From contig NBIV01000009.1 of the NCBI GenBank assembly GCA_003194525.1, positions 62,001 to 126,000 of the forward strand: 64,000 bases of DNA, in the 5' to 3' direction. Source of the DNA: Gracilariopsis chorda. Lineage: Eukaryota; Rhodophyta; Florideophyceae; Gracilariales; Gracilariaceae. The notes under the pieces were generated by a model that did no database searches, was not told the origin of the DNA, and saw only the letters and a program-made list of their open reading frames with translations. The translations under genes were made by a program, and so were the position numbers. Positions 1-64,000 of the stretch are shown piece after piece; the stretch's first letter is position 1; each line of letters starts with the position of its first letter.

Positions 1-3000
1 CTGGTAAACAGGCCTTCTCATCGGTCCCGCCATCTTTTCCCTGACGTTTCCCGCACGGGTCATCCTTCCTTTAGAAGTAGAAGGGTGCTTAACTGTGGCG
101 ACTTGCGGGCCATTGCAAAACCGCGCCGTGCAAGCGGACACCGCATATGGTCTGCCCTGAAATGGTCTGAAGTGATTTTAACAAGCTTTTTCGTGGACAC
201 TACGTCGGGATCTGTAAAAGGTGCGTTCTGCTAGTCGATTCTATTGTACGGAATCGCCATGTGCGAAGAGGAGAGGGTGGTTAGAAGGCCTTCAACGCTT
301 TGGCCGGCAAGAACGTGGTTCATGCAATCCGCCCTGTCACGGTGTGCCATTAGCTGGCGTCCTCCAGAATTGGAGAAGGAAGTAGCAGAGAAAAGCGTGA
401 AGAAGGCGAGACCCCCCAAAAAGAAATGGAAACGCAATCGGTCCGATTGAATCGGATCTTCAAGCAGAAGTTCAACGATGATCTACCACGATACGCGATA
501 TTTGCTAGTGAGCGTAGCACGGCTGCTGCACAGTGAGAGTAAGCAGTAGTCGTCCGCTATGTTCAAGTGACAGAGACTTAAATCGGTGTTACGGGACAGA
601 GAGAGTCTTTCTTGGCCACGGTGTTCATGGCTATCATGCGATGTTTTTCTTGAAAGGTTGTGTTTGCGCCGATTAACTAGAAAATGCTGTCTTGTATGGT
701 TAGAATCTACCACGCGCTCATAAACCTCCTCAAGTTCATCATCGTTGAACATTACGGTAAGCGTGGATCCTTTTGAAAAGGCTGTGTGTCTCAGTAGGAC
801 GGCATTCTAATGACTTCAGCCTCTTCGAAGATGAGTATTTAAACAAAGCAAATATTTGATGCAGAGTACTGCAGGTAAGCTCTATAAATCTACAACACAA
901 AAACGTCCTACCTCTAACTTTCGGTGTGGTTTCAACATGTTCAGCTTCAACCCGGGCGCAGCCTGGGTATTTTTTACGTTGCACAGCATAGCTTGTCCCA
1001 CGAGATACTGGCAGAAACAATGACTGGAATGTGGCTAATCTGACTACCTTTGCGCTTCAAAGTGGCAAAGAAATTTGTGAAGATTACAGTCATAAAAACC
1101 TTGTGGTAGAACAGTGTAAACGTGCTCGGGAGCCTTGCGACTAATGCTGACTGACAACAACAATGTAGCTCTCAAGTTCTTTTTGCCATCCAAGGAATAT
1201 CCCAGTAGTAGTAGCTATCCTTGTAGACCTGATCCAAGATTGTTTTCCTCTGTTAATCTTAATGGCCAGCACAACATTATGCACAGTCAACGTCAAACAA
1301 GGAGCACTCAACAGACGCCCATTCTGGAAGAATAACAGCCATGTGTGGCCTAGTATCCGAGACGTTGTCCTGCTCACATTTACCCGAGGCCCGGTAAGAA
1401 TCGGAGTAAATGCAATTCCTGTTACCACAATCGTACACACGGACGGAGTAAAAAGAACCATCTGGTCTTTTGTAGGTTATAAACACACACATATCGACGA
1501 CCGAAGAGTAGCGGTGAACGACGGCAAAAAAGGCGGTGGTGGCGAACTTCAGATAATGGCAGAAGAGTAAAAGACGTTACCGGTGAAGACGAAGGACTGC
1601 AGATGAGACTCGGGAACAGCACCTGGGGGAAGTGTCCGAATGAGGGATTGGAGACCGGCAAGATTTACTCCAGGTAGCTGCGGCAGCGCTAAATAGCACA
1701 GAGAGCTGTGGTGAAAGATGGCAATGAAAACGACAGGTATATCGACATCCGTCGTCGCACACCCTGCTTGCCCTTGTTTTATACGCATTCTAGATACTTT
1801 AAAATCCCACCCCACGCACTGCTTCTGCCCGGCAGTGTCGGTAACTCTCTAGCAACAGCCCTACAACAACTGACCAGGTGGCGTCCTCGTATCTAGATAG
1901 GGTGCAGTGTCTCGCCATTTTCTTTGCAATGTGTCATTGTCGATCTGCTAGTCATGACATCAGGCGATCTTGAGACCTGACATAGCTCTTCCGGGCGTTA
2001 AAATAGCTTTTCAGGGTCCTGGAATGCCTTCTCCGGGCAGGCATAGCTTTTTCGTGCTGACGTAGCTCCTGGAAGCTATCAAATAGCAAACAAAAGGTTT
2101 CACAGAGAACGCACAACACTGTCACGTCTAAGCACTCCACCATAACCAAGGGGGCGTCAAAGTTGTCGTAGCCTATCTGGAATCACGATGCTAAATCGCT
2201 TTGCGCTGGATACCATCATGGTGAGGGACCACAGGAAGGTACTAGCGAGTCCCACTCAGGGCACATGCGCTTCCGTCTGTCGAGGAGTGCCGACCTTCCG
2301 AAAAAGCTATAAAACATTAAAAAGTTACGCCGGATGAGGAAGCCAAAATGATATGCGATTGGGTCTATTAGGGAAATTTAAAACCGGCCCCTCGTCCCCT
2401 TCGCGTCCGCAAGCCGCTATTGCTTTCAATATTGTTGAGATCATGCAATTCCTCTTTTTCTTCTTACAGATAATGTTGATGCACTTTAACTGGGCGCTTG
2501 CGGAGTGGGCTCCCGGATGCGTCGTCACATCGATCTCAATCGATAGTCAGCGCGGTGTCTACCGGCGCGTTACTCCTCTTCTGCTGTAGACAACCACCAT
2601 TTCTTGTATTCTGTAAGGATTGTACGGGGTTCCAGCACACTACGGGCCACTACGCAATAGGCAATTTTGTGAAACGTAGGCTTGGGGTAACTCTTTAGCG
2701 GCTGCAGGATCAGATTGTTCCCATTGATTAAACTGATGTGAAAGGAAGGCCGAATATTCTATTAAAGAACTGCGATTGTTCTTGCCTCTAGCTCTAAAGT
2801 CAAGAGATTCCGCAAATCTGCGACTCTAATTCTTCACGGGGTACATGTCAAAACTACACCCGATAGCAACCTTCCTTGAGAAGAAACGCTGTTTATGCGA
2901 CTGTCCCCGCAAACAAGTATGTTGATCACTACGTGCTACTGTGCAATTTGACTAAGCATGGCAGGAGAGAACACTTACCAAGTTGGCGCGAGCGAAGAGG

Positions 3001-3205
3001 AAAGTCAGTCAAAGATATTATTAAACAAAGGCCGAGGAAACTCCTTGGTTTCCTGCGGAGAGAAAAGCATTTTTAACCAGATACGTTTTACCCTTATGTT
3101 GTAGTTAGACATCAAGGGCCCACAATAAAAAATAAGAAGAAGAATCGCAATTGTTTTGTCTCAGCTCTCTAATGAACATCTTGGGATGCTGCATTCAAAA
3201 CCGTC
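1..3205. other. Gene-poor stretch, no supported gene
   Basis: Open frames here are all short (about 100 codons or less), overlap on both strands and show no family motif, so no gene is called. Around 1965-2085 a short degenerate motif close to ATAGCTNTTC recurs four or five times (catagctcttc, aatagcttttc, catagctttttc, cgtagctcc), suggesting a decayed local tandem array. Nothing else stands out. Confidence 0.5.
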
Positions 3206-3508
3206 GATTCAAGGTTTGTGTATGTGTGTATATATGGGCTGAGACCTAATTCCAAGATAAGGGGAGAGATTAATCTAAGAAAACCCCTTCTATTTCGAGA
3301 TATGCCAGCAACTTTTGTGTCCTTGTTTAGACTATCGATTGAACGTTAAACCCTTGCCTTTTCCGAAGAGAAGTAGCTCTTCCATAGTGATGCCTGTCTA
3401 TGAATACGTCGTAGAAGTAAATCATTAACACTCTTTCTATGTTGAGTCCGCATTGTAGAGGGCATAGATATTTTTTTTTGTCAAGTTTTGTAGACAGCGG
3501 ATTCAAGG
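3206..3508 (+). repeat. Dispersed short element, copy 1, flanked by 9-bp direct repeats
   Basis: A segment of about 285 bp (3215-3499) is bounded by the 9-bp direct repeat GATTCAAGG (3206-3214 and 3500-3508), which looks like a target-site duplication. Its body starts with a TGTGTATGTGTG tract. It then contains blocks also present at 60501-60788 and in part at 45965-46115 and 49455-49545: 'CTAATTCCAAGA', a run like 'AACCCCTTCTA', 'CGAAGAGA-GTAGCTCTTCC' and 'CTATGTTGAGTCC'. No coding capacity is seen. It could be a SINE, a MITE or a small solo LTR. Confidence 0.5.
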
Positions 3509-4525
3509 TCAAAACATGGCGAGGAGACTTTTACCCCAGAGTTTTTTGTGCGATATTGAGAGACAGTTTGTGCAACAACGGACCTTCCACTTCGATTCTC
3601 GGCCCAACGCTTGTAAAGCGGACACAAGGCATTTGAATGGCCGCTAGGAAGTCAATCTCTCTTTGTCCAGATGCTGCAAGATGTGTAATCCAAGGTTCTT
3701 CATTGCAAGGACTGCTTCGATTTAGATTCCGCTCTTTGCAACTGCAGAGGAAGGGTCAAGAATGCAGTAGAACATTCTACGCTCTGATGCCCTAGGAAAG
3801 TCGCGTACGCCGGCAATCGATGCAGACGTTAAGGGAAAGGAGAGGGGGAATCATACCCAATGATCATAGGAAAGCGGCTAATAACGATTCTGTCTTTCCC
3901 ATGGCCATGAAATTCATCTCTGAAGAAAGTTGTTTCTACTTGGACATCGAAATAAGATGTCTCAAATCTTAGCAATTCGATACAATGCAATGCAATGCAA
4001 TAATTGATGAGACGGTTCAGCAATTCAACGGCTTCTTCCCGTGCACTCTTAGGGATGCAGAAGCTGGATTTGCGTAGGCGCTGCCTTCAATGGTTTGAAA
4101 GAGCTTAGACGAGTTGATGGCTCAAAACCAGGCACGTGTTCCGTCTATCTTATGCGTGTCGTGGACAGATATCTGGCCGCGTCTTGCGTAATCTTTTCAT
4201 TATTCTTTAGGAGTGAAGGGGCGTGCATAAGAGGGGAGCAATCTCAGTGCCATTGATATGATTCTTATTGATGTTGGGAGATGCGCCCCTTGGGACAGAT
4301 TGTGGCTTATCTGATAGTAAGGAGTGCAAGAACTCTTAAAGTGGCCATTGACTGTCGCCATTGGACCTGAATATGCTGAAGAATACTTGCTTGTGTTCAC
4401 TTTAATTCAGAAGGCCGAGTCATTGTGTGGCGGTTTTTCACGCTCACTCCTGAAATCCTGTACATACCGAGGTTAATGGTAGGCCAGAAGCTAACGTGAG
4501 CAAAAAAGGGATGACGCAGGACTTG
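3509..4525. other. Intergenic, with a CAATG microsatellite
   Basis: No gene is supported. A short microsatellite, (CAATG)3 plus CAAT, lies at about 3983-4001. This is the 3' flank of the kinase gene that ends at 4526. Confidence 0.5.
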
Positions 4526-5296
4526 TCAAGTCAAGCTCTTGACGCTTTCGAGATGGCGTTCGATAAATTCCTTCACAAAACGTAAGCCGGTGAAGTCATT
4601 CTGAGGCAGTGAATGGGTTGCACTATCATCCCAGAAACCCAACGTCCCTGCCTTATATCCCAGTTTTTGGCCTGTAGGTATACAAGAGTCGAAGTCAATA
4701 AGGACAGGAGTTCCGTCCTCCTTAAACATTATGTTTCCGGGATTGACGTCATTGTGGCAATATCCGAGGGAGTGAATGTGCTTGAGTCCGCTCGTAATCC
4801 CATTTACGCAGTGATCAACGTCCAGGGTTGCATCGTTGCGTTGAACTCTTTCCGTAAGTGTTTCCAAATATTTTTCAAGACATAATCCGACCAACTGATT
4901 ATTCAACTCCACACAACCATGATATTGTTGTACGTTTGGATGCTGGGATGATTTTATCGCTTCGAGGACGTGGGCTTCTTGTAGCATTTGTGCTCCCAGG
5001 CTATCCTCCCCCGGTTGGTAAAGCAGTAATCTTGGCTTTTTCACGTAACAGGAATCAGCAGAGTGACATGGAGCCCTTGTAAGAGTGGCATCGAATCTTG
5101 GAAACAGTTTTTCATATGTCACGAAGAAACCCTCATGCTTATCGGACGTGTTCAATTCTTCGGGTACTTCACGCATCTTGCAGTCCATCTTTGCAACGTA
5201 GAACTGAGGTCCATCTTGAAACACCGCTGTGGTATGCACGAACTTGAGACCTTCGTCAGTTTTAACGAATACTTCTCCTTTTTCCACCAAGTTCAT
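4526..5296 (-). CDS. Small atypical protein kinase
   Basis: A single-exon ORF of 256 residues with the core of a eukaryotic-type protein kinase. In order: a candidate nucleotide-binding Lys (K86/K87 in YVKKPRL), an alpha-C Glu in LQEAHVLEAI (about E107), the catalytic loop HNDVNPGN (D183, metal-binding N188; the usual HRD is HND, and the usual Lys is Asn), and DFD (201-203) in place of DFG. The hydrophobic core 'LIDFD' and the GTLGFW activation segment follow. About 80 residues before the Lys show no clear glycine-rich loop. The catalytic Asp and both metal ligands are kept, so activity is possible; the HND/DFD variants suggest a divergent kinase family rather than a plain pseudokinase. An in-frame TAG lies upstream and M at 5296 is the first ATG. 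The copia insertion starts 417 bp upstream of this start, in the likely promoter region. Confidence 0.75.
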   Translation of the reverse strand: MNLVEKGEVFVKTDEGLKFVHTTAVFQDGPQFYVAKMDCKMREVPEELNTSDKHEGFFVTYEKLFPRFDATLTRAPCHSADSCYVKKPRLLLYQPGEDSLGAQMLQEAHVLEAIKSSQHPNVQQYHGCVELNNQLVGLCLEKYLETLTERVQRNDATLDVDHCVNGITSGLKHIHSLGYCHNDVNPGNIMFKEDGTPVLIDFDSCIPTGQKLGYKAGTLGFWDDSATHSLPQNDFTGLRFVKEFIERHLESVKSLT

Positions 5297-5713
5297 AACG
5301 ATGAAGGCGGAGACGCTGCCGTTTTCGACCTAATCTTGTAACGGATTCCAACTGCGAAGACTGCGTAAAAGGCTAGCCGGTCGCAATAAACTGCTGGTCG
5401 GAAGATGTCGCAGTTAAACACACAACGAAGAGGGAGGGGCCGTTGTAGGGGTAGGGGAAACAACAGCACCTGGAATGCTGCTGACCAAGACCACCCGAAT
5501 GTGACAACTGGTTGGAGGATGCAGAGATGCTCTGCGATGTGACCTTTGTACTGTAAAGAAAAAGGAATGAAGGGAAGGGTTCCGTAGTTCTCGAGAAGTT
5601 GACGCAACTGCATTGTTGGCGGAAGTGTTTAGGCATGTGCAATTGGCTGGTTGGGTTTTTACAAGATAATTCTGAGAGGGTTCGCTGGCATTACAGCTGG
5701 GTTCGGACCTGAA
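5297..5713. other. Short upstream region between kinase and copia element
   Basis: This 417-bp stretch holds the presumed promoter of the minus-strand kinase gene and ends at the copia 5' LTR. The last five bases, CTGAA (5709-5713), match four of five bases of CTGAT just after the 3' LTR, a slightly diverged target-site duplication. Confidence 0.4.
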
Positions 5714-6015
5714 TGTGCAAATTGGCCGCCTGTGACACTGCACTGCTGGCCAATTTGCCTCGAATCTCCGGCTACTGGGAGCTCGGCACCCGGGCGCAAA
5801 ACACTTCCGGCTACTGGGGGCCCAAGCACCTCGCCGGCGATCAGAGTAAAAACCACTGCCCAACCGGTCCTCTCTCACCGAGTGGAGGAGGCAACCGCTT
5901 GGGAGGGACTTTGTGCCCGCTTCTTTGTCTGACCGACGCGAGCGCGACTCGGTATCCGCGAACCTTACCCCTTTACTGCGCTTGCTGACGCTCCCTCCGC
6001 ACTGCGCCTTCCTCA
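5714..6015 (+). repeat. Copia 5' LTR
   Basis: 302 bp, TGTGCAAATTGG...CTTCCTCA. The first 45 bases contain a perfect 11-bp inverted repeat, GCAAATTGGCC (5717-5727) and GGCCAATTTGC (5748-5758). A diverged direct repeat around TCCGGCTACTGGG occurs twice, about 38 bp apart. Short open frames inside the LTR are not genes. Confidence 0.93.
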
Positions 6016-6024
6016 GTTATGGGC
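6016..6024 (+). promoter_or_regulatory. Minus-strand primer binding site, half-tRNA-iMet type
   Basis: Directly after the 5' LTR the sequence reads GTTATGGGC. This is complementary to the conserved anticodon loop of eukaryotic initiator tRNA-Met (GCCCATAAC). Drosophila copia is known to prime from a 5' half of tRNA-iMet at such a site, instead of from a tRNA 3' end. The match length (9 nt) and the position next to the LTR are seen in the sequence; use as a primer is inferred. Confidence 0.7.
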
Positions 6025-6036
6025 ATAGGACTGCAA

Positions 6037-7362
6037 ATGTCTTCGCAAAACCCCACGGATCCCCCGCGCTTTGATCCAGCAAAAGATCTGCAAGAGTGGC
6101 GTCGCACTGTATCTCGTTGGGTAAGTACCGTTTCCGTTGCTGCTCGAAAAGGAAATGACCGTCTTTATAAAACAATTTTCGCAACTCTCGGACTCCAGCT
6201 GTACCAAAAAGCTCTACCTGCTGCATAAAAGTCTGTTATCGACGAACCATAAGCGAAGGGCTCGATTGAGCTAAATCAAGACGACCAAGTCAAAGTATTG
6301 CGTCAAATTGATGAACTTATTGCAGTCGAACAGCCAATTGCTGTTTTATCACGCCTAATAGCATCATTTAATAGCGTTACAACCTGTCGTCATCGCAAGG
6401 ATGAGCCCTTGGCTAGCTTTGTTTCCCGTTTCCGGGGTCTGGCAGCAGATCACCTTATGCATGGCGGCCTTTCGTCTTCCTCGCAAGTAGGAGAGGTTTT
6501 CGCCATTACCCTTCTCAACAACTCTTCGCTTAGTGAGGAGACGTTGACCAATGCAACGCTTCAAGTGATCGCTCTTGCTGAGGCCCGCATGGAAAAAGAA
6601 AATTCGTCAGGCTCTGAGAAGCTCCTTTTCGACAAATCTGCTTTTGAAAAGTCCGTGGAAGAGTTGAAAGACATGATTAATAAACCGCATCTTCGACTTC
6701 GTAAGCGTGATGACCATACTCTAACAAAAGGAAAGTTTCTGTACACTAAGAAAAGGATTTCAGAAGTGGCAAATGCGCTTGAAAGTCTTCCAAACTTAAG
6801 TGAAGATAAAAATGCGCTTCACACGCAAGACTATAGCATTCTGAAGCCATCTCCGCGTTGTCGACTCAGCTTGGACGACGCTGTGACCGTCATGAAGAAT
6901 CTTTCCTTCACTCCTGGCAGTTCTTCATCTCAAGTCAATAAGGCTGACCTGAAAAATATCGTTGGCCAAGAGGTACAGACTGGCCTATATGCCATATCTC
7001 AGAGAAACGTAGGCAGCGTGTTCTCCCGCGTTGGTAAATGCACTGTTAAACCATCATCTTCAACTTCTAAGCCCCGCTCGTCGCGAAAGAGAACGGCTGG
7101 CATGAAGAGAAGAGATGAGTATCCTTTCTGTTTTGATTGCGGGGATCCTACTCATTTAGCTGGAAATACTGCTTGCCAGTCTCCGTCCTTCTTAACAAAG
7201 AAGAGGAAAATGGAGCGCCAGTCTCCCAACCAGGGCTCATCCCAGGTCAACAAGACCGTCACTCAGCCAACTACAAACCAAGATGCGCTACGTAATAATA
7301 ACGGTGATCGCTCTGTGGGTTTTCAGACAGGCGCCGGCCCATACAAACGCAAACATGCCTAA
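6037..7362 (+). pseudogene. gag: Copia Gag (capsid/nucleocapsid), two internal stops
   Basis: One frame runs from an ATG at 6037 (MSSQNPTDPP; an earlier in-frame ATG at 6019 overlaps the primer site) to TAA at 7360-7362, broken by TAA at 6226 and 6250. It has a UBN2/copia-like Gag body (FVSRFRGLAADHLM region near 6418) and, near 7126, a nucleocapsid zinc knuckle of unusual spacing, C-X2-C-X4-H-X6-C (CFDCGDPTHLAGNTAC), where four residues between H and C are usual. The same odd spacing occurs in the minus-strand remnant at 17.7 kb, so it marks this subfamily. Related segments at 17.4-19.7 kb confirm the Gag assignment. Confidence 0.85.
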
Positions 7363-9344
7363 AAGCATGGGTTGAGCTGCCTTCTGATGGTGTAGAAGGC
7401 TCAGTAGATCCAAACTCCATCGTCGATGTTGGCTGCCCGTGAATTGTTGGTGGAATACTCTCTGCGGCTAAGTTGGCGATCTCTATGGGGATAATGCTGG
7501 TAATCAGTGAACTCGATTGTCAGCCATTCTATCATGGCTTTGGTCCTAAGTGTAAAAACCCCAAGCTTGTATTTGCCGTGGGGAAGCTCTGCGTGACGTT
7601 TTCTAATGACGAGAATGTTACGCTAAAGTTTTACCTTACTGAAGGAAACGATTCCCTTCTACTAGGTAATGATGTGGTCTCGCAATCAAACTTGCTCGGT
7701 TCGGACAATGCTTTGGTGATTCCGTCAACGCTCGGACTACGTGGGCACGATGCCCGACTCCCGACGTACACCCTTGGTGATGAAAATAACCGACGCACAC
7801 ATCTAGCCGTTGTACCTGCGGTGACCAAGTCATTCAACTCTTTCTTCACAGCTCATAAAACTCTTCTTTCAAATACAGAAATTCAAGAACAGTCCCTTAA
7901 CGAATCAAAGCGCTTTGCAACTAAACTCCACGTGCATTCCCAATTTAATCTTCGTGACATGAAGACGCTTTGCCGCCGTGGTGGAATTCTGAATGATAAC
8001 CTGTCGAAGGAACTCCAGAAAGCGAGTGACTCTTGCCACTCGTGCCATACTTCTGGGAGACCACTCCACTCGCGCAAAGTATCGTTAAACCGAATACTTG
8101 CAGAGTTTAACGAGCACCTTCAAGTGGACTTTCTCTTCATTCGTGAGCTCGGAAACTTACCGATACTTCACATGAAAGACGTTGCTACTGGACTTTCCTC
8201 CACCTCCTTAATGACTTCAAGTGACATGAACGCCGCTGCCCGAATGATATCGGTCATATGGTTTGACATCTATGGACCTCCGCTGAAGCTTTCTGCTGAC
8301 CCTGAGTTTGACAACAGCATTATCACTGGAATTGTTCTCGGTTCCACACAAAATTCGAGCCTCGTCCTGCAAGAAGGCACAATAAAATCGGCAGCGTTGA
8401 ATCGGACAACGAGACAATACGAAGACTGATAAAAAACCCTTCTATCAGACGAACCCCACTTCTGTCAAACTCGCCAGCTATTCCGAACGGACTTCGAGAT
8501 CCTCTCCAGTGCCACATTCCTAAAGAATGTGCTGTACGGAAGCAAATCCGTCAGTAGTTTTGAACAGGCTCACGGCTACACAGCCTCGATTTCTGGTCTT
8601 CGTAAACGTCCGGTGTCACTTGACGTTTTATCTTCTTATCATGAACAAGTTTGTCGAAGGGCTCTGCACACTCTGCTGCACTCTCGACCTGTTCATACGG
8701 TATCGCAGCATCTATTGCCTGCTACCACCCCTATATACTTCTACAAGAAACAAGGGAAGTACGGTACCTGGTGCAAGGGGTATGTGGTCCATGCCTCAGA
8801 TCATGTGGTGGTCATTTCCCACAGAAAGAACCACCAAGGAGTTCGCTTACATATTGCTTATGAGGATATTCGGCTCGTCCCTCAGTCTTCTCTACTGGCG
8901 GAACTAGACACGCAAGAACTTGGATGGGATTCCTTTCCCAATTCTCAAGCAAACAATGAAAGTGTTGAACCAGTGGAAACAAACCCTGAATTTAACGACG
9001 AAGTCCCTTCTACTTCTCTCCCAACCCACAGATCTCATTGCTGACCCATCCAATATATCAGATCCTCTTGGATTTGATCCACAAGTCCTCGATGAACCCA
9101 GCATGTGGTCACTCCATCCCCTATCTTCATCATTCTTGGCACACAATGCTCTCCCTATCGACGTTCCCTCTTTAGATGTGGGGATGGCTTGCTTCAGAAG
9201 GATATTGGAACTACTCCGCTTCGTTTTCCACCTAATGGCGAAAGCCTTCAATCTACTGAGCAAACGATCCTTCGATACATAAAATCCGTTATTAAAGACC
9301 AACCTCTTTCAGAATCGAAACTGCAGTTGCCCCGAGATGGATAG
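7359..9344 (+). pseudogene. pol: Copia Pol part 1: protease and integrase, with stops
   Basis: This frame is -1 relative to Gag and overlaps its end. It opens with a protease active-site region (SIVDVGCP, Asp near 7425), then a TGA at 7440. The stretch 7473-8429 carries an integrase: a zinc-binding region whose CHSCH cysteines (near 8033) are clear but whose paired histidines are imperfect, then the first catalytic Asp in LQVDFLF (near 8122) and the second in LSADPEFDN (near 8295). TGA and TAA at 8427-8432 follow, and the third acidic residue is not clear. The same frame continues as an integrase C-terminal/linker region (8529-9044, then 9105-9344). It cannot be expressed as one chain here. 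Confidence 0.8.
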
Positions 9345-10903
9345 TCAGGAAGGCTATTGATGCTGAAAAGCAAAACTACATAGAAGCAGATGCATACAAA
9401 CCTGTTTCTATTAGGGACCTACCTCGGAATGCAAAAGTCATCTCATCACACCACTTTTTTGTGCTAAAGTACCATGGTCAAAGTGACAAGCTCAGACTCA
9501 AGTGCCGACTCGTCCCGCATGGAAATCGAGACACAGAGAAGGATTCCATTCGTTCCGATTCTTCAACTGCACAATTTACTTGCATCCGATTGTTATTGTC
9601 CCTGGCAACACTGTTCCACTTCAACCTGGGAAGTATCGACATATCACGCGCATATCTACAGGCCGGGGATCTGAAGCGCGATATCTACATGCGTCCGCCT
9701 CGTGGCTGGAGATCTCACGCCGATGAAATCTGGAAACTTCTCAAGCCTGCATATGGTCTTGGGGAGTCTAGTCGTCTCTGGCAACTGTGTATTGAAGAAT
9801 GGCTTACTGATTACGGATTTGCAACAATCCCTGGGATGCCACAACTATTCGTTTTGCGAGATGAGAGAAATGACATCGCGCTCTTGTTGGCCAAGCTGGT
9901 AGACGATCTCATCCTAGCTGGGCAATCTGCTAAAATCGAACGCTTTTCTACAGACCTCTCCAAACGATTCAAGCTCAACCGTGCACTGGCACAGAGGACT
10001 CTTATATTCAGCCGTCTTTGGATAAATATGAACACTGACCACTCCATAGATATTTCCATGGCCGAGTCTGTGGACACTATCCAGTCCACTCCAATCCCGA
10101 GACAGAGAAGGAAAAATTCGGAAGCTGTGTGTACCGCCGATGAGATCAAAGCCTTACAATCTCTCGCCGGAAAACTCAACTATCTTGGACACGGGGTGCT
10201 GCCACAAGCTGCGTTTTGCACTAGCTACATACAGCAACTCGTGCCTGATATGCGATTCAAGCACCTCACGAAAGCAAACCAACTGTTGACCCTGCTGAAG
10301 AAACTCACTCCAATGATTCGTTATAATGCACCTCCAACACCTTCTAAGGACTTGTCTAAATGTCAACTGCTTTCCTACTCAGATGCCAGTACTGGTAGGA
10401 CTTCGTATGGTCAAACTGGATATCTATCCGGAATTTCTTTTGTCCAAGACTCCCAAAGAGTCTACCACTTGATTGACTGGCATAGTTCAAAACAAGGGCG
10501 GATCTCATTTAGCGCAATTGGAGCAGAGATTCTTGCTGCCGCGGAGTCTGCAGATCGTTCATTCCTTCGCGGAGAATGCCTCCTTGCATTAACACCATCA
10601 TTTGGCTCTCTTGTAATGCTCATTGATTCTTTTGGACTATACACCACCATAACCACACTGCACGAATTTCGGGACTATCGTTTACGTCCAACTGAATCGT
10701 GACTACGTGACTCATTCGAGTGCAGAGACATTGAATCATTCTTATGGGTATCTGGATTATCTGATCTTTCGGACTCTCTGACGAAAGCCAACGCACAAGC
10801 GTTTCATGTTCTTTCAAAAACGCTTAACGATGGCATCATTGATGCAAAACTATTGAGGTCTATCGGAAATAAGCTGGGTTCTTGGACGCCCTATGCTGCA
10901 TAG
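9338..10903 (+). pseudogene. pol: Copia Pol part 2: reverse transcriptase and RNase H
   Basis: The frame shifts again and stays open from about 9338 to TGA at 10700, then continues to TAG at 10901-10903. RT motifs: an N-terminal WIVRKAIDAEKQ region, SIDISRAYLQAGDL (first Asp), PAYGLGESSRLW, and the catalytic box as LVDDLIL (LVDD instead of YVDD, near 9897). RNase H follows: SYSDASTGRTSYG (near 10378), IDWHSSKQGRISFS...GAEILA (near 10475), and a last Asp in MLIDSFGLYTT. After the TGA the typical copia tail with SDSLTKA is still recognisable. Only one nonsense codon interrupts this half. Confidence 0.88.
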
Positions 10904-11400
10904 TAGTTGCTCTTTCAAAAGGTTTTACTCACTCATTTTCCCGTTCAAGAAAAGAAAAAAGAAGCATCGCTTAAGACACCAGATTGCCCCCCGCTGCGCG
11001 GTTCCCGCTATCACGTCGCATTGCGTCACCATCGCAGAGGCGGGTAATTAGAGCCGAGCTGGATATACCTGCCCCCACAATTAAGTAGGCCCTCAATACA
11101 CCTGTCGGTGGTCAGCCTCTGCAATGGGGTTTTTGACACGGGAACTAGTTTCGTTCCATGCGCCGTGATAGCTTAACGGTCTCATTTCGTCGAGCTGCTG
11201 TTGCAGAGCATCGAACTCGGATTTTCTTTGTTCAGAATTGCCAGTGATACCACTGGAATACTTGAACCAATTTCTGTTGAGCGTTAGACGTTTACCAAGT
11301 ATATATACTAGCTACATTGGTCGTGGGCTACTCTATGCTCAGGAAGATGCAGTTGAGTTCCATTGGCTGTGTTGACTGGCATAAACTGGTGTCGCCAGCC

Positions 11401-11411
11401 AAGGGGGGGAG
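11401..11411 (+). promoter_or_regulatory. Polypurine tract of the copia element
   Basis: AAGGGGGGGAG lies immediately 5' of the 3' LTR, where the plus-strand primer of an LTR retrotransposon is expected. Confidence 0.85.
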
Positions 11412-11713
11412 TGTGCAAATTGGTCGCCTGTGACACTGCACTGCTGGCCAATTTGCCTCGAATCTCCGGCTACTGGGAGCTCGGCACCCGGGCGCAAAAC
11501 ACTTCCGGCTACTGGGGGCCCAAGCACCTCGCCGGTGATCAGAGTAAAAACCACTGCCCAACCGGTCCTCTCTCACCGAGTGGAGGAGGCAACCGCTTGG
11601 GAGGGACTTTGTGCCCGCTTCTTTGTCTGACCGACGCGAGCGCGACTCGGTATCCGCGAACCTTACCCCTTTACTGCGCTTGCTGACGCTCCCTCCGTAC
11701 TGCGTCTTCCTCA
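11412..11713 (+). repeat. Copia 3' LTR
   Basis: 302 bp, 98-99 percent identical to the 5' LTR by eye. One of the four C/T differences breaks the terminal 11-bp inverted repeat (GCAAATTGGTC). The insertion site CTGAT follows it. Confidence 0.93.
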
Positions 11714-12094
11714 CTGATCTCGCTAAACTTTAGTCTAACTTAACTCTACACAGTCTACCCGGTCGCCTCACGCAAGACAACACGTGTCGATACATGCGCT
11801 GTACTCGGGAGCCAGCAAGGTGCGCTGCAACGTGAATAAATACAACGACTGGCCCCTGGCGGTGGCGCCCATGCGCCGTCGAGAGCAGACAGACAAAGGC
11901 GGTCGAACCATCGCACCTTTCCACTGCAAGTTACATGGTAGAGTTTGCGTGGAGTATTCTGTGCAGTCTGCTGCCACACTGAGCTGCACAGTTGCCACGA
12001 GTTCCAAACAGATGTTGATCAACATGCTACGTTCAAAGTGTCTCTTCTGGCCTTTGGGCGACAGTGAGGCTCGGCCTTGCTGCACATTCTTACA
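11714..12094. other. Flank between copia element and dispersed repeat
   Basis: No gene or repeat was recognised. Open frames on both strands overlap each other and have no family motif. Confidence 0.4.
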
Positions 12095-12870
12095 GTTTGA
12101 CATCTGCCACTGCCTCCCCCTATCAGATCTGAGCAACATTGTGTTGAGTGGTAAGCAAGTTCGTATTGGGCGGTTTTGTATACGTGTAAACTTGCTCTCT
12201 TTAGCATTGTTGGTCAGAAGGATGTAGAGGAAGTTCAATCAGACACCTGACGGTCTCTCTTCATTTTAAGAGGCAGGTCCGAGCCTTTTATGGGGCTCCG
12301 AGGCCGCCATAGCTAGCCAGAAACTATCTAACAGAAGTACTCAGTTGCATAGGTGTGTGTAGCAGTAGATCACACAATTGTACTCTTATTACGCTAATGA
12401 TTTCCGAAACTGGGAACATATCTGATTCAACCTGAATCACACTGAATTGGTTTGAGTTGTTGAATCGAACTGAGTCTGCTATACTCTCTGTAATGTAACC
12501 TTAACGACGACAAGTAGCTTTAATTGCAAGGAAATGTGTCATGAGAACTTCAAAGTAGCCTTCTTATTGTATTTATTAGTCAAGCTGGCATCCAACAAGG
12601 TTTCAAACCCATCTGTCAGTAGGAAAATTGTCACGAGTAAGAGGTATATCAGTGGGTTCAGATGTGACGCCCAACCCACGTTTTTGACTCCGTTTCGAAA
12701 GGTGGAGAATATCAAGCAGAGCGCCGCAATTAGTCGGGTAAAGGTTTCCGAGAATGAAAGACCTACAGACTCGTTATCCACTCTGGAGGTCTTCGTCAAT
12801 CACAGCAAGTCGAGGCAACCGGGCGGAAAAGGTCATACTAAACAAGGGTGCCACGGACGGCATCGGCCTA
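12095..12870 (+). repeat. Dispersed repeat family R1, copy A (uninterrupted by hAT)
   Basis: 12095-12204 plus 12515-12738 match the reverse complement of 45388-45705 at roughly 85-90 percent by eye. For example, the blocks GTTTTTGACTCCGTTTCG and AAAGGTGGAGAATATCAAGC are shared. 12738-12870 match the reverse complement of about 37650-37797 (for example GTGCCACGGACGGCATCGGCC). In copy A the two halves are contiguous, while elsewhere they flank the hAT element, so copy A is the empty-site form. A frame of about 147 codons (12534-12977) runs through it and its middle part is conserved in the 45.5-kb copy, so the repeat may once have coded. Family unknown. Confidence 0.8.
12208..12512. repeat. About 310-bp insertion in repeat R1 copy A, possible solo LTR
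   Basis: Relative to the 45.5-kb copy, copy A has about 310 extra bases between CTCTTTAG (ends 12204) and TAGCTTTAATTG (starts 12515). The extra part can be read as TGTTGGTCAG...ACGACGACA, with the TG...CA ends of an LTR. The flanking pentamers (AGCAT/AGTAG) match only partly, so the class is uncertain. Confidence 0.35.
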
Positions 12871-13092
12871 CCATTAAAAACCTCAATGCAGTACAACAGG
12901 AACAATCTGTATTTTTAGGAAAACGTATAGCACTCTTGCCAATTGTGCTAAGCAAACCTCCAAGAACAACAATGTAGCCACACGCCAAAAGAACAAAGTC
13001 CGGAATGTAAAAGATATAGAAACATACAGAGAGAAAGAAAAACAGTAAGTCAAACCAGAAAGAAGTCCAATTCGATATTATTAATACTTAGT

Positions 13093-14656
13093 TTAAGAAA
13101 TCAAGCCACAAAACAGCGATAGTCGCTTCGACAATTCGTAGGAACTAGCCTCGGTAAATATGTCAGCAGCTTGCACTTTAGTTGCAATTGATTTCACATC
13201 CACAAAATGGGTCTCTATCAGTTCTTTGATTTGATGAAATTTAAGTACAATGTACTTGTCTCTACTGAACCCCTTTTGGTTTCTAACAATTGAGGACGCA
13301 GTCAAACTGTCTGTGAAAACGGTTATTAGATACATTTCGCGTTCATCGCCCACAACTTTTTCGTTGCGTAGTTCTTAAAACAATCTCCGCAACCACCTAA
13401 ACGTTTTACCGCAATAAAAAAGGAAAATATACTCCGCCTCTCCAGATGACAACGCGAGAAGCTTTTTTTTCTTGGTATTCAACATGATCCATGCTTTCTC
13501 GACCTTGATGAACAATCTAGTCGTAGAATTCCTTTTCTTACGACATCTTGCCCAATTTGAATTGCAATGCTTTTGCATAGGCTCTATAGTATGCCTAAAA
13601 AAGAACAGGCAGACTTTGTGTACACTTCAAGTACGTCAGTACTCTCTTTCCAAGTTTCACGTGCCTCATGCATGGGTCGTCGATTTTCTTTGCTGTCATA
13701 GATGCTGCAACGTTATGTCTGGTGTGGAAGACACGTCCAGGTACATTACGTTGGCGACCATCTTGCCGTACTGATTATGAATGCTTGGTGCACGAATAAG
13801 TTCGTCTATACCTTGGCTTTTTAGGTCGCATTGATAATGCAGTGGTGTCTGGGAACTGTTTTCATTGCTCAATCCGTTTCCTTTCGAGATCTTTTTGACG
13901 TACGTAGTCTGTATGACCTTGATGCCGGTTTTGTTCGTCTCAATGTCAAGTCCAATGAATGATTTAACTCTTCCAGGAAGCTTGACCTTGAAGAACCTCT
14001 GCATCTCCATTTTTAGGTCACGAAGTAGAGAATGCGAATCACATGACATCAAGATGTGACCCAAAACTACCACTACTGTCAATGTACCACTTTTAGATAT
14101 ATATTTGTAAATGCGAGCATCTGTACTACATTGTGTAAATCCTAGTCGTAATAGTGCCTTATGATGCAATGAGACCACATCTTCTCAGTTTAGCGTGCCT
14201 CATAGAGAGCCTTGAGCAGCAAACGTACTTTTCCAGGGACAAATGAGGATGTAGAGGCGTTTTTTGGTTGCCCCATTACTAGGGGTTCGTCGCAGTCCCC
14301 GTAGAAGTACGCTTTGCTTATGTACATCTTCTCAAAAATTAGGCCTTGGGCTGTAGCTTTGGCGAGAACTAGACGGATAGTCTTTTGATGTGTGGCGGGA
14401 GCACACAGGTCGGCGGGGTCAAAGTCCAAGTAAGTACGTTTTAAATCGCCACGTACTACGGAGCCTGCGTTCAGAAGAATCTGTGGATAATGAGAGCTCA
14501 CTTATTTCGCTATGAATCTCCAAAGAAAAGGTAAGGGCTTCAAACTTAGTTTTCTATCAACAAGCCTCCAAGTTCGTCCTTGCACTAGGGCGTTGTATTC
14601 TCTGTCGATTGTTTCTGCTCATCTCCGCAAGCCTCTTGCTTTTTGAAAGCTCTTAG
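13093..14656 (-). pseudogene. Second copia-type reverse transcriptase/RNase H remnant
   Basis: Reading the minus strand from about 14656 down, broken frames reproduce a copia Pol C-terminal half. First comes REYNALVQGRTWRLV (N-terminal RT), then KMYISKAYFYGDCDEP (DISxAYL region, Asp replaced) near 14300, MVSLHHKALLRLGF (14178), and the RNase H piece LSSGEAEYIF near 13440. Last is TDSLTASSIVRN...SRDKYIVLKFHQIKELI...QAADIFT (13093-13353), typical of copia RNase H ends. The YVDD box is not intact. Several frameshifts and stops separate the pieces. It is a different subfamily from the element at 5.7 kb, and no LTRs were found for it. Confidence 0.75.
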
Positions 14657-14730
14657 GGACTATTATATCATCCCTAAGATCCTTTTAAGCAAGAGATGAA
14701 GAAAGATGGCATCTCCGCGCAAGATGGCTT

Positions 14731-15449
14731 AGTTCGTTGTACTGTATTTCTTATCTGGCAATACCTGTATCGCTTACAAGAGCATTCTGCATCAATATGC
14801 AGTTGAAGATTCCTCGATAATAACCAATATTTGGCTGGAGGCCACACAATGGCTGATAGGCAGCTACACGAATGATGAGTTCATTGAAGGCTTGTTCCGT
14901 GACCTCAGTTCACTTTGCTCACATTCAGTGGAGAGAGAGCAGTCTTTCAAAAAGCGGGTACGCTTAAAGTACAACAGGCTTGGTGGAGTATATGCCAAAG
15001 AAAAGCACATTGCGTCTTTCACAGATTGGCTGCTGCCCAGTGTCATTTCGTGTGATACAAGGGACAGACAACTTTTCCGTGATCGTTCCACTACTGTGGG
15101 ATTCTTTAGGGAGCTCTGCATGTCCTATGGAGATTTAACGCATCTTGCGCGACCGCAGTGACTCTCGTCGAACGCCCGGAATTATCTGGCGAAGGTATCG
15201 GTGATGTCCGAAGATGTTAGTACCTTCACAACCGACACAACCTCGACCGTATTACCACACGGTGATGGTGCCGTAATGCTCATATGAACCGACAATGGGG
15301 AGGTTCTGTCGACAGATCCGAGTGGCACCGAAAGCATGACAGAGGCGGATGCGCCTGCTACTGAGGATCAGTTAAAACGGAGCTACCATGCTCTAGCTAT
15401 CGTTTCAAACCATAATCCTCGTCTCGAAGAATGGGTGCCCACCAAGTGA
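14731..15449 (+). pseudogene. Decayed ORF, unknown family
   Basis: One frame is open for about 240 codons except for stops at 15159-15161 and 15285-15287. Its segments (WLEATQWLIGSYTNDEFIEG; ERLYNRLGG-like basic stretch; FTDWLLPSVISCD; EDQLKRSYHALAIVSNHNP) look like real coding sequence, but I do not recognise the family. The setting suggests part of a retroelement. The region 14652-14678 just upstream has an 8-bp inverted repeat (CTTAGGGA/TCCCTAAG). Confidence 0.4.
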
Positions 15450-17389
15450 GTCGCTTTGATTGGCCGAAGGGGAGACACACGGCCTCCGTCTAGTAGCGAA
15501 CGTGACGCTGGCGTCACCTGCCACCTTTACGTGGCCATAGTCCATCAGATCTCATACTGCTCTCAGAAAACTTTGTCCATGATAGCACAAGCTCAAAGAA
15601 GAATCGTGGATACTCCTTCATAAAAGGCGGCATCCCCGCTGATAATGATGTATTACATCACGTTACGAAAGCATCTGAGACGGGAAACCCCAATTATTCG
15701 TCCAGGAGCTGGTTCACCTGTTCTGCTCCAAATTCTGGTTAAGAAAAACGACGAGCGGCAGCCTCCGGGAAGTGATACAAGGCTTTAAAGGACGACGTTT
15801 TTTCAATTGGGCAACCGAGGTCCAGAGAGAAAGATGACGAATACGTAAGGAAATGTCTGGACGACACACATGTGAGAGTACCTGAAGAGCTAAAAGACCA
15901 TGCCTCTAAAATAGGCCGTTTCAACTATAAACTTGCAAATCAGGTTGGTTTTAAAAGCACTGACGGCGTGAAAGTACTCACAGTACTAGATACTGTAGAG
16001 CGAAACCAGGCGGTGGGAAGTGCACCTCAAGGTGTTCGAAGCCTTGTCCTCACGAGAGGTAAGCTAGGGAACAGAGCCCTCTGTTCCACCCAAAGTTGGG
16101 GCGTACGTCCCAGGGGGATTCAGGAATAACCTACAGTGGTTGTGGTCCGGGATGGAGGTTAAGTACCGGATTCGGTGTATCCAGCGTAAGACTCCGAAAG
16201 CGGGAAACCAACCAGCAAAAAGACGACGAGGGTCGTGCATGCGCGGGCAACAGACCCGAAGAAACCAGAGGAAAAAAAGAAGAAATATCCCTACATAGGA
16301 ATGGAAACCTGTCCTCGAAAGGATACACAAACAATAATAACAATATAGTTAGAAACCCCACGGGCCGGTTGATACAGATGACCTGAGCGTTCCCAAGGGG
16401 ATAAATAAATGGAATCCACTCGTGGATACTCTCCGCGAGGAGTCGAAACCCAACGAGGGCAATTGCAGTTGAGCCACACTTGGTTGAGTTTACTTTGGAC
16501 TCGTGACCGCAACGTCATTGGCCCCTAAGTAGGGCTCACTAGAATTACCTAAAGTAATTACATAACTTAGTGCACACCTTCTAAGGGCCATAAAAGTGGA
16601 GATCCCAGTGTCAGGGCCAAAGTAAAAACTAACTGTAGGAGAATGACCATTGGGCAGATGCAGTGGTGAGGTAACCATGGGGCTGGGGTGGCAGAGGTCA
16701 GAACATTGCTGGCCGAAATATTCCACGTGGCCAAGCTGGGTGCCTATGCAGGAGATACGAGGGGACAGCGCGATTGCCAAGGCACTGTGGCTATAGGGTT
16801 TATTATGTAGCTAATTTTATTTAATTTGTTAGGATAGTGTCCGGAGGTCAGAGTGCCTCGCCAGCTATATAGGCTCGCTCGAGTCTCGCCGACCTCTGAA
16901 GAGTAAAGGCGAGCACCCTCACCGTCTTCTTGCCGCCATATGCAGCCAGTAGGACTCCAAAGGCCTCCAAACCATCGCTACCATTCTCCCGACCTGTAAG
17001 GACTTGAGATTGCGCCCGCCCATTGCGCCTCGCTGCCAGTTGGTGCCCGCGTCACTAATAGACCCATTGGATTGTCACCCCAGTGGTTGGCTCTCTGCCG
17101 CTACTTACCCCTAGTAGATTACTACCCCAGTTGGCCAAAGGACGTAATATTCTACTACACTAGATAAGTGATAAAATTCCGAAATTGGAGCCAAAACTTC
17201 CCACGCGTACCATGCGTTACATCCATACAGGGCTATTTATAACCAGCCCATCAGGGTGCCAGCCCCTTGTAAGGGATCATCCTGACACACCTTTCCTAGA
17301 GAAAACTCATATAATGAGTAGCACTAACCCAAGGGGGATCAACCTGATATGACTAGGATCTTCACTAAGTCTGCCAAACGGCGTTGCTC
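15450..17389. other. Gene-poor stretch with one short unknown ORF
   Basis: Frame 15872-16129 (+, 85 codons; RVPEELKDHASKIGRFNYKLAN) reads like coding sequence and its frame extends a little upstream (FFNWATEVQREKDDEYVRKCL). No family is recognised, and it is probably a relic of the same decayed unit as 14731-15449. From 16130 to 17389 nothing is supported. Confidence 0.35.
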
Positions 17390-19732
17390 CACATGAATGG
17401 AGAAGGGCACATCGTACTCATCGCAGCTGCTAAAACTCCAGATGTCAAAAGCTGGACGAGCATCCACTCAGTTCTCGCCAAAGCCGTGGAGGAACAATTC
17501 GAAGTCTAGTTCATCGAGGGCGAAAGGGTCATCTAAAGAAACGCAGAGGTAAGCGATTGAGTCGAGCCCAGTGACACTCTAAAGGCATTCAGGATCTACT
17601 ATCGAATTGGGGTCCTTGGAGAAAAGAAGAATGTCTGTCGAAGTCCCTCCCCTGCAATTAACGATGAATGCGTTTTGAGAGGTTGGAGGCTTTGTGAAAA
17701 TCCTTTTCTTTCGAACCTTCAGAATCCTTGGAAACTTCACGAGAATGCTTTTCCTTGCGAAAGCTTTTAGTCTGGTACCTTGGCGTCTTACAGTCGGGGT
17801 CTCCTCGACAATGGGTTTTTTCGCCACAGTCGAAGCAATAAGTGTCCCTCTCGGTGGGCTTCCTCTTATTGGTAGAGCACCTCGGAGGGTTAGAATGTTG
17901 GGCTCTAGAGCTATTGCTTCCTTGACCGGAAGAGCTTGTACCACGATCGGCATTCAAACGATGCTGGTAGGCACCAAGCGCCTGTGGAACGCGCTGGCCA
18001 ACCATTCTCTATATCAACCTTGGTGAATGGCCTTTCCGTCTTTTTTGGCATAAAAGCGAGCTTCCTTATAACTGTGGCGTCATCCGTAAGATTAAGCTTG
18101 CAATGCAGACCCGTTGAGAACATGTCACGCGAAGTGGGCGACTCGGTTGGAACCATCCTGAAGTACATCAGTAGTTCAGAATTGGTTTCTAGGATTTCTT
18201 GAGACGCATTGGTGAATTAATTAGCCTTGCGACGAACAGTATTAGCGTTGTCGGAGGATTATGGTAACGCAGAGTCGTCGCCAATGTGTAGTGCACGCCC
18301 TGTGGGGATGGATCTTGAGCGCTTCTTAATTTTCCGATTGTTCGGCTCATCTACAATACTCTGGCACAGCTTGGCCGGACGCACCGTGGCAACGGACTAT
18401 GCACGTGTTACACGGATTTGCCATAGTAGTGGATAGGATTTTGGTCTCTATTTAGTTATTTAGTTAGTTCTTACAGTGGGATAGTTACTGTACTTAGTGC
18501 GCCGGCGAGTTGCCGTTGCACCAGTAAACCTCCTCCAACAAAGGGACCCCAACCTAGGGAATTGGCTTTAGACCTCACCGCCTTCGCGTGTTCTCCAATC
18601 CTCTGTGGAGGGAAACACCGTTTCATACGGGAAGTCTAACCCCGTTGCCTATCTAAAGCACCAGAGTATGCGGATTGTTATTCCAACTGTCTTGATGTTC
18701 GCCATGTATAAGGTTTATTTACCGGCACTGCCGTTAGTCTTCGTCACAACACTCGTGACTCAGCTCCCCTTTTCTTTTCCCTTTACAGGGTGGCTTTCCT
18801 GCTACCCACGGATCGTGTTCGCGCGTGCCACTAACGTGCAAACTTCACCTCTCTAGATGACGACCATACGCCTCTCCTGTGGATACCTGATTCTTGCCTC
18901 AACCACCCTGCGCAAGTCGCGACGGGTGGCCTCGGCTTTACATCCAGACATAGTCGTGGCACTTCTGGGAGGGCTCTACCCAGCTGGGCTCCCTCTAACG
19001 ACGAAAGATCCCGAACGCCTTTCGGTGCACTCCCGCTTCTGGGCATTGCACTACACAAAGAAACTGTCTAAATTCCCGAAGAAACCGAGAAGTAGCGAGT
19101 GGGCAGACTTCTTGATGTGGAGTTTTGGATCCGTATCTGAGTCTTTTCGGCCTTCAACAAGAACAAGAAGCTGCACCTTGGTGTTGGTCACGGTTTCTTC
19201 GCTGAGCATAGCATTTTCAAACCGCGTAATGGCCAGAAAGTTGCTAACTGGCAAAGATGTCGACATTCCAACGAGCATGAGATAGTCAGCGGCTAGGGGC
19301 CGAAAACGGGAAACGAATGCGTTTAGATCCTGGTTTTTTCGAGGTTTGCAGTGAATAACCTTCTTGAAGGAAAATATAAGTGTAGTAAGAACGGCAGTTG
19401 GATGATCCATGGCAATAAATTGAACAATTTCCTTGATTGCCGCAATCTATTCCGTCTGTTTTTAATCGATAATACCTTGATCTAAGCTTCTTCAACGGTT
19501 GACCTTTGCTCCCTTGAGAGGCTACGGTCATAGATTTGACGTGCTAGAGTACCCGACACAGTTTTGTACATGCGTTCTGTTCCTTTTTCGGCTGCTGCTT
19601 GAATATTCTTAACTCAACGAGTAACATCTTTGTGGTACTTATGTGGATGTCCTTCAGGACTAAACACAGGAGGATCAGTAGGTGCAAGTGGTTTAGAGGG
19701 AGTTGGACCTTGGCCCATAAATCGTGTAGGCG
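17390..19732 (-). pseudogene. Decayed copia Gag-protease, same subfamily as the 5.7-kb element
   Basis: On the minus strand the order matches the 5.7-kb element. At about 19730 there is a TTATGGGCC run resembling its primer site, encoding FMGQG. Next comes LAPTDPPVFSPEG (compare NPTDPPRFDPAK), then FVSRFRPLAADYLM (near 19300) and LNLTDDATVIRKLAFMP (near 18090). The zinc knuckle CFDCGEKTHCRGDPDC with the same C-X2-C-X4-H-X6-C spacing lies near 17810, then DPNSIVDPEC (17580-17610) and DELDFELFLHGFGEN (near 17480, compare SELDCQPFYHGFGPK). Frames change repeatedly. It is split by the insertion at 18285-19057. Confidence 0.8.
18285..19057. mobile_element. 773-bp non-coding insertion with terminal inverted repeats, inside copia Gag
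   Basis: The left end reads TGTGTAGTGCACGCCC and the right end GGGCATTGCACTACACA. The outer 11 bp are a perfect inverted pair and the similarity extends to about 16 bp. The segment lies exactly between the two halves of the Gag remnant: homology ends at about 19058 (GNLDSFF) and resumes below about 18170. No transposase frame is seen inside. It could be a MITE-like DNA element or a solo LTR with long inverted ends; no clean target duplication was found. Confidence 0.5.
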
Positions 19733-19734
19733 TT

Positions 19735-21173
19735 GACATGAAAGAGGATGACGGGAGTGCGTGCGGCTGCTGCGAAGGCGATGCTGCGAAACAGGAACGG
19801 GACAAGGTCAGCTGGCTCTTGTCTCCTCACTGCCTCACTTCCCCGGCACCAGTCCCAGAGGGACTGGGTGCGTTTATTTAAGTTCTACGCGAGATGGGCC
19901 ACCGAGGCGGTGCGAGCTCACTGCGAGGGGCGTGGTGTATTTGCGAGCTCTGGATATGTCCCCATGGGATATCACAAGGCTATCCTTCTACGTTGGTGAA
20001 CTTTCCAAATGAAAGTGGAGATGTAAGACGACTGAGCTACAAAAGTGTCCGGCAAGACACTGGTGCGATCTTGTCCAGCGATACTTGTAGTGAGCTCCCA
20101 CAGGAGATACATCAGTTCCAGCTTGAAAACCTTTTTAGCCGCCTGTTGCTTCCACGTATGCTTTATCATCGTTTCCTGTCAACGTTATATTGACACCTCG
20201 ATCTGTTCCCTTAACGTAACCACACATTCCATTGTATTCGGATTTCTTGTATCCAAATCGTCACAGTAACAATTTGTTTCTAACTTATTTAAACTTCCCT
20301 CGCCACACTTTTGGATACTGGAGTGCTTCTCTTTACGCATGAATTCTGATTGTACATTTTGTTTCAATATCAACGATGTAAAAGACTTTTGGAATAACAC
20401 TTATCTTTTGTTGCTTTACTCCAACAACGCCAGTGCTTCGTTTCCGCCCTGTTCCAGACATCAATGACCACGAAGGGACTGAAACGATCTCTCCATGTAA
20501 CTTTATTCATCGCTCTTACCCGTTTCTTTAACAGTCCTGTTTCACTTCTTTTAACGCTATGGTGATGGAACCTAAGCTTATGAGTATGAAGCTTTCCCCC
20601 CTTCTTTCCTTGTAGTACCTAGTTGAATGTTGCTAAAGAATGGCCATTAAGCAGAATATTCCCGTGAACGCACTGAGCATACTCGATGTGCAGCTATAAT
20701 GTCTTAGAAAAATGAGAGCCACGGGTATTTCCTTTGTTGTCATCGACCTTACAATAAAAGTGCATACATGCTTGTATAAAGAGGTACCCTTCTTGGTTCC
20801 AAAGAGTTTTGCGCTTGCTTTACAGGGCTCCCTTGCCCTCATCGTTTTCCGTCAACAACTTTTGTTGTATGTTGACTGATATCGCCCTCGAAGCCGTAAG
20901 TGGAAGCAACATGGGATGGAAATCAATGGTCGCCTTCCAATCAACAGCTGGGAGTCATCATTCTGCTATTATTGGCTACACTGGTGGTAAATCTTTAGTT
21001 CATAGCTATTCATCTGAGAATACATATTCCTTTGATGATAGACACCATGTGATTCTTAACGGCTACAGATGCATATTTTCGTATCCAATATCCAGACCTA
21101 GCCATATACTAAGGTTGGCCGGAAAGTTTGTTAGTTTTGTATATCGACTTCGCGTCAATGTGTTGGCCGCAAA
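19735..21173. other. Flank of the copia remnant, no supported gene
   Basis: The sequence from 19735 to about 20040 should be the 5' LTR of the minus-strand copia remnant, but no partner LTR was found to prove it. Frame 20809-21177 (+, 122 codons) has no recognised motif and is not called. Confidence 0.35.
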
Positions 21174-21662
21174 TTAAAACATGTTTCTCTGGTCGGCTGC
21201 ACGTTTCCGCCCATACTGACTGCAACATGCCTCACAGTCAGAGACACGCTGTGGTTCTGCACAACGACGGCGTGTCTCGACTGTGACTCCGTACGGAAAC
21301 ATGTGTACTTGCTTCCCGTCGCCAACCCATCTTTCAACGCACGTCGACCCGCGCCGCTGAAACAGCTTAGAAGCCCAGTCTACGGGCAGCGAGCCGCAAT
21401 AGTTTTCTATGTGGGAAGGGGATGAGGGGGTTGGGGTGAATAGCGCACCAGAGCAGTTGAAATCTCCCATACAAACGGTAATTCCGGCACCTGTATCACA
21501 ACCTGGAGAGACCAGCTGCGTTAATTCACTGATGGCGTCTGGTGCATGTGTGGTGCAGTCTGAGAATTGGGCGGAAGCACAGGAGCAATCTTCGCTTCCG
21601 CGAAGCACCCGCAAAATACACAAACGGCGTAATGTAGTCGGTGCTGATGCCCTTGCGTGCAT
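21174..21662 (-). CDS. Weak ORF with a GDFN motif
   Basis: 162 codons. The only hint of function is ITVCMGDFNCSGALF, which resembles the GDFN core of the endonuclease/exonuclease/phosphatase fold used by non-LTR retrotransposons. The other conserved blocks of that fold were not found, and the plus strand is also open here (21409-21747), so this may be chance. Listed with low confidence. Confidence 0.15.
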   Translation of the reverse strand: MHARASAPTTLRRLCILRVLRGSEDCSCASAQFSDCTTHAPDAISELTQLVSPGCDTGAGITVCMGDFNCSGALFTPTPSSPSHIENYCGSLPVDWASKLFQRRGSTCVERWVGDGKQVHMFPYGVTVETRRRCAEPQRVSDCEACCSQYGRKRAADQRNMF

Positions 21663-21768
21663 GACAAGTAGCTACGGAAAGCACTTTACTCCATATTGCA
21701 GAAAGAGAAAGCAAGCGGTTCAACAACGGGTCCCAGCCGCTGTGTGAAAGCTGGTATATAAGGACTAG

Positions 21769-22386
21769 TTGGATGACGGTAAAGCAGAATGTGAGATTGC
21801 AGGAGTTCAATTCGACAAAGATGTGCTACAGGAACGTACACTGCAAAATGCTCTGGGCAGTGCTCTAGGTGACGTACAAACTAGAGTATCTGATGGGCCG
21901 GGGCAGCTATGTGCTTTGCAAAATGATGACCTTATGCAAAAGCTGAAGGAGTCGGATACTTACAACAAGAAGAAAATGGGGGATACTCGCGAGTCTCTGA
22001 TCTGTCAAAGCACTAGGAAGTCGGACGATGCAGGTTCGGAGTCTGTGATAGACATTGTGCCCGAGGAAAAAAAGGTGGTGGAAGAAAAGATTTCTTTAGC
22101 AAACCCGTCTAAAAAGAAGCTCTTGAAGGACACGGTGACTGCGATCTCATCTATGGTTACAGTGGTTGAGGAGCAGTCAGACAATTTGTGCCAAGCAGTC
22201 GAAAAGCAAACAAAGGTGCGAGAAAACGACATTGTTAGCAGGCAAACGCTACGGGAAGAGCAATTGAAATCTCTGCAGAGCCAGGAGATACATAGACAGA
22301 TCAAGCGATTGATTTTTCTTCGCGAACAGGGTATCATCTCTGAGGCTGAATTCAAAGAGCGTGTAAAGGTCATAGTGGAACTTTAA
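21769..22386 (+). CDS. Coiled-coil ORF next to the Harbinger transposase
   Basis: 205 residues, acidic then basic, with long charged helical stretches in the second half and an end (KRLIFLREQGIISEAEFKERVKVI) that resembles a short C-terminal SHOCT-like helix pair. It ends 8 bp from the end of the transposase frame on the other strand, tail to tail. PIF/Harbinger elements usually encode a second, Myb/SANT-like DNA-binding protein; no Myb tryptophans were seen here. It may be the C-terminal part of that partner or an unrelated protein. An in-frame stop just upstream fixes the ATG at 21769 as the first possible start. Confidence 0.5.
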   Translation: MDDGKAECEIAGVQFDKDVLQERTLQNALGSALGDVQTRVSDGPGQLCALQNDDLMQKLKESDTYNKKKMGDTRESLICQSTRKSDDAGSESVIDIVPEEKKVVEEKISLANPSKKKLLKDTVTAISSMVTVVEEQSDNLCQAVEKQTKVRENDIVSRQTLREEQLKSLQSQEIHRQIKRLIFLREQGIISEAEFKERVKVIVEL

Positions 22387-22394
22387 GCGTCCCA

Positions 22395-23501
22395 CTAACC
22401 GTTTCTGTCACTGTCCTGAACGTTAATTGAAAAGTCCGTTCTCCTTCTGTGTAGAAAGTTGGTCAGGATTGCAGCACTGGTAAACATATGGGAGAAGACA
22501 CTTCTTCTATTAGGGCATGTATCCAAAAAGCGCCTAAAGAGTTGTTTGAGACCACTGATTCCCCACTTCACTGCCACGCGATATCCCGCATGTAGTTTGT
22601 TTAAGGCTCGTAGTACTGGGTCTTCGTCTACATTTGCCAGCTCCTTGGCATCAATGCGCCGTAAGATGAAGTGATCTAGGCCAAGATACACGGGATCACC
22701 AAGCAAATACTCTACATGATGTGGGGAGTCATGATCTACTGCGAAATGCTCTTGCCAATTTCGACTTAACCCCTTTTCCCTGAGTGCAGTCACATTATGA
22801 TAAGAACCAGCATATCCGGGCGCTATATAAATAAACATACCGTCATGATCTATCACTACAGCACTATTGAAACAGTACATCTTCTTCCTACCATTAAAAT
22901 AAGCCCTGCGGTGTCGATCATGCGGTCTCCGTATGCGACAAATTGTCCCGTCTACAAATCCAACACATCCAGGAAAGAGGGGTATCCTGCTTCGTTGCTG
23001 CTGTCTTTCAGCAGCGGTTGGCCATCTGATCTCTGATGCCATATATTCGTTAATTATGCCACAAACGAACATTGCATCATCCCTCAATGATGTACGACTA
23101 TAGTTCCAATACGAGGCTTCCTCTCTCATGACATTTCTTCCTCGCAGATACATAATGCAAGATAAAAGGCGTTCACTGGGCATTAGTTTTGAGGATTTAC
23201 CAGCCAGACCACGCACATTGTTGGTATGTCTTGCCCGTTGAATAATTATCGGTCAAACAACTGCAAACAAGGCTTCAAACTCTGCGGGATAGAGCCCTGC
23301 ATTAGTCTTAAACAGCGACATGTGTCCTTGAATGAGATTATTAAGTCTTGTTATCTTCGGAATGAGGGGATTAACTGGAAAATCGCCGTCATAGTTGTTG
23401 TCATCTAGCTCAGACAATACAATTGCACAATCTTGTACTGTATACACAAAACATTGGTATAGTAACCCTGTGAACAAAATAGGTGGCCCACGTATGGCCA
23501 A
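22395..23501 (-). pseudogene. PIF/Harbinger (HARBI1-like) transposase, one internal TGA
   Basis: The frame starts at about 23501 and reads through AEFEALFAVV, then a TGA at 23253-23255, then RARHTNNVRGLAGKSSKL and on to 22395. The 273 codons after the stop (ATG at 23216) contain the DDE_Tnp_4 fold: GFVDGTICRIRRP (first Asp, D89), AGSYHNVTALR (the usual HD is HN), LLGDPVYLG (second Asp, D174), and LHAGYRVAVKWGISGLKQLFRRF. In that last motif the catalytic Glu of the family (RVxVE) is Lys217 in this copy. Two acidic residues are kept and the third is lost, so this copy should not cut DNA even if read through. Confidence 0.85.
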
Positions 23502-24397
23502 TAAATGGACGACAGATGGCCAAAACTATCTTGTCAAATTATGACAGTATATGTCCCAACGATGGCCGAGAATTGTCCAAAAGAAAGACGAAGATTATGG
23601 GCGACAAATGGCCACATTCAGCATGCCGAATGAAGTCCTGTATGGAGACACGATCAGTCCGAAGTAAGTCTCCCAATACAGCCCACAACGTTGGCAAGAT
23701 GGGAACAATATCAGGACGAATTGATGTCCATACATGTCCTGAATTGTACATTTGTACTACGCATGGGACGTTTATGGGCCTCATCGTAGGGATCACTTAT
23801 ATGTCCCATTGTTGGACAAAACAAGTACAATTAAGGCACCTGAAAAGAGCCCTCATTGTGGCCCAATTAAGCTCTGAATCGTTACTTAGCAGCATTCTTC
23901 TCGTAGTCATTACAAGTACAAAACACGGTCTTCTTGGGGTCGAATTATGGCCCCAATGGTACTAGAGTTAGGACTAAATGACACCCTTTTTTGCTCGCAA
24001 TCAGTGCTCAACAAGAACAGAGAAAGGACTTCAAAAGTGTTATATTATTATCTTATCACCATCCATGGTATGGTAGGATGACTACATTTTCCTCGGAACA
24101 ATACACTTAGTAGCAACACATATGAACGCAGAGACAACACAGAACTTGTCGCCCCAAGCAGAACCAGAAATAGCACGGAGATCGGTCCAGCGCTATCGTA
24201 CGAACGCCACCGCGGCCACCCCATCATTGGGTAGTGGTAGACTTGAATCTGTAGTGGTGAGAGAAGATATGTGAGAAGGATATTAGAGAACTTCAGAGAT
24301 CTTGCCTTTTCGGTGTTAGCGGGATAATGAACACTTACTTGGTCTCGAAATCATGTGGAAGAGCGCGGGTAATGCTGGTTGAATATTGACGATTCCT
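23502..24397. other. Flank of the Harbinger element with internal direct repeats
   Basis: No gene is supported. An 18-bp motif occurs twice with two mismatches, 92 bp apart: ATGGACGACAGATGGCCA at 23505-23522 and ATGGGCGACAAATGGCCA at 23597-23614. Variants of ATGGCC and TATATGTCCCA recur to about 23960. This suggests a subterminal repeat region of a DNA transposon; its ends were not located. Confidence 0.4.
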
Positions 24398-26106
24398 TCA
24401 CTTATGGTGGGCCGCAGGGCTTGGACGGGGACGCGCCGTGGATTTGTTCAAAAGATTCTTTCCAGAAAGTTTCTGAGAATTCCTTCTCGACATATTGCTC
24501 TGAACGTTCTGTGTTTTCTGCTGCAATTGCGAGGTTGAAACCAGTCCAGTGCGAGTACTTCCTTCTTTGGTTTTCAAGAACGTGCCACGGGAAGGATTAT
24601 TAGTGGCAAGAGACACCTGTTTCCTACGCTTAACTCGCTCTCGCTGCCCAACTTGTGGACAGTGTCGACGCTTTCCGGTCTTCTTCGGCTGTTTGTTAGA
24701 AACAGTAGCTCGTGGACGCGGAGGCACACGTACTTCATCTTCGTCATCATTCTCCGACTGTTCCTCCAATGAATAAACTTCCTTGCCGATGAGGCTGCTT
24801 CTCTTCGGCTGTTGCTGAACAGCTACAGCTTGCATGTCGCGCGGATTTTGAAGTATCACTTCGTCGTCATGCTCCGATTCCGCTTCATCCTCCGAATCAC
24901 CTACATCAGTGATGCCCTTCTTCTTTGGCTGCTTCTGAGCACCAGTTTTTCGCTGTCGCGGACGTGAAAATATCTCGTCATTGTCATCATTCCCATATTC
25001 TTCCTCCGATGCCTCTGATTGATCCACCTGTTTGCTGCTGAGAATGTCATTGTTCTTCTTTGTCCACCTCCTCTCGCGTTCATTGCCGTGATTTGTTAGG
25101 GAACGCAACGAAACACCATTCTGAGGAGGTGCAGGACTATCATCATCGTGTTCTTCTGAACCGTTGTTGCTGGAATCGCTGTGACCTGCGTCCTCGATTT
25201 CGAAAACATTTTTGACATGAATATACTCGAATAGGTTTCGATCCTCTGATATGTGCCCGGTATGCACTGCACCTGAAGGATGTCCCTCATCCGCAATGTC
25301 AACTCTCGCTTGAACTTCCTGATCCTCATTTGCTGCCAACAATGTCCATCTCTGAGGTGTCGCTCTGTTTCCTCCAGGGCGGTCGACATCATATCTCGCT
25401 TCAACGAAAGACTGCGGCCGTTCCGTCTGCTTTGTACTCGTTTGAGGCTCGAAACAATCCTCTGCAATATGAATGCGAACCTGTTCATCACGTTGTGCAG
25501 TCTTTGCTCGTCTTTTGGAGGCCTCGGGAGCAGCCTTCTTATCCCTCTGAATTGCTTCCTTGTTGAATTCGTTCATGACCCAACCACTTTGTGAAGCTGC
25601 TAAGACAGGGTACAGTTCAACCAGCTTCCGTTTCAGTTGTATGAACTGCGAAGGAAACTCTCTCCTCACTGAACTATAGGTGCGAGTACCGCGTTCCACA
25701 CCTAATCGATGATACAGGAAGGAGCGAATATCGTCCTTAACAGAGTTTGCCATTGCAGTGTAGATTGGAAAGTCATCCCGCATCGCGTTTGAGTCGCGTC
25801 GCATCCGTTCTTGATACAAATGGTTGAAGAGTGCTCGTGCGGAAACTGTGGTGCCAGTGGGAACGCCTGGTCGGTCTGACGCTTTTAGTCGCCTCTTCAT
25901 TGGTGCAGTTGGAATCATTACAGAGTTTGGCGGAAGCTGCCTTTCTCCAATAGCGTCAATGTCTGAATGAACAATATCGCCGTTTGAACGAACGACACAT
26001 TCACCTGCGGTTGGTGGCTGATTGGACGCATGGAAGAAAGCGCAAGTGCAGCCGATGGCACAGTGTGCATGGCACCGTCCGCAGTCACACGTTGCAGAGT
26101 TCTGGT
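24398..26106 (-). CDS. Acidic/basic repeat protein diverging from the Tnp2-like transposase; probable accessory protein
   Basis: From ATG at 25918 the frame gives 506 residues. The first 120 or so look globular (ARALFNHLYQERMRRD; DIRSFLYHRLGVERGTRTYSS; LVELYPVLAAS); the rest is low-complexity. Residues about 300-430 contain three consecutive repeats of exactly 40 residues, each with an acidic block (DDNDEI, HDDEV, DDEDEV) and a QPKK/QPKR element at 24931, 24811 and 24691. The C-terminus is Lys/Arg/Ser-rich. The frame stays open upstream of the ATG to a TAG at about 26107 and encodes the cysteine cluster CDCGRCHAHCAIGCTC. A TTTAG after a pyrimidine-rich run and a GTAAGT at 26207-26212 (minus strand) suggest an intron and an upstream exon, possibly starting at ATG 26570. 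The true start is therefore unsure. No family is recognised; a DNA-binding transposon accessory role is inferred from position and charge. Confidence 0.6.
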
Positions 26107-26570
26107 ACTCATGCTAAATGCACACAGGAACCAAGAAAGGATTTGTAGTTAGTAGGAAACCGCGTCATGCAGGAATGCATTTGGTGCAAGAGAATATGGA
26201 GAGCACACTTACTCTTTGTAAAAACGATGACCTTCTCAGAAAGGCCGTTATACCTGTGACGAACGGTGCGAAGAAGTACGTCAGCTGTATGCTAATGCTT
26301 TGCCACAGATGAAGGAAAGGGAATAGGAACGGAATGAAGTATTTCAGATGCAGAGACCGGGGATGTGAGACTCGTTCCAAGAAGTTCCAGAGGGCGAAGG
26401 ATGCCCAAATACCGCAAGCCTGTGAACAGAAAAGAGATAAGTGAAGTGAAAAGTACGTGTTGCCCGAAACTTTTGCCGTTTTCAAATCTTAAAATAAATT
26501 GTTCCCAAATTGTTGTATCTCCGCGGTGGCAGTTTGCATCTTCTACATTCGCAGACTGAGTACTAGTCAT

Positions 26571-26622
26571 TTGCCTTCTTCATTCCGCATCATATAAACA
26601 TATCGTTCTGCAGCACTGTGAT
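26571..26622. promoter_or_regulatory. Putative shared promoter of a divergent gene pair
   Basis: Only 52 bp separate the ATG of the Tnp2-like gene (26623, +) from the most upstream ATG on the minus strand (26570) that could start the repeat-protein gene. If that minus-strand exon is real, the two genes share a very short bidirectional promoter. Confidence 0.25.
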
Positions 26623-29600
26623 ATGGGGAGAGGAAGAAAGAGATACCGATGGAAAATATCACTGCAAGGTAGGCAATCGCTTTTCGAACATTATCATGCT
26701 GAGGAGGAAGATAGATTTTCCTCAGAGAAGAGATATGTGGAGGGAGCTCAAAAGCGAGCACGCAAGTGTCCAGTCGAGAGAGATAATTCTCTTTGTAGAG
26801 AAGAAGAAAGGGCATATCGAGATGTAGTGCCCCAGAAAAATGATTCTCAACAACCTTGTTATGAAATGAAAACTTCATCACAACAGTCTGAAGTCCTGCA
26901 AGAACCTGATGAAAACGAGAGTGTAAAGATTCCTCTCGAGTACGGAGACCGTCATAATGGGGATTACTCTCCCACGAAGGCTAGTGCATCTGTTGAGAAC
27001 GGTATAAATGTTCCTGATCTCCAAAAGTGTGCTAGTGTAACACTGGAACAGCACCTTGGCCAATCGTTCGAAGTACCACCACTTTCACCAGTCTTTGGGA
27101 TACATTCCTCATCTCCAGCGTTTTCGGATCACGCTGAACACTCCATAGAGCTTTCAACACACTCAACGGAAGATATCAAATACCCAATTCAAGAAGAATA
27201 TGAACGTTTGGCTGGTTTCATATACAATGCAGAAGTGTCCAATGTGTCCCAGAGAGCCATTGAAAGACTGATGAAAGTGGCACCGATATCCTCGCCCTTT
27301 TCTTACAGAAGCCTTATATCGTATGCGTTTCGTAAGGCTCATGTCGAGAAATCGTTCGTAAGAATGTGTCGTAGAGGACATGTTGCTTGTTCGGGACCAC
27401 TGAAATCCGTACCCAAACGCCCCTGCTGCGATTGCTCTCTCGCGAAAAGTCCTCAAAAATATTGGTTCATGAAACCATCATCAGCCCTGAAAGCGCTTTG
27501 CCGTGCTCCTGATTCCTTTCGTGCAATAATGGAAGAGTTTCTCAGAGCAAAGAACTCAATTTCCCACAGTCGATCTGAAGCTGAGGAGCATGATTATTAT
27601 CATGGCTCAATGTTTCAAAGACAGCACAGTGCACTTCTGGAAAAGTTTACCCCACACGCCAACGACCTCGTCATTTACCTCACGCTGTCCTCAGATAGAT
27701 TTGAATGCTCTCAGAACCGCAAGGGAGAACCCATCTCGTGCTGGCCAGTCATCTTCACCATCCTAAACTTTGCCCCTCACGAAAGAAGCCGAGCGTCAAA
27801 CTGCTTAATATACAGCGTTGTTCCTTCAACGCATGACCCGCAATACTTTGATACCTTCATGACAGACATAGTTTCGGACCTGAAGGAGTTAGAGAAAGGA
27901 ATAATGACACTCTGCCATGATGGGAACATAAGAAATGTGCACGCTTTTGTTCTGTACTTCACAGCAGATTGGCCAGCTGCATCGAAAGTTCTGGGTTACG
28001 TTGGACACACAGCGAAACTGTTTTGTCGATTTTGTATGAAGAAAAGAGTGTACATGAAGGAAACACGGTGCCTTTGTGCTGTACCGGAAAACAAATGGCT
28101 TCTGAAGCAAGCTATAGCGAGAAGAAGTTCATACCGAAGCGGTGACATCATAAGAAACGAATGTGGACGGAAGAGACTGGCGTCAGGTGTTAGATCAATA
28201 TGGAGAGATCTGAGTTCCAGCAACATCGAAGAGAGCGCAAAACGACGACTGGTTAACGAGTCAGGGATCAAAAGACCCTCTTGCTTATCAAAACTGCTGA
28301 TGGATTCTGTCTTCTCCTCTCCGTACGATGTCATGCATTTAGTCCTCTTGGGATAGACTAATCAAGTTCTCAGACTTCTTACATGCAGTCACCCAAGACA
28401 CACCAAGCTCGAACAAACTCCAAGGTACTGCATACCGGTCAGAATTATGGAAAGGATAAACAAATCTTTGGATCTCTTTGTCCATGGGATACCAAGCTCT
28501 TGGGGAAGAGCTCCGCTTTCTCTTCAAAATCTGTCTCGATACAAAGCCGAAGATCTGAAGCGCCATGCAGAACTGTATCTTCTTCCGTTTTTTCATCGTT
28601 TCAAAGTGGACAAACAGATTATCAACCTTTGGAATCAGACAAAACATTTGGTGAACCTAAGCTTCACGTACAATTGTGATGACACGTTCGTTAAGGATCT
28701 CCAACGCGTGGTGGAAGAATGCTATGCAAGATTCGTGATGCTCTTTTGCCCAAACAAGCATGATTCATATTGTCTTACTCCTACCACGCATTCCATACTG
28801 CACTTGCCCGAGCTTCTCAACGAATGCGGTCCCCTCCCAATCACTTCCCAGTTTCTTGTAGAAAGACTTTTAGGGGAAATAGGCAGACGAGTTCAGCAGA
28901 CGTCCAATATTCCGTCACACATCTTTCACAAAAGCTTCAAATTGTTTGCTCTGAAAGTGGCCAACGGAGGAACACCATTCACAGACATTTTTGAGGAATC
29001 AAGTTCATATCCAATGGCTGCTCTAAGTCGTAGCAGTGGTTCTGAGAGCGCATCAGAATATCACACCGGTGCAAAAGGTCATGGAGCTGGGACAAAGTAC
29101 CAGAAGCTGACCAAGGAGCAAAAGCGAGCAGTACGGTACTTTCTGGCAGAAAACTTTCCAGATGAGAAAGATGTTGCCAACATAGTATCCTTGAAGCAGT
29201 TCAGACGGGCAACATTGAGTAGAGGTGCCGACAAATTGGTAATTGAAAGCATCGATTGTCACCATGTGCAATCTCAACTCTCTTCCACACAAGCACAAGC
29301 ACGGCAAAGGTACTGCATCGCTGCTCATTTTTCTCCAGAAATATCTTGGCAGTCGGAGGATACATCTGATCCACGAGCATTGAACAAGGTGTGGCATGTT
29401 TATTATGGTTCCATTAAAAAAATTGTCGAGGTTGTGTTCCAACTTTCACGGCTGAGAGTAGCTGCTGTGTTCAGAGATGTTAAATGGCAGCATAGCATGG
29501 TAGAGGATCACATGCTCGACCTTGTGTACACAGATAAAAAGGGCCACGAAATGAAGACGACTGAGCATGCGAGCTGTATTCAGAGAGTTATTGGCTTCCT

Positions 29601-29694
29601 TGACATTGAAGGGCGGAAGTACTATCTTGATCCCTATCGCAATGAAACCAAGATTGGAAGAAAGTCCATTCTGCAAGGATGTACGAAACCATGA
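26623..29694 (+). pseudogene. CACTA/EnSpm Tnp2-like transposase interrupted by one TAG
   Basis: One frame runs for 1,023 codons with a single TAG at 28354-28356. Before the stop (577 codons): a charged N-terminal third, a Cys cluster (CCDCSLAK, near residue 270), then the Transposase_21/Tnp2 core. In it are LTLSSDRFE (D358), WPVIFTILNFAPHERSR, DTFMTDIVSDLKELEKGI, FTADWPAASKVLGYVGHTAKLFCRFC (D449), and SPYDVMHLVLLG (D569) right at the stop. After it the frame resumes at once with TNQVLRLL and a DUF4218-like segment (THSILHLPELLNECGPLP...FLVERLLGEIGRR), then VWHVYYGSIKKIVEVVF near the end. Sequence on both sides is collinear with the family, so a nonsense mutation is more likely than an intron; regulated readthrough cannot be excluded. 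Confidence 0.82.
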
Positions 29695-31712
29695 TAAATA
29701 ATGGAATCACTGCAACGATTTTAACCAACACAATCTCATAATGCTGTAACAAGGGTGATTAGATATGACGCACATGTGAGATATGTACAGGAAAGTAAAA
29801 CAAGCGATAATGGAAATGAGCGATAACAGAACTTGCGCAATGAACAAGTGAGTCACATGTCTGAGTGGTTCTGCGTTGTACCTATGATCCTCTTCTTTGC
29901 TTCCCATACAAAGATCAAGATCTCCATTTTCGCCTTTTGAAAAATGAAACGATTCTGCACAGCAATGAAGACAACGATATCATCAGAAATATGACGCCAG
30001 TTGTAGTATTGAGGTCGATGTATGATACGAGGAGTTGATATAGAAGCGCAGTTCCAGCTGCTCGCAGGCCAAGAAATGCAACGTCGTAGACACTACAAAG
30101 GGAACTGTAGCAGTAGATGCGTACTGGTGAATACGGTGCAGAACCCTGTGTCTGTGTACAGGACTGAAAAACTTGGTCGCATAATGCTTGAGCGCATCCA
30201 CGGATGGAGATTAACCTTTGTCGTACACGTTAGCATTGCATGGAGTACCTTATGGGGATCTGGAGATTTTCTTGTAAGACGTTGTGTAGGTGGAAAAACC
30301 CTTCATTATAACAAAAGCTTCTGATCTCAGCGAAGTGTTCCCAGCTACGCATTGAATTCTCGCTGTCCTGAAAGAAAAATTTCAAAGGGAACCATACTTG
30401 CAGCACATTTATGCTCTTTGATGTCAGCGGTGCTTTTCCTCGGAGGTCGTTGAGGTTTGTCGGATTTCACTGCCTATAATGCCCAGCATAAGTACTTCAC
30501 TCCATCAAAATTGGGTCCAATGAGGCCTACCAACATCTTGTTACCGAAGCACTTCATGAAAACATGAATAAGGTATCATTCCCGTGCTCAGTTCAATCCA
30601 CGCACGATGGTTGTAGAAGCTCACATCTAGATAGCTCATGATGGGTAACAAGTTAGGGTGGTTTCTGTGCAAGCTCTGACTTCAAATTATTAAACTTTGT
30701 TTCGCGGGTTTGCAGCACTGTGCGTTTGAGAGTTTCAGCGGTTGCATAGCTCCCACAGATGCCACCGGCCCCATCGCAGCCATTAGTTGACAACGCATAT
30801 GACCTATGATCTGTGCTAGCCAAACGGTACATTGATCTGTACGATCGAAGATGTATAGCATTCCGTGCAACAGCGAGAGCGAAAGTGAGACATACATGCC
30901 AATCATCGCAGAGCTGACCAGAACTGTATCACATTCAGAAGCGTTGGTTTGGCGCATAGTAACACTGCGGGCACGTTCCTAGTAGTTTCGTACGACTACC
31001 GATTCGGAAGAGACTGTCATTCGTTAATCAAATCGTAATTCATGACAAAGATGCGATGTGATGATTGCTGCAGAGCGTGTGCATCTGTGTCCAACGATAC
31101 CAGATACGATCCTGTTCCAGAACTGAGTGATTTGGCTGTAGAGTTTTTATCCGTACCGCGGACATCAAGCAAGGACATCAAGCAAGAATTTCTTTGAATA
31201 CTGCAACCGCGCAATGACCAAACTGTATTACGGTAAATATGAACGAAACACCTGGACTGTTTGTTTCCATCCATCTTTGGTCTTGCTCGGAGTCCCCCTG
31301 TGTGTTGCAGTGGGTTCTTGGTGTCGCTTCGTAGTGTGAAACGAGTGCAGAGTGGGTCCCTGCCATAGACTATTTCCTATTTCAATGCACTGTGCGATCT
31401 TGGAATTGAGAACAGAAGCGGCTCGGGTAGTAACAGTAGAAGAAGCGATTCATTATGAATGAAGTGGTGGCGGTTATGCTTGCTTCAGTTGGACGTACCC
31501 TTGATACATGTGTTATCATGGGTACTTGTGAAGTTGAAGCGTTGCACTCCAACGTTGTGCTGAAGCCCTGCCTGCCACACGAACATGAATAAAGGGCGAA
31601 AACTTGTACACGTTTTGGTTCCTGTCACAGATTTTGTGGCAGGAACCATATCGGTCTCGCACACGTCTAGCTTCGTCATCTCAAATCGTTAACGTTTCCG
31701 ACAAACGCGTCT
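29695..31712. other. 2-kb stretch without a supported gene
   Basis: Small open frames occur on both strands (none above about 100 codons) without motifs. If the Tnp2-like gene and the 31.7-kb ORF belong to one transposon, this is its internal spacer. Confidence 0.4.
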
Positions 31713-32534
31713 GTGGAACCAGCGATTTTTGGCCTCGAAAAACTGAAGCGCTTTGGTGAGTGTAGTACACTAGCAAAAAATTTCGAAATGGCCTCCAATG
31801 AAGAGAAGCGTTCTTATGTCGAGATCATGGTGCCCCAAAGCGTCCAATTTCCGCTGAACAAAGTGTGGCTTCCAGGAAATGCTGAAGTTCTTGTTGTGAA
31901 TGCGGTCTTACCGAACAATCGAAATAATGATGCTGACCCCGAAGTAGTCCATACTGTTTCTGAGAAGCAGGGAAATGTTGCAAAACCAACGGCGAGTCGT
32001 CTCAGTGCCTCAATTCGGAAGACGTTATGGAGAGAGAGAGGTAATAACCGTGCCAATGAAAATGAAAGGAACAGAAGTAGATACAGAAAGGCGGTTTTGA
32101 ATGAGTCTCAGATAGAGAGAAAAAGTCGCTTGGCTAAACGCAGAGCTCGATATGCTCATAAGCATAGCAATTTAGATATTGATGAGCAATCAGAAGACAA
32201 TACATGGTCCAAACGTTCACAGAGTTCTGCACCAAACACGGAGAGTTCAAAAAGTAGTAGCCAATACTCGTCTGATTCTGAACTATCGCTTATTTCAAAC
32301 GGTGTGAGCGAATTAGAAGGATCTGTTACAAGTCAATCCAGTCGAGCTGAACAATGTCTAGAAGCCACTGATCGTGATCCGGATGATGACATCAAGCAGT
32401 ATGTGTACGAAAGTAGAGTTGAAACGAAAGTTCTAAAGAACTACATCCACTATTTGAAACCGGTGCATAAGTTACCTCAAAAATTCCATGGTCTTACGAA
32501 TTGGAAAAGAAACTACACAGGCACAAATATCTAA
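31713..32534 (+). CDS. Basic/serine-rich ORF, possible second transposon protein
   Basis: 273 residues. The N-terminal 90 look folded (EKRSYVEIMVPQSVQFPLNKVWLPG). The middle is strongly basic (TLWRERGNNRANENERNRSRYRK; ERKSRLAKRRARYAHK), followed by a Ser-rich acidic tract, and an aromatic end (NYIHYLKPVHKLPQKFHGL). This reads like a nuclear DNA- or RNA-binding protein, but no family is recognised. It lies 2 kb downstream of and in the same direction as the Tnp2-like transposase; CACTA elements often carry a TnpA-type DNA-binding partner, which is a possible role. Confidence 0.5.
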   Translation: MEPAIFGLEKLKRFGECSTLAKNFEMASNEEKRSYVEIMVPQSVQFPLNKVWLPGNAEVLVVNAVLPNNRNNDADPEVVHTVSEKQGNVAKPTASRLSASIRKTLWRERGNNRANENERNRSRYRKAVLNESQIERKSRLAKRRARYAHKHSNLDIDEQSEDNTWSKRSQSSAPNTESSKSSSQYSSDSELSLISNGVSELEGSVTSQSSRAEQCLEATDRDPDDDIKQYVYESRVETKVLKNYIHYLKPVHKLPQKFHGLTNWKRNYTGTNI

Positions 32535-32552
32535 TGAAGAAGACTCCGGCGG

Positions 32553-32849
32553 TCAGATAGCTTCGGCAAACCAGTCATAAATCTTTAGCAGTTCATCACG
32601 TTCACTCTCACTTCCGTTAATATCGAAAGCGCTTGCCCGTTCAATCTTTCCACCGTTCTTCGCTCTACGTACCGCCCAGGCTCTGAGAAACCTTCGATGT
32701 GCTGCATTCCTCCGTTGTAAGCACTGCATCATGTTGTCCCGTATTACCTTCCACTGGCATAGTGCGGGCCAACGCTGACGCCGACGGCAACCAGCGCATC
32801 TGTTTCGCCTTTGCCCTTCTGAAATGGTGCCATTGTGCTTCCATTGCAC
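32553..32849 (-). CDS. Short basic ORF, unknown
   Basis: 98 codons, Arg-rich (RRNAAHRRFLRAWAVRRAK) with an acidic amphipathic end (SESERDELLKIYDWFAEAI). It is tail to tail with the ORF ending at 32534. No family is recognised; it may be the last exon of a minus-strand gene whose upstream part is at 32.9-33.5 kb. Confidence 0.25.
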   Translation of the reverse strand: MQWKHNGTISEGQRRNRCAGCRRRQRWPALCQWKVIRDNMMQCLQRRNAAHRRFLRAWAVRRAKNGGKIERASAFDINGSESERDELLKIYDWFAEAI

Positions 32850-33170
32850 TACGCACTACACTCATAACATAGCATAAATACATACCTCTTTCTCCAACTT
32901 GTTTGTTCTCTATGTGTGCTTGGCCCGTACATCCTTACCAGAGTTGGTAAGGCTCCACAACAACGCGTAATTTCTCGCCTTGACGACCGAGGTATTAGTC
33001 ATACAATTCAACTCCTTGACCGTACTGCGGCCAATCGCCATACCAAGTCGATCGGAGTGCATGGCATCCATGATGCTGACCAGTCTCATTCGCATCAGGT
33101 CGACAGCATGCAGATTAACAATCCTATACAGCTCTCCTTACAACGCCAGAAAGCAACGAACGGCCCACGA

Positions 33171-33503
33171 CTAGCCAGCAGGCTTGAAGATCAACGTAAA
33201 CGACCCCCTATTCTTTGCCAGCCACGCAGCGGCAACCAGCCAGTCGACGTCAGCAGTAGAATGCGACACGACAATATCAAGGTCTCTCGGTACCAGTGCG
33301 CCACTTTCCGTGATTTGCTCTATGTGTTGAGCGCGGCGCGAGAGCGGCAGAATATACGAATGTGATGCGTGGTCCGTGGCGTATGATCGCAAGTAGATGA
33401 AGCGCAGTTGTTGAGACGAGTATTGCACGAGTGGTTTTGTGCGACGGGCGTTTAGAGCCGGGGCGGCGGTGAATGCGTAGCGGAGGCGCGTTTTGTCGCG
33501 CAC
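33171..33503 (-). CDS. ORF fragment with a DUF3431-like segment
   Basis: 110 codons. The end, RDLDIVVSHSTADVDWLVAA followed by WLAKNRGSFTLIFKP, resembles the start of DUF3431 (glycosyltransferase-like) proteins, in which a 'DIVVA(R/H)Y-E--WL' block opens the domain. The frame then stops. A downstream frame with RQGEKLRVVVEPYQLW (near 32970) could continue that family but is itself interrupted. Either an intron-containing gene or a decayed one. Confidence 0.3.
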   Translation of the reverse strand: MRDKTRLRYAFTAAPALNARRTKPLVQYSSQQLRFIYLRSYATDHASHSYILPLSRRAQHIEQITESGALVPRDLDIVVSHSTADVDWLVAAAWLAKNRGSFTLIFKPAG

Positions 33504-34085
33504 GAAGCGTGAAGACTTGCGTTACAGACGCGCCCGGCAGATTGCGATGGCGCTGTGAGCGTGGTGAAGATGAGCGCATGGCGGTGCGTGAGATATGCGG
33601 TAGCGATGGATCTAGTGATTGAGAGCGCTTAATTTACAGCACAATAACGGCAGCTTCCTGGCCGTTTGAAATCGGTTGACACCCCAACAGACATTTTCTG
33701 TCCCAATTAAAAAACTCTAAAAAATTAGTTCGTGCAACAAGGCCATCGCGTGGCCATGTTTCGGTACCCACAGTCAGTTTTCGAGCATTTATTGGCCCTT
33801 TACAGTACCTATCTGGCCCAGAACCACTGTTCATAGGGGTAACAATGCGTGCCCAGAACCAGACGTAGCGCATGAAACTTATTCCTCCTCCTCCTCTATG
33901 TCCATGTTGCGGTGGTGGTGTTTTAATTCAGTTCACAGCTCTGGTGGGGCCTCGTGATGAGGGGCAGGATAGAGTACGTGTACAGAGGGGTCCTTGAGGA
34001 CGTTTGAGGCACAGGCATCAAATGCATATTGCTGGAGCTGATGTGGTGTAGTTATGTGCTAGCGAGGTTGTTGTAGCAGGATTGA
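33504..34085. other. Intergenic, nothing recognised
   Basis: Non-coding by appearance. No repeats or motifs shared with other parts of the window were found. Confidence 0.4.
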
Positions 34086-34680
34086 GGGCTGGGTTGCATT
34101 AGAGTAGTAAATGTGCCAGGTGCAATGGCCGAATAGCTATCCAGATGCAACGTTGAGCTGAAGCCCGCGGGGTGTTGATGTTTCCACGAGCAGCGGCGAG
34201 GAGCGTTGGCTGGATGCAGTGGCGAGGTGAAGCTTGCAGCGGGTTGCTTGTGCCCTGAGCAGCGCAGTGGTGCACGATTGGGGATCGGGCCTGAGCAGAG
34301 AGGTAAATGTGGTAGGTGCTGTGACAACCGATATAGGAGATGCGCAGCGGAAACGGTCGAGCAGATGTCCGGATGCAACTGTGAACTGAAAAAAGTAGCG
34401 TGTTGATTTTGTCACGAGCAGCGGCGGGAAGGGTTGGCTGTATGGAGCGGTGGGGTGAAAGCAAGGGGCAGTTTGTTTCTGCGACGAGCTGCAAGGTGGT
34501 GAGTTGGCTGGATGCAGCGACGAGGGAAAGCCGGACGGTGAGGAGATGTGAGTTGGCGAGATGCAGCGGCGAGCTAAAGCCGTACGGTGGTGATTTGACT
34601 TTGCGTGGAGAAGGGATGAGGTGGCCAGGACTATCGGCGAGATGCAGTGGAGAAATGCAGTGAGATGTTTCTACGCATGC
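34086..34680 (+). repeat. Degenerate tandem/interspersed repeat block
   Basis: A unit of about 228 bp is present twice, starting near 34141 and 34369. Shared blocks include CCAGATGCAAC/CCGGATGCAAC, CACGAGCAGCGGCG and GTTGGCTG-ATG. After it a shorter unit of about 49 bp built on GAGTTGGC-(G)GATGCAGCG-CGAG occurs near 34500 and 34549. Long frames on the minus strand through this block (up to 250 codons) are a by-product of the repeats. Such arrays are typical of subterminal regions of CACTA-type elements, but no TIR was found. Confidence 0.6.
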
Positions 34681-35808
34681 AGGATGGCAACGAGCGACAG
34701 CAAGGTTGCGAGTAAAAAGGAAGCAAAACACGTCATATACTTTCATTCTGACGTATATCGGTGTATATGATAGTTCTTGAAAACACGCTGTGGATTGTTT
34801 CTGAGTTCGCAAATTTGTGACACGAACAACGAGTTTACTACGAGTTTTCAAACTTTGCGGCCAACCCTACTTTGTTGATAATGTTGATCGTGTTTCAAAG
34901 TTCATATGAAGAGCATATGGTCCTCATACACATGCTTTGTCTCACCGCTTTATGGGGCTACAGTTCGTATACACGTAAAACTGTCGGGATGGATTTCCAA
35001 TGACAACCATGACTATCCATATGATAAGTTACCATGGTAAAGGATAAGAGGGAAGGGGTAAGCAGGTCAAATAACTGGCGTAATTCTTTAACACTTACCA
35101 TTCGTATTCACTCGGATACTATCTTGTGATGCGTTACACTGTGAATAGCTATGAAACGGTCATGGAGAGGGAATCAAAGATATATTCTGCGCTTGGTAGG
35201 CCTCAAACGGTTAAGAGGCGGGAGGGTTAGATTGCTACCCCTGCAGACTCAAGTTGCGTAGCAAAGTGTAGTGCCGTTCTTCAACCACTTAGAACGGACA
35301 TCAAGTATTGATAGTTTAGATTGACTGCTACCCACGCAAAGCGCCAGGCATACGTCCGCATGACAGTACTACAACGCACACAGCCGCATTTCTGGGTAGC
35401 ACTCCAAATTAGAGTAGCACTTTAGCTTGAACGGAGCTCCGAGGGAGTTCAAAAAAGCGTACTTAAAGCCATCTTATAGCGCTTTCTCACTAAACAAGGG
35501 GCATCGAACTCCACATTTTCACACCTTTCCCAGCGCATACAACCGGGAGTGCACACAAAAGAAGATGGAGATATGAGCAGCAATGTATTGTCGCCAAATT
35601 GCCAAAAATACTCATCCTCCTGGCATGCGTTGCGTAAGCTGTTTGCCAGAACACTTTCCGGGGGCAAAGCCTTCATGTGTACTGCAGTTTAATGTAGTAG
35701 ATCTCTCATGTGTTGTTCAGTCTGGTTCGTCCGATATAAGTACTGTTCTTCGCTCTTCTGATCGTAAAACGTAAATGCCGTGAACACCTCACTTGTAACA
35801 CAACCAAC
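34681..35808. other. Intergenic with a recurring 17-bp motif
   Basis: No gene is supported before the ORF at 35809. GGGTTAGATTGCTACCC at 35224-35240 also occurs, in close variants, at 48211-48222 and 48314-48331 (ends of a small inverted-repeat element) and near 48352-48367. The last 60 bp are the presumed promoter and leader of the secreted-protein gene. Confidence 0.45.
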
Positions 35809-36297
35809 ATGAACTGCAAGAATCTCATCCTATTTCTCGCCCTTCTCATGGTGCTTCTACTGCTTTCTTTAGATGCACAAGAGACCAATGTCACTGGAGT
35901 CTTCTGCAAAAGTCAGAGCAGCTGTGTCACATACGATGGCTGGCAAATGTGGTGTCCGTCTCAGCAGCCTGTGCAAACGGAAGTGGTCAAAGTGCTGAAA
36001 ACGTTCGCCGTCAAAGACTACTACATCGTGGTGCAAACTATGTCTCTTCCAAAGGCTGTACTTTGCTTTGCTATTATTCCCGACGATTCCCACCTCCAGA
36101 ATCGCCCACCAAATGCAATAATTCCTGAAGACGTGGATGATATCTCTCCGTCCGAATTGCGCAAAAACCCTTTGCTTACTCTACTTACGCGTTGTTTTCG
36201 CATCCCTCCTGGTGATTTTAAGAAGTACAGGTGGTTCCCACATGGGATGCAGTTCGAATTAGATTGCAAAGCAAAGTCGTTTCTCCCGAGATCTTGA
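35809..36297 (+). CDS. Small secreted six-cysteine protein, unknown family
   Basis: 162 residues with a strong signal peptide: MNCKN followed by a 16-residue hydrophobic core (LILFLALLMVLLLLSL) and a likely cleavage site after DAQ (residue 24). The mature part has one N-glycosylation sequon (NVT, 27-29) and six cysteines (33, 39, 49, 86, 129, 153), consistent with three disulfides. No catalytic or known cell-wall motif was recognised. The ATG sits in a good context (CCAACATGA), and there is no overlapping competitor of similar quality. It may be a real host gene for a secreted or apoplastic protein. Confidence 0.6.
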   Translation: MNCKNLILFLALLMVLLLLSLDAQETNVTGVFCKSQSSCVTYDGWQMWCPSQQPVQTEVVKVLKTFAVKDYYIVVQTMSLPKAVLCFAIIPDDSHLQNRPPNAIIPEDVDDISPSELRKNPLLTLLTRCFRIPPGDFKKYRWFPHGMQFELDCKAKSFLPRS

Positions 36298-37559
36298 AAA
36301 CGTCAAATGAAAGCGTAAAATGGCAAAGTGTGGATGGTAATGAACGCGTTCTCATTTTACTATTTGAAGAATTTGTTCTCGTATAAAGCACCGTTGAGAG
36401 CTGTTGGACGACATTTTCTCTAATTCTTGGGCACTACTGATCCCTAGCTTTCTCATATTTCGACTAGGCATATGGTTTTATCATCCCTGTACTCCGCAAC
36501 AACAGTCTGGAGTACCCAGCATCTCCTCATTTTTCTCTCCATCTATCGGAGTCTGTTGATATGTCTGATCTGTATTGCTTACAAGTCAAAGCGTAAGATA
36601 TGTTTATTATCACTTATATACTAGTACTCATATATTTTCGAAATTATTCTGAAAATTGAGCTCATAGATAGCCATGTTCCAACGTGTTTTGAAAGAAGAA
36701 AGCATGGGAGGTTATTGCAACATACTTAGCTTCTGAGTGAGAGCTCAGTAGCACAACAGAACTGCAGATGGAAAGATGAGAACGTAGTTTTCTTTATTTT
36801 ACTAGTATGGGTAGTACTGCTTGTGGGTAATACCGTATTCGTTTGATGTTCATGTCCACTCTCTCATTCTTCCCCTCAGGTGGGGTGACGGGGGGCAAGA
36901 CTGAATTTAGTGTGTAAAATACAACAGCATTCCCTTCTTAATCATCTTCTTTAAACGTTAGCGATTCCAAAATGCGATGGGACCATCCTTGGGTCTTCCT
37001 AGGATCGAGATATTGTCTTCTTTGTTGCTTTGGAAATGAAAAGCTACATTTGGTGATTCTCATTTTAAGTATAACCAGAAGTGCCCCCATTTTTTTTCTT
37101 TCTTTGTGGTGTATGGTCTTACCATCAGCTCATTAAAAGAGAAGAAAAGTGAATGCATTTCTCGTTCTTCGATCAATCCTGGTATTTTTGAGTACAAGCT
37201 TGATGTATAGTTACTAGTAATCTGAGGTTTGGAGGAGTACTAGGCACTTGGGATGCATTTTTCCGCGGCATGCCTGATCTTTCTCTCTTAAGGGGAGCAA
37301 AGTGGATCTGTAGCCAGGTCCCCAAGGAAAGGTAACATATTTCAAGCTAAAACCGGAATACTGTTGGTCCATCTTGTGAGACAGTTCTAAGTGGAAAGAA
37401 GAGATCTATGCTGAGCGCTGCTTGAGCTTAGGCACCGATAAAAAGAAAGAAGAAAGATTACTTAGATCATGCTGAAAGTATACTATGGAATAACACTGTG
37501 GGTTTACGAATAATAACAACTGCCCGTTATTGCGTTATGAGATAACACTTCAAAGCAAA
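36298..37559. other. Intergenic, AT-rich
   Basis: No open frame with coding character. The region separates the secreted-protein gene from the repeat/transposon nest. Confidence 0.5.
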
Positions 37560-37797
37560 GCTGCCCTCTTCCAAAGTTTCTTGGTACCGCTGAGTTTGGC
37601 AAGTTGCAATCATAGATGAGCAATGAATTCCCAAGAGCGGCAGGGTGCTTGGCGTTTTGGAGGCCGATGCCGTCCGTGGCACCCTTATTTAGGGTGACCT
37701 TTTCTGCCCGGTTGCCTCGGCTTGCTGTGATTGACAAAGACCTCCACAGTGGGTAGGGAGTCGGTAGATCTTTCATTCTTGGAAACTTTAACCCCAC
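37560..37797 (-). repeat. Repeat R1, copy B half (left flank of hAT insertion)
   Basis: The reverse complement matches 12738-12870, including TTTCC-AGAATGAAAGA, CTGTGGAGGTCTTTGTCAATC (one or two changes) and GGTGCCACGGACGGCATCGGCC. The match stops at about 37797, next to ACCCCAC (37791-37797); the other half of the repeat resumes at 45388 with the same ACCCCAC. Confidence 0.8.
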
Positions 37798-37807
37798 AGA
37801 TGCGTTT

Positions 37808-37977
37808 CTATCGATGGGATTACAATCAGGGGTTGCTCCGAAGAGCAAAGATGGCAATCTGATGGACTTCTTAGTGCAAGAGCTTGCAATATGATGGGCT
37901 TTTAGTGCAAAGACTGCCATCCGATGGGCAAGAAATTAAGCAATTCTCCCATCAGATGGTATCAAGTCCATCGATAG
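37808..37977 (+). repeat. Left subterminal motif cluster of the hAT element
   Basis: At least five variants of a core like (T)GCAATCTGATGG occur here in both orientations: CTATCGATGGGA, TGGCAATCTGATGGAC, TGCAATATGATGGGC, TGCCATCCGATGGGC, CCATCAGATGG and GTCCATCGATAG. Equivalent clusters occur at the right end. In Ac/Ds, short subterminal motifs bind the transposase; a similar role is inferred. Confidence 0.6.
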
Positions 37978-38218
37978 TGACCGTTAAATATCGATGTCAG
38001 AGTTCAAACATATAACCATTCACTAACAGTACTTTTCATACCGTTAAATAGTTATCCTTACAGTGCAAGGCTACGATAAACATCGGTTCGGCTTGAATTT
38101 CAAGCCTTGAAAGCCATGCGAAGACCTTCTGCAAGCGTCAATAGCATTTCCTAGCAGCAGGCTCGTTCGTTTATTTGCCTCAGCTTTATTTCCACGATTA
38201 TGTCCTATTCTACAAATC

Positions 38219-39099
38219 ATGCCCGTATCTCACGCTTCACCAACTCCGAAAGCGGTTGTCACTGCATTTGCCAAGTTTCTGCGTTCAGAAACGCGATCAT
38301 TACGAACAAAGGCTGCGAATGTTGTGCAAAGGAAACATCTTGTCTACAAATACCCCAACGCAAACTGCAAAAAGACGGACAAAGAAATTTTCTTTCAAAA
38401 CAACAAAGGGTTCTGCAACCCTGCTAGCCACATCAGAGCATGCTTAGCCGATGGAAACGACAATACGCTTCTCGAAATGTACAATCATCGTATTCGTCGC
38501 AATGCGGAAACTGCAGATGTCGACTGCTCAGATTTATTCTTGCGCAAGACTACTTAAAAAAAAAGGTTTTCACGGCTATGTAATGCTTATTTTCATGAAT
38601 GGAATGCCATTATTTATCGTCGAAGATTCCATTGTGCGATCGTTTTCGAAGTACACGGAGAAATTCTCTCACTCCTTCGTTTGTAATGGTTTACTGAAAA
38701 TGGCAGAACTCGTTGAGCAGAAACTTGAAAAAAAAATGAAGGAGGCCAAATAGGGTGCTATTATGCATGACAGTTGGAGTTGTGGAGGTTTCCATTATAT
38801 CGGACTATTTGCCAGTTACAATCGAAATTTGAGCACCAATCTCAGTAAGAATCACGTAGAGAGCCGAAATGTTGTTGAACTTGCGCTGCTGTTCTGCTCT
38901 CCGATGGCAAGTGTGGATACTTCTCGCACTTAAAATGATCATTCTATAGAAGAGACTGTCAATTTTAATGCCTGGACTCCTGCAGAGCATAGCAAGGACA
39001 TGTTTCGTTTCTATAATCTGGTTGTTAGGGTTTGGGCCGTTGGCCAAAATAGCTGACAATTGTCAGTTGAACAAGAAGGTTGTTAGGATTCCTGGAATC
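38219..39099 (+). pseudogene. hAT-like transposase, 5' part
   Basis: A BED-type zinc-finger region opens it (CKKTDKEIFF...GFCNPASHIRAC, 38219-38450). A second frame follows with MPLFIVEDSIVRSF (near 38607) and, after a TAG at 38751, GAIMHDSWSCGGFHYIGLFASYNR (read as two adjoining blocks), matching the 'l(M/T)DgWT' strand of hAT transposases. A third frame carries KIADNCQLNKKVVRIPGI up to the gypsy insertion at 39099. Two frameshifts and at least two stops make it non-functional. The reading frame continues without a base lost at 44173. Confidence 0.75.
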
Positions 39100-39369
39100 T
39101 GTCGTGTTGAACGCCGTGGAAAACTCATCGTCAGTCATAGCGGACGTGGCTGGAGTCCGAGATTATATGTTTGACTGACAATGGATCGAACTACGTGTTC
39201 TACACGATACTATTTACTGACAATGGCCACGCTGCGTTTGACACTCCGCACCATCGTCAGCAGTACTTAAAGGCTGAGGAATTGTGCAGCCAGTAAACTC
39301 GAAAAAGACCAGCAGGTGTCTGATTGAACTCCTCTGTTGCCTTCGCCGCTCTGGTACTCGACCACCACA
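39100..39369 (+). repeat. Gypsy 5' LTR
   Basis: 270 bp, TG...CA. Followed by a T-run instead of a TGG primer site. Confidence 0.93.
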
Positions 39370-39417
39370 TTTTTTTCAATCGACCAAACTACTTTGTTTC
39401 CGCACTACGTCAGAAGG

Positions 39418-40716
39418 ATGGGAAAAAACGCTGCGACGTCTTTATCGCAATTGCTGCAGCGGCAGCAGCTAGAAATGAAGAACTTATCTGCGTCTTTCAT
39501 GAAGGTGGAGGTGGAGTTTTACGATCTTTCTCTTGTTGACCCGACTAACTTTGACCGCAATCGGAAGGCGGAATTTGACAAACGCCTCAAAGAAGTAGAA
39601 GAAGAGCGAAGTGGAATTGTGGGGCTTGTAGACACGACCGAGAAGCGTATTGAGACAACTCAGAAGCTCATCGCGGCTTCAGAGAGCATGCTTACCGGTG
39701 CTATTGGACTGGGGCGGAGCCGAGGAGCGAGCTACCGCATACCAGTACTGCCTTTTTTCAGGGGAAGTGAGTCCACGTGAGTCCACGGCCATCAAAGATC
39801 CTTTTGAGTACCTGGGCAAAATCAAAGCGCTGTCTGAGGCGCACGAGGTGCCTCAGCGCCGGTGGTACTCGGCGCTGCTAGCGACTCTAAATGGATTTGA
39901 TCGCCAATGGGCAGAGAGTAACCTTGCTGGCCTCAGATGGCAGGAGCTGCATGCGAAATTTCTTCACCATTTTGAGTCCCCCGCGATCCGAGACAAGCTG
40001 GTTCGTGACCTCATGACGATTTCGCAGAAGTCTTCCGAGTCCGTGCAAGAATACAGCGACAGGTTCACAAGCCTCATGGCCCGGACTGGTCGTCGCGATG
40101 ACGAAAAGTCGCTGGTCGCGGTTTATATCCATGGTCTGGATGCTGAATTGCAGGACTTCGTCATCGTGACACGGGCGGCCACTTTGAACATGTGGAACCG
40201 GAGCAGCCAAGGGCCTCCCCCAGTGTCGATCTCAAGTGAGATGTCCAGCGCGATCACGTTGGACTCCTCCCGTTCGTTGAGGCGCAAGAAAGAACAGGCC
40301 AACAAGAAGGAGTCAGTAGGTAGCCCAAGCAACAAGAAGTAGCGTGACAGGCATGGCACCCAGAAAATTCCCTGTCCGAGAAGAGTACTTCAAAGAAAGA
40401 CAACTCGAACCAGGGGAAAGGAAAATCGCTGGAAGCCGCGACGAGAGAGCAGCTCCGAAAGGAGAAGAAATGCTTCGAATGCAGGAAGTCGTGGAAGCCG
40501 GGACATAAATGCGAAGACAGCGTCAAGAAGGAGCTCCAAGCCGCAAAACTCCAGATAGAGAATACATGTGAGTCCAGCGAGAATCTCAGTTACTCTGGGC
40601 AGCTGTTGGATGCCGATGCGGATCTCATGGCGCTGTTTGGATATGATGATCACGATATGCGGGCCAGACTCCTTTTGGACGTTGAGGAAAGAAGGAAACG
40701 AAAGAATCTAACCTAA
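39418..40716 (+). pseudogene. gag: Gypsy Gag with a duplicated 10-mer frameshift
   Basis: Starts MGKNAATSLSQLLQRQQ at 39418, with a coiled-coil N-terminal region (KEVEEERSGIVGLVDTTEKR). The direct duplication GTGAGTCCAC at 39767-39776/39777-39786 shifts the frame; deleting one copy would join it to the second frame (DPFEYLGKIKALSEAHEVP...), a typical Ty3 Gag/retrotrans_gag domain that runs to a stop at 40342. Sequence from about 40400 to 40716 carries the nucleocapsid motif CFECRKSWKPGHKC (near 40471), the C-X2-C form often seen in chromoviruses. Confidence 0.8.
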
Positions 40717-40718
40717 AC

Positions 40719-41138
40719 GCCCTTTGCGCAGCCCCTGAAGACGCTGGGGAGCTTTTGTATACCCCTGTACAGATCAACGGTGTGGATGGGTGGGCCATGG
40801 TAGACTCAGGAGCCACGTCGAGTTCCATATCAACTGATTTTGCTCGAGAGGTCAGCATTCCAGTTCAAGAAGTCTCGGGCAGCGTACGAGACAGCCGTGG
40901 CAAGGTGATGGCAGACCGGAAGGGTATAGCTAAGGTCACGGTCAGCAATGGGACTCGCTCGACACAGCTAATGGCCGAACTCATGCAGATGCCACCAAGG
41001 AGGCATATGATCATCGGACTGCCGCATTTTCCGATGTTTGGATACTCTGTTGAAGGAGTACCTCAAGCAGTTGAGACTCCAGGTGATGAAGACCAAGTAA
41101 CCCCAGATCCCGTGCCGGGAAGTCCGATAACACGTTAG
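40719..41138 (+). pseudogene. Gypsy aspartic protease region
   Basis: A retropepsin with the active site AMVDSGATSSSI (near 40800) and a second conserved strand MIIGLPHFPMFGY (near 41010). Frame 3, separate from gag and RT, stop at 41138. Confidence 0.8.
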
Positions 41139-41149
41139 AAGCACCAGGG

Positions 41150-43882
41150 ACGCCAGAAAGAATCTCGAATGGTGTCACGAGTGCCCTCAAACGCAACCAA
41201 GAAATCCCTCTTTCAGCGCGTTGCACGCATCCGTTGGCAAGCCTGCGCGTCCAGCCTTCATCAACCGCGCCGATATGGAGTCTAGTGAGTTTCGTGTCTC
41301 GGAAGGATGAAGGTCGTGTCAGCGCTGAGATCAACAGATGGTTCTCAGCGAAGGTTATAGAAGTGGCACCCGACGACTGCGCCAATGCTTTCCCAATCCT
41401 TAGCGTCCCGAAGAAGGATGGAAATGGAAACAAGATTGATGTTCGTCCATGTATCGACCTACGGCGACTCAACGCCCTGCTCGTGGACTCGGACTATCCC
41501 CTGCCCCGCGTGCAGGAGATATTGGACGCTGTAGGATCTGTGTCAGGACCTGAAGCCGTGTTTACGACCCTTGGCATAAGAGACGGATATTTCCGGTTTC
41601 CTGTCCCTGAACAGGATAGGAATTGGGTGGCATTTCGCTGGAAGGGCAAACATTATCGCATGCGCGCGGCACCTTTCGGAATCAAAACCATGTCTGCTAA
41701 GTTCCAACAGCTCATGGACAAGATTTTCTACGACGTCCCGTGTGTCGCCGTTTAAATTGACGACATTATCGTCTTCTCCTCCAACAAAGCAGAGCACTCG
41801 GAGCACTTCTAGCATGTCATAGATATACTGCCAAAATGGAACATACCGATCAGAGTGGACAAGTGTCGGTTTGGTCAACAGGAAGTCCAACTGCTAGGCT
41901 TTATCGTCACTGGTGACGGTATTCAGAAAGACCCAACCAAGGTTGAAGCCATCTCAAACTGGGAACGCCCATCGACAGTGAGACAGTTGCTCAGCTTCCT
42001 CGGCGCAGCCAACTACTACCGCCAGTTCATCCCAAGGTTCTCGCATATATCCAAGCCCCTCGACGTCCAAAGAAAGGAGAAGGGTACACTACATTGGACC
42101 CCGGAAATGAGCGAGGCTTTCGAGGAAATCAAGAAGAGAATGGCAGAGGAAGTCACTCTTGCATACCCATTATATGAAAACGAGTACTTGGTTGGCACGG
42201 ATGCTTCAGATTTTGGACTTGGAGCGTGGATCGGACAGAAGCCAAACGGCAAAGACCTCCGCTTTATAGCTTTCGCGTCGCGATCTTTATCACACTCGGA
42301 GACCAACTATGGTGCTACGAAGAAAGAACTCCTTGCCATAGTATGGGCGTTGGATAAGTTCCGATGCTACCTCCTCGGAAAGAGATTCAATCTGTACACC
42401 GACCACCGCGCGCTTACATTTCTTCACACACAGCGCAAAGTGAACTCGATGATTGCACGATGGTTTGACCGTATAATTGAATTCGACTTCCGCATCGTGC
42501 ACCTACCAGGTCCTCACAATCATCTGTCAGACGCTTTGAGCCGGAAGATGCCCATCGCTACCCTTGCAAGCCTCACTATATCGCAGCTTGTACGTAATAA
42601 GACTGCGCCGGAGGCTGAGAGGGATAGACGCTCATTGGTTGAGCGTGCCCATGGATTCGGACACTTAGGTGAAATAGAAGTCTTTAAGAAGCTTTGGCAC
42701 AGCGGATACTGGTGGGACGGAATCAGAAATGACATTCGGAAGGAAACTGGTTCTTGCATACCTTGTCTACGCTATAATTTTCAGAAGCGCGGGTTCCACC
42801 CACTGAGGTTTGTCGTCGCAGAGCTGCCCTGGGATCACCTGGCAGTTGATCTGATAATACCAATACCTGTCTCGGACAATGGTCACAACACCCTACTGAC
42901 AAATGTATGTCTTATGACGAAGTTTGCAATCCTGCGTCCTGTAAAGAGCAAGGATATGGAACAGGTGGCGCGAGCACTATGGGAAGTAATGTCAATCTTT
43001 GGTGTACCCAAGATAATTCAGTCGGATAATGGCTCGGAGTTCGTGAACAAGCTGGTGCAGGAACTGGTGAAGCTAAATGGGATTGATCACCGCACCATCT
43101 CACCGTATAATCCCAGAGCTAATGGGGCGGTTGAAAGAGTCAATGGAACGATCGAGACTATGCTTCTTAAGGAGCTAAACGGAGCTACCCACCGATGGGA
43201 GGAGTTTGTCCCATACATTCAGCTGGCGTACAACTGCAAAATTGCCGCACTGACAAGTTCGACGCCTTTCTCGTTAATGCTCGGAAGAGCCATGAATGGA
43301 TTCAGAAGGTTCGGGAAAACAGCCACAGCGTCCCCACTGACCTAGGAGTTATGGAAGAAGCATCAGCAAAACGTGAATGAAAACGTATTTCCAGCAGTAA
43401 CAGAAAGAGTGAAGCAGGTCAAGAAAAAAGAAGCGCGGTACTTTGCCGCTGAACGTAGTATGATCAGCCCAGACACGTTTCCTCCAGGTTCTCGCGTTAT
43501 GATGCGCGATCTCACTAAGGACTCAAAGTAGGATGCGCGGTATGATGGTCCGTTTACTGTAGTGCACAAGAATAGAGGAGACGCTGACGTTCTACGAGAC
43601 GAACTTGGAAAGCTGAAAAGGACTGTGCCTCCCGATCAGTTGAAGTTGGTCATGCACAATGGAGACGAAACTGCAGTCGAAGAAAGCACTCACGTCGTCA
43701 AAAAGGTTACCAACCACCGCGCAGAAAAGAACGGGAAAATGAGTTACTTTGTCGTCTGGAAAGATAGGAATATTGTACCTGGATGGGAGGCCGTGGAGAA
43801 TTTTAACGATATTGACATCATTCGTAAGTATTGGAATTCTGTCCGTCCCACTCGGGCGTCGAAACGCAAACAGCAGGACTGA
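41150..43882 (+). pseudogene. pol: Gypsy Pol: RT, RNase H, integrase and chromodomain
   Basis: One frame throughout with four stops. RT: VPKKDGNG...VRPCIDLRRLN, then FFTT-type block (VFTTLGIRDGYF), PFGIKTMSAKFQQLMD. At the YVDD box the Tyr codon is TAA (V-stop-IDD, 41753). RNase H: LVGTDASDFGLGAW, KKELLAIVWAL, YTDHRAL. Integrase: zinc finger H-X3-H...CIPC (near 42640-42770), catalytic D in HLAVDLI, D in IIQSDNGSEF, E in GAVERVNG. The C-terminus has a GPY/F-like block (RYDGPFTVV) and a chromodomain (HVVKKVTNHRAEKNGK then YFVVWKDRNIVPGWE, 43690-43850). Chromodomain plus integrase places it among chromoviruses. Confidence 0.92.
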
Positions 43883-43897
43883 CCTGGAAACGAGTGA

Positions 43898-44167
43898 TGT
43901 CGTGTTGAACGCCGTGAAAACCTCATTGTCAGTCATAGCGGACGTGGCTGGAGTCCAAGATTATATGTTTGACTGACAATGGATCGAACTACGTGTTCTA
44001 GACGATACTACTTACTGCCAATGGCCACGCTGCGTTTGAAAGTCCGCGCCATCGTCAGCAGTACTTAAAGGCTGAGGAATGGTGCAGCCCGTAAACTCGA
44101 AAAAGACCAGCAGGTGTTTGATTGAACTCCTCTCTTGTCTTCGCCGCTCTGGTACTCGACCACCACA
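43898..44167 (+). repeat. Gypsy 3' LTR
   Basis: 270 bp, paired with 39100-39369; followed by the TSD GAATC. The purine tract before it is weak (GGAAACGAGTGA). Confidence 0.93.
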
Positions 44168-44172
44168 GAATC

Positions 44173-45050
44173 CCAATTGTTGGGTGCAAGAGTCATTTGC
44201 TCAACTCAGAGGTCAACTTCATGGTTAAGGAAGTTCAGGACATTGGTCGAACTCTGATCTCGGTCCATGAAACCATGACTCAATGCAAGCAAAGGTTAAA
44301 AAACGCCGCCCTACTTCGTAACCTTGTTTCTTTAAGCCCTTTTTTGTATAACCACACACGTTGGTCAGGAAAGCAGTGCATGCTGCAGCGTTTTTTACGA
44401 ATTCGGGATGAACTCATCGAGGTGAGTGATGAAGATAGATCTGATTTGGCAATTAACAGCAGTGAAGCATCCAAGGACAATGCTAGAAGATATTGCAAAC
44501 AACTGAAGCAAATTGACATTAAAACCAAGTACTTGCAGACCAGAAAACTATCTCTCTCTAACAGTCAGAATTCACTATATTTTCTGATTGCAGAGATACA
44601 AGAAGGGTTTAACCATTCCAAGTCTCCGTTTTATCATTGCTTTTTGAAGAAGCGATACATTTGCACTGATGCCAGAATTCCGGACACTCGTGCATTTGAA
44701 AGAGATGTGTGCAAAATAAAGGATGGAAAAAGTGCGATAATGACAGAAGAGGAGAAGATGGCATGTGAATGTTTTTTTCATTCCTGTTGAGGAGACAAAC
44801 GAAGGGAAAGAAGAAGCAGGGGAGTGTGCAGCAGATTATAGGGAGCGTCTAAATCAGCAGAAGCGTCGAAAGATTGTAACGGATCTTTGCTATATGAATA
44901 GAAATTTTATCTTAGGCTCAGTGGCAGACGTTGAATGGTTGTGGTCCATTGCAGACAGTGTGCTATGTGGTAATCGTATGAAGACAACTATTCTATTGTT
45001 TTGAGGCAATTCTATTCTTGTGTGTTAACAGCAGGTTTTGGGACGTGTAG
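44173..45050 (+). pseudogene. hAT-like transposase, 3' part with dimerisation domain
   Basis: Continues the 5' part in phase after the gypsy insertion: PIVGCKSHLLNSEVNFMV (the 'vgCasH.lnlav' block of hAT transposases), then a helical region (ENVHETMTQCKQRLKN type) to TGA at 44790. A shifted frame (44765-45004) and a further shift carry the hAT C-terminal dimerisation motif: FILGSVADVEWLWSIADSVL, NRMKTT, then FEAILFLCVNSRFWDV ending at TAG 45048-45050. In active family members this motif reads close to 'TSAxVERLFSxA...FExxLFLKxNRxLW'. Confidence 0.75.
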
Positions 45051-45209
45051 ATGGTTGAAGAGGCGCTGGCAGCAGTCAGAGATGACAATTTTTCGTCTCA
45101 GTATGATTTATTAGGTTATAGCTACATATCCTTGGCATGGTGAGATTTAGAGCACCAAACTACAATTTATACGAAAGTAAAGGGATTGCATTTGGATTGC
45201 AGTTACAAG

Positions 45210-45385
45210 AAAAGATTACAATCTGATGGCAGTTTATGAGGAGCGATGGCAATCTGATGGACCATGAAAGAAGGGGAACTGCAATTCGATGGAAATTACG
45301 GTCAGAAGTAACCCATCGCCATCGATGGAGAGATTGGTGTGGGAAACAGCAATCTCCAGCACATCAGATTGTTTCCATCCCTGCT
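45210..45385 (+). repeat. Right subterminal motif cluster of the hAT element
   Basis: Variants of the left-end motif: TTACAATCTGATGGCAG, ATGGCAATCTGATGGACC, TGCAATTCGATGG, GCCATCGATGG and CATCAGATTGTTTCC. The two best left and right copies share GATGGCAATCTGATGGAC-type sequence (18 bp). Confidence 0.6.
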
Positions 45386-45387
45386 CT

Positions 45388-45705
45388 ACCCCACTCAGTG
45401 CAGCGTTTTGCTTGATATTCTCCACCTTTCGAAACGGAGTCAAAAACGTGGGTTGTGCGTCACATCTGAACCCACTGACATACCGCTTACGCGTGACGAT
45501 TTTACTCCTGACAGATGGGTTTGGAACCTCGTTGGATGCCAGCCCGACTAATGAATACAATTATACGGCTACTTTGAAGTTCTTATGACACATTTCGTTG
45601 CAATTAAGGCTACTAAAGAGAACAACTACACGTATACAAAACCACTCAATACAATCTGCTTACCACTCAACACAATGTTGCTCAGGCCTGCTACTGTAGG
45701 GGGCA
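45388..45705 (-). repeat. Repeat R1, copy C half (right flank of hAT insertion)
   Basis: The reverse complement matches copy A at 12095-12204 and 12515-12738, including TGAGCAACATTGTGTTGAGT, CATCCAACGAGGTT-CAAACC and CACGTTTTTGACTCCGTTTC. It lacks the 310-bp insertion present in copy A. Confidence 0.8.
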
Positions 45706-46322
45706 GTGCGCAGCTTGTTCCGATCTGAGCGCCTAATCGCTACGTACTTTTGCATACCCTTGGTTTTCTTTTTGTTCTGTGTGATTGCAACTACATTTCT
45801 GACTTTGCTGAGTTGTTCTGAGATCGGCTACCACTGCTCCTCTCATGTGTGAATTTCACACTGCGAAAGACGGCATGTAGATAGGAAATGTTTGAATTGG
45901 GATAATGCATAATGTTTGCTTTACGTCGTGCATTTTCGGCACGAGCCCAGACTTGTGTTTTTCCATTGGTTCTACGTTGAGACCTGGCCTTCCCCGAAGA
46001 GATGGAGCTCCCTTGTCTGAATGCCGCCGTACGGCGACATCTAAGAACGAAATGGTCAGCTCTATTTTCTATATTGAGCCCACATCCAAGCAGGCCGAAA
46101 CATTCCCTGTCGTAGATAAGCGTAGAGAGAGGGCGCACACTTGGGACGTGGTCGGCAAATAATTGCGCCAAAGCCTTGTACGTTCTTCTCAGATTCACCT
46201 TTTTTAGCACCGTCTCTGCAACTTCGTACAACTGGCTCTGCGCTCGTAGACAGACACGAATTCTTGTACGTTCGGTAGGAGCTGGTATAGCCATCTGCAT
46301 CCGCTGGCTACTACGTTTCATG
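45706..46322. other. Flank with partial copy 3 of the dispersed short element
   Basis: 45965-46115 shares GAGACCT-GCCTTCCCCGAAGAGATGGAGCTC-type sequence, ACATCTAAGAACGAAATGGTC and ATTGAGCCCACATCC with the element at 60501-60788. A minus-strand frame of 176 codons crosses it (45791-46321) without recognised motifs and is not called. Confidence 0.45.
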
Positions 46323-47622
46323 CTATAAAGAAGCAGAGTTTGAGACCGTCTGTCTTTCTAGGACTACTGCAGTGGACCCACCACCTCCATTACAAATCCC
46401 AGCAACCCCTATTCTCGCCTTTTGGTCGTTCATGATGTTCAGCATTGTCACCAGTATTCGAGCCCCACTGCACCCCAGAGGGTGACCAAGACTGACTGCT
46501 CCTCCAAACACGTTTAGCTTTTCTTCTGGTAATGCAAGCAGTTGTGAGTTAGCCAGTGCTACAACTGAAAACGCTTCGTTCACCTCAAACACATCAACTG
46601 CTTCCAGTCGCACCCCGGCACGTTCCATTGCTTTTGGAATAGACTTGGAGGGGGCTGTGGTGAACTGCTCTGGATCCTGTTCCGCATCAGCAAAGGCTCG
46701 AATGGTCGCCAAGATAGGCAAACCGAGCTTTATAGCTCTCGCGCGGCTGGTAAGGACAAGTGCTGCCGCTCCATCGTTTAGTCCTGAAGCATTACCGCTC
46801 GTTACCGTACCTGTTCCATCCTTTACAAACGCCGGTCGCATGGCTCTAATTGTTGACAGATCGATCCGAAAACATTCCTCATCTTGTTGGACGTTGATGT
46901 CTTTTTCCCCAACCTTCGCCAGAACTGGGACTATCTCTGGGTTGAATTTCGACTCCTTCCATGCCGCTATTGAACGACGATAGCTCTTTAGAGCATACTC
47001 GTCTTGCTCTTCCCGCGATATACTGTAGCGACTCGAGCATTTCTCTGCGCAAAGTCCCATGTGTTCCTGACCATACGGATCAAACAAGCCATCATACACA
47101 AGTCCGTCTACCAGCTGAGCATTACCCATGCGGTAGCCAAAGCGTGCTTGGGGAATGTAGTATGGAACGTTTGACATACTCTCCATTCCCCCAGCTACTA
47201 CAATATCTGCATGACCTAGCATGATGTCTTGGGCAGCGAGCGAAACGCTCTTCATGCCGGACGAACATACTTTGTTGATAGTCGTGCATACACAAGAAGA
47301 AGATAATCCGGCCCCTAGAGCAGCTTGCCTTGCGGGTGCTTGACCAAGACCAGCAGAGCAAACATTGCCCATGTAGCACGCATCTACATCCTCAGGGGCG
47401 ACACCGGCCTTCTCTAAGGCACCTACAAGAAATGCTATGTTAGATGACGACAACGGACTATTCGAAAACGTAGTACTGCTTCCACTTACCTTCAATAGCT
47501 ATCGAACCGAGCTTCGTTGCGGGTATCTGAGAAAGGGAACCGCCGAAAGAGCCGATCGGTGTACGCGCAGCTCCAACAATAACCACATCCCTGTCGGAGT
47601 CCAGGCAATCACTATTCATCAT
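46323..47622 (-). CDS. Acetyl-CoA acetyltransferase (thiolase II), two exons
   Basis: Exon 1 is 47622-47490 and exon 2 is 47422-46323, giving 410 residues starting [20 protein letters not shown]. All thiolase signatures are present: N-terminal [18 protein letters not shown], nucleophile Cys97 in [10 protein letters not shown], the NEAF motif (VFEVNEAFS), His358 in [12 protein letters not shown] and Cys388 in GICNGGGG. It condenses two acetyl-CoA to acetoacetyl-CoA (first step of the mevalonate route) or runs the reverse reaction; no clear transit peptide or PTS1 is seen, so a cytosolic enzyme is most likely. A reading that starts inside the intron (MKVSGSSTT) would lose the conserved N-terminus and is wrong. 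Upstream, 764 bp separate it from the divergent methyltransferase gene. Confidence 0.93.
47423..47489 (-). other. 67-bp intron of the thiolase gene
   Basis: Minus strand: GAAG/GTAAGTGG ... CATTTCTTGTAG/GTGCC. Canonical GT-AG ends, phase 1, joining ...SIAIE to GALEKAGV, exactly as the family alignment requires. Confidence 0.9.
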
Positions 47623-48386
47623 AAAGGGAAGCGCTAAACAAGGAGTGTGTACCTTTTGATGAAGTAGTCAAGGTTGCTTTCACAATTTCTCACAAGCAGA
47701 ATGAGAATACTCCTTGATGCGAAATGCGCATTCAAAGGGTGAGGCTCCACAACATCTTTTCCTGGCACCAAAGCAAGCGATGGCGGTGATTACAGAATCA
47801 GGGCCAGTGACGCAGAGGAAGGACGATAACTTTCTGAATAGCTTGAACCAGCTTGGGCAAGGCTGGACAATCGGAGATTTTGTAATGTGTTATTCAAGAG
47901 AGGATGTGTACGGTTGCACTCGTACCTTTCTCCTTTGATACGACGGTAGCACTTGTCACCAAAGGTGAGCAAACATTTTTGCTCTGATTTGAGAGCGTAA
48001 AACCAACGAGCAATGACATATCCTTGTATCTACGGTACCGTTTACCGTTATATTATTACGACCATCACGATTGTCATAGTTAAATTATATCCGCGATGGT
48101 TGGTCGTTGTCAGACGCTTACCTTGGGTACGGGTACTAAAGGTAGCCCTCTTACCCTCGCAAAGATGGGTGAATGGTTGCATCGAGACACAGGTTCAGGC
48201 GGGTCAGAAGGGTAGCAGTCTAACCCTTAACCCTTTAAACATGCCTTCTACTGCGAAGCTGAAGGCATGAAAGTCCCGAGTTGTGCAGTGACAAATCTTT
48301 TGGATTTCATGTAAGGGTTAGGATTGCTACCGCTAACCCTTGGTGCGCTGGGGCTAGCAATCTAACCTCTTTTCTTTTGAACAGTC
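47623..48386. other. Intergenic between divergent thiolase and methyltransferase genes
   Basis: It should contain both promoters. It also holds a small inverted-repeat element (48211-48331). The frame at 47714-47938 has no support. Confidence 0.45.
48211..48331. repeat. 121-bp inverted-repeat (MITE-like) element
   Basis: Left end GGTAGCAGTCTAACCCTTA, right end (reverse complement) GGTAGCAATCCTAACCCTTA, an inverted pair of about 19 bp with one or two differences. A further half copy, GGCTAGCAATCTAACC, lies at 48351-48366, and a single copy at 35224-35240. The element sits about 60 bp upstream of the methyltransferase start. Confidence 0.5.
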
Positions 48387-49019
48387 TTGACCACTTGTTT
48401 GTGTGTTGCACAAGAAACATCCATGGGTAGCGAACATGTTCCCGATCGGCTCTCCGGGGTTGCAACAACTGGTTTATCAATCGCGACTAGCGCAACAGTA
48501 GTATTAACCTTGATCACAGCACCTTTCTTACGCCGATTCAGCGGGGCGCCCTATGTAGCGTCATCTTGCGCAGCCAGGCAGACCATTTGTCGTTTTGTTC
48601 GCGAGGCAGTTTCAAGAAGGAAAATCGTGCAAGGTAGCGCTCCTCGGCTACTTGATTTAGGTGCAGGGTCGGGAGAGATTGTGCTCGATGCTGCAGCAGA
48701 AGGATGTCTTGCAAGGGGCGCAGAGCTTAACATCTGGCTTGTTATTACTGCTAATTGGCGAGCTTGGCGGAGAGGTTTACATAAATTCGCATCTGTTGAA
48801 TGGTGTGACATGTGGAGTACGGGGGCAAATGGTTATGATTTTGTAACAGTCTTCGGGGTACCATGCATCATGGAGAGAATGGGCAAGAAGATGTTGAGGG
48901 AGGCGAAGGACGAATGCACCGTGTGCTGTAATGGTTTTGCCATTCCCGGCTGGACAGGAAGAAAGATTGGCGACGTCTGGTTTTACAAAGTTAAGGACCA
49001 AAGAGTTCGAGCCACTTGA
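48387..49019 (+). CDS. ATPSCKMT/FAM173-like lysine N-methyltransferase
   Basis: 210 residues (198 if the second ATG, 48423, is used). A hydrophobic segment at about 25-46 (SIATSATVVLTLI) is followed by a class I SAM-dependent methyltransferase: LLDLGAGSGEIVLDAA (motif I, 88-103), RGAELNIWLV (acidic loop, 110-119), a WREGLH-like block (WRRGLHKFA, 127-135), YDFVTVFGVPCIMERMGKK (150-168) and a C-terminal VWFYKV. The single N-terminal membrane segment, the order of motifs and the 'FGVP' strand are those of FAM173 proteins. These trimethylate a lysine of the mitochondrial ATP synthase c subunit (ATPSCKMT) or of ANT. An inner-mitochondrial-membrane location is inferred from that family. Confidence 0.85.
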   Translation: MTTCLCVAQETSMGSEHVPDRLSGVATTGLSIATSATVVLTLITAPFLRRFSGAPYVASSCAARQTICRFVREAVSRRKIVQGSAPRLLDLGAGSGEIVLDAAAEGCLARGAELNIWLVITANWRAWRRGLHKFASVEWCDMWSTGANGYDFVTVFGVPCIMERMGKKMLREAKDECTVCCNGFAIPGWTGRKIGDVWFYKVKDQRVRAT

Positions 49020-49981
49020 AGGGGAAGACAATGAGAGCTGGAAAAAGTTCTCGTGTTGTACCGCGTTTTGTGAGCTAAAGCAAACTTCATCGCAACACTG
49101 GAACTCGCCTTCGATTTAGTCATGTCCTTATTCTTTCTTCGATTGCCAACGCTTACATGTATAAATCAACATATCTCGCTTCTCAAGGCATCTGGAATAC
49201 AAAAAGGAAGAACATGTTTTTTTATTCGCCGGCAAGAATGCTCGATCTCTGGCACAGCCTGTAGATGTGTCCTTCCTGAGCATATCGCACAATCGCAAAG
49301 TCGGAAGCATCCATCGACATTTGGATTCAGTAGACCCTAAAAGAGAACACAGCCCAGCTTCTTGTATCTAGGATCGACCAGAAATCTGGCGCGTATGCAT
49401 GTAAGGACTCCAGCCAACCCCTGGAACGGTAGGAAACTTCTTTGTAGCAAATTCCTCTCTGGATACTTTGCGCTTCTTCAGGCCATTTTCTGACAACCGA
49501 CCCGACGTTAAGCCCTTGCCTCTCTCGCAGTGAAGCATGCATTGTACAGATTTAATCTACATCAAAGGTCGATTCGGAGGTACTACTAAACGTAATTGTC
49601 GTTATACAGATCTAATTCGGTTCTTTCATGAACGCTTCACTTCCCCAACCTGCGTGCAGGAATTCTGATCTCTCTTCGAAAGTTAATGGGGGTTCAGGCT
49701 TGTTTCTCAAGGCCGAGAAGAGACCAGCCTGGTTTTGTGCTCTAATGCAATTCTCCAACATGTACCCCTGGTATCCTGAGGGATTCGTTAGCTACTACTC
49801 AACACATTAGTAGAACGTTTCCCGTTCAGCAAGAATAATCGAAAAAGCATTTTGTCAGCTCCCCGCCTGCATTAAGTCTGTGCACCGTGTCTGAAGTAGT
49901 ACTCGTTGCAGGCTGTGATTAACAAACACTGACTGCCAATGTATATGTAGCAAGTCAACTTTTGTTACAAAGAAGACAGCT
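49020..49981. other. Intergenic, with a fragment of the dispersed short element
   Basis: No gene. 49455-49545 contains CGACGTTAAGCCCTTGCCTC and neighbouring sequence resembling copies at 3.3 and 60.6 kb. The methyltransferase and the dikinase gene converge on this stretch. Confidence 0.4.
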
Positions 49982-52900
49982 TCATACTTGAGGGCGTGCT
50001 TGCACGACATAGAATTCACCATCTTTGAAGCAGCCTTCAATGTCCTGAGGAACGCCACCCATGATGTCTTCTACTTCAACACCGATCTTGGCAACGCCGC
50101 GAATCATAAAGTCGCGGAATTCATCGTCAGTTGTAAGACGCTCGTTCCCGTAATTGATGCTAACAACTTCGTTTTCGAAAAGGGGTAAAGAGTCATGTAG
50201 CCCTGCTCCGGCGAATCCATCTAGATCTTCTGCGTTACTGTCTGACCGGAAGATGAAGTCGCCGCCAAAAAGAGCCGTGGCCTTGCTTGGATAACTTCGT
50301 ATGACAGGTCTAACTTCGTCGAGGTCTTCATCTTTGCGTACGGTAAAACCCATTGCCTGACCCGGTGCATTTCCAACAAGTGTTTCCCCCAATCCCACCA
50401 CTATCTCTCCATACAATTCGTTCTCATCTCCTGTGACAGGGTTTGAAGTATGTATAACGAACGCATAGTCGGCGTCGACTACTCTCTGGCATAATACGGC
50501 CATGTCAACATCATCAACATCTAAACGCAGCTTTTGCCTGGCAAGATGGGCGCGCTCGTTCCATATACTAGCCCATACACCTTTCACCGCAACCCAAGCA
50601 TTAGGCAGAGTTTGATCTATGTCCTCGCAACCGAGGTCGTCGAGAACGCCTCGAAGCGCTTCCTTGAGCCCTTCTGGGGCTTCAAGACTTTTGATGACGT
50701 CGCGCAGTTTGGGGCAGATCTTAACATCACCAAGCTTTGCTGCTGATACCTGTTTGTTCAGACGCTCATACTCTTCTAGAAGATCCTGATTCGTATCAAA
50801 GTTCATGACTTTCTTCATGGCTCCAAATGGGATTGCAACTGACAGAGGTGTTTTAATCCATGAGGGCAGGCCAAGAGCTACGAGACGTTGCAAATTCAGT
50901 GACTTCCCTCCGACAAGCTCGTCGCTAAATTCTGATGGACGAATAGCCCAAGGCGCTCCCAACTGTCTGTTATGCAACGCCGCTTTCTTTTGACTTAGAG
51001 CTCTCAGGGCACGTTCACTTAGCTCTCGTCGTGTTAATCGTCCACCTTCGTCTTTCATTAGCTTCCCACGCTTCAGACCAGCGAACATGCCCGGTGGCGT
51101 CATCATACCGCTAGGGGGAGTGATGAAACCAAGGGATTTGACCCTCTTCATTACCGATTGTACCCCAGAGCTTGGTGACATTCGCGCACTATCATCCACA
51201 ACTTCAACCCTGAAGTCTTCTCCGCGGAGCTGTGCTTTCACAATGCACCCATGAAGACCTCGAAGTTCAGCCAGTTTAGACTCGTCGAGGCATGCAATGA
51301 GCCCGTGGCGTTCGTTTCTGGCACGGACTGAGACGTGCGAGAGGACATCAACCGTTGAACCGATAACTACGTAGGAAGCATTCTTTGGTACATCCTCGCT
51401 CCCGTCACATTCGTTCGCGATAATGACCGTTCCGCGCTTGATATTTGCACCTTCGCACTCCCTAAGCTTATTAAAGACCACAACTGGTCCTTTCGTTTCC
51501 TTGTCTAATGGAGCAATAGTTGAGTAAGGTCCTAATTGCGCAACTCGTCGAACCGCCGGGCCGGCTTTGCGAAGAAGGGTTGATAAGGAGAACGCCGGCC
51601 CCCCTCGTACAGATTCTTCGATAAATGTTGATATCACGTTCTTATCAGCATTAAATGCTAACCCAAGACATTTTGAAACTGGGCCGAGCCTTTGACCGTA
51701 TCTATCGATAATCTCCGTGAGCACGTTCCTCATGATGTTCATACCAGCAGCAGCGCGAAGTCCGACGTCATGGGATTCGCCTTGACGGCCTAACCTGGCA
51801 ATAACAGCGTCTAGGTCATTCATTGCACGAGACAGTTCATGCTCAGTCTCTAAACCTGCTTCAGAGCACATGAGAGCCCCGGCAGCAGTTTGAATGGCTA
51901 CAAGGTGAGAGTATAATGTGCCGTCATGTCCAACACCTCCGACAGATTCTAGAACCCTTCTTGCTTCTGATTCCAGGGCAAGATCCAGGAAAATGAGATC
52001 CCTCCTTGATTCATCATGTAATGAGTTCGAGAAGATTACATGATCGCATACCTTCTTTCTCGCTCCGGCGACAGACATTAGTTTGTCGAGAACCGGGGAA
52101 CGCGAATTGCGGATGTACATGAAGTTATTTACTTCATGTCTACAGCCATCGTCCATAAGGCCCTGACATCTTTCAACAATTGAATTCAAATCTGTGCCGA
52201 GATGCACTTGTCGGAGCAGTGCACCGTATCTTCGAAGCTCCCACAACATCGTATCCTTGATATGACCTCTGAAGTCAGGGTCATTGGTAATTGGTTGTTC
52301 GTACGACGCCATTCTTTCTCTGCTCAGGCCATGAGAATGAATAGTGTCCCAGTACCCAGATAAATTTCCATTGCCTTCCCAGAATACAATCAGCGCATCG
52401 CAGATTACGACATCGTCCGGGCTTGTGTTATTATGCAACTTCTGATGCCACTGTTCCATCATGGAGCCATGACCCCAGTCTCGACAATGGCGTATGATAG
52501 CGAGGATGTCATCCCGAATGCGTTGCCCAAGGTCTCCAGAACCGCCACGACCAACACATGACATTACAAGGCGAGCTAACCAACGAATTGCAGACACATT
52601 TTTAAACTTGTTTGCAAGGAGAGTAACCAATCCGAGCTGGGCTGAACTCAATTCTCGAGGTTTGGTGTTAAAATGTCTTTGCCAATCAAGCACTCGGATC
52701 TGAGAGTACCTCATCCACACATATATAGTCGCCCAGCATGTTTCGTCGGCACCAATAACTGAACTTATAAGATGACTTGCGTGTTTATATCGATGCATAA
52801 GCGTCCATGATCCGTATTCCATTTCTCTCTCAATGATGCCTTCAAGCGTGGTAACACATACATCAGTAAAATCACCATCAGCGTTGAGACCCGGTAGAGG

Positions 52901-54034
52901 TCGCTTTGGAATGACAGGAATAAAGATGTCGCCTCCTTTAGCAGCCTGCATCCACTGTAAATGATGGGGTGCATTTGGGGCATGGATAACTGAGAATAGC
53001 CCCGTGACATCTTCAATCTTTTCCAGATTGTTGATACATGCGATTCTGAGACCAGAATCCCCTTGCAGTTTGAGGACAGTTTGTACAGCTTTTCCGTCTG
53101 GCATGGCAGTGGAATCCTCGGGTCGGCATTCTGACGGAGCGGGATGCCAACCGCCTTTTCGGCCTTTCTTGACGCCCCAGTGCAGAACAATATCCGAACC
53201 TTCAACGGATAGAGTAGAAACAACATGAACTCGAATGCGTCTCTCTTCTAGCTGCATCTCATCCCGAGTGACGGATGCGCTCTCGTCAGGGAAGGGAGCA
53301 GTTTCAACTACTTGGAAAAAGAGGGAACCAAACTCGTACGCTTCTTCATGGGCCTTGAAAAGGTTCCAGCCATCGGCACTTGCTGAATCGTCGAGATACT
53401 TGGCAGCTTGTTGCGATCTCTTTTCTTTCATAGCTTGTTCCTTCTTCTTCCTGGCCTCAGCTTCAGCCAGCTCTTTAGCCTTTCTTTGCTGTTCCTCTTT
53501 GTGTCTTTTTTCCTCAGCCTTCTTCTGCTCTTCGAGAACCATGCCTCTTCGCTTAAGTTCTGTTTTGCTAACAGCGCCAGTAAGATCGACATAAAAACTG
53601 CTGCCGTTAGGTCTCTTAAACCATTGCTCGTCGAATCCATTTGTAGAGCGAATCATGAAGAGAAAGACAAGTCCAGCGGGTGCAAACCGCTCCGAAAAGC
53701 GCATGGAAAGCACGCCGCCATCGGTGAACGGGGATTGCAGACTAGGCTCGCCCGGACGAGGATCGGTGCCTTCGGGCCACATGGACTTGGGCGGACGAAC
53801 GTACACAGAGCGGTTATCGGATGCATTCTTGACGATACCCCAGTGCAAATAGAGTGGCTCCCCTTCACGCTGGACTGGTTTGCCAACACGCTGAAAGTTG
53901 ACTTCGATTTCGGGGCTGGAGTCGTGGCGAGTGACGGTGACTGTAGCATGCAGCGGGTGGGCCTCTAGAGTTTCGGTGGAGTAGTGTTTTGGGACTGTGG
54001 GTTCAGGAGCTTTGGAAGCTGCGCTAGCACCCAT
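49982..54034 (-). CDS. GWD: Alpha-glucan, water dikinase (GWD), single exon
   Basis: 1,350 residues from ATG at 54034 (MGASAASKAPEP). The frame is open 34 codons further upstream, but that part lies in the probable leader. The enzyme transfers the beta-phosphate of ATP to C6 of glucose in starch through a phospho-His intermediate. Domains in order: CBM45-like starch-binding module 1 (LYLHWGIVKNASDN...RPPKSMWPEG, about 20-150), a charged Lys/Glu-rich helix (about 165-220), CBM45-like module 2 (VLHWGVKKGRKGGWHPAP, about 270-330), a long helical middle region, the phosphohistidine domain with catalytic His900 in DVLSHVSVRARN, and the C-terminal ATP-grasp/PEP-synthase-type nucleotide domain (VGGKSLNLQRL; FRSDSNAEDLDGFAGAGL; DIEGCFKDGEFYVVQARPQV at the end). 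All key residues are present. There is no plastid transit peptide, fitting cytosolic floridean starch. Confidence 0.97.
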   Translation of the reverse strand: MGASAASKAPEPTVPKHYSTETLEAHPLHATVTVTRHDSSPEIEVNFQRVGKPVQREGEPLYLHWGIVKNASDNRSVYVRPPKSMWPEGTDPRPGEPSLQSPFTDGGVLSMRFSERFAPAGLVFLFMIRSTNGFDEQWFKRPNGSSFYVDLTGAVSKTELKRRGMVLEEQKKAEEKRHKEEQQRKAKELAEAEARKKKEQAMKEKRSQQAAKYLDDSASADGWNLFKAHEEAYEFGSLFFQVVETAPFPDESASVTRDEMQLEERRIRVHVVSTLSVEGSDIVLHWGVKKGRKGGWHPAPSECRPEDSTAMPDGKAVQTVLKLQGDSGLRIACINNLEKIEDVTGLFSVIHAPNAPHHLQWMQAAKGGDIFIPVIPKRPLPGLNADGDFTDVCVTTLEGIIEREMEYGSWTLMHRYKHASHLISSVIGADETCWATIYVWMRYSQIRVLDWQRHFNTKPRELSSAQLGLVTLLANKFKNVSAIRWLARLVMSCVGRGGSGDLGQRIRDDILAIIRHCRDWGHGSMMEQWHQKLHNNTSPDDVVICDALIVFWEGNGNLSGYWDTIHSHGLSRERMASYEQPITNDPDFRGHIKDTMLWELRRYGALLRQVHLGTDLNSIVERCQGLMDDGCRHEVNNFMYIRNSRSPVLDKLMSVAGARKKVCDHVIFSNSLHDESRRDLIFLDLALESEARRVLESVGGVGHDGTLYSHLVAIQTAAGALMCSEAGLETEHELSRAMNDLDAVIARLGRQGESHDVGLRAAAGMNIMRNVLTEIIDRYGQRLGPVSKCLGLAFNADKNVISTFIEESVRGGPAFSLSTLLRKAGPAVRRVAQLGPYSTIAPLDKETKGPVVVFNKLRECEGANIKRGTVIIANECDGSEDVPKNASYVVIGSTVDVLSHVSVRARNERHGLIACLDESKLAELRGLHGCIVKAQLRGEDFRVEVVDDSARMSPSSGVQSVMKRVKSLGFITPPSGMMTPPGMFAGLKRGKLMKDEGGRLTRRELSERALRALSQKKAALHNRQLGAPWAIRPSEFSDELVGGKSLNLQRLVALGLPSWIKTPLSVAIPFGAMKKVMNFDTNQDLLEEYERLNKQVSAAKLGDVKICPKLRDVIKSLEAPEGLKEALRGVLDDLGCEDIDQTLPNAWVAVKGVWASIWNERAHLARQKLRLDVDDVDMAVLCQRVVDADYAFVIHTSNPVTGDENELYGEIVVGLGETLVGNAPGQAMGFTVRKDEDLDEVRPVIRSYPSKATALFGGDFIFRSDSNAEDLDGFAGAGLHDSLPLFENEVVSINYGNERLTTDDEFRDFMIRGVAKIGVEVEDIMGGVPQDIEGCFKDGEFYVVQARPQV

Positions 54035-55055
54035 CTTTGGAGGACGAAGGGAGAGCAAAAGGGAGGTGGAAGCTAGCTGGTAGGAATGCTCGAAGAAGAC
54101 AGTACAGAAGAGGTTAAGAAATGAAGGTTGAAGCAATGTGTTGGAAATGAGGTTTGGTTACTAGTACGGTGCGGCGAAAGCAACGGAGAGGGGGAGGAAG
54201 CGACAGCAGACGTACGTCTGCGGGCGCGATGGGTGAGGAAAAGATCGAAGAACTTGCGCGATTGTTCTCGCGTGGAACAGGATCAAGCACAACAGAAGAC
54301 CCATACGATGACCTCTCACGTGATGCATCGTGCACTACACTGTAAAGGTTAGAGTATGCATACGGGTAACAGATATTTGCCGGGAGGCGGATCTGACCTG
54401 CGGTGACAAGTGTAATTTAGTAATTTTTTGGATATGACGGAAAAGATGTATTGAGATAGATACAATGGGAGCCGCGTCTTGCGCTTCGATAATTGTTACG
54501 GCCAAGTTAAGTTACCAAGGGTAACCCTTTTGGCCCGAAAAGTTTTTTATGTCTACTAGGATAGAGGTGACAAAGAGCCAATCAAAATTTCAGCAAAAAT
54601 CTACAATTTAGTGTCTTAGCAAGTAATTTTATTACCGAAAGTGCACGTTTGTCTAAAGGTTTCAATAAAGCTTTGCAATCTGTCTTTTCTTATGTTTATC
54701 TCAGTAGGCATAAGCAGTTGGAGTACTTGGCAGTCTAGCAACCAATTGTTTAAGTTGCTTACAGTATTTTACCCAATCATATTTCAAGCGTATTTCTATC
54801 CCAGTCGACATAAGCTCGCCGGGTCAAAAGGGTTAATAACATGCAGAGTGAGCTGAAGGCTACCGAACGCAAAGGGCTTCCTGAGATGGTGTTAGGGGAT
54901 ACCCGACCTGGTTGCGCCCGACAGTCCAAAGCAATAATATTTGCAATTACATACCTGAAAAGCAAATTGCGGACCCGATGCCCGAAGCCCTTTGCTGATC
55001 GCCGCCACCTTCCCGCGCTCGCACAATCCATGATGCATCCGAGTACAACCGCATC
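54035..55055. other. Divergent promoter region of GWD and uL29m genes
   Basis: 1.0 kb, AT-rich in the middle (54410-54800), no gene. GWD (-) and the ribosomal-protein gene (+) face away from each other, so both promoters must be here. Confidence 0.5.
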
Positions 55056-55565
55056 ATGATGAGGTCAACGCCTAGTGCTTTCAAAACTCACGTTCTTCGC
55101 GTAGCGCGGCGATCTATGTCCACAGCACCCTCGCCTACAGCCGAACCTGCGAAGAAGCTCGACTCACAAAAAGGAGTTCTCCAGTTCATAGATTCAGGTA
55201 CCAGTGCCGGTGCAACCCGTACCGGCCGCGCGTGGCGTACCTCTGAATTGCGTCTCAAGTCTTACGAAGATCTCCACAAGCTCTGGTTCATTCTTCTCAA
55301 GGAGCGAAACATCTTGCTTTCCGAGAAGGCCTGGTGCAAAACAAACAGTCGTCATTGGGTTAACGGTCCCTCCAATTTGTACAAGGTCAAACGATCAATG
55401 GCACGTCTAAAAGGTGTCGTTGGAGAACGTACAAGGGCGTATAAAGCTAAACGCGCTAAGGAGGCATTACTGGCTGAACGAGATGGTCAAGGTTTGAAAG
55501 ATGCTGTTGCTCCACCTGCTTCCACTCCACAGGGTGTGGCCACAAGAACCCCGCCGTCAAATTGA
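55056..55565 (+). CDS. MRPL47: Mitochondrial large-subunit ribosomal protein uL29m (MRPL47)
   Basis: 169 residues. A basic, Ser-rich N-terminus without acidic residues ([25 protein letters not shown]) is a typical mitochondrial presequence. The core [20 protein letters not shown] followed by [17 protein letters not shown] (residues 58-93) is the MRP-L47/uL29m signature; the basic helix to about 140 ([23 protein letters not shown]) is the second half of the L29 hairpin. The end is low-complexity. It belongs to the mitoribosome near the peptide exit tunnel. Confidence 0.92.
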
Positions 55566-56594
55566 AACCCTTTCTGGTCAGCGTTTGCATTCCTGCTGTG
55601 AAGCCGGGTTCTTTCAAAGAAACTGCGTAGCACATGCGCCAACACCACGTAAAACCGCCAGGTTTTCAAGTCCATTAGTCCCAAATTCATGCGCGGCATC
55701 CGTTACCCTGGGCCTGGCAGAGTCTTTCACAACTCACGCAGATGATCTGCTCGCAGTCAATCCATGCTGAATCAAAATGATGGTTCAGAACTTCTACCTT
55801 GTACGCTCGTTGGAAGAAAGCAATGCGATGCTCATTCTCCCCCTTATGTCATTCACATCGGAACTGATCAAAACCGCCCATTGAAACAAACCACTCTCGT
55901 CCAATCGCAAGAACCAACCAGAAGTCACGCGCCAAGACGCTGGAAGTTTCAACCCTTGAAGCGCTGAAGAAGTCTTCAATACATGTGCAAGTTAGAGAGA
56001 TGTCAACTCAACACCTACCGTGTGAACATTAACACATGCTTCAGCTCTTTTTAGTACATGCACCAAACACGACCTACGAAACCCGATAGGACACATTCGA
56101 CTCGTCGCATTAATGAAGAGCACCCCAGATATGAATCTTAAGACTCACATGCATCGCGTCATTCTTGTGAAGCATGTGCACTATTGCGGGGTTTCACCTC
56201 ATAAACCAATTTCTCGTTTCTGATGCCTTTCTTTGAAGCTCTGGGAAGAGGTGCTTTAAGAGCCCTCGTTTCTTGCGAAGTGTGGGCTTGCACATTCACA
56301 CATCCACACGAGAGCACAGGGGAGATGTTTGCCCATCCAGTGCCCATCTACTTGTAGAGGGATGGCCAGTGCCGAATCAACCCATCAACCAGAGCTCAGA
56401 GATTAAAAGTGACATCAGTTACGCAGTGTGTGGCAAACCACGTTTCGGAGCCAATTCGTGAAGGCTAGAAAGCCTGAGCTGAAAGCAGTGTACGGCGGAT
56501 GAACCAGCGATGCGTACATGTGACTTTACAAGAGTGTTACACTTCTCCTGACCCTGCTCACTATCTCTTTTCGGTTTATCGCTGAATCTACGCT
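55566..56594. other. Intergenic between convergent genes
   Basis: 1.0 kb, no frame with coding features and no repeats recognised. It holds the 3' ends of uL29m and of the fucosyltransferase-like gene. Confidence 0.5.
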
Positions 56595-58619
56595 TCAAGG
56601 TCGTCCAAAGTCTATGCCAGCAAGCAGGAATCGAGCCCCACCTATTCGTGTCGACAGTTCTGAAAAAGAACTCCAGTAGCTTCCCCGCAAGGAGGCACAT
56701 TTCGCCAGAAGCAGAATATCTGCCAGTGCGAAAGGGAGGCAATCTCTGTCTCGACTATCACAATGTCGTGGTGTGTATACAACCCGTGAAGGAAACTCGT
56801 GCTCTAGTCTGGCAAATACCTCCTTCTGATCGGCTGCAACATAAAACATCTGATCTGCTGTTTGTTTCCGCATTTCGTCGATGAAGGTATCCACATTCGT
56901 CAAGTTTCTCCAATAGTCAGTGGTCCGAGATGATTCTTCTGAGTAATCAGTAGCGTTCACTCCGTTGATATCCGTCTTAATACTTTTGCCCCGGATATGA
57001 ATCCCAATCATGCTCGACAAAGGGTAGCTGGAAAACCGTTCAACTAGCCTCACAACGCTCACGTGTGGCGTTAAAGAGCGTAAAACTTGCCAGTACGAGC
57101 TTGTCGTGCGTATGATGAAAGGAGTGACTGGTGATTGAATAACATAGCATGTTGAAACGTAAATGTGATGCTTCGCATCATCTAACACGGGTTCCTCGGA
57201 GGAAGTCGCTTTGACTCCATTCACTCTCATATAGCTATACCATTTGACATGTTTCATTTTTGGATCCCGCTTCGCATTCGCCGAAAACGGCCATTCTTCT
57301 CCAGGTGCGAATGAGTTGCTTACGATAAACTCATCATTTGCAACGAAGAGATCTGTAAACCTACAGTTCAGATGTTGGTCTGGAACCCATATTAACACAA
57401 GAATCCTTCCAGTACTCCTTGCAAAAGCCATGGCTGAACCAAGGGCCCTCAGTCGATTCCCAAGGCCGTACTGGGTGTGCACAAATATCACTTTCGGATT
57501 CTTAACGCCACTACGCTTCCTTTTGTTTTCAAGCTTCAGAAGCAAAAGCTTCCTTTCCAACTCCCCCATTCCTTTGAGAAGCATTTCAGGAATGTCATAG
57601 GTTTGATGAAGTAGAGAGTCGGTTCTCCGTATGTTCCTAGTCGCGCGATACCTGCCCAGGATGGATGAGCGAGACAGTAGTGCATGCGAGACCCCTTCTG
57701 TCGGTTTTAAAGAATCTTGGAACAGCCTTTCTTGCATTGTTCTTGGAGCATATCTTGACCATACAACTTCAGAAAGAGTGAGAGAAACGTGAGTTTCAAG
57801 AGCAGCCAAATTGTCGAGCGTTGCAACGGTTTCAGTATTCCCGATCTTGGGCAGAGTTTCAAGGTAGTCGGGCACCGGAGTTCTACTGTCAGTATAGTTT
57901 GACACCATCGTTGAAGCGTCCAGTTCTAATAAGCTGCTCGGTGCCACAGCGTGAACAACCGTGAATTCCGCCCAGTCGACCACACTGGTCTGATTCTCAC
58001 CATGGAAATCGCTCTCCGGGTCATCTAACGCGACCAGAATGGCATCATCAGTAAGTCCTCCATTCGAACTCAGCTGCAAGAGTTGCGATACATTGATTCC
58101 ATCAGCAATGTCAATGAATAAAACTGCTACTCGTTGCGATACTTGGGCATAGGTTACAGCACTAGCAATAGCCCGCAAACACGACTGGAGCTTGCACTCC
58201 GAAATGTGGACAAAAAGCGCGTGACGTGTTGGCGTCGCATGACTCCCACTGGACGCAGGGGTAGACATCAACATAAGCAGATCACGCTGTTGCTCTAGTG
58301 TCATTAACTTGAGATAACGTCGTGGAACAGAATGAAAATGATGCAACTGACGATAAATAGGAGACGGGGTGTCACTTCTTGCAAGAAAAGAATACATTGA
58401 CGAAGAGGAAGACCCTGGAATTCTTTCATGAAATGAAGACTCCATTCCCAACAGGAATACGAATGCCAGAAGAACGCTCAGCAGTATTGCTGATTGCGTT
58501 GTTCCCCTCTGCATGTCCTCTTTTAGCCGGTGGAAGAAATGGGGAGCTCGACAAGACTTGAAGGTAGACAGCTGAAAACCACGTTCGTCCGTCTGCGGAC
58601 GGGAATTTCCCACACCCAT
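56595..58619 (-). CDS. Type II membrane fucosyltransferase-like glycosyltransferase
   Basis: 674 residues from ATG at 58619 (MGVGNSRPQTDERG); the frame is open further upstream. A short cytosolic tail, one transmembrane segment (about 44-59, AILLSVLLAFVFLLGM) and a Ser-rich stem give a Golgi type II topology. The catalytic part begins near 375: FVHTQYGLGNRLRALGSAMA (G385), then TGRILVLIWVPDQHLNCRFT and DLF. Further on come GIHIRGKS (R543, the conserved Arg of O-FucT/NodZ/FUT8-type GDP-fucose binding), a Ser/Asp-rich block, FYVAADQKEVF, and LLLAKCASLRGSYWSSFSELS near the end. These are the marks of GT-B fucosyltransferases; donor and acceptor are not shown by the sequence. The upstream 200 or so residues of the lumenal part are unrecognised. 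Confidence 0.7.
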   Translation of the reverse strand: MGVGNSRPQTDERGFQLSTFKSCRAPHFFHRLKEDMQRGTTQSAILLSVLLAFVFLLGMESSFHERIPGSSSSSMYSFLARSDTPSPIYRQLHHFHSVPRRYLKLMTLEQQRDLLMLMSTPASSGSHATPTRHALFVHISECKLQSCLRAIASAVTYAQVSQRVAVLFIDIADGINVSQLLQLSSNGGLTDDAILVALDDPESDFHGENQTSVVDWAEFTVVHAVAPSSLLELDASTMVSNYTDSRTPVPDYLETLPKIGNTETVATLDNLAALETHVSLTLSEVVWSRYAPRTMQERLFQDSLKPTEGVSHALLSRSSILGRYRATRNIRRTDSLLHQTYDIPEMLLKGMGELERKLLLLKLENKRKRSGVKNPKVIFVHTQYGLGNRLRALGSAMAFARSTGRILVLIWVPDQHLNCRFTDLFVANDEFIVSNSFAPGEEWPFSANAKRDPKMKHVKWYSYMRVNGVKATSSEEPVLDDAKHHIYVSTCYVIQSPVTPFIIRTTSSYWQVLRSLTPHVSVVRLVERFSSYPLSSMIGIHIRGKSIKTDINGVNATDYSEESSRTTDYWRNLTNVDTFIDEMRKQTADQMFYVAADQKEVFARLEHEFPSRVVYTPRHCDSRDRDCLPFALADILLLAKCASLRGSYWSSFSELSTRIGGARFLLAGIDFGRP

Positions 58620-60500
58620 TGCAATAGAGAAGTTATAACGAGGTAAAGTCCATGAAATACGGTATCTGTATGCATGTGAGCACGAACGCTTCTCCAAACA
58701 ACAGTTGTCTTGTACGACCATTTCGCCCTTCGAATGTATGTTTCCGACAAACGTTTCAAACGTGCGGAAGTATTAGACCTTCTGGTGACGATGGGGCAGA
58801 TCTGAAAAGAGATAGAAGGAAGAAACAGGGAGGAAGGCTCCAATCTAGATGAAGAAACCGAGATCAAACGCAAGCTTGCAGGCAGTCTCTTCTAGACCGG
58901 CACCTTTGGTAATGTCTTCGATATCCATTCTACGGACGAAAGGGCACGGCCTGGTGTACAAAGGTAGTCGCCGTATGGTGTACCTAGGGTACTGTACAGA
59001 TAGAGCGTAGACTCCCCGTGGTTTCAACCAACATACCCTTCTGGGGGTTCGATGGTAGTAAGCAAACAGCGTTGGAACAGCTGTTGGTCACGTAGCAACG
59101 AAAGTAACTGGCTTCTTGGACAATCATGGAATTATCATCTTCCACGTCAGCTACATATTCCTTACAGAACAACTAGATATGGTGGCGGTGGCGGTGGCGG
59201 TGGCGGTGGCGGTGGCGGTGGCAGTGAGAACTTTTCATCTCCCTCAGAAATCTTTGGGCAAAGGGATAAGATTTTGTATCGCCGGCCATGACGAACAAAA
59301 CCGACACGGCGCTTGATAAACGAAAACTGAACAACGGAGAAAGTCTTCTTCCTTGTCATTGAAAGAAGTGTGTCTAGTAGGAATGTCAGCAGAGAAGTGG
59401 GCTGGAGACCGACGATATGAACAGAAGTGGATTCACGATATCGCTGTTAAGAACAGGGAGCGAGATTCCACTGCGTTTGTCAGTCCATATACAGAATAGA
59501 GAAGCCACAATATGTTTCCTGTTCTTCTTCTTCTTTATTGTGGACAACAGCTTTCTATTACTAAGCTGAAGGAGAGCTTTTTAGTAAAAGCTTTCTCTTT
59601 TCAGGAAGGCCAAGAACTTCTGTGGTTCATGTCGGATTCACTGCTATATACTTTCCTTACACTTCCTTGGGAGACCAGCTAACAACTCTCTACGGGCTGC
59701 ATTTGTCCGAGGGCTCGATAAACGACATGCTCAACGTCTTTCTTCACGTTCGTTCCACAGTCACATCTGAGCGATCTGTTTTCGAGAAATGTCGCCACAG
59801 GATGCAGGGCAGAAACGTGTTTGGTGTAGAATTGTGCGAGCATTACTTCGGCCTTTCGCGCATCCTTCTCACATACAAGAAACGCAGGCCGATGTTGAAG
59901 AAGCCGTTTCCTGTTAACTTGTACCCATGTATCATAACAATGTCGAGCCAGCGCGATTTAGTAACCCTTTATCTATCATCGAGTAAGGGGATATTGTCTC
60001 ATCCTTTTTCATTAGAACTTTGAATCTGTTCAGCAGTTTGGCGAAGAAATGCTCTGAAGTTCTCACTTCCGTGGTCCGTCAAGGTCACAGATCCCCTTGC
60101 AGAGTCAAGGATATCAAGTATCGCTACGTGTTGTACCCTTGTGAGCCGTCCCATTTGCCACCTTGCATCACCGGGGCTGATACTTCTGAACAGCATTTCT
60201 GTCCTTCATGGGTCGGACCTCGCATCCACTGCATCCGAGGGTTGTCGATGCACTAGATTATAATTTCAGACATCAGATTCTGCTCTGCGTTAAGTGATGT
60301 TTGATCGGGACGCGAACTCGTAGATCGAAATTTTCTCATCTTACCCATTCGAGTATACTGTAGCTGCACTTTCGACGCTGGGCAGTACTGGAGTTATTCG
60401 GTACGAGAGTGCATTTGTTTCTTTGCCATTTCACGTGTCTGTCTTCGAAAGACGCGAGAAAACGAGTTTGATTAGAGACGCTCATAACATAGTTCTCTGA
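58620..60500. other. Intergenic with a (GGTGGC)7 tract
   Basis: 59181-59222 is seven perfect GGTGGC units. Frames through it (poly-Gly or Val-Ala on plus, poly-Pro on minus) are artefacts. The frame at 59622-60023 (+, 133 codons) has no recognised motif and is not called. Confidence 0.5.
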
Positions 60501-60788
60501 GTCTTGTGTATGTGTGTGTGCATATATGAGCTCGCGTCTCTAATTCCAAGACTACGGTAGGGGTTACATTGAGAAGAACCCCTCTCTCTCTAGATAAACG
60601 AACGGCTTTTCTGGCCATGTCCTTACTATTGATTCGGCGTCAGAGCTCTGCCTCTCTCGGAGAGGCGGGAGCTCTCGACGCCGGGATGCCGCTCTTGGGC
60701 GGCATCTAAGAACGAAATGGTCTACACTAGTATGTATGTTGAGCCCACATCCGAGCGGGCAGAAACACTTCCGGTGTCTTGTGTATGT
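60501..60788 (+). repeat. Dispersed short element, copy 2, with strong hairpins
   Basis: About 275 bp, bounded by the direct repeat GTCTTGTGTATGT (60501-60513 and 60776-60788). It shares blocks with copies at 3215-3499, 45965-46115 and 49455-49545. Two inverted repeats stand out: a 47-bp near-palindrome at 60636-60682 (arms GGCGTC...GACGCC with inner AGAGCTC/GAGCTCT and CCTCTC/GAGAGG) and an 8-bp perfect hairpin GATGCCGC/GCGGCATC at 60685-60706. It may be a structured transcribed SINE or a terminal piece of a larger element. Confidence 0.55.
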
Positions 60789-61094
60789 ACCATGTTTGTC
60801 ACATCTGGATTAAATTCTATGTCGCTCAAAACACTAGACCATCCGTAGTACACTTAAAAGAAACTCAAGAATACTACGAAACGAAAGAAACTTCTCAGGA
60901 TATATTCACGCAACTTCACGAAACCCAATTCCCGTCTTCATTAAGACATTACTTATCGATCGCGATCATTCCTCAAGGTAGAGACTCCACATCAAATCAC
61001 GCACAAAATTAGCCGTTGTGCATCTACAACAAGTTGCTCGCCGGTCTCACTATAATCTATTTGACGCTCTCCTCTGGTAGTCGTATTCGCATGT

Positions 61095-63254
61095 CTATTG
61101 AAACGTTTTCAAGTATTGTGGTCGTTTCCTAGGAGGCACGATAATATGCTTTCCATGCCTTTCGACCATATCGCCCCTCTGGCGTCTTAAAAGGGCCTCT
61201 TTCCTAACCTGAAGGGCGATCCTCTCCACAAGGCGCTTGTGATGAGATTCAGTTACCTCTTCTTCTTTCCCTGTGGGTTCCTCATTAATTGCATCGTCCC
61301 CTTTAGTTAAGGGTGGTTCATGTCCGTGTCCGTGTCTGTACTTCAAACTGTTTGCCTTACTGGGTTGAGCTGTTGACGTATCTTTGTGTCGAAATTCTTC
61401 AGGATCATCTGGTGTCACCATGCCTCCATGATGATTACCGTGCGAACCATATGATTTTGCTCGTGTCCGTTGACCAGGCTGTTCTTCCACTTCATTACCA
61501 GTACTTCTATACCCGTTTTGGTGAAGTCGAGTTCTAGCTTTCTTCTTTGGCGGGTTGCTCACAGCACGCACACTTCCCATTGTGTTCGGTTGAACGGCAT
61601 TCACTCTATGATTCTCAAAGCTCTCTTGGGCTCCGAGACGGTCCTGGTTCTCTTGGTGATTTGGGGCGCGTACCTCATCCTCATCACTACCGTTTTCTTC
61701 TCTCCCTTGCCCTCTACGGCTCAAGGTGCCGCTGGACCTATACTGAACTTGCGCATTTTGGTGGAGCTGGACATCGTCGAAATCGCTGACATCTTCGGCA
61801 TAGTTTTGAAGTTTTGATCTTATAGCTTTGGTTCCTTCTTCCCTGATCCTTTCACCTAACTTTTTGAAAAGTGCAGGCGATGGATCGTCACACTTTTCAT
61901 TGCTAGCATCATGCATGGGATCCTCAGTGTTAGCCACACCCTTACTGGGCTTGATCTTATTCTGATCTGAGCTGCCTTGCTCGAGACTCATGCCCGCTTC
62001 TCTCCTATTGAGCTTCGTATCCCGCAAAGTGTCCACATCTGGGGATATAGGGGATAAGACATCCTCTTGTTCACCGTGTTTACGCTGCTCAGTGTCAACT
62101 TCCATGCGGTCATGATCATGCTCACTGTGAGTGTTCTGCGGTTCATTGTCCTCACTACGACTGTTCTGTGCATCATCCTGTTCACTTTCGGATGCCGCGG
62201 AACCAGAAGAATTCTCTGAATGTTGGTTCATGGCACCATTTGAATCACGATGATCACAAAAATCCCTCAGAACTTTCTCCTCGGAGAAGCTTTCCTTCCA
62301 GTTGGGAGACTGGTCTAAAGCAATACCTATTTCGCGTTCCAAAAGCACTGTATATGCCTCCTCAGCTTGTGTTGCGAACTGCTTGAGAAACTGAGCATCC
62401 AAGTTCTTAAAACGCTCTGAGAGACGGTTGTAAGTCAGAAAACACATTTCTTGCATTAGCTGAGCACACCACGACACTGTGCGGCTTTGCACATCTGGAA
62501 GGCGAACAGCAAACTCGGTCTGGCGCCCCCATCTTCTCAAGCGGGGTGGAATTGGCTTCTCCTTGTCGTGATAAAGTTCCCCTACATTGCTCTTGATAAC
62601 CTTGACAGCAATCTCCCAACCCTGTCTTATATCTTGAGGAGAGCTAGTGTGCTCCGGGTGCATTGTAGATGTGCAAAACGATGGATCAGCGAATCGCTTC
62701 CAAATGGCGATGACAGCTTCAGGGGAGTAACAATCGGAGCTACCTATCCATCCGGTTAGCGTTGCACAGAAAGCTGCCATTACGAAAAGGAGCTGTAGAA
62801 TACGGCTTCGCGAATCCCAATCAAACCGAGAAGCCTCCTTCCACAAGCCGGCCCGCACACGAGAGGTCTTGTCAATAGACACTTGCTCTTCAGCGTCATC
62901 AGAAATCACGAATGGTGGTATGAAAGCAATGTTGAGCACACCTCCATTTTGTTTGATGCTTCCGTCAGCCTTCATGAACTCCCTGTAGCTGTAAACTCTA
63001 AGGTGCCTATATCTGTGGAGAGTTTGCATGACCTCTGGCATAAGACAAAGACCGGACAGCTTGTGCAAACGCACCCAAAGCTTTTTGCGATGACAGAGTT
63101 TCTCACACACTTTAAGCAGTATAACCTCATTATTGGGCTGAGTAGGGCGGATAGCCAACTTGTTGTGCTCCAGGATGCTGCGAAAGCGTTTGAGTAAACG
63201 ATAAAGGTTGCTCCTGTGGGGCGGTGGAAAACCCTTGCGCGTACTAATATCCAT
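61095..63254 (-). CDS. Unrecognised 719-residue protein, folded N-terminus and disordered acidic C-terminus
   Basis: A long uninterrupted frame from ATG 63254 (MDISTRKGFPPPHRSN). Residues 1-330 look folded, with a Cys/Trp-rich hydrophobic segment (LLFVMAAFCATLTGWIGSSDCYS, about 165-187, shown here as one strand) and helical blocks rich in Trp and Arg (WGRQTEFAVRLPDVQSR; MCFLTYNRLSERFKNLD). From about 340 on it is disordered: Ser/Glu/Asp/His/Gln-rich, with three 10-residue repeats starting SE(Q/D/H). It has nuclear-localisation-like clusters PPKKKARTR (about 569) and PPRKRPQYLK at the end. No family is recognised. The mix of a compact N-terminus and an acidic/basic tail resembles the 24.4-kb protein in style but not in sequence. 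Nuclear location is inferred; host gene versus transposon gene is open. Confidence 0.55.
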   Translation of the reverse strand: MDISTRKGFPPPHRSNLYRLLKRFRSILEHNKLAIRPTQPNNEVILLKVCEKLCHRKKLWVRLHKLSGLCLMPEVMQTLHRYRHLRVYSYREFMKADGSIKQNGGVLNIAFIPPFVISDDAEEQVSIDKTSRVRAGLWKEASRFDWDSRSRILQLLFVMAAFCATLTGWIGSSDCYSPEAVIAIWKRFADPSFCTSTMHPEHTSSPQDIRQGWEIAVKVIKSNVGELYHDKEKPIPPRLRRWGRQTEFAVRLPDVQSRTVSWCAQLMQEMCFLTYNRLSERFKNLDAQFLKQFATQAEEAYTVLLEREIGIALDQSPNWKESFSEEKVLRDFCDHRDSNGAMNQHSENSSGSAASESEQDDAQNSRSEDNEPQNTHSEHDHDRMEVDTEQRKHGEQEDVLSPISPDVDTLRDTKLNRREAGMSLEQGSSDQNKIKPSKGVANTEDPMHDASNEKCDDPSPALFKKLGERIREEGTKAIRSKLQNYAEDVSDFDDVQLHQNAQVQYRSSGTLSRRGQGREENGSDEDEVRAPNHQENQDRLGAQESFENHRVNAVQPNTMGSVRAVSNPPKKKARTRLHQNGYRSTGNEVEEQPGQRTRAKSYGSHGNHHGGMVTPDDPEEFRHKDTSTAQPSKANSLKYRHGHGHEPPLTKGDDAINEEPTGKEEEVTESHHKRLVERIALQVRKEALLRRQRGDMVERHGKHIIVPPRKRPQYLKTFQ

Positions 63255-64000
63255 AGATAAAAAAGATGATATAGATTGAAGTCGTTACTAAGAATGACAG
63301 GGGAGGTGAACTGGATGGGAAAGTGCCAAAGAACGTGAATCCTTTTTGTACTTGCAGAAATCGCAGAAAGCCTACGAGATTGAGACCAGCTTCAGAAGTC
63401 GTGTGTTGCAGCGCGCAGGTGCTCGGGGGCGCAAGCGGAACAATGTCAAGGGAGCTACACAGCGCTAAGTGTATGGCAAGAACGAGTATGAACAAGAGAG
63501 AATGCGCGGAGGGCAAAAGGAAAGTTCAGGCTCGAGTTGTTCAGCAGTACAAAGCGACGGCGTGGATCTTTGGGCATACTTAGGCACGACCACTACTTTA
63601 TATCATGGCTCGAAACTTGAATGGAAAACGTTTTGGTCCGGTGTACGCTGTTGGTTTCAAATCTTGATATTTAGATACCACAATGAGCAAGCAGAGCACG
63701 CGGAAGACTTGTGATGTTAGGGGCCGTTGTGGTCCGTATCACACTCATTTTGATCGGCCGTATGTAGGCTACCCAACCTTATTGGGCAACTATAGGTATT
63801 GTACGAGAAATTATATGTTCATATTGATCAACTGTTTTCGCCAACCATATTCGTCCGCTCACAGTGATGACACCACCTCCCGATGAATTAGCCGAGTCAC
63901 AGTCCGCGACCACGCGCGAAGTTACAGCGGGACGGCTGTAACCTGTTCAGCTTCCGCACCGGCTACGACGGTACCGTGCGGAAGCCAGACTCTGGTCGCA
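63255..64000. other. Upstream region of the 719-residue gene; window end
   Basis: A minus-strand frame (63516-63244) begins with a signal-peptide-like MPSAHSLLFILVLAIHLALC, but it is in another frame and no splice that joins it correctly to the 719-residue ORF was found. Nothing else is supported up to the window end. Confidence 0.4.

Follow-up and report, generated by a model that had tools for sequence, protein, structure and literature searches.

A hAT-like element interrupted by a Ty3/gypsy retrotransposon, and a copy of its target site without either element, in one 64-kb window

A three-level nest and its empty site in one window

Repetitive sequence around 37 to 45 kb of this window raises the question of whether one transposon has landed inside another, and whether the same window also holds the landing site as it was before. 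The window is the whole 64-kb stretch analyzed here (C9:62001-126000 in an assembly of 91.3 Mb and 1081 contigs), and its contents are eukaryotic. We found a genuine three-level nest, in which a repeat termed R1 holds a hAT-like element that in turn holds a gypsy element, together with a copy of the same landing site, 25 kb away, that contains neither. The collinearity of the R1 halves, both junctions, a gypsy-free sister of the hAT-like element and R1 loci free of that element were all observed directly.

We aligned the two R1 halves, both on the minus strand (distal half, 37658..37794; proximal half, 45384..45693), with the R1 block on the plus strand at 12113..12873. As the original prediction had stated, the reversed halves are collinear with the 12-kb copy. 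Identity is 386 of 430 aligned bases in three pieces without rearrangement (118/132 on the far side of the break, 203/227 and 65/71 on the near side). The halves separate at a single clean point occupied by the hAT-like element, with 7.6 kb of other sequence between them. The 12-kb copy had been described as contiguous, which is incorrect: 308 bp at 12205..12512, part of another dispersed repeat, are inserted there. Although interrupted at that point, the 12-kb copy is the empty form at the hAT site, which lies at 12736..12743 and reads CTTTACCC on the minus strand.

The innermost element is a Ty3/gypsy LTR retrotransposon at 39100..44167 on the plus strand, identified by its LTRs and Pfam matches. 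Its 5′ LTR (39100..39369) and 3′ LTR (43898..44167) align with 255 of 270 bases identical, and a perfect GAATC duplication stands at 39095..39099 and 44168..44172, in agreement with the original prediction of a gypsy element inside the hAT transposase gene. Pfam places a gag frame (Retrotrans_gag) at 39632..40342, an aspartyl protease frame at 40686..41138, a reverse transcriptase frame at 41090..41755 and a frame with RNase H and integrase at 41813..43345, all on the plus strand. This order, with reverse transcriptase and RNase H upstream of integrase, is that of Ty3/gypsy elements. Further LTR pairs are spaced like those of additional copies, namely C36 (94% identical to the window 5′ LTR) and C42 (89-93%, in pieces), and more distant pairs were recognized by the same spacing in C45 and C204. 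The C36 pair has a 5-bp duplication of its own, ACGCA, supporting the LTR edges assigned in the window. The element resembles known Ty3/gypsy elements in gene order, TG...CA LTRs and 5-bp duplication, and nothing about it is outstanding apart from its frames, which look split by stops and shifts.

The state of the hAT-like element before the gypsy insertion is represented by a second copy at C11:75087-77558. This copy is 86.5% identical over 2166 aligned bases, contains neither the gypsy element nor an LTR match, and at the right stops about 220 bp short. Where the window reads GAATC, gypsy, GAATCCC, the C11 copy reads GATTCCC. An open frame of 254 amino acids spans this site in C11, which shows that the gypsy element entered the transposase gene afterward. 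The gypsy-free copy that had been anticipated thus exists.

The R1 repeat and its two copies in the window

R1 was found at no fewer than seven loci, the two in the window and one each in C280, C144, C250, C45 and C146. The C250 locus stops at a contig edge short of the hAT site. The other four cross the site and none of them (0/4) holds the hAT-like element, as expected from the original prediction. Since C280 and C144 are 99.3% identical over 3.1 kb, these four loci count as three independent ones. They extend only about 13-17 bases beyond the hAT site before the family edge is reached, so that the wide flank on that side is contributed by the 12-kb copy alone.

Within the 12-kb block the family part spans about 12139-12760. 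Past this edge the two window copies have approximately 117 bp in common; this final stretch matched the 37-kb half only, and genome similarity searches returned no third match to it. From the opposite end of R1, homology in C280, C144, C250 and C45 continues into a RING-finger frame, with R1 upstream of the frame (Pfam RING families with E down to 1.8e-7, for the C280 frame only). Because of the common sequence past the edge and the continuity with the RING-finger frame at the other loci, we interpret the two copies in the window as a probable duplication of a segment that already held R1. Alternatively, R1 could itself be a transposon that was inserted separately at 12 kb and at 37/45 kb. 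The number of loci is compatible with such a history, and independent copies have a common edge near 12756-12760. We consider it unlikely all the same, given the 117 bp past that edge and the homology toward the RING-finger frame, and no terminal repeats were recognized by eye. A Helitron, a solo LTR and a LINE end were each considered by eye for R1, and none fitted. Of the earlier proposal that R1 had spread before the hAT insertion, duplication before that insertion therefore stands; the spreading need not have been transposition, given the 117 bp past the edge and the RING-frame homology at four loci.

Ends and relatives of the hAT-like element

The hAT-like element, including the nested gypsy, spans 37795..45383 on the plus strand, of which about 2.5 kb is the element proper. 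At its right end, 45376..45383, it reads CAGGGATG on the minus strand; the left terminal repeat at 37795..37802 is decayed, with CACAGATG in place of that sequence (two changes). The subterminal 300 bp at the left (37795..38094) and at the right (45084..45383) contain GATGG/CCATC 9 and 8 times, respectively, and none of 1000 first-order resamplings reached as high a count at either end. Directly outside the element lie TTTAACCC at 37787..37794 and CTCTACCC at 45384..45391, both read on the plus strand; the first matches the empty site at 6/8 positions and the second at 7/8. These two copies match each other at only 5/8 positions and are decayed.

The original prediction had placed ACCCCAC at both junctions. 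The string is indeed present (37791-37797 and 45388-45394), but as a target duplication it disagrees in register with the C11 end and with an 8-bp duplication around a relative in C34. The duplication is probably better read as 8 bp, with ends of the CAGGGATG type and CTTTACCC as the empty site. A 7-bp duplication of ACCCCAC, bounding an element at 37798-45387, agrees at 7/7 positions where the 8-bp copies agree at 5/8, and it fits the empty site ungapped with two changes on the left. Several observations make it improbable. The C11 copy, found by similarity, starts with CAGGGATG at the point that corresponds to the left end of the window element, and the window right end has the same eight bases reversed; the C before AGATG therefore belongs to the element and the CTCT at the right does not. 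In C34 the duplication is perfect (8/8) and adjoins CAGGG. The relatives in C28, C34 and C250 start with CAGGG as well, although this start was partly required by the pattern that picked them; a fragment found by similarity in C66 starts with GAGGG. Finally, a 7-mer common to two 26-base stretches occurred in 47 of 2000 random window pairs, so that ACCCCAC by itself is modest evidence. In the CAGGG register the shared string would be partly a matter of chance, its last letters belonging to the element on the left and to R1 on the right.

A genome search with a pattern built on the C11 and window ends gave 55 matches at ≤2 mismatches, compared with 17 for the reversed control. Besides C11 we inspected the four one-mismatch matches (4 of the other 54). 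Three of them have matching subterminal repeats and start with CAGGGCTG (C28), CAGGGATG (C34) and CAGGGTTG (C250); the remaining one, C36:322482, showed no apparent relationship. The C66 fragment starts with GAGGGATG and matches bases 2-72 of the hAT query only, after which its sequence is unrelated. Among five related loci examined for ends with duplications (L045-L049), four weak pairs in three loci, each with 5 mismatches, were taken as chance.

The right end of the C34 relative was located by searching the genome for the end together with the duplication. Of the 27 matches, one is on the C34 contig itself, correctly oriented and 14.6 kb off, where about 0.002 chance matches would be expected; the test was run twice, for C34 and for C28, and none of the 23 genome matches for C28 lies on its contig. 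The C34 element is flanked by TGTCCTCG on both sides (8/8), its right end reads CATGCCTG, and ATTGCAATC is repeated there as at its left end. There are hAT protein matches inside both ends, and on the other strand a frame that by eye resembles another kind of transposase. The interior also holds a retrotransposon with GGTAC on both sides, whose LTRs are 736 bp long and 97.3% alike; its frames, read by eye, assign it to gypsy. Since C34 has its own hAT ends and its own LTR element, and its interior gave no nucleotide match to the window, its sequence identifies it as a comparable nest, independent of that in the window.

The gypsy elements of the window and of C34 are unrelated to each other, and their insertion points in the homologous transposase stretch are separated by about 50-55 bp (17 or 18 codons). 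The chance of such closeness, estimated roughly as 110 bp out of 2.4 kb, is about 5%. One might suppose that gypsy elements land preferentially in the part of the transposase gene near the C-x2-H-x-LN motif, an idea to which we give little credence. Six other copies or relatives (C11, C81, two in C158, C4 and C556) are uninterrupted at that stretch; five of the six were found by matches near it, and one of the C158 copies seems to be nearly a duplicate of that in C556.

The label hAT-like is based on the terminal DNA sequences and on protein motifs recognized by eye, because Pfam scans and a PDB search with the C81 frame gave no transposase match and the structural model was poor. The window frames, all on the plus strand, look broken by stops and frameshifts. 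They comprise an N-terminal part at 38111..38557 (zinc-finger-like by eye, no Pfam match above the cut-off), a next part at 38448..38753 taken from the frame list and the C11 comparison, and a frame after the gypsy element at 44173..44790 containing CKSHLLN and TRWSGK. No Pfam transposase family was reported in 16 pieces (three from the window, four C11 frames, four homologous proteins and five relatives' frames). For one homolog, P0003, a protein database lists PF27039.1, a family that our own Pfam scan of P0003 did not report. The PDB search returned chance-like rows only, and the predicted transposase structure had a mean pLDDT of 39.8. Compared with a protein database, the window transposase piece retrieved five proteins, one of them the window's own and none named. 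With the C11 frame (202 candidates) and the C81 frame (222 candidates) as queries, no protein reached E ≤ 0.001. By eye we recognized the motifs D-N-C, C-x2-H-x-LN, R-W-S-G-K and V-E-R-x2-S-x-A-D, which we compared with what we take to be the motifs of hAT transposases.

The DNA features of hAT elements were found in this group. The 8-bp duplication is intact in the C34 relative and decayed in the window, short terminal inverted repeats of the CAGGG type stand at the window right end and the C11 left end, and subterminal repeats occur at both window ends. PMC3260210 describes maize Ac as ending in C/TAGGGATGAAA and making 8-bp duplications, and the terminal sequence here is as in Ac. Like Ac/Ds of maize and Hermes (PMC3260210, PMC10368747), the present group combines an 8-bp duplication, here in C34, with dense short subterminal repeats at both ends. 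The subterminal motif is GATGG in the window and ATTGCAATC in C34, rather than AAACGG. The group also differs in that the window copy is decayed, its transposase pieces lack a Pfam match and one relative lacks a PDB match. The locus also displays the termini of a hAT-like group with a transposase that escaped our Pfam scans, and its elements are fresh members of already known kinds.

Order and relative age of the insertions

The original prediction placed R1 first, the hAT-like element second and the gypsy element last. This order is borne out by the empty R1 site, by the gypsy-free C11 copy and by the K2P distances, which are 0.112 (0.079-0.146) for the R1 pair and 0.058 (95% interval 0.030-0.090) for the gypsy LTR pair, with intervals that overlap slightly. 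Because the filled and the empty states are available at both levels, the hAT insertion is bracketed between the R1 duplication and the gypsy insertion. The distance between the window hAT-like element and the C11 copy, 0.150 (0.133-0.167), gives the age of the split of those two copies and not that of the insertion in the window.

Duplication of the R1 segment followed by the hAT insertion at CTTTACCC and then by the gypsy insertion is the joint explanation that we favor, with a probability of roughly 0.92. A segment carrying R1 would have been duplicated to give the 12-kb and the 37/45-kb copies. Going by the known chemistry of these families, a cut-and-paste hAT-like transposon would then have entered the 37/45-kb copy at this site and duplicated its 8 bp, and a Ty3/gypsy element would later have entered the transposase gene just before the C-x2-H-x-LN motif, duplicating GAATC. 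The 12-kb copy would never have received the hAT-like element and would instead have taken an unrelated LTR-like insertion of 308 bp.

The 12-kb copy could also once have held the hAT-like element and lost it, as hAT elements do excise and its sequence is compatible with perfect repair. We regard this as very improbable. When hAT elements excise, a footprint usually remains; the 12-kb site is continuous and has none, and all four of the other R1 loci found to cross the site are empty too. An assembly error merging unrelated repeats, which do misassemble, is scarcely credible in view of the perfect duplication at the gypsy junction, the matched target at the hAT junction and the independent C11 sister without gypsy.

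The succession of a duplicated R1 segment, a hAT-like element and a gypsy element resembles nested plant LTR retrotransposons, in which later elements lie within earlier ones and the order of events follows from this (PMC6911290); it differs in having a DNA transposon as the host element and an empty site 25 kb off. The nest is an ordinary kind of genome history, not a surprising one and unusually well documented, and it alters no general idea. It is a clear example whose use lies in the ordering of events, with two nested levels and, at each, the filled and the empty state of one target within one genome.

The insert in the 12-kb R1 copy is missing from the 45-kb copy. By eye it has TG...CA ends from 12208 to 12512, and the same repeat stands alone elsewhere (C71, C116 twice, C35, C111, C42 and more), both of which make it resemble a solo LTR. 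Its flanks, AGCAT and AGTAG, agree at only 3/5 positions. The R1 copy in C146 carries a different insert of about 300 bp, approximately 20 bp off from this position.

A nested hAT relative on contig C34

The related hAT-like element that we located by its end pattern on contig C34 spans 14.6 kb (loci L081 and L082, C34:178500-193290) and is bordered by a perfect 8-bp duplication. Two interruptions lie within it, a DNA-transposon-like stretch of another kind and an LTR retrotransposon with LTRs of 736 bp and a GGTAC duplication. The retrotransposon sits ~50-55 bp away from the position homologous to that of the window's gypsy element.

Surroundings of R1 outside the window

A RING-finger frame lies downstream of R1 in four loci, including that on contig C280 (L052, 1861-3064), suggesting that R1 may be the upstream region of a gene rather than a transposon.

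The R1 copy on contig C146 carries an insert of its own (~300 bp, at about 2600-2925 of L056), offset by ~20 bp relative to the 308-bp insert in the window's 12-kb copy and differing from it in sequence.

Other elements and frames in the window

The Copia-type element at 5714-11713 contains an RVT_2 frame (9296-10702) and has LTRs of ~300 bp each that are 98.4% identical, with CTGAA and CTGAT flanking the element and a purine run preceding the 3' LTR. Two long neighbouring frames at 26560-29694 likely represent a CACTA-type transposon, as judged from the Transposase_21 (tnp2) and Plavaka matches of the first. A PIF/Harbinger-like transposase frame with a DDE_Tnp_4 match occupies 22395-23252, and a frame of 1391 aa, of the alpha-glucan water dikinase type, lies at 49982-54157.
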